DNA from: Archivesica marissinica
Taxonomy: Eukaryota; Mollusca; Bivalvia; Venerida; Vesicomyidae
Direction of reading: 5' to 3'
Length of the DNA stretch: 64,000 nucleotides
Assembly: GCA_014843695.1 (NCBI GenBank)
Contig: CM026397.1
Location: forward strand, 38,389,952 to 38,453,951
Position 1 is the first letter of the stretch; the number at the start of each line of letters is the position of its first letter. A program made the position numbers and the translations under genes. Positions 1 through 64,000 of this stretch are shown piece after piece. The notes beneath the pieces are model-generated. The model was not told the DNA's origin, ran no database searches, and was given only the letters and a program-made list of their open reading frames with translations.

Positions 1-168
1 GTCGCTATGACATTTATTTGATTGTTATTTTCACCACTAGCGTGCAAAGAGCTAAACATGCTTGCATATAGCCTAAACAATGTGTATGTATAGTGTCAAG
101 CCTATGGTGTATCAAAATGTTCTTTAAAAAAAAGATGCACTTAATGCACTTATTTCTAATGTATGAAA

Positions 169-1012
169 CCAATGGATGCTCCCCAACCGCTCCCCAACCA
201 ATGGATGCTCCCCAACCAATGGATGCTCCCCAACCGCTCCCCAACCGCTCCCCAACCAATGGATGCTCCCCAACCGCTCCCCAACCAATGGATGCTCCCC
301 AGCCAATGGATGCTCCCCAACCAATGGATGCTCCCCAGCCAATGGATGCTCCACATTATGGATGCTCCCCAACCAATGGATGCTCCACATTATGGATGCT
401 CCCCAACCAATGGATGCTCCCCAACCAATGGATGCTCCACATTATGGATGCTCCCCAACCAATGGATGCTCCACATTATGGATGCTCCACATTATGGATG
501 CTCCCCAACCAATGGATGCTCCCCAACCAATGGATGCTCCACATTATGGATGCTCCCAAACCAATGGATGCTCCACATTATGGATGCTCCCCAACCAATG
601 GATGCTCCCCAACCAATGGATGCTCCACATTATGGATGCTCCCCAACCAATGGATGCTCCACATTATGGATGCTCCCCAACCAATGGATGCTCCCCAACC
701 AATGGATGCTCCCCAACCAATGGATGCTCCACATTATGGATGCTCCCCAACCAATGGATGCTCCCCAACCGCTCCCCAACCAATGGATGCTCCACATTAT
801 GGATGCTCCCCAACCAATGGATGCTCCACATTATGGATGCTCCCCAACCAATGGATGCTCCACATTATGGATGCTCCCCAACCAATGGATGCTCCACATT
901 ATGGATGCTCCCCAACCAATGGATGCTCCACATTATGGATGCTCCCCAACCAATGGATGCTCCACATTATGGATGCTCCCCAACCAATGGATGCTCCACA
1001 TTAATATGGATG
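169..1012. repeat. Minisatellite, mixed 16/18-bp units (ATGGATGCTCC...)
   Basis: Two interleaved unit types share the core ATGGATGCTCC. One continues CCAACCA (18 bp) and the other ACATT (16 bp). A shorter CCAACCGCTC variant is concentrated at the left end. All three plus-strand frames stay open because the units lack stops, giving false proteins of about 300 residues that repeat NGCSPT, MDAPQP or QWMLPN. The array lies in the presumed intron downstream of exon 5 of the minus-strand TBC1D2-like gene. No coding role is supported. Confidence 0.95.
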
Positions 1013-1029
1013 CTTCTATTTTTGCATTT

Positions 1030-1275
1030 ATTTATCGTCATTTTATAATTTGGAGGATAGAGCAATGATACAGACAGAGACCCATGCCAGAAATCTCCTC
1101 TTATTCTTTTACATGCACAGTGTAAAGTACCGACACTAGACCTCAGATTAAAGTCTCATCCGAAAGACAATGATATGAGTCGGAAGCATTTTAGTATGGT
1201 ATAGCGGGGGAACGAACTTGCAACCCCTGGATTACAAGTCCAGCATGTTAACCACTGGACCACTGATCCGCTACT
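1030..1275 (-). mobile_element. tRNA-derived SINE, family A
   Basis: On the minus strand a tRNA-like head starts near 1275, with an A-box-like TGGTCCAGTGGTTAAC and a B-box-like GCAAGTTCGTTCC. It is followed by a body that includes the core GGATAGAGCAATGATACAG. The same body recurs at 4785-4965, 27105-27375, 37018-37145 and 61428-61645. This is a Pol III retroposon, not a tRNA gene: the cloverleaf is incomplete and the body is shared between copies. It directly abuts the minisatellite at 169-1012. Confidence 0.8.
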
Positions 1276-1514
1276 GAAGGCTCTTGACCGACATGCTTTC
1301 TATATCAACAACCCAGTAAAGGGGAGATAAATGTGTATTAGTTACTGAAGATAACAAACGTTCTGGTTCATGTACCCTCTATACAAATATAAAAATGTAA
1401 TGCTTTCATGCTTAATTTGATTTTAGGAATACTTTTCCAGTTCACTATGCTCCAAATAACCATTCCATTCCACAACAAGAGCGTCATGCTGGCCCTGGGT
1501 CACTAACCTGAGTG

Positions 1515-1740
1515 TTAATCCTTTCAACACCACAGACCTCTCAATAGGCTTACAAAATGTGTTGACCCACATGAGCCGGCTCGTCACATCAGGATCTGCA
1601 CTTTTTGCAGGTAATATTACTATTTTTAGACAAAATAACCCATTTTGATAAATGAACTGGTCCAAATGTAATTTTCCTATTAATTTATTGGTCTAAAAAT
1701 ATCATGCACCAGTTAATTTCAGTTGGGTTGAATTGGTTAA
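1515..1740 (+). mobile_element. piggyBac-like MITE, copy 1 (degenerate)
   Basis: This is a diverged 226-bp copy of an element whose better copies (5550-5790 and 62479-62719) are both 241 bp. Those copies start TTAACCC and end GGGTTAA, with inverted ends reading TTAACCCTTTCAACACCA. The TTAA target and the CCC/GGG termini are the hallmark of piggyBac superfamily elements. An 80-codon open frame on the minus strand (1423-1665) lies largely inside the element and is not a gene. Confidence 0.7.
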
Positions 1741-1854
1741 CAGAGCAATATATTAATGTTGCGGTGCAGGGAAAATCGGCAACAATTTAGTAATTTTACA
1801 TTTACCGATGCCATAGATCTTACATGTTTCGAAATCCGTTGTGTTTTTTTTCAA
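1741..1854. other. Unassigned AT-rich spacer
   Basis: I see no exon, RNA gene or repeat here. It separates the degenerate MITE from the SINE remnant that flanks the 20-bp array. Confidence 0.5.
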
Positions 1855-1910
1855 TATGTTTATTTATCATCGCCCTTTGGTTAATCGTGTCAATGCCTCC
1901 TGGCTCCAGA
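1855..1910 (-). mobile_element. SINE family A tail fragment, left flank of the 20-bp array
   Basis: The stretch reads TTTATTTATCATCGCC and then, after a gap, TCAATGCCTCCTG. It parallels the tail of the fuller family A copy at 61428-61520 (TTTATTCATTATCGC ... CGACGCCTCCTGAAGAG). The head of a family A SINE in the same orientation lies on the other side of the array at 4785-4965. The array therefore looks like an internal expansion of one SINE. Confidence 0.6.
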
Positions 1911-4770
1911 AGTGCAAGATACAGAAGGATAGTGCAAGATACAGCAGGATAGTGCAAGATACAGAATAGTGCAAGATACAGAAGGATAGTGCTAGATACA
2001 GAATGATAGTGCACGATACAGAATAGTGCAAGATACAGAAGGATAATGCAAGATACAGAAGGATAGTGCTAAATACAGAATGATAGTGCAAGATACAGAA
2101 GGATAGTGCAAGATACAGAAGGATAGTGCAAGATACAGAAGGATAGTGCAAGATACAGAAGGATAGTGCAAGATACAGAAGGATAATGCAAGATACAGAA
2201 GGATAGTGCAAGATACAGAAGGATAATGCAAGATACAGAAGGATAGTGCAAGATACAGAAGGATAGTGCAAGATACAGAATAGTGCAAGATACAGAAGGA
2301 TAATGCAAGATACAGAATAGTGCAAGATACAGAAGGATAGTGCAAGATACAGAATAGTGCAAGATACAGAAGGATAATGCAAGATACAGAATAGTGCAAG
2401 ATACAGAAGGATAGTGCAAGATACAGAAGGATAATGCAAGATACAGAAGGATAGTGCAAGATACAGAAGGATAGTGCAAGATACAGAATAGTGCAAGATA
2501 CAGAAGGATAATGCAAGATACAGAATAGTGCAAGATACAGAAGGATAGTGCAAGATACAGAAGGATAGTGCAAGATACAGAAGGATAGTGCAAGATACAG
2601 AAGGATAGTGCAAGATACAGAAGGATAGTGCAAGATACAGAAGGATAGTGCAAGATACAGAAGGATAGTGCAAGATACAGAAGGATAATGCAAGATACAG
2701 AAGGATAATGCAAGATACAGAAGGATAGTGCAAGATACAGAAGGATAGTGCAAGATACAGAAGGATAATGCAAGATACAGAATAGTGCAAGATACAGAAG
2801 GATAGTGCAAGATACAGAAGGATAGTGCAAGATACAGAAGGATAATGCAAGATACAGAATAGTGCAAGATACAGAAGGATAGTGCAAGATACAGAAGGAT
2901 AATGCCAGATACAGAAGGATAGTGCAAGATACAGAAGGATAGTGCAAGATACAGAAGGATAATGCAAAATACAGAAGGATAATGCAAGATACAGAAGGAT
3001 AATGCAAGATACAGAATAGCGCAAGATACAGAAGGATAATGCAAGATACAGAATAGTGCAAGATACAGAAGGATAGTGCAAGATACAGAAGGATAGTGCA
3101 AGATACAGAAGGATAGTGCAAGATACAGAAGGATAGTGCAAGATACAGAAGGATAGTGCAAGATACAGAAGGATAGTGCAAGATACAGAAGGATAGTGCA
3201 AGATACAGAAGGATAGTGCAAGATACAGAAGGATAATGCAAGATACAGAAGGATAATGCAAGATACAGAATAGTGCAAGATACAGAAGGATAGTGCCAGA
3301 TACAGAAGGATAGTGCAATATACAGAAGGATAGTGCAAGATACAGAATAGTGCAAGATACAGAAGGATAGTGCCATATACAGAAGGATAGTGCAAGATAC
3401 AGAAGGATAGTGCAAGATACAGAAGGATAGTGCTAGATACAGAAGGATAGTGCAAGATACAGAAGGATAGTGCAAGATACAGAAGGATAGTGCAAGATAC
3501 AGAAGGATAGTGCAAGATACAGAAGGATAGTGCCAGATACAGAAGGATAATGCAAGATACAGAATAGTGCAAGATACAGAAGGATAGTGCAATATACAGA
3601 ATAGTGCAAGATACAGAAGGATAGTGCAAGATACAGAATAGTGCAATATACAGAAGGATAGTGCAAGATACAGAAGGATAGTGCAAGATACAGAATAGTG
3701 CAAGATACAGAAGGATAGTGCAAGATACAGAATAGTGCAAGATACAGAAGGATAGTGCAAGATACAGAATAGTGCAAGATACAGAAGGATAGTGCAAGAT
3801 ACAGAAGGATAGTGCAAGATACAGAATAGTGCAAGATACAGAAGGATAGTACAAGATACAGAAGGATAGTGCAAGATACAGAATAGTGCAAGATACAGAA
3901 GGATAGTGCAAGATACAGAAGGATAATGCAAGATACAGAATAGTGCAAGATACAGAAGGATAGTGCAAGATACAGAAGGATAGTGCAAGATACAGAATAG
4001 TGCAAGATACAGAAGGATAGTGCAAGATACAGAATAGTGCAAGATACAGAAGGATAGTGCAAGATACAGAAGGATAGTGCAAGATACAGAAGGATAGTGC
4101 AAGATACAGAAGGATAGTGCAAGATACAGAAGGATAGTGCCAGATACAGAAGGATAGTGCAATATACAGAAGGATAGTGCAAGATACAGAATAGTGCAAG
4201 ATACAGAAGGATAGTGCCAGATACAGAAGGATAGTGCAAGATACAGAAGGATAGTGCAAGATACAGAAGGATAGTGCTAGATACAGAAGGATAGTGCAAG
4301 ATACAGAAGGATAGTGCAATATACAGAAGGATAGTTAAAGATACAGAAGGATAGTGCCAGATACAGAAGGATAATGCAAGATACAGAATAGTGCAAGATA
4401 CAGAAGGATAGTGCAAGATACAGAATAGTGCAAGATACAGAAGGATAGTGCAAGATACAGAAGGATAGTGCAAGATACAGAAGGATAGTGCAAGATACAG
4501 AATAGTGCAAGATACAGAAGGATAGTGCAATATACAGAATAGTGCAATATACAGAAGGATAGTGCAAGATACAGAAGGATAGTGCAAGATACAGAATAGT
4601 GCAAGATACAGAAGGATAGTGCAAGATACAGAAGGATAGTGCAAGATACAGAAGGATAGTGCAAGATACAGAACGATAGTGCAAGATACAGAAGGATAGT
4701 GCAAGATACAGAAGGATAATGCAAGATACAGAATAGTGCAAGATACAGAAGGATAGTGCAAGATACAGAA
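1911..4770. repeat. 20-bp (and 15-bp variant) minisatellite, derived from a SINE
   Basis: The full unit is GGATAGTGCAAGATACAGAA (20 bp). A 15-bp variant lacks the AGGAT step. There are well over 100 copies. The unit matches the family A SINE core at 61504 (GGATAGTGCAATGATACAG), and SINE tail and head lie on either side. All three minus-strand frames are nearly free of stops, so very long false frames (up to 775 codons, repeating CILHYPSVS) appear. Confidence 0.95.
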
Positions 4771-4784
4771 GAAACTCCAATACA

Positions 4785-4965
4785 GAAGCATTTCTGCCCC
4801 TTTTACATTCCCCATGTACATGTATAGCACCGATACACACGAGACCTCGGTTTATAGTTCTATCTGATACACTGTTAAAGAATATTATTAGTGTCAGACG
4901 GGGGATCGAACCTGCTATCACTGGATTCGCAGTCCAACGTGTTAACAACTGGACCACCCTCTATT
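4785..4965 (-). mobile_element. SINE family A head and body, right flank of the 20-bp array
   Basis: On the minus strand the tRNA-like head begins near 4965 with TGGTCCAGTTGTTAACACG and a B-box GCAGGTTCGATCCCC. It is followed by the family body (ACCGAGGTCTCGTG). It lies about 20 bp downstream of the exon 5 donor of the TBC1D2-like gene, in that gene's next intron and in the same orientation. Confidence 0.75.
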
Positions 4966-4981
4966 ATTTGCCAAGACTTAC

Positions 4982-5520
4982 CTGCGATATAGGCACTGGG
5001 TCAGGACTAGGTTCAGAAATCTGCCGTCTGCCAAGTCGTATCTTCTTCAATGTTGACATGAACTTGCCAGATTTCCCAGATTCAGTGTCTGTTTGACCTT
5101 GGTTCCTAGTTGAATACGGCCTCCATGTTTTATTTTGATCACTGTTACTGTCTGTTCTATTATCTGATATCATCTGGGAAACAGCATCTTCATCAGTAAC
5201 TAAGTCTTTATTATCTATCATAGTCCAGCTACCTGTATTTCTTGAGACATCTCTATTGCTTTTGGCATTTTGGTTTTGGTTTAGCTCTGAGACATTTTCT
5301 TGGCTTTCAATTGGTAAATGTGAATCTGAATCAATCGTGAATTCTATGTCACTGTCAGGTATACTGTCCAGTAGCAAACAATGGCGTTGTTCGACACCAT
5401 CGTCTGAGCTTATACTGTTTGTAGATTGACTCGATAGTTTTGAATTACTGCGCACTTTCACATCACAGTAAAATATACTGTCACTATTCTCCTGTTGCTG
5501 GTTATCCTTTGTTATTTTAC
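4982..5520 (-). CDS. TBC1D2-like gene, coding exon 5 (acidic, serine-rich linker)
   Basis: This is a 539-nt exon (2 + 537 nt). The minus-strand acceptor is CTCTCATCAG at 5521 onward and the donor is CAG|GTAAGT at 4982/4981. The phase joins exon 4 exactly (phase 1 to 2 nt) and the exon ends in phase 0. It encodes about 180 residues rich in S, D, N, Q and E with no recognised fold, consistent with the disordered linker after the PH domain in TBC1D2 and TBC1D2B. It ends RRQISEPSPDPVPISQ. The next exons, with the expected coiled coil and TBC (RabGAP) domain, were not found between here and the window start. Confidence 0.75.
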
Positions 5521-5549
5521 CTGATGAGAGAACAGGAGAACTGTATTAA

Positions 5550-5790
5550 TTAACCCTTTCAACACCACAGACCTCTAAATAAGCTTACAAAAAATGTAGA
5601 TTCAGATGAGCCGATGAGCCGTCTCATCAGGATCTGCACATATTGCCAGTAATATTACTATTTTTACTTTTTAGACAAAATTACCCATTTTGATAAATGA
5701 ACTGGTCCAAATGTAATTTTCTTATTAAATTATTGGTTTAAAAATATCATGGACCAGTCCATGTCAGTTACTTGGTGTTGAATGGGTTAA
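5550..5790 (+). mobile_element. piggyBac-like MITE, copy 2
   Basis: This copy is 241 bp, with TTAACCCTTTCAACACCA at the left and the imperfect inverse TGGTGTTGAATGGGTTAA at the right, bounded by TTAA on both sides. It encodes no transposase, so it would be mobilised in trans. It lies 30 bp upstream of the exon 5 acceptor of the minus-strand gene. Confidence 0.8.
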
Positions 5791-5938
5791 AGAAATGCTG
5801 CTTATATACAAGATATGCTGTCTTAGTCTCGTGATTAACAATCATTACGTGTCTTAGTTGGAATTCATTGTGTTCACTGTTGTTCCATAACCAGATGTTG
5901 AAGAATGATGAATGTGATTTCATCATAATCATGTCAAC

Positions 5939-6242
5939 ACCCTTAAAATGCTGAATAAATTAGAAGGAATATGCAAACAACATAGATCCAGATCAGCCAC
6001 AGCATAACACATCTATGTTGTTTGCTATTCTGCAGAGTAGTTTGGCTCCACTATCCGAATAGTAAACAGCATAGAGCCTGATCAGCCGCAGCATAACACA
6101 TCTATGTTGTTTGCTATTCTGCAGAGTAGTTTGGCTCCACAATCCAAATAGTAAACAGCATAGAGCCTGATCAGACAGCCGTCTGATCTGGCTCTTTGCT
6201 GTCTACAAAAGCAACTTTAGTTGAGATTAGCATTTTAAGGGT
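5939..6242. mobile_element. MITE with ACCCTTAAAATGCT inverted ends
   Basis: Perfect 14-bp inverted ends, ACCCTTAAAATGCT (5939-5952) and AGCATTTTAAGGGT (6229-6242), enclose about 300 bp. Inside, a segment of roughly 100 bp is tandemly duplicated (TCTATGTTGTTTGCTATTC at about 6010 and 6101), and each copy can fold on itself through AAACAACATAGAT and ATCTATGTTGTTT. There is no coding capacity. Confidence 0.75.
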
Positions 6243-6304
6243 AAATTAATTAATATTGTTTCATAATAAAGTATGATATCCCTTGAGATTTAATAATTTG
6301 TTAA

Positions 6305-6505
6305 TACAGTCTACATCTGCTATGTCAAAGTCGGTTATGTCGAATTTTCCGGTTCTCTCGAAGTCGGATCAAAGTCCCGTTTCAGACACTATCATTTTAC
6401 ATATAACTGGCTCTGTTTATATCGAATTTTATTGAGACAAACTTCGGTTATGTAGAAGTATTTTGTTCGGTCAGACGAAATTCGACATAGCGGATGTACA
6501 CTGTA
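6305..6505. mobile_element. MITE with TACAGT...ACTGTA ends
   Basis: The left end TACAGTCTACATCTGCTATG and the right end, the near-perfect reverse complement CATAGCGGATGTACACTGTA, give about 21-bp inverted repeats with TA at both ends. This form is common for Tc1/mariner-type MITEs. It is about 200 bp long and non-coding. Confidence 0.7.
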
Positions 6506-6699
6506 TGTTAATCTGAAACTAGAGGAAACCAATTAAAATGACCTATACTCAGACCACTTTGTCTGTCATATGTAATTATAGCTTCTTCACATACCATCAT
6601 ATTATTCTATCATCATCGTTTATAAATACGTGCATAAAGAATCTAGTTAATTGATCGATATCACATGGGTCAACTTGTAATTTACTGCTTATATATATT

Positions 6700-9600
6700 T
6701 CCCCTCAGAGACAGTCTACTTCCCCTCAGAGACAGTCTACTTCCCTTCAGAGACAGTCTACTTCCCCTCAGAGACAGTCTACTTCCCCTCAGAGACAGTC
6801 TACTTCCCTTCAGAGACAGTCTACTTCCCCTCAGAGACAGTCTACTTCCCTTCAGAGAAGTCTACTTCCCTTCAGAGACAGTCTACTTACCCTCAGAGAC
6901 AGTCTACTTCCCCTCAGAGACAGTCTACTTCCCCTCAGAGACAGTCTACTTCCCCTCAGAGACAGTCTACTTCCCCTCAGAGACAGTCTAATTCCCCTCA
7001 GAGACAGTCTACTTCCACTCAGAGACAGTCTACTTCCCCTCAGAGACAGTCTACTTACCCTCAGTGACAGTCTAATTCCCCTCAGAGACAGTCTACTTCC
7101 ACTCAGTCTACTTCCCCTCAGAGACAGTCTACTTCCACTCAGAGACAGTCTAATTCCCCTCAGAGACAGTCTACTTCCACTCAGTCTACTTCCCATCAGA
7201 GACAGTCTACATTCACTCAGTCTACTTCTCCTCAGAGACAGTCCACTTCCCCTCAGAGAAGTCTACTTCCCCTCAGAGACAGTCTACTTCCACTCAGAGC
7301 AGAGACAGTCTACTTCCACTCAGAGACCATCTACTTCCACTCAGAATCTACTTCCCTTCAGAGACAGTCTATTTCCCCTCAGAGACAGTCTACTTCCCCT
7401 CAGAGACAGTCTACTTCCCTTCAGAGACAGTCTACTTCCCCTCAGAGAAGTCTACTTCCCCTCAGAGACAGTCTACTTCCACTCAGAGCAGAGACAGTCT
7501 ACTTCCACTCAGAGACCATCTACTTCCACTCAGAATCTACTTCCCTTCAGAGACAGTCTATTTCCCCTCAGAGACAGTCTACTTCCCCTCAGAGACAGTC
7601 TACTTCCCTTCAGAGACAGTCTACTTCCCCTCAGAGAAGTCTACTTCCCCTCAGAGACAGTCTACTTCCACTCAGAGCAGAGACAGTCTACTTCCACTCA
7701 GAGACCATCTACTTCCACTCAGAATCTACTTCCCTTCAGAGACAGTCTATTTCCCCTCAGAGACAGTCTACTTCCCCTCAGAGACAGTCTACTTCCCTTC
7801 AGAGACAGTCTACTTCCCCTCAGAGACGGTCTACTTCCCTTCAGAGACAGTCTAATTCCCCTCAGAGACAGTCTACTTCCCCTCAGAGAAGTCTACTTCC
7901 CCTCAGAGACAGTCTACTTCCACTCAGAGAAGTCTACTTCCCCTCAGAGAAGTCTACTTTCCCTCAGAGACAGTCTACTTCCCCTCAGAGAAGTCTACTT
8001 CCCCTCAGAGACAGTCTAATTCCCCTCAGAGACAGTCTACTTCCCATCAGACAGTCTACTTCCCCTCAGAGACGGTCTACTTCCCCTCAGAGACAGTCTA
8101 CTTACCCTCAGAGACAGTCTACTTCCACTCAGAGACCGTCTACTTACCCTCAGAGACAGTCTACTTCCACTCAGAGACCGTCTACTTCCCCTCAGAGACC
8201 GCCTACTTCCCCTCAGAGACAGTCTACTTCCACTCAGAGACAGTCTACTTACCCTCAGAGACAGTCTAATTCCCCTCAGAGACAGTCTACTTACCCTCAG
8301 AGACAGTCTACTTCCACTCAGAGACCGTCTACTTCCACTCAGTCTACTTCCCATCAGAGACAGTCTACTTCCCCTCAGAGACAGTCTACTTCCACTCAGA
8401 GACAGTCTACTTCCCCTCAGAGACAGTCTACTTACCCTCAGAGACAGTCTACTTCCACTCAGAGACTGTCTACTTCCACTCAGTCTACTTCCCATCAGAG
8501 ACAGTCTACGTCCCATCAGAGACAGTCTACTTCCCCTCAGAGACAGTATACTTCCATTCAGTCTACTTCCCATCAGAGACAGTCTAATTCCACTCAGAGA
8601 CCATATACTTCCACTCAGAATCTACTTCCCTTCAGAGACAGTCTATTTCCCCTCAGAGACAGTCTACTTCCCCTCAGAGACAGTCTACTTCCCTTCAGAG
8701 ACAGTCTACTTCCCCTCAGAGACGGTCTACTTCCCTTCAGAGACAGTCTAATTATTCCCCTCAGAGACAGTCTACTTCCCCTCAGAGAAGTCTACTTCCC
8801 CTCAGAGACAGTCTACTTCCATTCAGAGAAGTCTACTTCCCCTCAGAGAAGTCTACTTCCCCTCAGAGACAGTCTACTTCCACTCAGAGAAGTCTACTTA
8901 CCCTCAGAGACAGTCTACTTCCCCTCAGAGACAGTCTACTTCCACTCAGAGACCATCTACTTCCACTCAGAATCTACTTCCCTTCAGAGACAGTCTATTT
9001 CCCCTCAGAGACAGTCTACTTCCCCTCAGAGACAGTCTACTTCCCTTCAGAGACAGTCTACTTCCCCTCAGAGAAGTCTACTTCCCCTCAGAGACAGTCT
9101 ACTTCCACTCAGAGCAGAGACACAGAGACAGTCTACTTCCACTCAGAGACCATCTACTTCCACTCAGAATCTACTTCCCTTCAGAGACAGTCTATTTCCC
9201 CTCAGAGACAGTCTACTTCCCCTCAGAGACAGTCTACTTCCCTTCAGAGACAGTCTACTTCCCCTCAGAGACGGTCTACTTCCCTTCAGAGACAGTCTAA
9301 TTCCCCTCAGAGACAGTCTACTTCCCCTCAGAGAAGTCTACTTCCCCTCAGAGACAGTCTACTTCCACTCAGAGAAGTCTACTTCCCCTCAGAGAAGTCT
9401 ACTTTCCCTCAGAGACAGTCTACTTCCCCTCAGAGAAGTCTACTTCCCCTCAGAGACAGTCTAATTCCCCTCAGAGACAGTCTACTTCCCATCAGACAGT
9501 CTACTTCCCCTCAGAGACGGTCTACTTCCCCTCAGAGACAGTCTACTTACCCTCAGAGACAGTCTACTTCCACTCAGAGACCGTCTACTTACCCTCAGAG

Positions 9601-12600
9601 ACAGTCTACTTCCACTCAGAGACCGTCTACTTCCCCTCAGAGACCGCCTACTTCCCCTCAGAGACAGTCTACTTCCACTCAGAGACAGTCTACTTACCCT
9701 CAGAGACAGTCTAATTCCCCTCAGAGACAGTCTACTTACCCTCAGAGACAGTCTACTTCCACTCAGAGACCGTCTACTTCCACTCAGTCTACTTCCCATC
9801 AGAGACAGTCTACTTCCCCTCAGAGACAGTCTACTTCCACTCAGAGACAGTCTACTTCCCCTCAGAGACAGTCTACTTACCCTCAGAGACAGTCTACTTC
9901 CACTCAGAGACTGTCTACTTCCACTCAGTCTACTTCCCATCAGAGACAGTCTACGTCCCATCAGAGACAGTCTACTTCCCCTCAGAGACAGTATACTTCC
10001 ATTCAGTCTACTTCCCATCAGAGACAGTCTAATTCCACTCAGAGACCATATACTTCCACTCAGAATCTACTTCCCTTCAGAGACAGTCTATTTCCCCTCA
10101 GAGACAGTCTACTTCCCCTCAGAGACAGTCTACTTCCCTTCAGAGACAGTCTACTTCCCCTCAGAGACGGTCTACTTCCCTTCAGAGACAGTCTAATTAT
10201 TCCCCTCAGAGACAGTCTACTTCCCCTCAGAGAAGTCTACTTCCCCTCAGAGACAGTCTACTTCCATTCAGAGAAGTCTACTTCCCCTCAGAGAAGTCTA
10301 CTTTCCCTCAGAGACAGTCTACTTCCACTCAGAGACAGTCTACTTACCCTCAGAGACAGTCTAATTCCCCTCAGAGACAGTCTACTTCCCTTCAGAGACA
10401 GTCTACTTCCCCTCAGAGACGTTCTACTTCCCTTCAGAGACAGTCTAATTCCCCTCAGAGACAGTCTACTTCCCCTCAGAGAAGTCTACTTCCCCTCAGA
10501 GACAGTCTAATTCCCCTCAGAGACAGTCTACTTCCACTCAGAGAAGTCTACTTCCCCTCAGAGAAGTCTACTTCCCCTCAGAGACAGTCTACTTCCCATC
10601 AGAGAAGTCTACTTCCCCTCAGAGACAGTCTAATTCCCCTCAGAGACAGTCTACTTCCCATCAGACAGTCTACTTCCCCTCAGAGACGGTCTACTTCCCC
10701 TCAGAGACAGTCTACTTACCCTCAGAGACAGTCTACTTCCACTCAGAGACCGTCTACTTCCCCTCAGAGACCGCCTACTTCCCCTCAGAGACAGTCTACT
10801 TCCACTCAGAGACAGTCTACTTACCCTCAGAGACAGTCTAATTCCCCTCAGAGACAGTCTACTTACCTTCAGAGACAGTCTACTTCCACTCAGAGACCAT
10901 CTACTTCCACTCAGTCTACTTCCCATCAGAGACAGTCTACTTCCCATCAGAGACAGTCTACTTCCCCTCAGAGACAGTCTACTTCCACTCAGAGACAGTC
11001 TATTTCCCCTCAGAGACAGTCTACTTCCACTCAGAGACTGTCTACTTCCACTCAGTCTACTTCCCATCAGAGACAGTCTACTTCCCATCAGAGACAGTCT
11101 ACTTCCCCTCAGAGACAGTATACTTCCATTCAGTCTACTTCCCATCAGAGACAGTCTAATTCCACTCAGAGACCATATACTTCCACTCAGAATCTACTTC
11201 CCATCAGAGACAGTCTATTTCCACTCAGTCTACTTCCCCTCAGAGACGTCTACTTCCCATCAGAGACAGTCTACTTCCCATCAGAGACAGTATACTTCCA
11301 CTCAGTCTACTTCCCCTCAGAGACAGTCTACTTCCCATCAGAGACAGTCTACTTACCCTCAGAGACAGTCTACATCCACTCAGTCTACTTCTCCTCAGAG
11401 ACAGTCTACTTCCCCTCAGAGACAGTCCACTTCCCCTCAGAGACAGTCCACTTCCCCTCAGAGACAGTCTACTTCCCTTCAGAGACAGTCTTCTTCCACT
11501 CAGAGACAGTCTACTTCCCTTCAGAGACAGTGTACTTCCCTTCAGAGACAGTCTAATTCCCCTCAGAGACAGTCTACCTCGACTCAGAGACAGTCTACTT
11601 CCCCTCAGAGAAGTCTACTTCCCCTCAGAGAAGTCTACTTCCCCTCAGAGACAATCTACTTCCACTCAGAGCAGAGACAGTCTACTTCCACTCAGAGACC
11701 ATCTACTTCCACTCAGAATCTACTTCCCTTCAGAGACAGTATATTTCCCCTCAGAGACAGTCTACTTCCCCTCAGAGACGGTCTACTTCCCTTCAGAGAC
11801 AGTCTACTTCCCCTCAGAGACAGTCTACTTCCCCTCAGAGACGTTCTACTTCCCTTCAGAGACAGTCTAATTCCCCTCAGAGACAGTTTACTTCCCCTCA
11901 GAGAAGTCTACTTCCACTCAGAGACAGTCTACTTCCCATCAGAGACAGTCTACATCCACTCAGTCTACTTCTCCTCAGAGACAGTCTACTTCCACTCAGA
12001 GACCATCTACTTCCACTCAGAATCTACTTCCCTTCAGAGACAGTCTATTTCCCCTCAGAGACAGTCTACTTCCCCTCAGAGACAGTCTACTTCCCATCAG
12101 AGACAGTCTACCTCGACTCTGAGACAGTCTACTTCCACTCAGAGACCATCTACTTCCACTCAGAATCTACTTCCCTTCAGAGACAGTCTATTTCCCATCA
12201 GAGACAGTCTACTTCCCCTCAGAGACAGTCTACTTCCCATCAGAGAAAGTCTACTTCCCATCAGAGACAGTCTACATCCACTCAGTCTACTTCTACTCAG
12301 AGACAGTCTACTTCCCCTCAGAGACAGTCTACTTCCCTTCAGAGACAGTCTACTTCCCCTCAGAGACGGTCTACCTCGACTCAGAGACAGTCTATTTACC
12401 CTCAGAGAAGTCTACTTCCCCTCAGAGAAGTCTACTTCCCCTCAGAGAAGTCTACATCCCCTCAGAGACAGACTACTTCCACTCAGAGCAGAGACAGTCT
12501 ACTTCCACTCAGAGACCATCTACTTCCACTCAGAATCTACTTCCCTTCAGAGACAGTCTATTTCCCCTCAGAGACAGTCTACTTACCCTCGGAGACAGTC

Positions 12601-13415
12601 TACTTCCCTTCAGAGACAGTCTACTTCCCCTCAGAGACGGTCTACCTCGACTCAGAGACAGTCTATTTACCCTCAGAGAAGTCTACTTCCCCTCAGAGAA
12701 GTCTACTTCCCCTCAGAGAAGTCTACTTCCCCTCAGAGAAGTCTACTTCCCCTCAGAGAAGTCTACATCCCCTCAGAGACAGACTACTTCCACTCAGAGC
12801 AGAGACAGTCTACTTCCACTCAGAGACCATCTACTTCCACTCAGAGTCTACTTCCCTTCAGAGAAGTCTACTTCCCATCAGAGACAGTCTACTTCCACTC
12901 AGTCTACTTCCCCTCAGAGACAGTCTACTTCCCATCAGAGACAGTCTACTTCCTCTCAGAGACAGTCTACTTCCCCTCAGAGACAGTCTACTTCCCCTCA
13001 GAGACAGTCTACTTCCCATCAGAGACAGTCTACTTATCCTCAGAGACAGTCTACTTCCCCTCAGAGACAGTCTACTTCCCCTCAGAGACAGTCTACTTCC
13101 CCTCAGAGACAGTCTACTTCCCATCAGAGACAGTCTACGTCCCCTCAGAGACAGTCTACTTCCTCTCAGAGACAGTCTACTTCCCTTCAGAGAAGTCTAC
13201 TTCCCATCAGAGACAGTCTACTTCCACTCAGTCTACTTCCCCTCAGAGACAGTCTACTTCCCATCAGAAACAGTCTACTTCCCCTCAGAAAATAGTCTAC
13301 TTCCCCTCAGAGACAGTCTACTTCCCCTCAGAGACAGTCTACTTCCCCTCAGAGACAGTCTAATTCCCCTCAGAGACAGTCTACTTCCCATCAGAAACAG
13401 TCTACTTCCCCTCAG
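6700..13415. repeat. 21-bp minisatellite with higher-order repeats, 6.7 kb
   Basis: The unit is AGACAGTCTACTTCCCCTCAG, varying at a few positions. Variants form higher-order blocks. The CAGAGCAGAGACAG variant recurs at 7295, 7484 and 7673, exactly 189 bp (nine units) apart. A larger block repeats at a 1,445-bp offset: 8037-8573 and 9482-10018 translate identically over 178 residues on the minus strand, with a third, shortened version at 10651-11145. The minus-strand frames (GSRLSLR repeats) are artefacts of a 21-bp unit without stops. Confidence 0.95.
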
Positions 13416-13524
13416 ATTTGATCAGGAGTTACAGAAGATGTATGAGGGAAGACTCACAGACATGTAATTAAATAAACCCAGATATAATATAAGGTGCAAC
13501 AAACCAAACTCAGATCACTGCAAA

Positions 13525-14195
13525 TATATAATGCAACAAACATGGATATGGGATTACAATAAACACAAATGTGACACAACAACAAACACAGACATGAGAT
13601 ACAACAAACACAGACATGAGATACAACAAACACAGACATGAGATACAACAAACACAGACATGAGATACAACAAACACAGACATGAGATACAACAAACATA
13701 GACATGAGATACAACAAACATAGTTATGACATACAACAAACACAGACATGAGATACAACAAACACAGACATGAGATACAACAAACACAGACATGAGATAC
13801 AACAAACACATACATGAGATACAACAAACACAGACATGAGATAAAAAAATACATAGATATGAGATACAACAGACATAGATATGAGATACAACAAACAAAG
13901 ATATGAGATACAAAACCGGTATGAGATACAACAATCACATATATGATATAACAAACATAGATACGAGAAACAACAAACACAGATGAGAGATACAACAAAC
14001 ATAGTTATGACATACAACAAATACAGACATGAAATACAACAAACACAGACATGAGATACAACAAATGCAAATATGAGATACAACAAACACAGACATGAGA
14101 TACAACAAACACAGACATGAGATACAACAAACACAGACATGAGATACAACAAACACATATATGAAACACAATGAACACAGATATGAGATACAAGA
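13525..14195. repeat. 22-bp minisatellite (ACAGACATGAGATACAACAA)
   Basis: The array has about 30 units of 22 bp, purest in the centre and degenerating at both ends. Minus-strand frames read CVCCISCLCLLYL repeats and are not genes. Confidence 0.9.
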
Positions 14196-14270
14196 GAGAG
14201 ATATTTATAGACAGGAGAGACATCCTAAAGCATGATATGTTATCAAAGAATGTTATAAATATCGCCAGTT

Positions 14271-14494
14271 CAACAAGTACAACAGTTGATGCTTACACAG
14301 TCATTCTTGAGGAGAGATCTACTACACAGTAAACTATATTGAGTTTATTTAGAAAGGCAGAGGTAGTGAACATTACCAGTTCAACAAGCACAACAGTTGA
14401 TGCTTACACAGTAATTCTTCAGGAGAGATCTACTACACAGTAAACTATATATATATTGAGTTTATTTAGAAAGGCAGAGGTAGCGAACATTACC
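14271..14494. repeat. Tandem duplication, about 100-bp unit, two copies
   Basis: The segment beginning CCAGTTCAACAAG at 14275 is repeated from 14376. The second copy carries an extra TATATA in front of TTGAGTTTATTTAG. Confidence 0.85.
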
Positions 14495-14499
14495 GGGAC

Positions 14500-14862
14500 A
14501 CTCCACACTTTTGGTCTTTTTCTTTCTAACTGCTGCCTTTGCTATTACAATATAGAGGAGTACGTTAATCAATAAGGGGCCTGTACAGGGGCCCTACATC
14601 ACGACACACAATTCTAATGAAATTAGTTTATACAAATTTATTTTTAGCTCGATTGCGAAACAAGTTCTTACATCTTATATTAATCACTCTTGAGACCTCA
14701 TTCCTGATGGAATCCATCGCCATGAGGGAGAGAGAAGAGGCAACGTGGAAATTAAATGCCTTGCCTAAGGGCACAATCGTAACGGCTCCAACGGGGCTCG
14801 AACTCCGGATCTTTCGCACCTGAAGCGAACGTGCATCCACTGCGCTATCACGACTTCCACAA
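14500..14862 (-). mobile_element. SINE family B (tRNA-derived), with flank
   Basis: On the minus strand the head begins near 14862 (GTGATAGCGCAGTGGATG, then GGAGTTCGAGCCCC). The body includes TGTGCCCTTAGGCAAGGCA and the tail TTGTTTCGCAATCGAGCTA. A close copy on the plus strand lies at 34745-34968. The open frames at 14617-14840 are SINE body. The unique stretch 14500-14616 shows no gene. Confidence 0.75.
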
Positions 14863-14869
14863 ATTTCTA

Positions 14870-15002
14870 ATGAAATTCCATGACATATTTACGGAGTTTT
14901 GAGTTACAAATAAGAAAAAAACATTAATGAAGTGTCGTCTGCTACAACTATTATTGCTTTTATTTTACCCAGCATGCAAAGTGTTAAAATTAAAAATACA
15001 GT
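14870..15002. repeat. Dispersed repeat fragment, also present at 57450-57570
   Basis: The segment with GTCGTCTGCTACAA and TTTACCCAGCATGCAAAG recurs in reverse orientation at about 57475-57545. A related stretch (ATTCCATGATATATTTCCG) occurs at 58135. The family is unknown and no coding capacity is seen. Confidence 0.6.
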
Positions 15003-16584
15003 AGTCTGATTGACCTATATAAGACATAATGAATGAAGTGAGAATTAATATGAGTCTGATTGACCTACATAAGACATTATAATGAATGAAGTGAGAATTA
15101 ATATGAGTCTGATTGACCTATATAAGACATTATAATGAATGAAGTGAGAATTAATATGAGTGATTGACCTATATAAGACATTATAATGAATGAAGTGAGA
15201 ATTAATATGAGTCTGATTGACCTATATAAGACATTATAATGAATGAAGTGAGAATTAATATGAGTCTGATTGACCTATATAAGACATTATAATGAATGAA
15301 GTGAGAATTAATATGAGTCTGATTGACCTATATAAGACATTATAATGAATGAAGTGAGAATTAATATGAGTCTGATTGACCTATATAAGACATAATAATG
15401 AATGAAGTGAGAATTAATATGAGTCTGATTGACCTATATAAGACATTATAATGAATGAAGTGAGAATTAATAAGAGTCTGATTGACCTATATAAGACCTT
15501 ATAATGAATGAAGTGAGAATTAATATGAGTCTGATTGACCTATATAAGACATTATAATGAATGAAGTGAGCATTAATATGAGTCTGATTGACATATATAA
15601 GACATTATAATGAATGGAGTGAGAATTAATATGAGTCTGATTGACCTATATAAGACATTATAATGAATAACGTGAGAATTAATATGAGTCTGATTGACCT
15701 ATATAAGACATAATAATGAATGAAGTGAGAATTAATATGAGTCTGATTGACCAATATAAGACATTATAATGAATGAAGTGAGAATTAATATGAGTCTGAT
15801 TGACCTATATAAGACATTATAATGAATGGAGTGAGAATTAATATGAGTCTGATTGACCTATATAAGACATTATAATGAATAACGTGAGAATTAATATGAG
15901 TCTGATTGACCTATATAAGACATTATAATGAATGAAGTGAGATTTAATATGAGTCTGATTGACCTATATAAGACATTATAATGAATGAAGTGAGAATTAA
16001 TATGAGTCTGATTGACCTATATAAGACATTATAATGAATGAAGTGAGAATTAATATGAGTGATTGACCTATATAAGACATTATAATGAATGAAGTGAGAA
16101 TTAATATGAGTCTGATTGACCTATATAAAACATTATAATGAATGAAGTGAGAATTAATATGAGTCTGATTGACCTATATAAGACATTATAATGAATGAAG
16201 TGAGAATTAATATGAGTCTGATTGACCTATATAAGACATTATAATGAATGAAGTGAGAATTAATATGAGTCTGATTGACCTATATAAGACATTATAATGA
16301 ATGAAGTGAGAATTAATATGAGTCTGATTGACCTATATAAGACATTATAATGAATGAAGTGAGAATTAATATGAGTGATTGACCTATATAAGACATTATA
16401 ATGAATGAAGTGAGAATTAATATGAGTCTGATTGACCTATATAAGACATTATAATGAATGAAGTGAGAATTAATATGAGTCTGATTGACCTATATAAGAC
16501 ATTATAATGAATGAAGTGAGAATTAATATGAGTCTGATTGACCTATATAAGACATTATAATGAATGAAGTGAGAATTAATATGA
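15003..16584. repeat. 53-bp minisatellite, about 30 copies
   Basis: Each unit contains GTCTGATTGACCTATATAAG and GAATGAAGTGAGAATTAATA. Copies are very similar, with single substitutions and a 3-bp deletion variant (GAGTGATTGACC) at about 15159, 16057 and 16373. It lies in the intron between exons 5 and 4 of the minus-strand gene. Confidence 0.95.
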
Positions 16585-16621
16585 TTAAAATATTGCTGAT
16601 ATTTGACCTTGACATTGGCAT

Positions 16622-16690
16622 TACAGTAAAACCTGTCTTAAGCATCCAGCCAAGGGAATCACAGAAAGTGGCTGCTTAGCACAGCTGACT
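16622..16690 (+). mobile_element. Fragment of the MITE seen complete at 48040-48221
   Basis: CAGTAAAACCTGTCTTAAGC is followed by CAAGGGAATCACAGAAAGTG and GGCTGCTTAG, matching the left half of the inverted-repeat element in EIF2B2 intron 8. Confidence 0.65.
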
Positions 16691-16774
16691 GCTTAATAAT
16701 GTATACCCATAAATATCGCTACCAATAATCTACCATAAATCATTATACCGGTGTATCTTCTAATAAATAACAGT

Positions 16775-16990
16775 GGTGAGATAGATACACTGTCCGCATT
16801 GTAACTGAGAGGTTGGGAGTTTGAGCTGTCCACATTGTAACTGAGAGGTTGGGAGCTTGAGGCCAGCCACAACCACTGTGATGGTGTCCTTAGGCAAGAC
16901 AATTAAATCCAAAATGTTCTCTCTCCCTCATGGTGGTGGATTCAGGGAATGAATTTGTATAAACTAAATAAGTAACAATCTCGCCACGAG
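16775..16990 (+). mobile_element. SINE family B-related copy with duplicated head segment
   Basis: The body is shared with family B (GTCCTTAGGCAAGACAATTAA and a tail with AATTTGTATAAACTAA). In the head, a segment containing CATTGTAACTGAGAGGTTGG is present twice. It is degenerate and non-coding. Confidence 0.6.
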
Positions 16991-17034
16991 CGATTGACTA
17001 TAAGTGCTGGTTCAGCAAAATAAAAAATGTCTTA

Positions 17035-17515
17035 TATGTTTTCCAACGAATTGCCTGCAAGTTCAAGGTGAGCTATAGCGTGGGGACTAACTGTTGGTGT
17101 TCAGAAATAGTCCTCGGATGTGTATGACAAGACAAATTTCAAAGCAATACCTTTGAAGGTTTTTGAAAAGTAATAATATTTGAAAAAATGTTTAATCCAT
17201 TAATAATTTATGATATTATATACTATTTTTGGCCAAAGTTCAAGGTCACTGGTAGCGTGTATATCTACTAGGGGTGTTGACTGTTGAGAATTAATCCTTG
17301 GATGTGTATGCAAAGCTTCTAAGCAATACCTTTGATGGTTTTTGAGAAATAGTGTTTCAGTGGGTTTTATACGCATAAATAATTTATTTGGCCAAATCAA
17401 AGGTCACTCTGGGAGGGATGGGGACCTACTGTGGGTGTAGAGAAGTAGTTCTCAGATGTGTATGCAAAGCTTCAAAGGAATAACATTGACGGTTTTTGAG
17501 AACTGACTAAAGTGA
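17035..17515. repeat. Three diverged copies of a ~170-bp segment
   Basis: Three stretches (about 17050, 17235 and 17395) share a CAAGGT-type start, GGATGTGTATG(C)AAAG and a GGTTTTTGAGAA end. This is an old tandem triplication with no open frame. Confidence 0.6.
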
Positions 17516-17541
17516 ATTGACCATAAAATTTATCTTATTAC

Positions 17542-17779
17542 CTGGAAATTTGAAACCAGACCATTTCTGCTGAAGTTCCGTCTTTAGATTATTTAGTACC
17601 CATAGAGATGACTTGCTGCTGGATGGTGGTAGGGAATTGAGACTACTGTTACTGCTGTGCGTGTCCGAATCTGGCATGGGAATCTCTGGTATTCTACTAT
17701 CACTAACTCCATATGGGTAACTCGGTGCATCTGTTGGACTGGTAGTGTTGGACAGTAGACCACCAACCTTGTTGGTACG
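17542..17779 (-). CDS. TBC1D2-like gene, coding exon 4
   Basis: A 238-nt exon on the minus strand. The acceptor is ATTCATTCAG just above 17779 and the donor is CCAG|GTAATA at 17542/17541. Read in phase 0 from CGT, it gives 79 codons plus one base, joining exon 5 (which supplies GT). The product is S/P-rich, then LWVLNNLKTELQQKWSGFKF, which resembles the short helix after the PH domain in TBC1D2B-type proteins. A second open frame exists but cannot join the neighbouring exons in phase. Confidence 0.7.
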
Positions 17780-17814
17780 CTGAATGAATTAAACACCAAA
17801 GTTAGTCATATATA

Positions 17815-18418
17815 TACAGGGATGGGATTAATTGAAATTTATAATTATAATTACCTGTAATTAATTATACTTTTCCAAGTAATGAAATGTAATTTGTAAT
17901 TGATTTTTAAAAACAAAATTGTAATCATAATGTAATTAATGTTCACAAATTGTGTAATTACAACAATTACTTTCAATTACTTTGGTTCAATATGTCCAGT
18001 AAACAAAATTGGACTTTATACAAGTCCAATATTCAGATTCACTAAAATTAAGACATAGATCTACCATATATTCCCGGCCGTAAGTCGATCTCGGAAATAC
18101 GTCAAGGTCAAACTACGTCAAGGGTCAAACTACGTCAAGGGTCAAACTACGTCAAGGGTCAAACTTTGGCTTGAAAACGTTGATTTTTATCTGGATCCCT
18201 TCCATAAGTCGAGGGTACTTTGTGGACTTATGACATACGTTATGACAAATGGGTTTTTCGCTCATTTTCGAATTAAACTGAGCTCAATTTGAGATATCTG
18301 GTTGACTTTATTCCATTACAAATCATAAAAAGATGCACAATAATAATTTATGACGTTTGTAGATTAGCTATTTCTATGGTTATAATGTAAATATTTGTCT
18401 ACATACATAAAGTTCCAA
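17815..18418. other. AT-rich spacer with a short 19-bp tandem repeat
   Basis: AT-rich DNA with TAATTA-type runs (17830-17960), then four copies of GTCAAGGGTCAAACTAC at about 18101-18170. No gene is seen. Confidence 0.6.
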
Positions 18419-21400
18419 CAAGTAAGGCACCTAGATACTGTATACTGCACCATTACTGACTGCACCTAGATACTGTCCACTGCACCATTACTGACTTTAC
18501 CTGGATACTGTACTCTGCACCATTACTGACTGCACCTAGATACTGTACACTGCACCATTACTGACTGCACCTAGATACTGTATACTGCACCATTACTGAT
18601 TGCACCTAGATACTGTACACTGCACCATTACTGACTGCACCTAGATACTGTCCACTGCACCATTACTGACTTTACCTAGATACTGTACTCTGCACCATTA
18701 CTGACTGCACCTAGATACTGTACACTGCACCATTACTGACTGTACCTAGATACTGTACACTGCACCATTACTGACTGTACCTAGATACTGTACTCTGCAC
18801 CATTACTGACTGCACCTAGATACTGTACACTGCACCATTACTGACTGTACCTAGATACTGTACACTGCACCATTACTGATTGCACATAGATACTGTACAC
18901 TGCACCATTACTGATTGCACCTAGATACTGTACACTGCATCATTACTGATTGCACCTAGATACTGTACACTGCACCATTACTGACTGCACCTAGATACTG
19001 TATACTGCACCATTACTGACTGCACCTAGATAATGTACACTGCACCATTACTGACTGCACCTAGATACTGTACACTGCACCATTACTGACTGCACCTAGA
19101 TACTGTACACTGCACCATTACTGATTGCACCTAGATACTGTACACTGCACCATTACTGATTGCACCTAGATACTGTACACTGCACCATTACTGACTGCAC
19201 CTAGATACTGTATACTGCACCTTTACTGACTGCACCTAGATAATGTACACTGTATCATTACTGACTGCACCTAGATACTGTATACTGCACCTTTACTGAC
19301 TGCACCTAGATACTGTACACTGTATCATTACTGACTGCACCTATATACTGTACACTGCATCATTACTGATTGCACCTAGATACTGTACACTGCATCATTA
19401 CTGATTGCACCTAGATACTGTACACTGCACCATTACTGATTGCACCTAGATACTATACACTGCACCATTACTGATTTCACCTAGATACTGTACACTGCAC
19501 CATTACTGATTGCACCTAGATACTGTACACTGCACCAATACTGACTGCACCTAGATAATGAACACTGCAATAATACTGACTGCACCTAGATACTGTACAC
19601 TGCACCATTACTGATTGCACCTAGATACTGTACACTGCACCATTACTGACTGCACCTAGATAATGTACACTGCACCATTACTGACTGCACCTAGATACTG
19701 TACACTGCATAATTACTGATTGCACCTAGATACTGTACACTGCACCATTACTGACTACACCTAGATACTGTACACTGTACCATTACTGATTGCACCTAGA
19801 TACTGTACACTGCATCATTACTGATTGCACCTAGATACTGTACACTGCACCATTACTGACTGCACCTAGATACTGTACACTGCACCATTACTGACTGTAC
19901 CTAGATACTGTACACTGCACCATTACTGATTGCACCTAGATACTGTACTCTGCACCATTACTGACTGCACCTAGATACTGTACACTGCACCATTACTGAC
20001 TGCACCTAGATACTGTACACTGCACCATTACTGACTGCACCTAGATACTGTACACTGCACCATTACTGATTGCACCTAGATACTGTACTCTGCACCATTA
20101 CTGACTGCACCTAGATACTGTACACTGCACCATTACTGACTGCACCTAGATACTGTACACTGCACCATTACTGATTGCACCTAGATACTGTACACTGCAC
20201 CATTACTGACTGCACCTAGATACTGTACACTGCACCATTACTGACTGCACCTAGATACTGTACACTGCACCATTACTGACTGCACCTAGATACTGTACAC
20301 TGCACCATTACTGACTGCACCTAGATACTGTACACTGCACCATTACTGACTGCACCTAGATACTGTACACTGCACCATTACTGACTGCACCTAGATACTG
20401 TACACTGCACCATTACTGACTGCACCTAGATACTGTACACTGCACCATTACTGACTGCACCTAGATACTGTACACTGCACCATTACTGACTGCACCTAGA
20501 TACTGTACACTGCACCATTACTGACTGCACCTAGATACTGTACACTGCACCATTACTGACTGCACCTAGATACTGTACACTGCACCATTACTGACTGCAC
20601 CTTGATACTGTACACTGCACCATTACTGACTGCACCTAGATACTGTACACTGCACCATTACTGACTGCACCTTGATACTGTACACTGCACCATTACTGAC
20701 TGCACCTTGATACTGTACACTGCACCATTACTGACTGCACCTATATACTGTACACTGCACCATTACTGACTGCACCTAGATACTGTACACTGCACCATTA
20801 CTGACTGCACCTAGATACTGTACACTGCACCATTACTGACTTTACCTGGATACTGTACTCTGCACCATTACTGACTGCACCTTGATACTGTACACTGCAC
20901 CATTACGGACTGCACCTTGATACTGTACACTGCACCATTACTGACTGCACATAGATACTGTACACTGCACCATTACTGACTGTACCTAGATACTGTACAC
21001 TGCACCATTACTGACTGCACCTATATACTGTACACTGCACCATTACTGACTGCACCTAGATACTGTACACTGCACCATTACTGACTGCACCTAGATACTG
21101 TACACTGCACCATTACTGATTGCACCTAGATACTGTACACTGCACCATTACTGACTGCACCTAGATACTGTACACTGCACCATTACTGACTGCACCTAGA
21201 TACTGTACTCTGCACCATTACTGACTGCACCTAGATACTGTACACTGCACCATTACTGACTGCACCTAGATACTGTACACTGCACCATTACTGACTGTAC
21301 CTAGATACTGTACACTGCACCTTTACTGATTGCACCTAGATACTGTACACTGCACCATTACTGACTGCACCTTGATACTGTACACTGCACCATTACTGAC

Positions 21401-21848
21401 TGCACCTAGATACTGTACTCTGCACCATTACTGACTGCACCTAGATACTGTACACTGCACCATTACTGACTGCACCTAGATACTGTACACTGCACCATTA
21501 CTGACTGCACCTATATACTGTACACTGCACCATTACTGACTGCACCTAGATACTGTACACTGCACCATTACTGACTGCACCTAGATACTGTACACTGCAC
21601 CATTACTGACTGCACCTAGATACTGTACTCTGCACCATTACTGACTGCACCTAGATACTGTACACTGCACCATTACTGACTGCACCTTGATACTGTACAC
21701 TGCACCATTACTGACTGCACCTAGATACTGTACACTGCATCATTACTGACTGCACCTAGATACTGTACACTGCACCATTACTGACTTTACCTGGATACTG
21801 TACACTGCACCATTACTGACTGCACCTAGATACTGTACACTGCACCAT
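18419..21848. repeat. 35-bp minisatellite, about 98 copies
   Basis: Each unit contains CTAGATACTGTACACTGCAC followed by CATTACTGACTGCAC. It fills almost all of the intron between exons 3 and 4 of the TBC1D2-like gene. Its right end lies 8 bp from a donor-like CAG|GTTAG on the minus strand (21856) and 48 bp from the donor I favour (21896). In the gene's direction each unit carries a TATCTAG|GTGCAG step that resembles that junction. Confidence 0.95.
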
Positions 21849-21895
21849 TTCTAACCTGTATCTTGTATGGTTGTAGCAATATTGTATACGGGTAC

Positions 21896-22040
21896 CTTAT
21901 TTGACCATTGTCCAACTCTGTCGTTTGATATGTTGACTCTTGACAAGTTAAATTCTCTTCTCTTGGTCTGAAGAGCCTGCAACCAGTACATCATGTTGTG
22001 ACGGTTCCCTGCATCTAATAAAGCTTCTTTACCATTAGAT
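21896..22040 (-). CDS. TBC1D2-like gene, coding exon 3 (end of PH domain)
   Basis: The minus-strand acceptor TTTTCTTTAG is followed by A TCT AAT GGT. The exon encodes the C-terminal helix of the PH domain, MMYWLQALQTKRREF, very close to the YWLQ-LQ-KR-EF signature of TBC1D2 proteins. Two donors are possible: AAG|GTACCC at 21896 (145 nt, ending phase 0, which fits exon 4) or ACAG|GTTAGA at 21856 (185 nt, phase 1, which does not). I chose 21896 on phase. Confidence 0.7.
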
Positions 22041-22086
22041 CTAAAGAAAAATATATAGAAACCTAAACATCTCTAACTGAAAAGGC

Positions 22087-22290
22087 TGTCCAATTAGCGC
22101 AGTGGTTAGCACACACGCTTCTCACCAATGCAACCCCAGTTTGATCGAAGTATGTGAGATGGTCTGGTGGTTGCCAGATCAGATAGGAGGGTTTTCTCCT
22201 GATGCTCTAGTATCCTCCCTCACGAACGACCACATATAATATATATGCTTTCATCCGCGCAAATGGGCGATTAATAAGTTGTTAAAGCTT
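22087..22290 (+). mobile_element. SINE family C (tRNA-derived)
   Basis: The head has an A-box-like TTAGCGCAGTGGTTAGCAC and a B-box-like AGTTTGATCGAAG. The body has GGAGGGTTTTCTCC and a tail GCGCAAATGGGCGATTAAT. The reverse copy at 48995-49195 shows the same parts. Confidence 0.7.
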
Positions 22291-22610
22291 GTTTTGCAAT
22301 TGTTATATAAATAAATAAAGTTAATACACAATATATTGTTGGAAAATATATTGTTATCCATACATTTATTACGTAAATTGTTTTGTTTTGGGACCAACAT
22401 CTTAGGTGACTTTCCATGTATTTGTGGCGGAAGAACCCAGGTGCCTTTCAGAGCATTGAACCAGACATGTAATTGTGTACAAGTAAAACTACTGACCCTG
22501 ACACTATCCAGCAAGAGACCCTGAAAGAATCTGACCCCAGCAGAACTTGAACCAGCTGCAGTTATTAGAAGCTAAGAACATGTCTTGAGTAGGTATTAAA
22601 ATATACTAAC

Positions 22611-22709
22611 TTAATCTGAAATAGCCCTTGTTTATGGTTTCCAGCATCAAAATAGAATGATGCTGTTGCAACGTTGATCTCTCCCAGCGGAACCAAATCC
22701 TGTGGATCT
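22611..22709 (-). CDS. TBC1D2-like gene, coding exon 2 (middle of PH domain)
   Basis: A 99-nt exon with acceptor TTATTGCAG above 22709 and donor ATTAA|GTTAGT at 22611/22610. The phase is 1 nt + 32 codons + 2 nt, fitting exons 1 and 3. It reads DPQDLVPLGEINVATASF then FYFDAGNHKQGLFQI. This corresponds to PH strands 4 to 6, including the PLG-I pattern typical of TBC1D2 proteins. Confidence 0.8.
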
Positions 22710-22869
22710 CTGCAATAAATATTAGGTATTTATACATGCCAACCAATCGAGAGCACCTCTCATTCCAAAGGGGGACATTTAACATATTCATTTTTGCTGA
22801 GCGGTTGGCCACGGTACCACAAATGTAACATGATGTCTGTTTTTAACCTTAGTATGTAGTTCTTTTAAC

Positions 22870-23385
22870 ACTCTCTATCTCACTAATTGAGATTTTTAAC
22901 CATTGTCCCTGACAAGCGCCTCCTTGTCATACTCACGTCCGAGTGTTGGGAGAACTATGTAGAAATAGACGTAGACATGTATCTCCTAATGATAAATTAA
23001 GCCTGTTATTAAAGTAAGTCTTCCTTAGTTTATTGTTTTGTTAAAAAAGAATTGTTGCTTACATACTAATGGTGGCGCTGTAGACAATTTCCACAGTTAG
23101 GCGAAAACATGTGACGTAATTCCGGATTACTGAGAATGAGGTACCGCTATTTTGTCAACTTTTCTCAAAAAGTAAACATTCGATTTTCTTCGAGATTTTT
23201 GTGGATAAATGGTAAAATATTGTTTATTTGGTTACATAAAATTGTTTGCAGTGTATGACCATTCTAAACCTATAGGAGTCCGTTATGTACTACATCGTCG
23301 GAAACCAGTCCAGTAACACAGGGATATTACTATGCCAAGATAAACACTGAGCAAGTTTAAAGCATAACATTTCAAATAAAATCAC
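22870..23385. other. Intron 1 of the TBC1D2-like gene, unique sequence
   Basis: I see no repeat array or exon here. This is one of the few unique stretches of the window and lies next to the divergent promoter. Confidence 0.5.
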
Positions 23386-23696
23386 CTATATATGTACAGC
23401 TTGCAATTCTCCTCACCAAACTGAAACCATCTTAGTCTGGTCATTTTCAGATTTCCAAGTCCCCGTGCTCTAAGATGCAACCAACCGCACAGTCTCTCTT
23501 CCGGGTTTGCCTGTATCTGCATCTTCTTTTCCATGCTCTTTTCTGCTGCTGTTTCACCAGCAGTAACATTCTTAGCCTCTGTAACAGGTTCGTCCTTTGA
23601 TTCGGTGTTATCCTGCGAACTGACAATATATGCTTGCGGCTGTAGCAAATCCGATTTATCCGTTTTCTCGTCCTCGTCACCTCCCTCCTCCATCAT
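23386..23696 (-). CDS. TBC1D2-like RabGAP, coding exon 1 (start and first half of PH domain)
   Basis: This is the N-terminal exon of a PH-TBC protein. TBC1D2 (Armus) family members are GTPase-activating proteins for Rab7-type GTPases, and the PH domain contributes to membrane and partner binding. The exon starts with two consecutive ATGs at 23694-23696 and 23691-23693 and ends at donor AG|GTGATT (23386/23385), 103 codons + 2 nt. Residues 1-68 are acidic and low complexity. The PH domain starts at about residue 69 (LCGWLHLR, then RLRWFQF and KLYIYR) and continues through exons 2 and 3 to about residue 163. The family call rests on the PH sequence; the TBC domain is outside the window. The gene is divergent to EIF2B2. 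Confidence 0.75.
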
Positions 23697-23815
23697 TGTT
23701 TACACCGGAAACGACCGAACTTCACAATTTGCAGATTATATGCACCGAATTTCAAGTGGAGTAACTCTCATAACTAATATTTACAGACCATTGCATGAGA
23801 AAAATATTGAAGAAA
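23697..23815. promoter_or_regulatory. Putative bidirectional promoter, TBC1D2-like / EIF2B2
   Basis: Only 119 bp separate the two start codons, which point away from each other, so both 5' UTRs and core promoters must overlap here or lie within the first introns. An ACCGGAAAC sequence (CCGGAA at 23705-23710) matches the ETS-factor core often found in bidirectional housekeeping promoters. There is no clear TATA box in the expected position for either gene. That the promoter is shared is inferred from spacing. Confidence 0.55.
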
Positions 23816-23892
23816 ATGCCTCCTGATACAGATAAGAGAGACCAAGACCTTAATGAAAGAATTGAAACCTTCATAGACGACCTAAAACAAGG
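23816..23892 (+). CDS. EIF2B2: EIF2B2 coding exon 1
   Basis: Starts at ATG 23816 ([10 protein letters not shown]) and continues with [13 protein letters not shown], matching the human ERIESFVETLKRG. Donor GG|GTAAGC at 23893. 25 codons + 2 nt. An upstream ATG at 23794 (ATGAGAAAA) is out of frame and short, so 23816 is preferred. Confidence 0.9.
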
Positions 23893-26800
23893 GTAAGCGT
23901 GTTGTTTATTCATTAACGTCATCATAAATTGTATCGATATGGGCTGTCAGACACTTCGACCCCAAGACATCTCGACCCCAGGACATCTCGACCCCAAAAT
24001 CTTCGGACATCTCGACCCCAGGACATTTCAACCCCCATATAATCAGTACTACTAGGCAGTGATAATATTATTTAATTAGTTGGGAAGAGTAGACAAACAG
24101 AGTGGTGCTACAAACAAACAATGCCAATTTTATTGAGTTAATTTAATCATATAATTATATGCATTTTATTTTAATTGGTATATGTATGTACATAGATCTA
24201 ACACCAACATACCTTGCCAGTTCTTTAATTCGTGGCAGAGTAGTTGGTGCGACAAACAACGCCAATTTTATTGATTTAATCATATTTAATTTAATCGTGG
24301 TATGAGACGAACTTCCCATGCTGAAGTCGAGGTTGAAAGTGACGCCTCTAGGCAACTCTATCATTGTTGAACTCAATTTCTGCGGCGACTTTGATGTCTT
24401 CCTCACACGTGAAGAGAATCTCCATCTCTCACTTCGTCGCTAGACGGTAGTCATCTCTTGTCTCTTGATATGCCTGTAGTATGTATGTGTATATATATAT
24501 ATATATATATAATAGTAACACGTGCTGAGATTTTATTTTGTAGAAAGTATTGGTATGTCATACATATATGTACATAAATATTTATTATCATTATCCATGA
24601 AATCAGCCGCAATTTATGTCAAATTCTAATAGAATAGACGTACATTAATAGTTGTATACTGTTTTTGTTTTACTTATCCATAATTTGCAGCTGATTTCAC
24701 GGATAATATTAATTACTATACGTACATTATATAATATGACATACAAATACGTTATCAGTTCAATACATTTGTACAAATATATTGTATTTGTGCAGAATTT
24801 ACATTTAAAACTTTAAATAGCTGGTAATCACAAATTATTATTAGATCTAACTCGCATTTCCACAATAGGTACATTAACGAAGTAACGAAGGTTGAATTAC
24901 ACGTATGCTACAAGTTGTCATGTTGTCACATAAATATGTTCCTGCGCATCATATGGTCCCTATTATGTCAGAATAATCACAAATCAATAACACACATACA
25001 CAATTAATATCCAAAAGAATATAGGACACAATCACAAGACAAATTCCAAAACAGAATCAAAGACACGTAAATTAAATAACACTGGAATTAGTAATTATGT
25101 ACGAAATCAAAATTTGTGATTTATATATAAGTTTCTTACATCAACTCCAAAACAATATTTAAATGAAGAGAAAAACACATGACACACCTTTTAAAAGATA
25201 AAAGAAAAACACGCTCCCATATTCACAAGTAATTGCATTAACACTTTATTAATTTACATAATTATCGAAACACTAAATACATAATGGGGATACTGAATAA
25301 ATATAACAACAACAATATAACACTTTTATTTAATCATAATTATATATAATTACAAAATTTGCTATCAGCAGTGTTGATTGTGATTTCATACATATCAAAA
25401 TATCACCAAAAATACACTTTAATAATAGTTGAAGGAAATAGTACATATAGTACATATACAAAATAAATAAATGAGGTCGAGTTGTCCAAGGTGTGGGCCG
25501 AGATGTCCAAAGGGGTCGAGATGTCCTGTACTCTCGGTATGCACTGCTGTGTCTGTGATATGACTTCTTCAACAGTGTTCAATATTTTGATGTTCTTTCT
25601 AAGTTCATAACTTCATTGCTCATTAGCTGCTCATCATTTATTTTATGCTTAGGAGTTCAGTCTGTTATGGTGGTGCGTAACCTACCCGCATTTCCTGGGT
25701 AAGAACCAGTACTCAACTCTCCAACCCCTGTAAGCGACTGACAACTTTCTCTCAATTTATCGCTTGTCCTTGATATTCATCATACGGTACGGATTTCAAA
25801 CGATGGTGCATGGTATTGATGATGGTCTACGTAACATTGCTCCATTTCTTGATCGTGCGTCACAGGGTAAAAAATATGTACAGCCAACCTGGAGCTCGAA
25901 CCATGACCGTTCGCTTACAGCGTGAACGTTTTAGTGATTGAGGTAGCCAAGCCTCATAATTCTATTTCTACATTACGCTGCCGAACGGACAATTCTGATT
26001 ATGACTGGTCCCTTATTTATTTTATTGTCACGATGTAGCCCACCCAGAAAGAGAGAGAAAATGTGGAATTACGGCTTTGGGCCTCACACCTGAAGTGTAC
26101 ACATCAGGACATTATACTCTCCACAATCATGCCTAAGTCTGTACCGCAGCATACTTCATCTTTTAAATGAACCCGGCGCGATATAGCCTGAACTGTGCTG
26201 ATGCGCCGTTAAACCAAATACTCACTCACTCACCTTTTAAATGAAATCATTATTGCATATTAAGACAGGGCTTTCAAGCTAGACCTTAAATATTGAGAAG
26301 TTTACGGTTTCCCAGGTAGAAGTTTGATAACACAGCAAAGTATCCTCTATAGAATGATTGTATTCTCACGGTTCCCGTTGTCAGTCGACGATGGCGCCAA
26401 TTGCGACCCAAATAAATTGTCGCTAAATTTTGTGAATTGACGATAATATTTGGTTCCAACATATTTCATCCATAATCTACATTTTAATCAGTGCTGTAAG
26501 CTGCAGAATACCATAATTATGTAGTTGTTGTTGTTATTCTTCACCGCCAGAAATTTAAGAGTAAAGCAGTTCGTCTTTAATTAAAATCTAGACCACATGT
26601 TACAAGCCTGTATGTAGCTATTGGTCCATAGCACAATCACAGCTGACCCAGGCTTTGTGAATGGTAACACAAAGTTGTTAATTGGGGATTATAAACTGAT
26701 TGTTGTTATGATAAGATACGGATGATAACTTGTTATGTTATATTTCGGGTTTTACGCCTGCATCAGCACCATTTTGGGCTATATCGCCGGCGGGCAGTTT

Positions 26801-29800
26801 ACTTAACAACACCTTTCCTGGGCAGGCTCCAGCGGTTAACCAGTACTTGGGTGCACCAACCTCCGTAAGAAACTGCCAACTTTTTCATATAAATGAGACA
26901 TGGCCTGAGTGGGGCTCGAACCCGTGACCATCAGTGATGATAGGTTACAGTGGTATACAAGTCAGCGACCTTAACCACTCGACCACGGAGGCGGACTGAT
27001 GATAACTTGTTAATTAATATGCCACATGAAGAAAATTCCTTTCTGCTAATTGTCCTAAAAAAGGTCACGCCCCGTTTGTTTAAATGTGAACATTTTCACA
27101 GACAGATATGTAATCCAATGGTTAACACGATGAACTGGGAATCCAGGGATTGCAGATTCGATCCCCTGTCTGACCCTAATAAAATTAACAGTTTCAGAAG
27201 GGACTTTAAACCAAGGTCTTGTGTCGGTGCTTTACACCGTACACGTAAAAGAACCAGAAGAGACTCTCTGTCTGTATCATTGCACTATCCTCCAACAATT
27301 TAAAATGACTCTTCAGGAGGCATCGCTCATATGGGCAACCGGTAGCAACGATAAATAAACGTAAAACACACATCAGATATCTGGGGCTCTTAATTGGCGA
27401 CAAAAGTGTCGCAGACAAAAATTCGGACATATGGAACCCTGATTCTACATCTCACATGTATATGAAAAACTTGCTCCCTGAGCTCAACAAAGGGAGAATT
27501 GAGGCTGGCTCGGAGACGTGGCTTCTTCCAAATTGTCCTCTTCGTCTTCAGACCAGAATGGATGTTGTTTCTTAACTTGGTACAGTTGATGTGACGGTTC
27601 GAATGATCTTGTGTTGCATTGATCATTATAATGTTGAAACAGTTGATGTGACTGTTGGAATGACCTTGTGTTGATCATTATAATGCTGAAACAGTTGATG
27701 TGACTGTTTGAATGACCTTGTGTTGATCATTATAATGCTGAAACAGTTGATGTGACTGTTTGAATGACCTTGTGTTGATCATTATAATGCTGAAACAGTT
27801 GATGTGACTGTTGGAATGACCTTGTGTTGATCATTATAATGTTGAAACAGTTGATGTGACTGTTGGAATGACTTTGTGTTGATCATTATAATGCTGAAAC
27901 AGTTGATGTGACTGTTGGAATGACCTTGTGTTGATCATTATAATGCTGAAACAGTTGATGTGACTGTTTGAATGACCTTGTGTTGATAATTATAATGTAG
28001 AAACAGTTGATGTGACTGTTGGAATGACCTTGTGTTGATCATTATAATGTTGAAACAGTTGATGTGACTGTTGGAATGACTTTGTGTTGATCATTATAAT
28101 GTTGAAACAGTTGATGTGACTGTTGGAATGATCTTGTGTTGCATTGATCATTATAATGCTGAAACAGTTGATGTGACTGTTGGAATGACCATGTGTTGAT
28201 CATTATAATGCTGAAACAGTTGATGTGACTGTTGGAATGACATTGTGTTGATCATTATAATGTTGAAACAGTTGATGTGACTGTTGGAATGACCATGTGT
28301 TGATCATTATAATGTTGAAACAGTTGATGTGACTGTTGGAATGACTTTGTGTTGATCATTATAATGCTGAAACAGTTGATGTGACTGTTGGAATGACCTT
28401 GTGTTGATCATTATAATGCTGAAACAGTTGATGTGACTGTTGGAATGACCTTGTGTTGATCATTATAATGCTGAAACAGTTGATGTGACTGTTGGAATGA
28501 CCTTGTGTTGATCATTATAATTCTGAAACAGTTGATGTGACTGTTGGAATGACCTTGTGTTGATCGTTATAATGCTGAAACAGTTGATGTGACTGTTGGA
28601 ATGACCTTGTGTTGATCATTATAATTCTGAAACAGTTGATGTGACTGTTGGAATGACCTTGTGTTGATCATTATAATGCTGAAACAGTTGATGTGACTGT
28701 TGGAATGACCTTGTGTTGATCATTATAATGCTGAAACAGTTGATGTGACTGTTGGAATGACCTTGTGTTGATCATTATAATGTTGAAACAGTTGATGTGA
28801 CTGTTGGAATGACCATGTGTTGATCATTATAATGCTGAAACAGTTGATGTGACTGTTGGAATGACCATGTGTTGATCATTATAATGCTGAAACAGTTGAT
28901 GTGACTGTTTGAATGACCTTGTGTTGATCATTATAATGCTGAAACAGTTGATATGACTGTTGGAATGACCTTGTGTTGATCATTATAATTCTGAAACAGT
29001 TGATGTGACTGTTGGAATGACCTTGTGTTGATCATTATAATGCTGAAACAGTTGATGTGACTGTTTGAATGACCTTGTGTTGATCATTATAATGCTGAAA
29101 CAGTTGATGTGACTGTTTGAATGACCTTGTGTTGATCATTATAATGCTGAAACAGTTGATGTGACTGTTGGAATGACCTTGTGTTGATCATTATAATGTT
29201 GAAACAGTTGATGTGACTGTTGGAATGACTTTGTGTTGATCATTATAATGCTGAAACAGTTGATGTGACTGTTGGAATGACCTTGTGTTGATCATTATAA
29301 TGCTGAAACAAGAATCTTTTCTATTACAGGACTATACAAGGTGCCTACAGTGTTGCCTACAATACTGTGTCATTGATGGTGAGAATCATATCACAGACAA
29401 AATGGACAAATGCAAAGTAATTATTTAAATACACTATTTTAAATGTTCCCTGTGGATCGAATCCAGTTTCACAGGTCTAAATGTAGAGGTGTTGTTTATA
29501 ATCACGATATCGATGTTTCATCGATTCCTTGCGGTCGATTCCATATCAAATTCAAGTTCTGAATTTTATCGATACATTTGAAGCATTAAGTAAGGCACAC
29601 TGTATGTTATTGCAATTGGTTGTGCATAACCTGAGGACAATAGATCTGATTTTAACCAATTCCCACAGACATGTAGAAGCGTACCTTGATGCCAATACCA
29701 CATTCGTAATAAAGTCCAGAATCTCATGTACTGTTACAGTAAATCCATCACCTCTAAACTGGAATTCCCCCCAAACCGAACAGATTTCTTAATTCCAATT

Positions 29801-32800
29801 TTTCCCCATCTTTGTTCATTGTATGAAAACCTCTGTAAGACAGAACCCATAATTTCCGAATATCAAGCAGATTTAAAAAAAAAAAACATGCATTTTCACC
29901 TGTAAATTACCCAGGGCTGTAAACTGAACAACAACTTTTCTGGATCAAATATGAAACTGACTATTCTTGTAAACAAACAACTTTCAGCTGGGGTTTTTTT
30001 CAGAATATTGTATTGTACACTTAAAATGAATCAGTTCTTTACTAACTGTCAACTATGAACATGTCTCGGCCGTCTTCTAAGCACTGCAGAGTTGAATTGT
30101 TAATTTAGGAGAAATCTACCCCACTATGAAAGCCCATATAAACCGAAGTTTACCTATAGTCCGGTTGCCGTTCGGTTTAGAGGAGTTTCATTGTAGTACC
30201 AGTAATATCACTGGAGGTGAGTTAGATATGCTGACTACTTATCCACTGATTGATAGCTAAATGGCTGTCGTATGTACAGTGTATGGAGATATCGAAATCT
30301 GTGTGTGGGAAATCTGTATGTGGGAAATGGTTAATTCATGTATTTTGTTTTGTTAGGGAATTGATGGACATTGTGAAGATTGAAGGACAGAAAATGATGG
30401 CGGCTCAACCCTCCGAGGCAGCACTTGGTAACATGGTGAGGAGAGTCCTCAAGATCATCAGGGAGGAATATGCCAGGTTAACATTATGTTTTATTACTGT
30501 GTCCCATTAATGCACCAGGTTAACATCATGTTTTATTATGGTATCCCAGTAATACACCAGGTTATACTGTTTTATTACGGTGTCCCAGTAATACACCAGG
30601 TTAACATACTGTTTTACGATGGTGTCCCAGTAATACATCAGCTTAACATACTGTTTTATTATGGTGTCCCAGTAATACACCAGTTTAACATACTGTTTTA
30701 CGATGGTGTCCCAGTAATGCATCAGGTTAACATACTGTTTTATGATGGTGTCCCAGTAATACACCAGGTTAACATACTGTTTTATTACAGTGTCCCAGTA
30801 ATGCACCAGGTTAACATCATATTTTATTACGGTGTCCCAGTAATGCACCAGGTTAACATACTGTTTTTACGGTGTCCCAGTAATGCACCAGGTTAACATA
30901 CTGTTTTATGACGGTGTCCCAGTAATACACCAGGTTAACATAATGTGTTATGACGGTGTCCCAGTAATACACCAGGTTAACATACTGTTTTATGACGGTG
31001 TCCCAGTAATACACCAGGTTAACATACTGTTTTATGACGGTGTCCCAGTAATACACCAGGTTAACATAATGTTTTATGACGGTGTCCCAGTAATACACCA
31101 GGTTAACATACTGTTTTATGACGGTGTCCCAGTAATACATCAGGATACATAATATAGTTAAGCTGTACTTAGTTGATGTTTGCAGGATATGTAGGACATA
31201 TTGTATGTAGAAGAACTTGTATAAATGTAGCATATGATTAATGTAATATTGATCCTAATAGAACCCGTGTACATCAACCAAACATTTGCAGTACTACATT
31301 ATTTGTTTCATCTTATATGTTTAAAATTATGAAATTATAATGGCCAATATCGAGATGTATGCAGGCGGAGATTAGTTTATGCCTAGCAGCGTGTACTAGT
31401 ATTTCGAGAATGTTATGTCTAACGGATTACCGTTAAACATATGTCACCCTGGTGTCTATTGTCGGTGAAGCTACGAAATATAAAGCCACTATTATTAAGC
31501 TAAATGCTTACTGGGACATTTACATAAATGCCTATCTTGCACATAGATTCCTCTGTATTGTATTGCATATTGTTGCAGCGGACTGAAGGGCAAATCAGAA
31601 GAAGGAGATCCACAGGAGTCTTTACATGTAACGTATATTTCACACATGTAATGTATATTTAACATATGTAATGTATATTTCACATATGTAATGTATATTT
31701 CACATATGTAACGTATATTTCACATAATTTTATGTAACGTATATTTCACACATGTAACGTATATTTCACACATGTAACGTATATTTCACACATGTAACGT
31801 ATATTTCACACATGTAGCGTATATTTCACACATGTAACGTATATTTCACACATGTAACATATATTTCACACATGTAGCGTATATTTCACACATGTAACGT
31901 ATATTTCACACATGTAATGTATATTTCGCATTTGTAACGTATATATTTCGCACCTGTAGCATATATAATACATGTAACGTATATTTCACACATTTAACGT
32001 AATTTCACACATGTAGCATAATATTTCGCACTTGTAACGTATATTTCACACATGTAACGTATGCTATGTGAGCCATTCGTTCTAGTGAGCAATGTGATCG
32101 AGGCTGCTTGGGCGTCTGGGTGCATGCATTCCCGGAATGTTTTCAGAGCTTAGATATAATTTCAAAATGAAAGCTTTACATCATTCTGATTGGTGCACAC
32201 ATAGTGAACAGATACTCACCCAAATTATACTAGTATGCCTTGGTCTGCAAATCAACAGTATTGATTTAGGGGTGAGTGTTGTAAGGAATTGTGTCATTGA
32301 AAAACGTGTTTCAAATCAATATCTGAATTATTACACCCCCTTGATCATGGTCTGCAAATGATTTAGGGGTAAAAAACAATGTGGTAGGGAAATGGCATTG
32401 AAAAAAGGGTTTCAAATCAATATCTGAATTATTACACCCCCTTGATCATGGTCTGCAAATGATTTAGGGGTCAAAAACAATGGTAGGGAAATGGCATTGA
32501 AAAAAGGGTTTCAAATCAATATCTGAATTATTACACCCCCTTGATCATGGTCTGCAAATGATTTAGGGGTCAAAAACAATGTGGTAGGGAAATGGCATTG
32601 AAAAAATGGTTTCAAATCAATATCAGAATTATTACATCCCCTTGATCATGGTCGGCAAATGATTTAGGGGTCAAAAACAATGTGGTAGGGAAATGGCATT
32701 GAAAAAAGGGTTTCAAATCAATATCTGAATTATTACACCCCCTTGATCATGGTCTGCAAATGATTTAGGGGTAAAAAACAATGTGGTAGGGAAATGGCAT

Positions 32801-35800
32801 TGAAAAAAGGGTTTCAAATCAATATCTGAATTATTACACCCCCTTGATCATGGTCTGCAAATGATTTAGGGGTCAAAAACAATGGTAGGGAAATGGCATT
32901 GAAAAAAGGGTTTCAAATCAATATCTGAATTATTACACCCCCTTGATCATGGTCTGCAAATGATTTAGGGGTCAAAAACAATGTGGTAGGGAAATGGCAT
33001 TGAAAAAAGGGTTTCAAATCAATATCTGAATTATTACACCCCCTTGATCATGGTCTGCAAATGATTTAGGGGTCAAAAACAATGTGGTAGGGAAATGGCA
33101 TTGAAAAACGTGTTTCAAATCAATATCTGAATTATTACACCCCCTTGATCATGGTCTGCAAATGATTTAGGGGTCAAAAACAATGTGGTAGGGAAATGGC
33201 ATTGAAAAAATGGTTTCAAATCAATATCAGAATTATTACATCCCCTTGATCATGGTCGGCAAATGATTTAGGGGTCAAAAACAATGTGGTAGGGAAATGG
33301 CATTGAAAAAAGGGTTTCAAATCAATATCTGAATTATTACACCCCCTTGATCATGGTCTGCAAATGATTTAGGGGTAAAAAACAATGTGGTAGGGAAATG
33401 GCATTGAAAAAAGGGTTTCAAATCAATATCTGAATTATTACACCCCCTTGATCATGGTCTGCAAATGATTTAGGGGTCAAAAACAATGGTAGGGAAATGG
33501 CATTGAAAAAAGGGTTTCAAATCAATATCTGAATTATTACACCCCCTTGATCATGGTCTGCAAATGATTTAGGGGTCAAAAACAATGTGGTAGGGAAATG
33601 GCATTGAAAAAAGGGTTTCAAATCAATATCTGAATTATTACACCCCCTTGATCATGGTCTGCAAATGATTTAGGGGTCAAAAACAATGTGGTAGGGAAAT
33701 GGCATTGAAAAACGTGTTTCAAATCAATATCTGAATTATTACACCCCCTTGATCATGGTCTGCAAATGATTTAGGGGTCAAAAACAATGTGGTAGGGAAA
33801 TGGCATTGAAAAAATGGTTTCAAATCAATATCAGAATTATTACATCCCCTTGATCATGGTCGGCAAATGATTTAGGGGTCAAAAACAATGTGGTAGGGAA
33901 ATGGCATTGAAAAAAGGGTTTCAAATCAATATCATGTTAAGTAATTAGCTTACGATCTTCATAGTGAGGTGGGTGCATTGGTCGTATAGATTTCGGACAC
34001 AGGAACGTCGGATTCAAAAACCATTTCCAGTAACAGAAAGACAACAAACGTTTTTTTTTTATTACAGTTATACATTAATATTATACATGCATCAAATATA
34101 TACAGAATTTATATCACATGTTTAGCATAAAAATGTATTATCAGTTTGGTATGTATATAAGTATGCATGGATATAAGCTTATCCCAGCTGGAAGAGACAT
34201 CTCTATTGAACAATATCAGATTTGTCGGTTTTTGCTGAGAACTATTCCTATCACTGAGCATACCATATTGTGGACATTGAATTATGACAGTTTTCCGAAA
34301 TATAATTCACACTTTTTTTCCAGAAATTATTAACGGCGGAAGGTGAGGTGGATGATTTCACTCTCCCTGTTAGAGATCTGAAGGCCACTGTGATAGATGT
34401 TATAACTGAACTAAAAACAGAATTAGAAACGAGATAAGCAACTGTGATAGATGTTATAACTGAACTAAAAACAGAATTAGAAACGAGGTAAGCCACTGTG
34501 ATAGATGTTATAACTGAACTAAAAACAGAATTAGAAACGAGATAAGCAACTGTGATAGATGTTATAACTGAACTAAAAACAGAATTAGAAACGAGGTAAG
34601 CCACTGTGATAGATGTTATAACTGAACTAAAAACAGAATTAGAAACGAGATAAGCAACTGTGATAGATGTTATAACTGAACTAAAAACAGAATTAGAAAC
34701 GAGGTAAGCCACTGTGATAGAAGCTATAACTGAACTAAAAACAGTGGAAGTCGTGATAGCGCAGTGGATGTGCGTTCGCTTCAGGTGCGAAAGGTCCGGA
34801 GTTCGAGCCCCACTGGAGCCATTAAGATTGTGCCCTTAGGCAAGGCATTTAAATTCCATGTTGCCTCTCCCTTGTGGCGATGGATTCCATCAGGAATGAG
34901 GTCTCGAGAGTGATTTATATAAGTTGAAATAACTTGTTTCGCAATCGAGCTAAAATAAATTTGTATAAACTAAAAACAGAATTTGAAACGAGGTAAGCCA
35001 CTGTGATAGATGTTATAACTGAACTAAAAACAGAATTAGAAACGAGGTAAGCAACTGTGATAGATGTTATAACTGAACTAAAAACAGAATTAGAAACGAG
35101 GTAAGCCACTGTGATAGATGCTATAACTGAACTAAAACAAACCACTGTGATAGAAACTGTAACTGAAATAAAAACAGAACTAGGAACAACGTAAACCACC
35201 ATGATAGAAAAATTATTGGAGACACGGTAAGCCACTGTGATAGGTCAATATTTTCTTTTCAGTGGGGACAATATAGCAACACAGTCTCTGGAACACATTC
35301 ACTCTAATGAAGTCATCATGACAGCAGGAAAGTCTAAAACAGTGGAGTCATTTCTAAAGGTGCGATGTTTGTGTAGTGTGTTGTATCCACATGTTATGTA
35401 TCGGATGAAAAGGTATAAGTTGTGTGTATAAATGTTTTATTAAACGTGGAGTCAAGAACTAGTGTTTTAGCAACTGCTTCTCAGTGTTGCCAAGTATCGT
35501 CCGTATCATCCTCACAACAACCTCTTCTGTCCAAGTTAGTTCGGTAACTGGGGTAAGGTTTATTCTAGAGGGGAAAAATGGGCAGAGTGTGTCCAAAAAA
35601 GTGGCAGTGTGCGTCAGAAAAGAGCCGCGATGAGGTGCGGGATGGCGTATTTTGGGGTCAGCTCCTAGAAAATGTTGGTAACTAACGGTGATTGATCAAA
35701 GAGGCAGTAAGGCAGTACATATTGGTGAAATGGGGACAAGTTCTAAGATATATAAGTCTGAAGGCTTATATAAAAAATAAATGTAAAACAATTAGCACTT

Positions 35801-38800
35801 GAAGCTCGTGTTTAGACGACCATAATTGATGTCATAAATGACATCACTGACAGCTTGAGTCCGAAAACGTTCACGTTGACAACATTTGCACATGCAGCGG
35901 CTAGATGCAAAGCAGTGAGCAATAAAATGTGTTATTCCACTACTTTCAACCACATTTTATTTCAGTGCTAAATTTCTATATTTCATTATAAAGCATAAAG
36001 TAAATCGTTTTATTTTGTTGTTGTTGGATAGTGCAAGATGCGGAACATGATCTAATTCCATAAGCATGTATGGTTCATTTACATGCCCTGTGGATCGTGC
36101 AAGATGCGGAACATGATCTAATTCCATAAGCATGTATGGTTCATTTACATGCCCTGTGGATCGTGCAAGATGCGGAACATGATCTAATTCCATAAGCATG
36201 TATGGTTCATTTACATGCCCTGTGGATCGTGCAAGATGCGGAACATGATCTAATTCCATAAGCATGTATGGTTCATTTACATGCCCTGTGGATCGTGCAA
36301 GATGCGGAACATGATCTAATTCCATAAGCATGTATGGTTCATTTACATGCCCTGTGGATCGTGCAAGATGCGGAACATGATCTAATTCCATAAGCATGTA
36401 TGGTTCATTTACATGCCCTGTGGATCGTGCAAGATGCGGAACATGATCTAATTCCATAAGCATGTATGGTTCATTTACATGCCCTGTGGATCGTGCAAGA
36501 TGCGGAACATGATCTAATTCCATAAGCATGTATGGTTCATTTACATGCCCTGTGGATCGTGCAAGATGCGGAACATGATCTAATTCCATAAGCATGTATG
36601 GTTCATTTACATGCCCTGTGGATCGTGCAAGATGCGGAACATGATCTAATTCCATAAGCATGTATGGTTCATTTACATGCCCTGTGGATCGTGCAAGATG
36701 CGGAACATGATCTAATTCCATAAGCATGTATGGTTCATTTACATGCCCTGTGGATCGTGCAAGATGCGGAACATGATCTAATTCCATAAGCATGTATGGT
36801 TCATTTACATGCCCTGTGGATCATGCAAGATGCGGAACGCGATCTAATTCCATAAGCATGTATGGTTCATTTACATTCCCTGTGGATCGTGCAAGATGCG
36901 GAACGCGATCTAATTCCATAAGCATGTATGGTTCATTTACATTCCCTGTGGATCGTGCAAGATGCGGAACGCGATCTAATTCCATAAGCATGTATGGTTC
37001 TTTTACATGCCCTGTGTATGTGACCGATTCCCGAGACCTCTGTTTATAGTCAGCCCATCACTGTTGATACTGTTAGGGTCAGGCGGGGATCGAACCTGCT
37101 ATCCCTGGATTTGGAGTCCAATGTGTTAACAACTTGATCACTGGCCCGTCTACATCGAATGAATACAGCACTCTGTGAAATATATTTGTAATAACTGTAA
37201 TACCAACATGATAGAAAATGAATTCCATTTCCTTTTAGTCTGTCCGAAATTTAAAGATTTAAGAAGAAAATATTTAAAACGTTATTTTTGTTCTTGGCCT
37301 AACATGCATAAATTCTTATCTCTAAATACTTGTCAGTCACAAACACAGATCTTAAACCTTGCTAAGTATATTTATTATGCAAATCACAAAAGAAATCAAT
37401 AGATAATTACCATCATTCCTTACATTGCTATTATACTGTTATATTTCATGCTTCTCTGTAAACTGTGTAATATATGTGTGATGCTATAAGCATCTGCTGA
37501 TGTTTAATGCAATAAATATTGTATTGTATTGTATTTGTAGGATGCAGCGAGAAAAAGAAAGTTTCAAGTGATTGTTGTAGAATGTGCTCCATTTTATCAT
37601 GTAAGTATATTCACAGACAGGCAGGGAAAGTAACTGTAAATCCTACACCAGTAAAATACAGTTAAGTAATAAAAGTTATCTCCCCTGCTCAACATTTAAT
37701 TGTAAGCAAACACATTATGGAATAAGAGACAACAGTTATATATGATAATAATTGTGATTGGATGCTATTTTTAGCTCAACTGAGAGGCTCATGGGAGCCA
37801 TTGGAATCGCTCTGTCATGCTTGTTGTTGTTGTTATTATCTGAGGTAGCTACCTGCGTGTGCTCACTTGTTGTGTTCACTCTAGCTTTCTCAGTCTTTAA
37901 CCCCATTCACCTGTCTCAACGACATTACCATTACCACATGTATGGACACAGCTGTAGTCAAACAAACAGAAACATACAACCCTATCCAAACAAACAGAAA
38001 CATACAACCCTATCCAACAAACAGAAACATACAACCCTATCCAACAAACAGAAACATACAACCCTGTCCAAACATACAGAAACATACAACCTTATCCAAA
38101 CATACAGAAACATACAACCCTATCCAAACATACAGAAACATACAACCCTATCCAACAAACAGAAACATACAACCCTGTCCAAACATACAGAAACATACAA
38201 CCTTATCCAAACATACAGAAACATACAACCCTATCCAAACATACAGAAACATACAACCCTATCCAACAAACAGAAACATACAACCCTGTCCAAACATACA
38301 GAAACATACAACCCTATCCAAACATACAGAAACATACAACCCTATCCAAACAAACAGAAACATACAACCCTATCCAACAAACAGAAACATACAACCCTAT
38401 CCAAACAAACAGAAACATACAACCCTATCCAAACAAACAGAAACATACAACCCTATCCAAACATACAGAAACATACAACCCTATCCAACAAACAGAAACA
38501 TACAACCCTGTCCAAACAAACAGAAACATACAACCCTATCCAAACATACAGAAACATACAACCCTATCCAAACATACAGAAACATACAACCCTATCCAAA
38601 CAAACAGAAACATACAACCCTATCCAAACAAACAAACAGAAACATACAACCCTATCCAAACATACAGAAACATACATCCCTATCCAAACAAACAGAAACA
38701 TACAACCCTATCCAAACAAACAAACAGAAACATACAACCCTGTCCAACAAACAGAAACATACAACCCTATCCAAACAAACAGAAACATACAACCCTATCC

Positions 38801-41800
38801 AAACAAACAGAAACATACAACCCTATCCAAACAAACAGAAACATACAACCCTATCCAAACAAACAGAAACATACAACCCTATCCAACNNNNNNNNNNNNN
38901 NNNNNNNNNNNNNNNNNNNNNNNNNNNNNNNNNNNNNNNNNNNNNNNNNNNNNNNNNNNNNNNNNNNNNNNNNNNNNNNNNNNNNNNNNNNNNNNNNNNN
39001 NNNNNNNNNNNNNNNNNNNNNNNNNNNNNNNNNNNNNNNNNNNNNNNNNNNNNNNNNNNNNNNNNNNNNNNNNNNNNNNNNNNNNNNNNNNNNNNNNNNN
39101 NNNNNNNNNNNNNNNNNNNNNNNNNNNNNNNNNNNNNNNNNNNNNNNNNNNNNNNNNNNNNNNNNNNNNNNNNNNNNNNNNNNNNNNNNNNNNNNNNNNN
39201 NNNNNNNNNNNNNNNNNNNNNNNNNNNNNNNNNNNNNNNNNNNNNNNNNNNNNNNNNNNNNNNNNNNNNNNNNNNNNNNNNNNNNNNNNNNNNNNNNNNN
39301 NNNNNNNNNNNNNNNNNNNNNNNNNNNNNNNNNNNNNNNNNNNNNNNNNNNNNNNNNNNNNNNNNNNNNNNNNNNNNNNNNNNNNNNNNNNNNNNNNNNN
39401 NNNNNNNNNNNNNNNNNNNNNNNNNNNNNNNNNNNNNNNNNNNNNNNNNNNNNNNNNNNNNNNNNNNNNNNNNNNNNNNNNNNNNNNNNNNNNNNNNNNN
39501 NNNNNNNNNNNNNNNNNNNNNNNNNNNNNNNNNNNNNNNNNNNNNNNNNNNNNNNNNNNNNNNNNNNNNNNNNNNNNNNNNNNNNNNNNNNNNNNNNNNN
39601 NNNNNNNNNNNNNNNNNNNNNNNNNNNNNNNNNNNNNNNNNNNNNNNNNNNNNNNNNNNNNNNNNNNNNNNNNNNNNNNNNNNNNNNNNNNNNNNNNNNN
39701 NNNNNNNNNNNNNNNNNNNNNNNNNNNNNNNNNNNNNNNNNNNNNNNNNNNNNNNNNNNNNNNNNNNNNNNNNNNNNNNNNNNNNNNNNNNNNNNNNNNN
39801 NNNNNNNNNNNNNNNNNNNNNNNNNNNNNNNNNNNNNNNNNNNNNNNNNNNNNNNNNNNNNNNNNNNNNNNNNNNNNNNNNNNNNNNAACAGAAACATAC
39901 AACCCTATCCAAACAAACAGAAACATACAACCCTATCCAACAAACAGAAACATACAACCCTATCCAACAAACAGAAACATACAACCCTATCCAAACAAAC
40001 AGAAACATACAACCCTATCCAAACAAACAGAAACATACAACCCTATCCAAACATACAGAAACATACAACCCTATCCAAACATACAGAAACACACAACCCT
40101 ATCCAAACAAACAGAAACATACAACCCTGTCCAAACAAACAAACAGAAACATACAACCCTATCCAAACAATCAAACAGAAACATACAACCCTAGACAAAC
40201 AAACAGAAACATACAACCCTATACAAACAAACAGAAACATACAACCCTATCCAAACAAACAGAAACATACAACCCTATCCAACAAACAGAAACATACAAC
40301 CCTATCCAAACAAACAGAAACATACAACCCTATCCAAACAAACAGAAACATACAACCCTATCAAACAAACAAACAGAAACATACAACCCTATCCCAAACA
40401 AACAGAAACATACAACCCTATCCAAACAAACAAACAGAAACATACAACCCTATCCAACAAACAGAAACATACAACCCTATCCAAACCAACAAACAGAAAC
40501 ATACAACCCTATCCAAACAAACAAACAGAAACATACAACCCTATCCAACAAACAGAAACATACATCCCTGTCCAACAAACAGAAACATACAACCCTATCC
40601 AAACAAACAGAAACATACAACCCTGTCCAAACAAACAAACAGAAACATACAACCCTATCCAAACAAACAAACAGAAACATACAACCCTAGACAAACATAC
40701 TGAAACATACAACCCTATCCAACAAACAGAAACATACAACCCTATCCAAACAAACAAACAGAAACATACAACCCTATCCAAACAAACAGAAACATACAAC
40801 CCTATCCAACAAACAGAAACATACAACCCTATCCAACAAACAGAAACATACAACCCTATCCAAACAAACAGAAACATACAACCCTATCCAAACAAACAGA
40901 AACATACAACCCTATCCAAACAAACAGAAACATACAACCCTATCCAAACATACTGAAACATACAACCCTATCCAAACATACAGAAACACACAACCCTATC
41001 CAAACAAACAGAAACATACAACCCTGTCCAAACAAACAAACAGAAACATACAACCCTAGACAAACAAACGGAAACATACAACCCTAGACAAACAAACAGA
41101 AACATACAACCCTATCCAAACAAACAGAAACATACAACCCTATCCAACAAACAGAAACATACAACCCTATCCAAACAAACAGAAACATACAACCCTATCC
41201 AAACAAACAGAAACATACAACCCTATCCAAACAAACAGAAACATACAACCCTATCAAACAAACAAACAGAAACATACAACCCTATCCCAAACAAACAGAA
41301 ACATACAACCCTATCCCAAACAAACAGAAACATACAACCCTATCCCAAACAAACAGAAACATACAACCCTATCCAAACAAACAAACAGAAACATACAACC
41401 CTATACAAACAAACAGAAACATACAACCCTATCCAAACATACTGAAACATACAACCCTATCCAAACATACAGAAACATACAACCCTATCCAAACAAACAG
41501 AAACATACAACCCTGTCCAAACAAACAAACAGAAACATACAACCCTATCCAAACAATCAAACAGAAACATACAACCCTAGACAAACAAACGGAAACATAC
41601 AACCCTAGACAAACAAACAGAAACATACAACCCTATCCAAACAAACAGAAACATACAACCCTATCCAACAAACAGAAACATACAACCCTATCCAAACATA
41701 CAGAAACATACAACCCTATCCAACAAACAGAAACATACAACCCTGTCCAAACATACAGAAACATACAACCCTATCCAACAAACAGAAACATACAACCCTA

Positions 41801-44800
41801 TCCAAACAAACAGAAACATACAACCCTATCCAACAAACAGAAACATACAACCCTATCCAAACAAACAGAAACATACAACCCTATCCAAACAAACAAACAG
41901 AAACATACAACCCTATCCAAACAAACAGAAACATACAACCCTATCCAAACATACAGAAACATACAACCCTATCCAAACAAACAAACAGAAACATACAACC
42001 CTATCCAAACAAACAGAAACATACAACCCTATCCAAACAAACAGAAACATACAACCCTATCCAAACAAACAGAAACATACAACCCTATCCAAACATACAG
42101 AAACATACAACCCTATCCAAACATACAGAAACATACAACCCTATCCAACAAACAGAAACATACAACCCTATCCAACAAACAGAAACATACAACCCTATCC
42201 AAACAAACAGAAACATACAACCCTATCCAACAAACGGAAACATACAACCCTATCCAACAAACGGAAACATACAACCCTATCCAAACAAACAAACAGAAAC
42301 ATACAACCCTATACAAACAAACAAACGGAAACATACAACCCTATACAAACAAACAAACAGAAACATACAACCCTGTCCAACAAACAGAAACATACATCCC
42401 TATCCAACAAACAGAAACATACAACCCTATCCAACAAACAGAAACATACATCCCTATCCAACAAACAGAAACATACAACCCTATCCAACAAACAGAAACA
42501 TACATCCCTGTCCAAACAAACAGAAACATACAACCCTATCCAAACAAACAGAAACATACAACCCTGTCCAACAAACAGAAACATACAACCCTATCCAAAC
42601 ATACAGAAACATACAACCCTATCCAAACAAACAGAAACATACAACCCTATACAAACATACAGAAACATACAACCCTGTCCAAACAAACAGAAACACACAA
42701 CCCTATCCAAACAAACAGAAACATACAACCCTATTCAAACAAACAAACAGAAACATACAACCCTATCCAACAAACAGAAACACACAACCCTATCCAAACA
42801 AACAGAAACATACAACCCTATTCAAACAAACAAACGGAAACATACAACCCTATCCAACAAACAGAAACATACAACCCTATCCAACAAACAGAAACATACA
42901 ACCCTATCCAAACATACAGAAACATACAACCCTATTCAAACAAACAGAAACATACAACCCTATCCAACAAACGGAAACATACAACCCTATACAAACAAAC
43001 AAACAGAAACATACAACCCTGTCCAACAAACAGAAACATACAACCCTATCCAAACATACAGAAACATACAACCCTATCCAAACATACAGAAACATACAAC
43101 CCTATCCAAACATACAGAAACATACAACCCTATCCAAACAAACAGAAACATACAACCCTATCACAAACAAACAGAAACATACAACCCTATCCAAACATAC
43201 AGAAACATACAACCCTATCCAAACAAACAGAAACAGACAACCCTATCCAACAAACAGAAACATACAACCCTATCCAACAAACAGAAACATACAACCCTAT
43301 CCAAACAAACAGAAACATACAACCCTATCCAAACATACAGAAACATACAACCCTATCCAAACAAACAAACAGAAACATACAACCCTATCCAACAAACAGA
43401 AACATACAACCCTATCCAACAAACAGAAACATACAACCCTATCCAACAAACAGAAACATACAACCCTATCCAACAAACAGAAACATACAACCCTATCCAA
43501 CAAACAGAAACATACAACCCTATCCAACAAACAGAAACATACAACCCTATCCAAACATACAGAAACATACAACCCTATCCAACAAACAGAAACATACAAC
43601 CCTATCCAACAAACAGAAACATACAACCCTATCCAAACAAACAGAACATACAACCCTATCAAACAAACAGAAACATACAACCCTATCCAACAAACAGAAA
43701 CATACAACCCTATCCAACAAACAGAAACATACAACCCTATCCAACAAACAGAAACATACAACCCTATCCAAACATACAGAAACATACAACCCTATCCAAA
43801 CAAACAGAAACATACAACCCTATCCAACAAACAGAAACATACAACCCTATCCAAACATACAGAAACATACAACCCTATCCAACAAACAGAAACATACAAC
43901 CCTATCCAACAAACAGAAACATACAACCCTATCCAACAAACAGAAACATACAACCATATCCAACAAACAGAAACATACAACCCTATCCTACAAACAGACA
44001 CATACAACCTTATCCAACAAACAGAAACATACAACCATATCCAACAAACGGAAACATACAACCCTATACAACAAACAGAAACATACAACCCTATCCAACA
44101 AACAGAAACATACAACCCTATCCAACAAACAGAAACATACATCCCTATCCAACAAACAGAAACATACAACCATATCCAACAAACGGAAACATACAACCCT
44201 ATACAAACAAACAAACAAACAGAAACATACAACCCTATCCAACAAACAGAAACATACAACCCTATCCAACAAACAGAAACATACAACCATATCCAACAAA
44301 CAGAAACATACAACCCTATCCAACAAACAGAAACATACAACCCTATCCAACAAACAGAAACATACAACCCTATCCAAACATACAGAAACATACAACCCTA
44401 TCCAACAAACAGAAACATACATCCCTATCCAACAAACAGAAACATACAACCATATCCAACAAACGGAAACATACAACCCTATACAACAAACAGAAACATA
44501 CAACCCTATCCAACAAACAGAAACATACAACCATATCCAACAAACAGAAACATACAACCTTATCCAACAAACAGAAACATACAACCATATCCAACAAACG
44601 GAAACATACAACCCTGTCCAACATACAGAAACATACAACCCTATCCAACAAACGGAAACATACAACCCTGTCCAACAAACAGAAACATACAACCCTATCC
44701 AACAAACAGAAACATACAACCCTATCCAACAAACAGAAACATACAACCCTATCCAACAAACAGAAACATACAACCCTATCCTACAAACAGAAACATACAA

Positions 44801-47800
44801 CCCTATCCAAACATACTGAAACATACAACCCTATCCAACAAACAGACACATACAACCCTATCCAAACATACTGAAACATACAACCCTATCCAAACAAACA
44901 AACAGAAACATACATCCCTATCCAAACAAACAGAAACATACAACCCTATCCAACAAACAGAAACATACAACCCTATCCAAACAAACAGAAACATACAACC
45001 CTATCCAACAAACAGAAACATACAACCCTATCCAACAAACAAACAAACAGAAACATACAACCCTATCCAAACAAACAAACAGAAACATACAACCCTATCC
45101 AAACAAACAAACAAACAGAAACATACAACCCTATCCAAACAAACAAACAGAAACATACAACCCTATCCAAACAAACAAACAGAAACATACAACCCTATCC
45201 AAACAAACAAACAGAAACATACAACCCTATCCAACAAACAGAAACATACAACCCTATCCAAACAAACAAACAGAAACATACAACCCTATCCAACAAACAG
45301 AAACATACAACCCTATCCAACAAACAGAAACATACAACCCTATCCAACAAACAGACACATACATCCCTATCCAACAAATGGAAACATACAACCCTATCCA
45401 ACAAACGGAAACATACAACCCTATCCAACAAACAGAAACATACAACCCTATCCAAACAAACAGAAACATACAACCCTATCCAAACAAACAGAAACATACA
45501 ACCCTATCCAACAAACAGACACATACAACCCTATCCAACAAACGGAAACATACAACCCTATCCAACAAACAGAAACATACAACCCTATCCAACAAACAGA
45601 AACATACAACCCTATCCAAACATACAGAAACATACAACCCTATCCAAACAAACAGAAACATACAACCCTATCCAACAAACAAACAGAAACATACAACCCT
45701 ATCCAACAAACAGAAACATACAACCCTATCCAACAAACAGAAACATACAACCCTATCCAAACAAACAGAAACATACAACCCTATCCAAACATACAGAAAC
45801 ATACAACCCTATCCAAACAAACAAACAGAAACATACAACCCTATCCAACAAACAGAAACATACAACCCTATCCAACAAACAGAAACATACAACCCTATCC
45901 AAACATACAGAAACATACAACCCTATCCAAACATACAGAAACATACAACCCTATCCAAACAAACAAACAGAAACATACAACCCTATCCAACAAACAGAAA
46001 CATACAACCCTATCCAACAAACAGAAACATACAACCCTATCCAAACATACAGAAACATACAACCCTATCCAAACATACAGAAACATACAACCCTATCCAA
46101 ACATACAGAAACATACAACCCTATCCAAACATACAGAAACATACAACCCTATCCAAACAAACAGAAACATACAACCCTATCCAAACAAACAGAAACATAC
46201 AACCCTATCCAACAAACAGAAACATACAACCCTGTCCAAACATACAGAAACATACAACCCTATCCAAACAAACAGAAACATACAACCCTATCCAAACAAA
46301 CAGAAACATACAACCTTGTCCAAACAAACAGAAACATACAACCCTATACAACAAACAGAAACATACAACCCTATCCAAACAAACAAACAAACAGAAACAT
46401 ACAACCCTATCCAAACATACAGAAACATACAACCCTATACAAACATACAGAAACATACAACCCTATCCAAACAAACAGAAACATACAACCCTATCCAACA
46501 AACAGAAACATACAACCCTATCCAACAAACAGAAACATACAACCCTATCCAAGCTGCTATAGAGACGACGGTGATCAACGACTCTGCTGTGTTTATAATG
46601 TACTGTGTTTGTAGGGTCAGGCGTTGGCAGTAAGCCTGGCTAAGGCTGGTATAGAGACAACAGTGATCAATGACTGCTATGTTTATAATGTACTGTGTTT
46701 GTAGGGTCAGGAGTTGGCAGTAAGCCTGGCTACGTCTGGTATAGAGACAACGGTGATCAATGACTGCTATGTTTATAATGTACTATGTTTGTAGGGTCAG
46801 GAGTTGGCAGTAAGCCTGGCTACATCTGGTATAGAGACAACGGTGATCAATGACTGCTATGTTTATAATGTACTGTGTTTGTAGGGTCAGGAGTTGGCAG
46901 TAAGCCTGGCTACGTCTGGTATAGAGACAACGGTGATCAATGACTGCTATGTTTATAATGTACTATGTTTGTAGGGTCAGGAGTTGGCAGTAAGCCTGGC
47001 TACGTCTGGTATAGAGACGACGGTGACCAACGACTCTGCTGTGTTTATAATGTACTATGTTTGTAGGGTCAGGCATTGGCAGTAAGCCTGGCTAAGGCTG
47101 GTATAGAGACGACGGTGATCAACGACTCTGCTGTGTTTGCCATTATGTCGAGAGTTAACAAGGTGATCATAGGAACACATACTGTCATGGCTAATGGAGG
47201 GTAAGTAAACTGTCTACAGTCAAACCTGTCTTAAACAGCCAGCATAGGAACACATACTGTCATTGCTAATGGAGGGTAAGTAAACTGTCTACAGTCAAAC
47301 CTGTCTTAAACAGCCAGCATAGGAACACATACTGTCATGGCTAATGGAGGGTAAGCAAACTGTCTACAGTCAAACCTGTCTTAAACAGCCAGCATAGGAA
47401 CACATACTGTCATGGCTAATGGAGGGTAAGCAAACTGTCTACAGTCAAACCTGTCTTAAACAGCCAGCATAGGAACACATACTGTCATGGCTAATGGAGG
47501 GTAAGTAAACTGTCTACAGTCAAACCTGTCTTAAACAGCCAGCATAGGAACACATACTGTCATGGCTAATGGAGGGTAAGTAAACTGTCTACAGTCAAAC
47601 CTGTCTTAAACAGCCAGCATAGGAACACATACTGTCATGGCTAATGGAGGGTAAGCAAACTGTCTACAGTCAAACCTGTCTTAAACAGCCAGCATAGGAA
47701 CACATACTGTCATGGCTAATGGAGGGTAAGCAAACTGTCTACAGTCAAACCTGTCTTAAACAGCCAGCATAGGAACACATACTGTCATGGCTAATGGAGG

Positions 47801-50800
47801 GTAAGTAAACTGTCTACAGTCAAACCTGTCTTAAACAGCCAGCATAGGAACACATACTGTCATGGCTAATGGAGGGTAAGTAAACTGTCTACAGTCAAAC
47901 CTGTCTTAAACAGCCAGCATAGGAACACATACTGTCATGGCTAATGGAGGGTAAGTAAACTGTCTACAGTCAAACCTGTCTTAAACAGCCAGCATAGGAA
48001 CACATACTGTCCTGGCTAATGGAGGGTAAGCAAACTGTCTACAGTCAAACCTGTCTTAAACAGCCAGCCGAGGGAATCACAGAAAGTGGCTGCTTATCAC
48101 AGGTGGCTGCTTAATAGAGGTCAAATGTATAACAAATCAACACATTGGGAATCTGGCAACTGGCTGCTTAATACAGGTTGGCTGCTTAATGGAGGTTACA
48201 CTAACACATGTTTGACTGTATATGTGGGACCTCCGTGGTGTTGGAACCTCTGTGGTGTAATGGAGGTTACACTAACACAGGTTTGACTGTATATGTGGAG
48301 TCTCCGTGGTGTTGGAACCTCTGTGGTGTAATGGAGGTTACACTAACACAGGTTTGACTGTATATGTGGGGTCTCCGTGGTGTTGGAACCTCTGTGGTGT
48401 AATGGAGGTTACACTAACACAGGTTTGACTGTATATGTGGGACCTCCATTGTGTTGGAACCTCTGTGATGTAATGGAGGTTACACTAACACATGTTTGAC
48501 TGTATATGTGGGGTCTCCGTGGTGTTGGAACTTCTGTGATGTAATGGAGGTTACACTAACACAGGTTTGACTATATATGTGGGGTCTCCGTGGTGTTGGA
48601 ACCCCTGTGATGTAATGGAGGTTACACTAACACAGGTTTGACTGTATATGTGGGGTCTCCGTTGTGTTGGAACCTCTGTGATGTAATGGAGGTTACATTA
48701 ACACATGTTTGACTGTATATGTGGGGTCTCCGTGGTGTTGGAACCCCTGTGATGTAATGGAGGTTACACTAACACATGTTTGACTGTATATGTGGGACCT
48801 CCGTTGTGTTGGAACCTCTGATGTAATGGAGGTTACAGTAACACAGGTTTGACTGTATATGTGGGGTCTCCGTGGTGTTGGAACCCCTGTGATGTAATGG
48901 AGGCTACACTAACACAGGTTTGACTGTATATGTGGGGTCTCCGTGGTGTTGGAACCCCTGTGATGTAATGGAGGTTACACTAACACAGGTTGTATATGTT
49001 TTAACAACTTATATTAATCACTCTCGTTGGCGCGGATGAAAGCGTATATGTGGTAATTCATGTGGGAGGAAACCAGAGTACCCGGAGAACACCAACCTGT
49101 CCAATCTGGCAGCCACCGTACCATCTCACATACTTCCCGGTCCGAGGATCGAACCCGGGTTGCATTGGTGAGAAACGAGCGGACTAACTGAACATTATTA
49201 TTTCTCCAGAGTGGTGTAATATAGTTTAGGTTTTATTTAAAAAAAAAAATATTTTTCAGGTTGAAGGCTGTCAGTGGGAGTCATGCAATAGCGCTGTCAG
49301 CAAAACATTACTCTGTACCAGTAGGTAGTCAGCAATACATTACTCTGTACCAGTAGGTAGTCAGCAATACATTACTCTGTACCAGTAGGTAGTCAGCAAA
49401 ACATTACTCTGTACCAGTAGGTAGTCAGCAATACATTACTCTGTACCAGTAGGTAGTCAGCAAAACATTACTCTGTACCAGTAGGTAGTCAGCAAAATAT
49501 TACTCTGTACCAGTAGGTAGTCAGCAAAATATTACTCTGTACCAGTAGGTAGTCAGCAATACATTACTCTGTACCAGTAGGTAGTCAGCAAAACATTACT
49601 CTGTACCAGTAGGTAGTCAACTCCCACTCAAATACTTCATGTTTCTTTTCATTTTAGTTATTAGGGCGGACAAGTGGCTACGGTCATTTGTTGCCTTCAA
49701 ATCTCTCCCCACCCCCTCTCACTACTGTGGGTTCGAATCCCGCTGGGTGTGTATCTATCTGTCCACTTGTTTGGATACAACACTGTGTACTAATATGTCA
49801 TACAAAGGGGGACAACTCATTCCAATGTGGGACATTTAAAATATCTATATAGAAAACGGTCCGTCGTCGATGGGAACCGTTTGTGTTTTTGCAAAAACAT
49901 TGTTCATTTTAAAGAAATGTTCACCACATAGCCCCATTGAATGAATATAAAGCTGGATGCTCTGTAGGGATACTGCAGGTGTATGATATACAAGATGGAT
50001 GCTCTGTAGAGATACTGCAGGTGTATGATATACAAGATGGATGCTCTGTAGGGATAATGAAGGTGTATGATATACAAGATGGATGCTCTGTAGAGATACT
50101 GCAGGTGTATGATATACAAGATGGATGCTCTGTAGGGATACTGCAGGTGTATGTATGGTATACAAGATGGATGCTCTGTAGAGATACTGCAGGTGTATGA
50201 TATACAAGATGGATGCTCTGTAGAGATACTGCAGGTGTATGGTATACAAGATGGATGCTCTGTAGGGATACTGCAGGTGTATGTATGGTATACAAGATGG
50301 ATGCTCTGTAGAGATACTGCAGGTGTATGATATACAAGATGGATGCTCTGTAGAGATACTGCAGGTGTATGATATACAAGATGGATGCTCTGTAGAGATA
50401 CTGCAGGTGTATGTATGATATACAAGATGGATGCTCTGTAGAGATACTGCAGGTGTATGTATGATATACAAGATGGATGCTCTGTAGAGATACTGCAGGT
50501 GTATGATATACAAGATGGATGCTCTGTAGAGATACTGCAGGTGTATGATATACAAGATGGATGTTCTGTAGAGATACTGCAGGTGTATGATATACAAGAT
50601 GGATGCTCTGTAGAGATACTGCAGGTGTATGATATACAAGATGGATGCTCTGTAGAGATACTGCAGGTGTATGGTATACAAGATGGATGCTCTGTAGAGA
50701 TACTGCAGGTGTATGTATGATATACAAGATGGATGCTCTGTAGAGATGCTGCAGGTGTATGGTATACAAGATGGATCCTCTGTAGAGATACTGCAGGTGT

Positions 50801-53800
50801 ATGTATGATATACAAGATGGATGCTCTGTAGAGATACTGCAGGTGTATGGTATACAAGATGGATGCTCCGTAGAGATACTGCAGGTGTATGGTATACAAG
50901 ATGGATGCTCTGTAGAGATACTGCAGGTGTATGGTATACAAGATGGATGCTCTGTAGAGATACTGCAGGTGTATGGTATACAAGATGGATCCTCTGTAGA
51001 GATACTGCAGGTGTATGATATACAAGATGGATGCTCTGTAGGGATACTGCAGGTGTATGTATGATATACAAGATGGATGCTCTGTAGAGATACTGCAGGT
51101 GTATGGTATACAAGATGGATGCTCTGTAGAGATACTGCAGGTGTATGTATGATATACAAGATGGATGCTCTGTAGAGATACTGCAGGTGTATGATATACA
51201 AGATGGATGCTCTGTAGGGATACTGCAGGTGTATTGTATACAAGATGGATGCTCTGTAGAGATTAGCAGGTGTATGATATACAAGATGGATGCTCTGTAG
51301 AGATACTGCAGGTGTATGGTATACAAGATGGATGCTCTGTAGAGATACTGCAGGTGTATGATATACAAGATGGATGCTCTGTAGAGATACTGCATGTGTA
51401 TGATATACAAGATGGATGCTCTGTAGAGATACTGCAGGTGTATGATATACAAGATGGATGCTCTGTAGAGATACTGCAGGTGTATGGTATACAAGATGGA
51501 TGCTCTGTAGAGATACTGCAGGTGTATGATATACAAGATGGATGCTCTGTAGAGATACTGCAGGTGTATGGTATACAAGATGGATGCTCTGTAGGGATAC
51601 TGCAGGTGTATGTATGATATACAAGATGGATGCTCTGTAGAGATACTGCAGGTGTATGATATACAAGATGGATGCTCTGTAGAGATACTGCAGGTGTATG
51701 ATATACAAGATGGATGCTCTGTAGGGATACTGCAGGTGTATGTATGATATACAAGATGGATGCTCTGTAGAGATACTGCAGGTGTATGGTATACAAGATG
51801 GATGCTCTGTAGAGATACTGCAGGTGTATGGTATACAAGATGGATGCTCTGTAGAGATACTGCAGGTGTATGTATGATATACAAGATGGTTGCTCTGTAG
51901 GGATACTGCAGGTGTATGTATGATATACAAGATGGATGCTCTGTAGAGATACTGCAGGTGTATGGTATACAAGATGGATGCTCTGTAGAGATACTGCAGG
52001 TGTATGTATGATATACAAGATGGATGCTCTGTAGATATACTGCAGGTATATGATATACAAGATGGATGCTCTGTAGGGATACTGCAGGTGTATGATATAC
52101 AAGATGGATGCTCTGTAGAGATTAGCAGGTGTATGATATACAAGATGGATGCTCTGTAGAGGTACTGCAGGTGTATGGTATACAAGATGGATGCTCTGTA
52201 GGGATACTGCAGGTGTATGATATACAAGATGGGTGCTCTGTAGAGATACTGCAGGTGTATGATATACAAGATGGATGCTCTGTAGAGATACTGCAGGTGT
52301 ATGTATGATATACAAGATGGATGCTCTGTAGAGATACTGCAGGTGTAGGATATACAAGATGGATGCTCTGTAGAGATACTGCAGGTGTATGATATACAAG
52401 ATGGATGCTCTGTAGAGATACTGCAGGTGTATGTATGATATACAAGATGGATGCTCTGTAGAGATACTGCAGGTGTATGATATACAAGATGGATGCTCTG
52501 TAGAGATACTGCAGGTGTATGATATACAAGATGGATGCTCTGTAGAGATACTGCAGGTGTATGTATGATATACAAGATGGATGCTCTGTAGAGATACTGC
52601 AGGTGTATGATATACAAGATGGATGCTCTGTAGAGATACTGCAGGTGTATGTATGGTATACAAGATGGATGCTCTGTAGAGATACTGCAGGTGTATGATA
52701 TACAAGATGGATGCTCTGTAGAGATACTGCAGGTGTATGGTATACAAGATGGATGCTCTGTAGAGATGCTGCAGGTGTATGGTATACAAGATGGATGCTC
52801 TGTAGAGATACTGCAGGTGTATGGTATACAAGATGGATGCTCTGTAGAGATACTGCAGGTGTATGGTATACAAGATGGATGCTCTGTAGGATACTGCAGG
52901 TGTATGATATACAAGATGGATGCTCTGTAGAGATACTGCAGGTGTATGGTATACAAGATGGATGCTCTGTAGAGATACTGCAGGTGTATGTATGATATAC
53001 AAGATGGATGCTCTGTAGAGATACTGCAGGTGTATGATATACAAGATGGATGCTCTGTAGAGATACTGCAGGTGTATGATATACAAGATGGATGCTCTGT
53101 AGAGATACTGCAGGTGTATGGTATACAAGATGGATGCTCTGTAGAGATACTGCAGGTGTATGATATACAAGATGGATGCTCTGTAGAGATACTGCATGTG
53201 TATGATATACAAGATGGATGCTCTGTAGAGATACTGCAGGTGTATGTATGATATACAAGATGGATGCTCTGTAGAGATACTGCAGGTGTATGATATACAA
53301 GATGGATGCTCTGTAGGGATACTGCAGGTGTATGATATACAAGATGGATGCTCTGTAGAGATACTGCAGGTGTATGATATACAAGATGGCTGCTCTGTAG
53401 AGATACTGCAGGTGTATGATATACAAGATGGATGCTCTGTAGAGATACTGCAGGTGTATGATATACAAGATGGATGCTCTTTAGAGATACTGCAGGTGTA
53501 TGGTATACAAGATGGATGCCTCTGTAGGGATACTGCAGGTGTATGTATGATATACAAGATGGATGCTCTGTAGAGATACTGCAGGTGTATGATATACAAG
53601 ATGGATGCTCTGTAGAGATACTGCAGGTGTATGATATACAAGATGGATGCTCTGTAGAGATACTGCAGGTGTATGTATGATATACAAGATGGATGCTCTG
53701 TAGAGATACTGCAGGTGTATGGTATACAAGATGGATGCTCTGTAGAGATACTGCAGGTGTATGATATACAAGATGGATGCTCTGTAGAGATACTGCAGGT

Positions 53801-56800
53801 GTATGTATACAAGATGGATGCTCTGTAGAGATACTGCAGGTGTATGATATACAAGATGGATGCTCTGTAGAGATACTGCAGGTGTATGATATACAAGATG
53901 GATGCTCTGTAGAGATACTGCAGGTGTATGATATACAAGATGGATGCTCTGTAGAGATACTGCAGGTGTATGGTATACAAGATGGATGCTCTGTAGAGAT
54001 ACTGCAGGTGTATGATATACAAGATGGATGCTCTGTAGAGATACTGCAGGTGTATGGTATACAAGATGGATGCTCTGTAGAGATACTGCAGGTGTATGTA
54101 TGATATACAAGATGGATGCTCTGTAGGGATACTGCAGGTGTATGTATGATATACAAGATGGATGCTCTGTAGAGATACTGCAGGTGTATGGTATACAAGA
54201 TGGATGCTCTGTAGAGATACTGCAGGTGTATGTATGATATACAAGATGGATGCTCTGTAGAGATACTGCAGGTGTATGATATACAAGATGGATGCTCTGT
54301 AGGGATACTGCAGGTGTATGGTATACAAGATGGATGCTCTGTAGATATTAGCAGGTGTATGATATACAAGATGGATGCTCTCTAGAGATACTGCAGGTGT
54401 ATGGTATACAAGATGGATGCTCTGTAGGGATACTGCAGGTATATGATATACAAGATGGATGCTCTGTAGAGATACTGCAGGTGTATGATATACAAGATGG
54501 ATGCTCTGTAGAGATACTGCAGGTATATGTATGATATACAAGATGGATGCTCTGTAGAGATACTGCAGGTGTATGATATACAAGATGGATGCTCTGTAGA
54601 GATACTGCAGGTGTATGATATACAAGATGGATGCTCTGTAGAGATACTGCAGGTGTATGTATGATATACAAGATGGATGCTCTGTAGAGATACTGCATGT
54701 GTATGGTATACAAGATGGATGCTCTGTAGAGATACTGCAGGTGTATGTATGATATACAAGATGGATGCTCTGTAGAGATACTGCAGGTGTATGATATACA
54801 AGATGGATGCTCTGTAGAGATACTGCAGGTGTATGATATACAAGATGGATGCTCTGTAGAGATACTGCAGGTGTATGTATGATATACAAGATGGATGCTC
54901 TGTAGAGATACTGCATGTGTATGGTATACAAGATGGATGCTCTGTAGAGATACTGCAGGTGTATGTATGATATACAAGATGGATGCTCTGTAGAGATACT
55001 GCAGGTGTATGATATACAAGATGGATGCTCTGTAGAGATACTGCAGGTGTATGATATACAAGATGGATGCTCTTTAGAGATACTGCAGGTGTATGGTATA
55101 CAAGATGGATGCCTCTGTAGGGATACTGCAGGTGTATGTATGATATACAAGATGGATGCTCTGTAGAGATACTGCAGGTGTATGATATACAAGATGGATG
55201 CTCTGTAGAGATACTGCAGGTGTATGTATGATATACAAGATGGATGCTCTGTAGGGATACTGCAGGTGTATGTATGGTATACAAGATGGATGCTCTGTAG
55301 AGATACTGCAGGTGTATGATATACAAGATGGATGCTCTGTAGAGATACTGCAGGTGTGTGATATACAAGATGGATGCTCTGTAGAGATACTGCAGGTGTA
55401 TGGTATACAAGATGGATGCTCTGTAGAGATACTGCAGGTGTATGTATGATATACAAGATGGATGCTCTGTAGAGATACTGCAGGTGTATGGTATACAAGA
55501 TGGATGCTCTGTAGAGATACTGCAGGTGTATGATATACAAGATGGATGCTCTGTAGAGATACTGCAGGTGTATGATATACAAGATGGATGCTCTGTAGAG
55601 ATACTGCAGGTATATGTATGATATACAAGATGGATGCTCTGTAGAGATACTGCAGGTGTATGATATACAAGATGGATGCTCTGTAGAGATACTGCAGGTG
55701 TATGATATACAAGATGGATGCTCTGTAGAGATACTGCAGGTGTATGTATGATATACAAGATGGATGCTCTGTAGAGATACTGCATGTGTATGATATACAA
55801 GATGGATGCTCTGTAGAGATACTGCAGGTGTATGTATGATATACAAGATGGATGCTCTGTAGAGATACTGCAGGTGTATGATATACAAGATGGATGCTCT
55901 GTAGAGATACTGCAGGTGTATGATATACAAGATGGATGCTCTGTAGAGATACTGCAGGTGTATGTATGATATACAAGATGGATGCTCTGTAGAGATACTG
56001 CATGTGTATGGTATACAAGATGGATGCTCTGTAGAGATACTGCAGGTGTATGTATGATATACAAGATGGATGCTCTGTAGAGATACTGCAGGTGTATGAT
56101 ATACAAGATGGATGCTCTGTAGAGATACTGCAGGTGTATGGTATACAAGATGGATGCTCTGTAGAGATACTGCAGGTGTATGTATGATATACATGTGTTT
56201 GTACTATTTTTCAGCTGGTAGTCTGTGCTGCAGTGTTTAAACTCTCACCGGAATTTCTCTGCTCGGAAAATCAGGTATGACTTCAGGATAAGTACCACAA
56301 ATGAGTTGTATTTTAATCACTCTGTGAAACAAGTCAACGTGAATGTTGCTTAAAATAGATACACAAGGTTTGCAATCCATATATACGTTCATTCCATGTC
56401 ATTTGGTCACATACGGTATATTAACCTGCCGAATAAATAAATAATTAACTGTTCATGATAGTCAGAAAATAGCTAAAATACAAAAGTACATCTAACTGCG
56501 CAGGAATACGAAACGCAACCGGTGGCAGAGAAAATGCCATCTTTCACTGTTTCAAAGCGGTGTAAGATGGAATTTTCTTTCACTGAGAGTTGTGACTGGT
56601 GAGACATTGTTTAGGTTTTATTTTTCCGGAAAGCATAAAAGAAAATACATTCACTTTCATGTTGAATACTGGAATACCGTAGTCATGTTGAATACTGGAA
56701 TACCGTAGTCTTGTTGAATACTGGAATACCATAGTCTTGTTGAATACTGGAATACCGTAGTCATGTTGAATACTGGAATACCGTAGTCTTGTTGAATACT

Positions 56801-59800
56801 GGAATACCGTAGTCATGTTGAATACTGGAATACCGTAGTCTTGTTGAATACTGGAATACCATAGTCTTGTTGAATACTGGAATACCGTAGTCATGTTGAA
56901 TACTGGAATACCGTAGTCTTGTTGAATACTGGAATACCGTAGTCATGTTGAATACTGGAATACCGTAGTCTTGTTGAATACTGGAATACCGTAGTCTTGT
57001 TGAATACTGGAATACCGTAGTCATGTTGAATACTGGATTACCGTAGTCATGTTGAATACTGGAATACCGTAGTCATGTTGAATACTGGAATACCGTAGTC
57101 TTGTTGAATACTGGAATACCGTAGTCATGTTGAATACTGGAATACCATAGTCATGTTGAATACTGGAATACCATAGTCTTGTTGAATACTGGAATACCGT
57201 AGTCTTGTTGAATACTGGAATACCGTAGTCTTGTTTTCCCAATATTCTCAAGTGTACATATACATAATGTATCATTTTCAGGATGCTTTCAACAAGTTTG
57301 AGAGTCCAGAGCATGTAATGAGGTTCTCTGAGGGTAAAATACTGTCCAAGGTGCAAATACACAACCCGGTGTTTGACTATGTTCCCCCAGAACTTGTAAC
57401 GTTGTATATATTTAACATGTAAGTATTAATATTGAGAATTAATTTATTTACAGAAGTCGCAAGAACTAGCTTTAGCTCTTTGCATGCTGGGTAAAATAGA
57501 AGCTTTAAATAGTTCAAATAATTGTAGCAGACGACAATTCATTAATGTGTATTTCTTATTTGTAACTGAATAAAGATATATTTGTCCACCTCCATGGTCG
57601 AGTGGTTACGGTCGCCGACTTGTATACCACTGTAACCTATCATCATTGATGGTCCACCTCCATGGTTGAGTGGTTACGGTCGCCGACTTGTATACCACTG
57701 TAACCTATCATCATTGATGGTCACGGGTCCGCCTCCATGGTCGAGTGGTTACGGTCGCCGACTTGTATACCACTGTAACCTATCATCACTGATGGTCACG
57801 GGTCCGCCTCCGTGGTCGAGTGGTTACGGTCGCCGACTTGTATACCACTGTAACCTATCATCATTGATGGTCACGGGTTCGACCGTGTCTCTTTATATGA
57901 AAAAGTTGGCAGTTTTTTACGGAGGTTGGTGCACTAAGTACTGGTTAACCGCTGGAGCCTGCCAAGGAAAGGTGTTGTTAGGTAGACTGCCCTTTCCTCA
58001 AATGGGAAACCGGTAGCTACATTACATAAATAATTAAAAAAATGCAAATATTTATATTATCTTTAACTGAAAATCCTGGAAGAGTGTTATTGAATTGCAT
58101 TACAATTGTGTTGTAGTGACACAGTTCTAATGAATTCCATGATATATTTCCGCTGCTAGCGTACAAAGAGTTAAAAGATACAACAACTGTCTTCCCCCCC
58201 CCCACAAACCTGTTGGTGATATGTGTTGTTTGTAAGCCAATCAGCAGGTTAGGAGATGAGGACAAGACTTGTGGGAGGCAGATTCCGGTGTTTTAAATGT
58301 GCAGGTTAGGAGATGAGGACAAGACTTGTGGGAGGCAGACTCCGGTAATTTAAATAATGGTGCAGGTTAGAATGAGATGAGGACAAGACTTGTGGGAGGC
58401 AGACTCCGGTGATTTGAATATGCAGGTTAGGATATGAGGACAAGGCTTGTGGGAGGCAGACTCCGGTAATTTAAATGTGCAGGTTAGGAGATGAGGACAA
58501 GACTTGTGGGAGGCAGACTCCGGTAATTAAATGTGCAGGTTAGGAGATGAGGACAAGACTTGTGGGAGGCAGACTCCGGTGATTTAATGTGCAGGTTAGG
58601 AGATGAGGACAAGACTTGTGGGAGGCAGACTCCGGCGATTTAAATGTGCAGGTTAGGAGATGAGGACAAGACTTGTGGGAGGCAGATCCGGCGATTTAAA
58701 TGTGCAGGTTAGAAGATGATGACAAGACTTGTGGGAGGCAGACTCCGGCGATTTAAATGTGCAGGTTATGAGATGAGGACAAGACTTGTGGGAGTCAGAC
58801 TCTTGTACTTTAAATGTGCAGGTTAGGAGATGAGGACAAGACTTGTGGGAGGCAGACTCTTGTACTTTAAATGTGCAGGTTATGAGATGAGGACAAGACT
58901 TGTGGGAAGCAGACTCTTGTGCTTTAAATGTGCAGGTTAGGAGATGATGACAAGACTTGTGGGAGGCAGACTCCGGTGATTTAAATGTGCAGGTTAGGAG
59001 ATGATGACAAGACTTGTGGGAGGCAGACTCCGGTGTTTTAAATGTGCAGGTTAGGAGATGAGGACAAGACTTGTGGGAGGCAGACTCTTGTACTTTAAAT
59101 GTGCAGGTTATGAGATGAGGACAAGACTTGTGGGAAGCAGACTCTTGTGCTTTAAATGTGCAGGTTATGAGATGAGGACAGACTTGTGGGAGGCAGACTC
59201 CGGTGATTTAAATGTGCAGGTTAGGAGATGATGACAAGACTTGTGGGAGGCAGACTCCGGTGTTTTAAATGTGCAGGTTAGGAGATGAGGACAAGACTTG
59301 TGGGAGGCAGACTCCGGTGTTTTAAATGTGCAGGTTAGGAGATGAGGACAAGATGTGTGGGAGGCAGACTCCGGTGATTTAAATGTGCAGGTTAGGAGAT
59401 GATGACAAGACTTGTGGGAGGCAGACTCTTGTACTTTAAGTGTGCAGGTTAGGAGATGAGGACAAGACTTGTGGGAGGCAGACTCCAGTGATTTAAATGT
59501 GCAGGTTAGGATATGAGGACAAGACTTGTGGGAGGCAGACTCTTGTACTTTAAGTGTGCAGGTTAGGAGATGAGGACAAGACTTGTGGGAGGCAGACTCC
59601 AGTGATTTAAATGTGCAGGTTAGGATATGAGGACAAGGCTTGTGGGAGGAAGATTCCGGCGATTTAAATGTGCAGGTTAGGAGATGAGGACAAGACTTGT
59701 GGGAGGCAGACTCTTGTACTTTAAATGTGCAGGTTAGGAGATGAGGACAAGACTTGTGGGAGGCAGACTTCGGCGATTTAAATGTGCAGGTTATGAGATG

Positions 59801-60665
59801 AGGACAAGACTTGTGGGAGGCAGACTCTGGTGATTTAAATGTGCAGGTTAGGAGATGATGACAAGACTTGTGGGAGGCAGACTCCGGCGATTTAAATGTG
59901 CAGGTTATGAGATGAGGACAAGACTTGTGGGAGGCAGACTCCGGTGTTTTAAATGTGCAGGTTATGAGATGAGGACAAGACTTGTGGGAGGCAGACTCTT
60001 GTACTTTAAATGTGCAGGTTATGAGATGAGGACAAGACTTGTGGGAGGCAGACTCCGGTGATTTAAATGTGCAGGTTAGGAGATGAGGACAAGACCTGTG
60101 GGAGGCAGACTCTGGTGATCTAAATGCTATTAGAAGTAAAGGGAACAGGATTTTTGCTGTAAGCATTTGTTGTAACGGCAGTTGAATTTTGGCAATGTTA
60201 GTTTAACAGCAGGTGGCAGGGGATGTTCATGCAACAGCAAGTGGGAGGGGATGTTGGCCATGTTGATGCAAGAAGTGGCAGGGGAAATTTGGCCATGTTG
60301 GTGTAACAGCAAGTGGGAGGGGATGTTGGTTTAACAGCTAGTGGCAGGGGATTTTAGCTATGTTGATGAAACAGGCAAGTGGGAGGGGATGTTGATTTAA
60401 CAGCTAGTGGCAGGGGATTTTGGCCATGGTGGTGTAACAGCAAGTGGGAGGGGATTTTAGCTATGTTGGTGTAACAGGCAAGTGGCAGGGGATGTTGGCC
60501 ATCATATGTTAGACCAACCTTGTATTTCTCCGTAGATGTCTAAACAACTTGTGTTTATTATGCATGCTGTACGATGTTCTCTTTACCTTCAGTGGAGGAA
60601 CTGCCCCATCATACGTGTACAGACTACTGAGCGAGTTCTACCATCCCGACGACCACACCTTGTAG
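23816..60665 (+). CDS. EIF2B2: EIF2B2: eIF2B subunit beta, complete gene (12 coding exons)
   Basis: eIF2B is the cytosolic guanine-nucleotide exchange factor for eIF2. The beta subunit, with alpha and delta, forms the regulatory core that senses phosphorylated eIF2. Exons: 23816-23892, 29330-29416, 30357-30476, 31579-31627, 34324-34433, 35263-35359, 37541-37600, 47067-47200, 49260-49320, 56215-56274, 57282-57418, 60593-60665. All phases agree, and the sum is 1,065 nt (354 residues plus stop; human 351). Landmarks are [15 protein letters not shown] (residues ~82-96), [15 protein letters not shown] (~156-170), [17 protein letters not shown] (~229-245), [16 protein letters not shown] (~314-329) and the terminal YHPDDHTL. 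All introns are GT-AG except the donor of exon 5 in its nearest copy. Ten of 11 introns are filled with satellites or mobile elements, stretching a 1-kb coding sequence over 37 kb. Confidence 0.95.
23940..25545. mobile_element. Candidate DNA transposon or foldback element with GACATCTCGACCCC inverted termini
   Basis: At 23958-24032 the motif GACATCTCGACCCC is repeated about four times. At 25477-25535 its reverse complement GGGGTCGAGATGTC occurs in two or three degenerate copies. The 1.6 kb between is AT-rich, has no long frame, holds two copies of a CAA(C/T)GCCAATTTTATTGA segment (24119 and 24258) and a TA microsatellite (24490-24511). This fits a non-autonomous element with repeated subterminal motifs in EIF2B2 intron 1. 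The exact ends and target duplication are not resolved. Confidence 0.55.
25670..25960 (-). mobile_element. Degenerate tRNA-derived SINE (family D-like)
   Basis: The reverse strand shows a diverged head (GAGCTCGAAC... with TTCGCTTACAGCGTGAACG on the plus strand). To its left is a body with TTCCTGGGTAAGAACCAGTA resembling the family D body TTTCCTGGGCAGGCTCCAG at 26810. It is degenerate and non-coding. Confidence 0.5.
26160..26240. mobile_element. SINE-type tail fragment ending in (CACT)n
   Basis: GGCGCGATATAGCCTGAACT is followed by GATGCGCCGTTAAACC and CACTCACTCAC. This looks like the 3' tail of a dispersed retroposon, identified from its form only. Confidence 0.45.
26740..26995 (-). mobile_element. 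SINE family D (tRNA-derived)
   Basis: In reverse orientation, the head near 26995 reads CCTCCGTGGTCGAGTGGTTA and CACGGGTTCGAGCCCC. The body runs through GAAAAAGTTGGCAG to CAGGAAAGGTGTTGTTAAG. The same element lies in plus orientation at 57590-58020, where its head is multiplied. The frame at 26730-26927 is SINE body. Confidence 0.75.
27105..27375 (+). mobile_element. SINE family A, near full-length copy
   Basis: Head CCAATGGTTAACACGATGAA and GCAGATTCGATCCCC, then body ACCAAGGTCTTGTGTCGGTG, the core GTATCATTGCACTATCCTCC, and tail GCAACGATAAATAAACGT. Frames at 26950-27303 and 27206-27430 are SINE sequence, not genes. Confidence 0.8.
27582..29311. repeat. 52-bp minisatellite, about 33 copies, ending 18 bp before exon 2
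   Basis: Units contain GTGTTGATCATTATAATGCT and GAAACAGTTGATGTGACTGT. The last unit runs into AGAATCTTTTCTATTACAG, the acceptor of EIF2B2 exon 2, so the array stops at the polypyrimidine tract. Confidence 0.95.
29330..29416 (+). CDS. EIF2B2: EIF2B2 coding exon 2
   Basis: Acceptor TTCTATTACAG; donor GCAAA|GTAATT. 1 nt + 28 codons + 2 nt. It reads [20 protein letters not shown], aligning with the human LLRQIITDHRWSNA. Confidence 0.85.
29417..30356. other. EIF2B2 intron 2, unique sequence
   Basis: This is the only EIF2B2 intron without a satellite or recognisable mobile element. The 87-codon frame at 29529-29792 has no recognisable motif. Confidence 0.6.
30357..30476 (+). CDS. EIF2B2: EIF2B2 coding exon 3
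   Basis: Acceptor TTTTGTTAG; 1 nt + 39 codons + 2 nt; donor GCCAG|GTTAAC. It encodes [20 protein letters not shown] and [15 protein letters not shown], the most conserved N-terminal block of eIF2B beta. The donor is the first of a series of copies in the following 42-bp array. Confidence 0.95.
30475..31148. repeat. 42-bp minisatellite starting at the exon 3 splice donor
   Basis: Each unit begins CCAGGTTAACAT, like the exon 3 donor CCAG|GTTAACAT, and continues ACTGTTTTATGACGGTGTCC and CAGTAATACA. About 16 units follow without a break from the exon, so most repeat the donor hexamer. Frames on both strands stay open because 42 is a multiple of 3. Confidence 0.95.
31579..31627 (+). CDS. EIF2B2: EIF2B2 coding exon 4
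   Basis: A 49-nt exon: acceptor TATTGTTGCAG, donor TTACAT|GTAACG. It encodes [16 protein letters not shown], aligning with the human stretch ending DQQESLH. The next 440 bp repeat its donor. Confidence 0.9.
31625..32062. repeat. 20-bp minisatellite starting at the exon 4 splice donor
   Basis: The unit CATGTAACGTATATTTCACA begins with the last exon bases CAT and donor GTAACG. There are about 22 copies, with variants GTAATG, GTAGCG and GTAACA. Confidence 0.95.
32239..33934. repeat. 101-bp satellite with 604-bp higher-order period
   Basis: Units contain AAATCAATATCTGAATTATT, CCCCTTGATCATGGTCTGCA and GATTTAGGGGTCAAAAACAA. There are about 17 copies. A marked variant (AAAAAATGG, then CAGAATTATTACATCCCC and GGTCGGC) recurs at 32601, 33205 and 33809, exactly 604 bp apart, so the array has grown by copying six-unit blocks. 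It lies in EIF2B2 intron 4. Confidence 0.95.
34324..34433 (+). CDS. EIF2B2: EIF2B2 coding exon 5, donor disrupted in its nearest copy
   Basis: Acceptor TTTTTTTTCCAG; 36 codons + 2 nt to ACG AG. It encodes [12 protein letters not shown] then [14 protein letters not shown], aligning with human KLLTSGG and IEAINELLVELEGT. Phase requires the exon to end at AG (34433). There the genome reads AG|ATAAGC instead of AG|GTAAGC, and reading on gives AGA TAA. The next in-register copy, 54 bp on (34487), has the proper GAG|GTAAGC but lies behind that stop. Confidence 0.8.
34380..34735. repeat. 54-bp array of exon 5 end plus donor (left part)
   Basis: Each unit is the last ~45 nt of exon 5 (CTGTGATAGATGTTATAACT ... 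GAATTAGAAACGAG) plus the intron start. Units alternate AG|ATAAGCAAC (34433, 34541, 34649) and AG|GTAAGCCAC (34487, 34595, 34703), giving a 108-bp dimer. 54 bp keeps the frame, but each unit ends with TAA. Confidence 0.95.
34737..34980 (+). mobile_element. SINE family B inserted in the 54-bp array, with target duplication
   Basis: The element runs from TGGAAGTCGTGATAGCGCAG to a tail AATTTGTATA. It is flanked on both sides by AACTAAAAACAG, a piece of the 54-bp unit, as expected for a target-site duplication. The insertion therefore happened after the array had formed. Confidence 0.85.
34969..35240. repeat. 54-bp array of exon 5 end plus donor (right part)
   Basis: This continues the array after the SINE: three clear units with GAG|GTAAGC, then decayed ones (AACGTAAACCACC, ACACGGTAAGCC). 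It ends about 20 bp before the exon 6 acceptor, so intron 5 is almost wholly array plus SINE. Confidence 0.9.
35263..35359 (+). CDS. EIF2B2: EIF2B2 coding exon 6
   Basis: Acceptor TTTTCTTTTCAG; donor CTAAAG|GTGCGA. 1 nt + 32 codons. It encodes [20 protein letters not shown], the strongly conserved block at the start of the eIF2B alpha/beta/delta Rossmann-like domain. Confidence 0.95.
35420..36026. other. EIF2B2 intron 6, unique part
   Basis: No repeat array and no exon are seen. Ordinary intron sequence. Confidence 0.5.
36027..37017. repeat. 66-bp satellite made from the SINE family A core
   Basis: There are fifteen units, the first twelve virtually identical. The unit runs GGATCGTGCAAGATGCGGAA ... 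TCTAATTCCATAAGC ... GGTTCATTTACATGCCCTGTG. It aligns end to end with the SINE segment at 61503-61570 (GGATAGTGCAATGATACAG ... CATTCC ... GGTTCTTTTACGTGCACGGTG). The array runs directly into the rest of a SINE at 37018. Because 66 is 3 x 22, the minus strand shows a false 278-codon frame. Confidence 0.9.
37018..37145 (-). mobile_element. SINE family A head and body, continuous with the 66-bp array
   Basis: On the minus strand: head GATCAAGTTGTTAACACATT and B-box GCAGGTTCGATCCCC, then body reaching ACAGAGGTCTCGGGAATCGG. The core that should follow is the 66-bp unit, amplified. Confidence 0.8.
37165..37537 (+). mobile_element. 5'-truncated LINE remnant ending at the exon 7 acceptor
   Basis: The open frame 37175-37402 encodes the C-terminal end of a non-LTR reverse transcriptase: a C-x2-C ... 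H-x4-C knuckle ([20 protein letters not shown]) followed by [15 protein letters not shown]. This pattern is common after the RT domain in invertebrate LINEs. About 110 bp of 3' UTR and a (TATTG)n tail follow. The tail merges with GTATTTGTAG, the splice acceptor of EIF2B2 exon 7. Confidence 0.75.
37541..37600 (+). CDS. EIF2B2: EIF2B2 coding exon 7
   Basis: Twenty codons: [20 protein letters not shown], matching human EAARKRKFHVIVAECAPF. Acceptor GTATTTGTAG, donor CAT|GTAAGT. The acceptor's T-rich run is the end of a LINE tail. Confidence 0.95.
37601..37952. other. EIF2B2 intron 7, unique left part
   Basis: A 350-bp stretch between exon 7 and the large array. It includes an open stretch from 37758 ([13 protein letters not shown]) that runs into the array and is not supported as coding. 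Confidence 0.5.
37953..46552. repeat. 27/28/32-bp minisatellite, 8.6 kb including a gap (CAAACAGAAACATACAACCCTATC)
   Basis: The common part is ACAGAAACATACAACCCTAT, preceded by CCAACAA (27 bp), CCAAACAA or CCAAACAT (28 bp), or with extra AAAC steps (32 bp). It is interrupted by a 1,000-N gap. Both strands give long false frames. It fills most of EIF2B2 intron 7 and stops where the exon 8-derived array begins. Confidence 0.95.
38888..39887. other. Assembly gap, exactly 1,000 N
   Basis: The gap is exactly 1,000 N with the same array on both sides. A round number suggests a placeholder, so true array length is unknown. Confidence 0.95.
46551..47066. repeat. 90-bp array of intron 7 end, 3' splice site and exon 8 start
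   Basis: GTTTGTAG|GGTCAG occurs at 46615, 46705, 46795, 46885 and 46975 before the real exon 8 at 47067. Each unit carries about 60 nt of exon 8-like sequence (TTGGCAGTAAGCCTGGCTA, ATAGAGACAACGGTGATCAA) and then intron end ATGTTTATAATGTACT. In frame each decoy ends in TAG at the next acceptor. A partial copy at 46551-46614 abuts the 28-bp array. Confidence 0.95.
47067..47200 (+). CDS. EIF2B2: EIF2B2 coding exon 8
   Basis: 44 codons + 2 nt. Acceptor ATGTTTGTAG, donor GGAGG|GTAAGT. It encodes [20 protein letters not shown] and [19 protein letters not shown], the central conserved block of the family. Only this copy continues into [10 protein letters not shown]; the five upstream decoys do not. 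Confidence 0.95.
47201..48040. repeat. 75-bp array of exon 8 end, donor and MITE left end
   Basis: Each of about 11 units has the last 32 nt of exon 8 (ATAGGAACACATACTGTCAT, GGCTAATGGAGG), the donor GTAAGT or GTAAGC, and then CTACAGTCAAACCTGTCTTA, the left terminus of the MITE that follows. It repeats exon, donor and transposon end together. Confidence 0.95.
48040..48221. mobile_element. MITE with ACAGTCAAACCTGT inverted ends in intron 8
   Basis: The left end TACAGTCAAACCTG (48040) and the right end ACATGTTTGACTGTA (about 48206-48220) are inverted. The interior has repeated GGCTGCTTAATACAGG-type motifs. About 180 bp and non-coding. Its first junction copy lies 17 bp after the exon 8 donor. 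The frame at 48086-48286 is inside it. A fragment of the same family lies at 16622-16690. Confidence 0.75.
48188..48995. repeat. 71-bp array of MITE right end plus flank
   Basis: About 11 units, each with AATGGAGGTTACACTAACAC, AGGTTTGACTGTATATGTGG (the MITE right terminus) and GTCTCCGTGGTGTTGGAACC from the flank. It mirrors the 75-bp array on the other side of the MITE. Confidence 0.9.
48995..49195 (-). mobile_element. SINE family C, reverse copy
   Basis: Reverse-strand head with CGTTTCTCACCAATGCAACC and GGGTTCGATCCTCG; tail GCGCCAACGAGAGTGATTAA. Matches the plus copy at 22087-22290. Confidence 0.7.
49260..49320 (+). CDS. EIF2B2: EIF2B2 coding exon 9
   Basis: 1 nt + 20 codons: [20 protein letters not shown]. 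Acceptor ATATTTTTCAG; donor CCA|GTAGGT, chosen because phase 0 fits exon 10. Copies of the last 22-24 nt of the exon with the donor follow. Confidence 0.9.
49321..49619. repeat. 32-bp array of exon 9 end plus donor
   Basis: The unit is GTAGGTAG followed by TCAGCAAAACATTACTCTGT and ACCA, i.e. the exon 9 end and its donor. About nine copies; AAAACA, ATACA and AAATA variants occur. Confidence 0.95.
49655..49800 (+). mobile_element. Probable tRNA-derived SINE
   Basis: GGACAAGTGGCTACGGTC, then GGGTTCGAATCCCGCTGGG, a good B-box. The A-box is poor and the spacing is stretched. Family uncertain. Confidence 0.55.
49951..56191. repeat. 42/46-bp minisatellite, 6.2 kb, ending 23 bp before exon 10
   Basis: Units contain TACAAGATGGATGCTCTGTA and GAGATACTGCAGGTGTATG. 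A TATG insertion gives the 46-bp form. There are roughly 145 units. The minus strand is nearly stop-free in all frames, producing false frames up to 1,643 codons ([12 protein letters not shown] repeats). Each unit carries CTGCAG|GTGTATG, which resembles a splice junction. The array stops just before the polypyrimidine tract of exon 10. Confidence 0.95.
56215..56274 (+). CDS. EIF2B2: EIF2B2 coding exon 10
   Basis: Twenty codons: [20 protein letters not shown], matching human LIVCAPMFKLSPQF. Acceptor GTACTATTTTTCAG, donor CAG|GTATGA. Confidence 0.95.
56660..57236. repeat. 26-bp minisatellite, about 22 copies
   Basis: The unit is GAATACTGGAATACCGTAGT plus CTTGTT or CATGTT. It lies in intron 10 and ends 46 bp before exon 11. 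Minus-strand frames (VFQYSTRL) are artefacts. Confidence 0.95.
57282..57418 (+). CDS. EIF2B2: EIF2B2 coding exon 11
   Basis: 45 codons + 2 nt. Acceptor ATCATTTTCAG, donor AACAT|GTAAGT. It encodes [19 protein letters not shown] and [18 protein letters not shown], the most diagnostic motif of the family. Confidence 0.95.
57450..57570. repeat. Dispersed repeat fragment, reverse copy of 14870-15002
   Basis: CTTTGCATGCTGGGTAAAAT and TTGTAGCAGACGAC are the reverse complement of the copy near 14940-14980. Family unknown. Confidence 0.55.
57590..58020 (+). mobile_element. SINE family D with four tandem heads
   Basis: The head segment with CCATGGTCGAGTGGTTACGG and TCGCCGACTTGTATACCACT is present four times (about 57590, 57652, 57730 and 57807; spacing 62-78 bp). 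A single body follows (CACGGGTTCGACC, AAAAAGTTGGCAG, GGAAAGGTGTTGTTAGG). Each head keeps the A-box-like TGGTCGAGTGG; only the last two of the first three carry CACGGGTC before the next head. Confidence 0.75.
58245..60125. repeat. 57-bp minisatellite, about 33 copies
   Basis: Units contain AGGACAAGACTTGTGGGAGG, CAGACTCCGGTGATTTAAAT and GTGCAGGTTAGG. Variants TCTTGTACTTTAA and GTGTTTTAA alternate in blocks. 57 is a multiple of 3, so a 333-codon minus-strand frame ([16 protein letters not shown]) appears. It lies in intron 11. Confidence 0.95.
60185..60505. repeat. Irregular ~30-40 bp repeat (AACAGCAAGTGGGAGGGGAT)
   Basis: Motifs TTTAACAGC(T/A)AGTGGCAGGG and GGCCATGTTGGTGTAACAG alternate irregularly, immediately before exon 12. 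Confidence 0.8.
60593..60665 (+). CDS. EIF2B2: EIF2B2 coding exon 12 and stop
   Basis: 1 nt + 23 codons + TAG at 60663-60665. It encodes [20 protein letters not shown], aligning with the human C-terminus [20 protein letters not shown]. Acceptor CTTTACCTTCAG. Confidence 0.95.
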
Positions 60666-60764
60666 CACGTGATACAAGTGATACATACAGACAATATTTA
60701 CCCAGTCAACGTACAAATGCTCGTCACAGATCAAGGCAGTCAAGGATAACTGTACTCTGTGCTC

Positions 60765-60770
60765 AATAAA
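60765..60770 (+). terminator. EIF2B2: Polyadenylation signal of EIF2B2
   Basis: AATAAA lies 100 bp after the stop codon, giving a short 3' UTR. Another candidate is GAAATAAAAC at about 60880. Confidence 0.7.
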
Positions 60771-60789
60771 CGGAACAAAAACACAAGAA

Positions 60790-61427
60790 TATTTATAGTA
60801 ATATCTATTTTACTTCAGTCAAAAAGCAGTCAAAATAGGTTAAACTTTGCATAAATCTGGAATGTATGGTTATTGTGGTGGAAATAAAACAACAAACCAC
60901 TCTCAAACAAGTAAACAACATTTACAACATCAAATAGCACTAATATAAAATACTATGAATCTTCTAAATAATTGTAACACCTCTTTGCTGCACGTTGCTT
61001 AATTATGATAAGAAGTCACAGTTTGCATATGTTAACTTAAGTTAAGAACTATTTTAATAGCTACACGTGTTGGATAATCCATGGTTTGGAAAATACGTTC
61101 ATTAAGACTGATCTTAATCCTTACAGGGCCGTGTCCATGGTTTGTCATTGGAAGAGGGATGGGTGTGTTGAATGATATTGCTTTGCAAAGGGGGGAGAGC
61201 AAGTGAATAATTCCAAAAGAGCTTCTGGCATCCTTTCCCCCCCTACCCCACCCACACCCCACACAAAGATGTTTGACACTTACTAGGAGTGTGCACTGTT
61301 CAAAGCAAATCTGGGTTTTAAAATGTAATCTTAATCAATTACTTTGTACTCCATAATTTACTGGATTTGTTCTACATGTTTATGATTAGTTGGCCATATT
61401 GTTATGAAGAGATGCGTGTGTGTTTTA
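60790..61427. other. 3' flank of EIF2B2, unique sequence
   Basis: No exon or repeat family is recognised. The 76-codon minus-strand frame (61032-61262) contains a C-rich run and no motif. Confidence 0.5.
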
Positions 61428-61645
61428 CGTTTATTCATTATCGCTAACGGTTGCCCATATGAGCGACGCCTCCTGAAGAGATTAGTCATTTTAGATTTTT
61501 GGAGGATAGTGCAATGATACAGACAGAGACCCATTCCAGAGTCTCCTCTGGTTCTTTTACGTGCACGGTGTAAAGCACCGACACGAGACCTCGGTTTAAA
61601 GTCCCATCTGAAAGACTGTTACATTTACGGGGGATCGAACCTATG
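61428..61645 (-). mobile_element. SINE family A, head-truncated reference copy
   Basis: Reverse orientation: tail ATTATCGCTAACGGTTGCCC and CATATGAGCGACGCCTCCTG, core GGATAGTGCAATGATACAG, body GTGTAAAGCACCGACACGAG, and a stub of the head (GGGGGATCGAACC). It provides the intact core from which the 20-bp and 66-bp satellites can be derived. Confidence 0.8.
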
Positions 61646-61782
61646 AAGGGATATTGATTGCATGTGATTATATATGTCTAATCTTGAACACAGTCGTCTC
61701 AAATGCAGAGAATAAAATGAACACTACATAAAGTATCTGTAGAAATTGTAATCCTTACAACAATTATCAAAACATTTTCCGG

Positions 61783-61850
61783 AGAGCTGGAAATACAGTA
61801 CCATATATACCGGAGAGCTGGAAATACAGTACCATATATACCATTTGTGC
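61783..61850. repeat. 33-bp tandem duplication
   Basis: CCGGAGAGCTGGAAATACAG plus TACCATATATA is present twice in a row. Confidence 0.8.
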
Positions 61851-61859
61851 AGCTTCATT

Positions 61860-62478
61860 TTGGACAGATGTTTCATTTAAACAAACTTGTAAAAAGCAAC
61901 AAACAAAAATTTGAATACCGGTAATTAATTTTCATCCGTAGATGAGGTTTATACAATCTACAAACTCGCAAAAGTTGTTTATTACTCAATGATTCGTGGT
62001 GGTAATCGTGTAATACTGCCGTAAAAAACGACACTTGTTAGTTGAAATACTCAAGATTCTGTGGGAAATATTTCCGCAAAAATGGGAAATTACATTATCT
62101 AGAAATTTTTCACCGATTTAGTGTCGCTTTAAAGAACATGGTAAATAATTTCATACTGAATCTTCATATCAGAGGTAACTACATGACGTCCACAGTTTTA
62201 TCGTTATTGCGTTCCTTGTTTCATTACCGTTACTTTTTCTCAAAGGGTGTTAAAATTAAAACATACACAATTGATATTTTAGTTGCCCCCACATTAAGTA
62301 GTGTTGAGTATCCCAGTACCCGGGGGTCAGTCCAAAATAAAGCTATGTAAACTGGTGTACATAAGTTTAAAGGAACTACATTGTATGCATATTTATAGCA
62401 GCAATCAATCTTTGTAATACATTGTAAATGAATGTACCATCTAAATTAAATACAGATAAATAGATATTGTAAATTAAA
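61860..62478. other. Intergenic AT-rich sequence
   Basis: A 102-codon plus-strand frame (62042-62350, NMVNNFILNLHIRGNYM) is present but has no recognisable motif or splice context. I do not call it a gene. Confidence 0.45.
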
Positions 62479-62719
62479 TTAACCCATTCAACACCAAGTA
62501 ACTCACATGGACTGGTCCATGATATTCATAAACCAATAAATGAATCAGAAAATCACATTTGGACAAGTTCATTTATCAAAATGGGTAATTATGTCTAAAA
62601 ATAGTCATATCACTGGCAAAAAGTGCAGATCCTGATGAGACGGCTCGTTACGAGCCGGCTCATCTGGACCTACACTTTTTGTAAGCCTATTTAGAGGTCT
62701 GTGGTGTTGAAAGGGTTAA
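62479..62719 (-). mobile_element. piggyBac-like MITE, copy 3
   Basis: 241 bp, inverted relative to the copy at 5550, same length, TTAA on both sides, termini TTAACCCATTCAACACCA and TGGTGTTGAAAGGGTTAA. An internal ACGGCTCGTTACGAGCCGG palindrome is present. Confidence 0.8.
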
Positions 62720-63060
62720 TTAATATAATATCATTATATGTGATATATACATAACAAAAAGCACAAGTGACGGGTGCCTGCAGGATACAGGGTCCCTAGG
62801 GGCGACTATTTCGCCCCAGTCGCCCTCTAGAATGAGCCCTGCCGGCATATAAAGTACAACTACAAACAAACCTACTAGTATCAGGAAGTATACACTACAA
62901 TAGCAGTAGGATAGATAGATGCACAGGCACGAGACACAAATTATTTTTATTTGCTCATAGGGCAAAAAAAATGTGTGTCTGTGGATAGCTGGCGTCAATC
63001 AAACGCAATCCTGACAATAGAAATAGAAGATTGCTTCATTTAGAATTATTGGATTGATTT
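62720..63060. other. Intergenic sequence
   Basis: No supported gene. The 92-codon minus-strand frame (62720-62998) shows a hydrophobic stretch but no start context or family. Confidence 0.4.
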
Positions 63061-63074
63061 AGGAGTAATAGCCA

Positions 63075-63352
63075 GGCACGTAGCTACTATAAGGCACTGA
63101 AGGCCCGGGCCTGCAGACGTAGCTACTATATGGCACTGAAGGCCCGGGCCTGCAGACGTAGCTACTATAAGGCACTGAAGGCCCGGGCCTGCAGACGTAG
63201 CTACTATAAGGCACTGAAGGCCCGGGCCTGCAAACGTAGCTACTATATGGCACTGAAGGCCCGGGCCTGCAGACGTAGCTACTATAAGGCACTGAAGGCC
63301 CGGGCCTGCAGACGTAGCTACTATAAGGCACTGAAGGCCCGGGCCTGCAGAT
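63075..63352. repeat. 39-bp GC-rich minisatellite, seven copies
   Basis: The unit holds CGTAGCTACTATAAGGCACT and GAAGGCCCGGGCCTGCAGA. The palindrome GGCCCGGGCC is in every unit. 39 is a multiple of 3, and both strands stay open (ALKARACRRSYY; SSYVCRPGPSVPY). GC content is far above the surroundings. Confidence 0.95.
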
Positions 63353-63593
63353 TGTCCCAGAAAATGAAAATTATAAAATCCAGAAAATTCAATAAAATCT
63401 GTAGGGGGGGTTGATTGTCGGGTACATCTCTGATAATATCGAAATTTGAACGTCTAAGATGTACGTTAAAATGTGTCAGAGTGCACCATTGACGTTCTAG
63501 GGTTCAATATTGTCTGAGGGAGCATGACCCCAGCAGACCAATTCTGTTTGTCTGTTTTTTGGGATTTAACGAGGCACCAACAGGTTAGGTCAT

Positions 63594-63747
63594 ATGGCGA
63601 CTCCAGCTATTATTGGTGCAGGAGTACCCCGGATGCCCCTTCGAGCAGTATTTCAGGCACGGGCGGGCACACGGGTAGAACTACCGACCTATCGCAAACC
63701 ACTTGGGTATCTTCCTCACTTGAAAGAATTCGACACCCACAGCAAGG
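63594..63747 (+). CDS. Possible first coding exon of an unidentified gene
   Basis: ATG at 63594 opens a frame reading MATPAIIGAGVPRMPLRAVF and later PTYRKPLGYLPHLKEFD. The base composition is coding-like. At 63747 the sequence CAAGG|GTATGG is a plausible donor, and exactly there a 114-bp tandem array starts, as it does at several EIF2B2 donors. An overlapping frame from 63524 is less coding-like. I do not recognise the protein family. The gene would continue beyond the right edge. Confidence 0.35.
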
Positions 63748-64000
63748 GTATGGCTGTGGTGCCTGTTCTAAATTATACAGATGCCCAGTGGTTCTGCTGT
63801 TCTGTCTACAGTCAGATTTTTTCTTAAAATAATTTAATTCATAATTTATCTATGGTGATGGGTATGGCTGTGGTGCCTATTCTAAATTATACAGATGCCC
63901 AGTGGTTCTGCTGTTCTGTCTACAGTCAGATTTTTTCTTAAAATAATTTAATTCATAATTTATCTATGGTGATGGTATGGCTGTGGTGCCTATTCTAAAT
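63748..64000. repeat. 114-bp tandem array starting at a candidate donor, cut by window end
   Basis: GTATGGCTGTGGTGCCT occurs at 63748, 63862 and 63975 (114 and 113 bp apart). Units also contain GTTCTGCTGTTCTGTCTACA and AAAATAATTTAATTCATAAT. The array continues out of the window. Confidence 0.9.

Follow-up and report, generated by a model that had tools for sequence, protein, structure and literature searches.

Tandem arrays crowd a bivalve gene, EIF2B2 (eIF2B subunit beta), and several of them lie on its exon-intron borders. How did they come to be there, and what do they mean for splicing? The gene lies in a 64,000-nucleotide stretch of a 1.54-Gb assembly; this whole stretch, which we analysed, is referred to as the window. 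Here we show the anatomy of the arrays, their consequences for the reading frame, their recurrence in other genes, and the sequence that exons and arrays share, and we weigh how the arrays arose.

Gene model of EIF2B2

EIF2B2 occupies positions 23816-60665 of the plus strand (36.9 kb), and its 12 exons run from start to stop codon. All 12 exons were rebuilt, and the joined coding sequence of 354 codons plus stop is open throughout. Exons 3-12 (299 residues) match eIF2B-beta in the PDB with an E value of 1.3e-125, and homologues agree. Across exons 3-12, the joins are consistent with 11 related proteins, six of them from named bivalves. Exon 2 (29330-29416) was located through similarity to the relative P0001, with which the protein shares 93% identity; identity to Mya arenaria is 89%.

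Arrays at the splice junctions

We called the tandem arrays of the window with TRF. Six arrays of EIF2B2, all on the plus strand, each hold a splice junction, so that both junction types are affected (five donors and one acceptor). A 42-bp array of ~16 copies (30473-31151) opens with 4 nt from the end of exon 3 (30357-30476) and the adjoining donor (CCAG/GTTAAC, the slash marking the border). A 20-bp array of ~22 copies (31624-32062) likewise opens with the end of exon 4 (31579-31627), again 4 nt, and with the donor there (ACAT/GTAACG). With an overlap of only 4 nt, these two arrays may merely begin at the border. The unit of the 54-bp array (34387-35137) consists of the final 47 nt of exon 5 (34324-34433) and 7 nt of the intron. 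By eye, a tRNA-like SINE separates its two blocks (34387-34744 and 34968-35137), and decayed copies follow as far as exon 6. Exon 8 (47067-47200) carries an array at each end. The 90-bp array at its start (46554-47127, six copies) repeats the end of intron 7 with the acceptor (TTTGTAG) and the start of the exon; the true exon 8 is the last copy, and two copies are, by eye, chimeras of two types. The 75-bp array at its end (47168-48068, 12 copies) comprises the final 33 nt of the exon, the donor GTAAGY, and the left end of a MITE-like element. At exon 9 (49260-49320), the unit of a 32-bp array (49296-49619, 10 copies) is formed by the final 25 nt of the exon and GTAGGTA. The initial annotation had placed arrays at these six junctions, with unrelated units of 42, 20, 54, 75, 32, and 90 bp, and TRF and the rebuilt exons bear it out on both counts. 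Compared by eye, the consensus units are unrelated, and the arrays therefore share no dispersed satellite family.

Ten of the 16 arrays of EIF2B2 lie off any junction. The 52-bp array of intron 1 (27582-29310, plus strand) and the 42/43-bp array of intron 9 (49945-56193, plus strand) abut a junction and do not span it, stopping 19 nt short of the exon 2 acceptor and 21 nt short of the acceptor of exon 10 (56215-56274), respectively. TRF copy-to-copy matches are 96-99% in the arrays at exon 5, the end of exon 8, and exon 9. Short repeats at the outer breakpoints were read in two arrays only. By eye, GTCAGC in exon 9 is paired with GTCAAC just past its array, and CAGG at the border of exon 3 occurs again past its array.

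Splice sites within the arrays

By motif, the six arrays contain 73 candidate splice sites. Six of them, the outermost of each array, give an intact frame, and the remaining 67 lead to a premature stop. Since only the outermost candidates keep the frame, the other copies are, as far as reading frames can tell, decoys and not spares. GT is present in all donor copies at exons 8 and 9, in 21 of 22 at exon 4, and in 3 of 6 at exon 5. We compared the variability of the splice window across the copies of the five donor arrays. At exons 4, 5, and 8, the splice window is the more variable part of the unit; at exons 3 and 9, it is the less variable part, yet 31% and 66% of equal-sized windows, respectively, are as low. 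Selection for a working splice motif in every copy is rejected, as this comparison gave no general sign of it. The initial annotation had offered, as one of two possibilities, that duplications are tolerated at junctions, each copy supplying a working site. Tolerance through splicing is plausible, but the idea of working copies is not supported: 6 of 73 sites are in frame, and the splice windows are not specially conserved.

The outermost site of exon 5, the only frame-keeping one of nine, reads AT and not GT in the assembly. The simple rule that the first donor is used fails to explain this site.

Exon ends and array copies

At the end of exon 5, VIDV is encoded by the exon and by seven of the intron copies, and VIEA by one intron copy. 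At the first changed position the VIEA copy agrees with 10 of 11 relatives, and at the second with all 11. The best reading of these sequences is that the coding end of exon 5 takes part in array turnover. In the arrays at exon 5, the end of exon 8, and exon 9, the exon copy is as like the others as any, and homogenisation is seen. In the array at the start of exon 8, the exon copy is 86-95% identical to the others, which are 93% identical to one another. Exclusion of the boundary copy from homogenisation is thus not general across EIF2B2 arrays.

Faster protein change in the array-covered exon codons was considered and dropped, as the excess depends on the cut-off and is not significant with 49 relatives (P 0.12-0.49). 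With 11 relatives and 80% agreement, 4 of 50 array-covered codons are changed versus 2 of 203 others (P 0.015); at 100, 90, and 60% agreement, P is 0.16, 0.05, and 0.24.

Junction arrays in other genes

Other exons were sampled through two protein families. PF01008 has eight matches, six of which were used, the two in the window gene being left out. PF00118 has 57 matches, represented by 30 loci and 20 further stretches covering 21 more matches; the six left out are three duplicates by equal scores, one part of a retrocopy, and two inside loci already sampled. From the initial 36 loci, L021 and L039 were removed as likely retrocopies, and L026, L031, and L045 as duplicates, five in total. L043 was kept without a called junction and contributes one array to the 111. 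Exons were called from HMM match ends and a simple splice score, and some junctions may be misplaced.

Junction arrays recur in this genome. In the independent sample of 52 other exons, seven arrays span one of 94 called junctions, with 4.1 expected (P 0.11). In the chaperonin family, arrays span five donors (L023, L041, L046, L047, and L054) and one acceptor (L048), with only 2-4 exon nt within the array at L046, L048, and L054. A spanning array is carried by the exon 3 donor of MRI1, a compact gene (~8 kb) with five larger arrays, two of them at junctions (one spans its junction, the other ends flush with it). An array also spans one donor of a gene that we take to be EIF2B4-like. In the divergent minus-strand neighbour of EIF2B2, 23.7 kb leftwards and presumably TBC1D2-like, no junction-spanning array is seen; rough exon ends predict ~0.4, which makes this gene uninformative. 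Array coverage is 68% in the window, 37% in eight other loci, and 29% in exon-centred loci elsewhere. Junction arrays thus belong to a general tendency of this genome, of which EIF2B2 is an extreme case.

Origin of the junction arrays

For a chance test, each of the 16 arrays was collapsed to one unit, with the exon 5 blocks merged and rows of fewer than ~3 copies dropped. At these positions, six spanning arrays are seen versus 1.3-1.7 expected (P 0.001-0.004), in line with the initial claim that six junction arrays are unlikely by chance. However, the gene was chosen for the pattern, which makes the test post hoc, and P becomes 0.03, 0.14, and 0.32 when introns are shrunk to a half, a third, and a quarter of their collapsed length. 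It is conceivable, though doubtful, that the pattern reflects chance and the picking of an extreme gene, short ancestral introns having let early arrays often hit junctions. The P values at a third and a quarter agree with this, as do the arrays of compact MRI1, but arrays with 96-99% copy matches look young and may postdate a near-present intron size. Another proposal, akin to the local seeding process suggested by the initial annotation, is that donors are hotspots at which transcription or splicing (R-loops, nicks behind U1-bound donors, or AG/GT microhomology) seeds duplication. In its favour, donor-spanning arrays number 6 versus 2.5 expected in the 52 exons and 5 versus 0.8-0.9 in EIF2B2, acceptors show no excess in the sample (1 versus 1.6), and 4 of 12 donor units (EIF2B2 exons 5 and 9, MRI1 exon 3, and L023, by reading) end ~5-8 nt into the intron, just beyond the donor motif. 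However, P is only 0.04 outside EIF2B2, and the second sample batch by itself gives 2 versus 1.3 (P 0.38). In the sample, an excess appears for arrays spanning donors and not for array edges 0-25 nt past donors (1 versus 1.6 expected). A selection filter likewise predicts more donors than acceptors and a pile-up just beyond the donor motif. The donor bias is thus suggestive and unproven, and we consider donor hotspots unlikely. The wider claim, that 5' splice sites are transcription- or splicing-linked hotspots and that exon ends also join concerted evolution, with arrays rewriting the protein sequence at borders, is more doubtful again.

Retention of arrays for the usefulness of multiple splice sites, as buffering or regulated splicing, is very improbable. 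Most donor copies do retain GT, and a human interferon-induced transcript offers a precedent, to judge by a title cited in PMC2572611. However, the 67 premature stops, the greater variability of the splice window at exons 4, 5, and 8, its unremarkably lower variability at exons 3 and 9, and the one extra base relative to the exon in three of four printed intron copies of L023 argue against it. An assembly artefact is hardly credible. A 28-bp array holds a gap of 1000 Ns (38888-39887), and AT stands in place of GT at the donor of the first exon 5 copy. However, differences between copies are scattered, each array has its own unit, and the same anatomy recurs on other contigs.

We think it probable that the junction arrays of EIF2B2 are mirage-type minisatellites that come from tandem duplication between short repeats and are filtered by splicing. 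The duplicating step would be slippage during replication or repair by microhomology, with short direct repeats probably at its two ends. The genome would widely breed and expand such duplications outside exons, and some would chance to cross an exon-intron border. A duplicated donor would be tolerated if the first, exon-proximal donor is chosen and still yields normal mRNA. With a duplicated acceptor, the last copy would yield normal mRNA, yet more intron sequence would have to stay, and acceptor arrays may be rarer because of it; donors exceed acceptors among spanning arrays by 6:1 in the sample and by 5:1 in EIF2B2, which we count for the splicing filter. Arrays would then turn over by unequal exchange or conversion, possibly with the exon's own end included, and selection would shape their edges. 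Uniform duplication plus a filter may be an incomplete model, because spanning arrays in EIF2B2 (6 versus 1.3-1.7) and donors elsewhere (6 versus 2.5) exceed expectation.

Discussion

Every junction array surrounds a real splice site with decoys, and gene annotation in array-rich genomes can misplace exon ends. Each array is also a natural experiment, both on how the spliceosome chooses among 6-22 similar sites and on whether arrays pass changes to coding exons.

Repeated donors within a minisatellite are shared with a human interferon-induced transcript, reportedly 6-16/IFI6. There, going by the title cited in PMC2572611, the minisatellite is a source of several splice donor sites; the donors are thus provided, whereas the inner donors of EIF2B2 lead to premature stops. 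In human segmental-duplication genes, minisatellite repeats at exon-intron boundaries alter gene structure, and internal tandem repeats are discussed, in the part cited, as new introns of recent paralogues (PMC2812944); EIF2B2, in contrast, has an ordinary complete coding sequence. Intron gain by AGGT tandem genomic duplication, as outlined in the accounts consulted, likewise combines tandem duplication with splice-like motifs. However, donor and acceptor flanks of the introns that carry the junction arrays do not resemble each other by eye, indicating that the arrays enlarge existing introns and do not create new ones.

The closest counterpart is the mirage minisatellite, a known structure that is seldom reported. 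In amphioxus, the sections cited describe minisatellite-like tandem duplications of 5' or 3' intron/exon boundaries in Adh3, BflGb6, BflGb9, troponin C, and PGBD5, with units of ~10-160 bp, concerted evolution within a cluster, and AG/GT signals in many copies; RT-PCR pointed to normal splicing, and haplotypes varied in copy number (PMC3087553, PMC3902484). The initial view that no established class behaves in this way is therefore superseded. As in those sections, the units of EIF2B2 span boundaries, donors and acceptors are both involved, and copies carry candidate splice signals (73 candidate cryptic sites). The differences are that the host is a bivalve, that six arrays occur in one gene and seven spanning arrays among 52 exons, and that one assembled sequence was read. 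Seven of 94 sampled junctions suggest that mirages are common in this genome. In the literature searched, boundary duplications bear the name mirage only in work on amphioxus, and the arrays of EIF2B2 extend mirage minisatellites to a mollusc.

Tandem arrays across the splice junctions of EIF2B2

Contig C12, part of a 1.54-Gb assembly of 2808 contigs, contains the window, 68% of which consists of tandem arrays (TRF). The 12 exons of EIF2B2 (23816-60665) join into a 354-codon open frame. Exon 2 is located by similarity, and the joins of exons 3 to 12 are compared with 11 related proteins, six of them from named bivalves. The closest named relatives of the encoded eIF2B-beta are bivalve proteins (Mya arenaria, 89-90%); another, unnamed protein reaches 93%. 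We therefore take the host to be a bivalve. A scaffold gap, a run of exactly 1000 N (38888-39887), falls within the 28-bp array of intron 7. Head to head with EIF2B2 lies a divergent minus-strand gene with a PH-like exon set (4966-23699), presumably TBC1D2-like, in which no large junction-spanning array is seen.

As the initial annotation had claimed, five donors (exons 3, 4, 5, 8, and 9) and one acceptor (exon 8) lie inside the units of tandem arrays, and these units (42, 20, 54, 75, 32, and 90 bp) are unrelated. The donor units take in 4, 4, 47, 33, and 25 nt of exon and 38, 16, 7, 42, and 7 nt of intron, respectively. Two further arrays, in front of exons 2 and 10, end 19 and 21 nt short of the respective acceptor, and 10 of the gene's 16 larger arrays are off any junction.

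To obtain a chance expectation, we collapse every array to one unit and place the units randomly, barring positions entirely within exons and positions that destroy a splice signal. The model predicts 1.34 junction-spanning arrays, compared with the six seen (P 0.001), or 1.7 without the splice filter (P 0.004). With introns cut to half, a third, and a quarter to approximate ancestral lengths, P rises to 0.03, 0.14, and 0.32. The test is post hoc, and the P values exaggerate the case because the gene was picked for its pattern.

Coding consequences of the array copies

An intact frame follows only from the outermost site of each EIF2B2 array; the other 67 of the 73 candidate splice sites lead to a premature stop, contrary to the suggestion that each copy supplies a working site. 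Judged from sequence, the array copies look like decoys, not spares. At exons 4, 5, and 8, the donor arrays vary more across copies in the splice window than in the remaining unit; at exons 3 and 9 they vary less there, though not unusually so. In the chaperonin-family exon at locus L023, three of the four intron copies printed carry an extra, frame-breaking base.

The outermost site of exon 5 is AT in the assembly: the first array copy (34433-34440) reads GAG up to the junction and ATAAGC after it. Inner copies in the first block of this array alternate GTAAGC and ATAAGC, and their use adds an in-frame TAA. Since none of eight PF01008 hits indicates a second EIF2B2 copy, the explanation for the AT lies in the assembly, in the allele, or in an unusual donor.

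Array turnover also reaches the exon. Exon 5 and seven intron copies encode VIDV; variant copies encode VIEA (34711), VIDA (35108), and VIET (35144), and the last (35234) is decayed. The two changed positions are E in 10 of 11 relatives and A in all 11, respectively. Therefore, derived changes are common to exon and array, and the older state is kept in an intron copy. Either a changing exon repeatedly supplied new copies, or array copies overwrote the exon. Two copies in the exon 8 start array (46615 and 46975) resemble chimeras between an exon-like and an array-like type. Whether codons covered by arrays change faster at the protein level was tested, without a robust result. By eye, a SINE-like tRNA-derived insertion (34745-34967) splits the exon 5 array; a second SINE-like piece, itself tandem, lies at 57584-57878.

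Junction-spanning arrays in other genes

An independent sample from the same genome comprises 52 exons of two conserved families, with 48 called donors, 46 called acceptors, and 111 arrays. Six arrays span a donor, compared with 2.54 expected (P 0.041): at L002, which we take to be EIF2B4-like, and at the chaperonin-family loci L023, L041, L046, L047, and L054. One spans an acceptor (L048; 1.56 expected). The arrays at L046, L048, and L054 take in just 2-4 exon nucleotides. For either junction type, seven are seen and 4.10 expected (P 0.11). The first batch gives four donors against 1.23 (P 0.034) and no acceptors against 1.06; the second gives two against 1.30 (P 0.38) and one against 0.51. 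Three exons of one gene (L004, L005, and L008), presumably EIF2B1-like, have no junction array. By the distance of array edges to splice sites, the measure proposed in the initial annotation, donors show no excess (one edge within 25 nt outside the junction, 1.60 expected) and acceptors have three (1.33 expected).

MRI1 (named from homologues), a complete five-exon gene at L009 whose exon 3 lies outside the counted sample, has one array spanning the exon 3 donor and one ending exactly at the exon 4 acceptor, so that the intervening intron is array-bounded at both ends (5543-6065 and 6343-8133).

Therefore, junction-spanning arrays are real and recurrent in this genome, EIF2B2 is an extreme case, and an excess over expectation is hinted at for donors only.

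A chaperonin-family gene has an apparent inverted duplicate (L025/L026, L030/L031, and L044/L045; C11, 21.75 and 21.81 Mb). On C8, equal-score exon matches are repeated (10271974/10282029 and 10278406/10291982). L039 (C10, 20574012-20575619) matches the chaperonin family in one open frame of 695 codons and may be a gene without introns or a retrocopy.

Seeding of the arrays

Read by eye, GTCAGC (in the exon) and GTCAAC (past the array) mark the outer breakpoints of the exon 9 array, and CAGG marks those of the exon 3 array; at the remaining arrays, breakpoint repeats are unclear or unreadable. A small MITE-like element (47216-48219; inverted ends CAGTCAAACCTGT, TA flanks) is inserted in intron 8, 15 nt downstream of that intron's donor. 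Its two ends lie inside different arrays, the 75-bp array and a 71-bp neighbor, indicating that arrays form on transposon ends too. A related end also occurs at 16623. Short direct repeats with slippage or microhomology repair would suffice for seeding, and a splice-linked process, though it may contribute, is not needed. The bolder reading, that 5' splice sites are duplication hotspots, we consider unlikely.

Comparison with mirages

A title cited in PMC2572611 reports a minisatellite in human that provides several splice donors. Repeats at exon-intron boundaries of human genes are discussed in the accessible part of PMC2812944. The initial annotation knew of no established class; however, the accessible parts of two papers already describe one in amphioxus, the mirages. 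These are minisatellite-like duplications of intron-exon boundaries in globin genes (PMC3087553) and, according to earlier work cited there, in Adh3; PGBD5 and troponin C were added by PMC3902484. Amphioxus mirages apparently leave regular splicing undisturbed, their copy number varied between haplotypes of one gene, and their units evolved in concert (PMC3087553, accessible part). Outside cephalochordates, no mirages under that name came up in the literature searched, which covers few subscription papers, and as far as these searches show the present arrays are mirages in a new phylum. The EIF2B2 arrays sit within a genome-wide minisatellite habit and are a dense set of members of this known kind.
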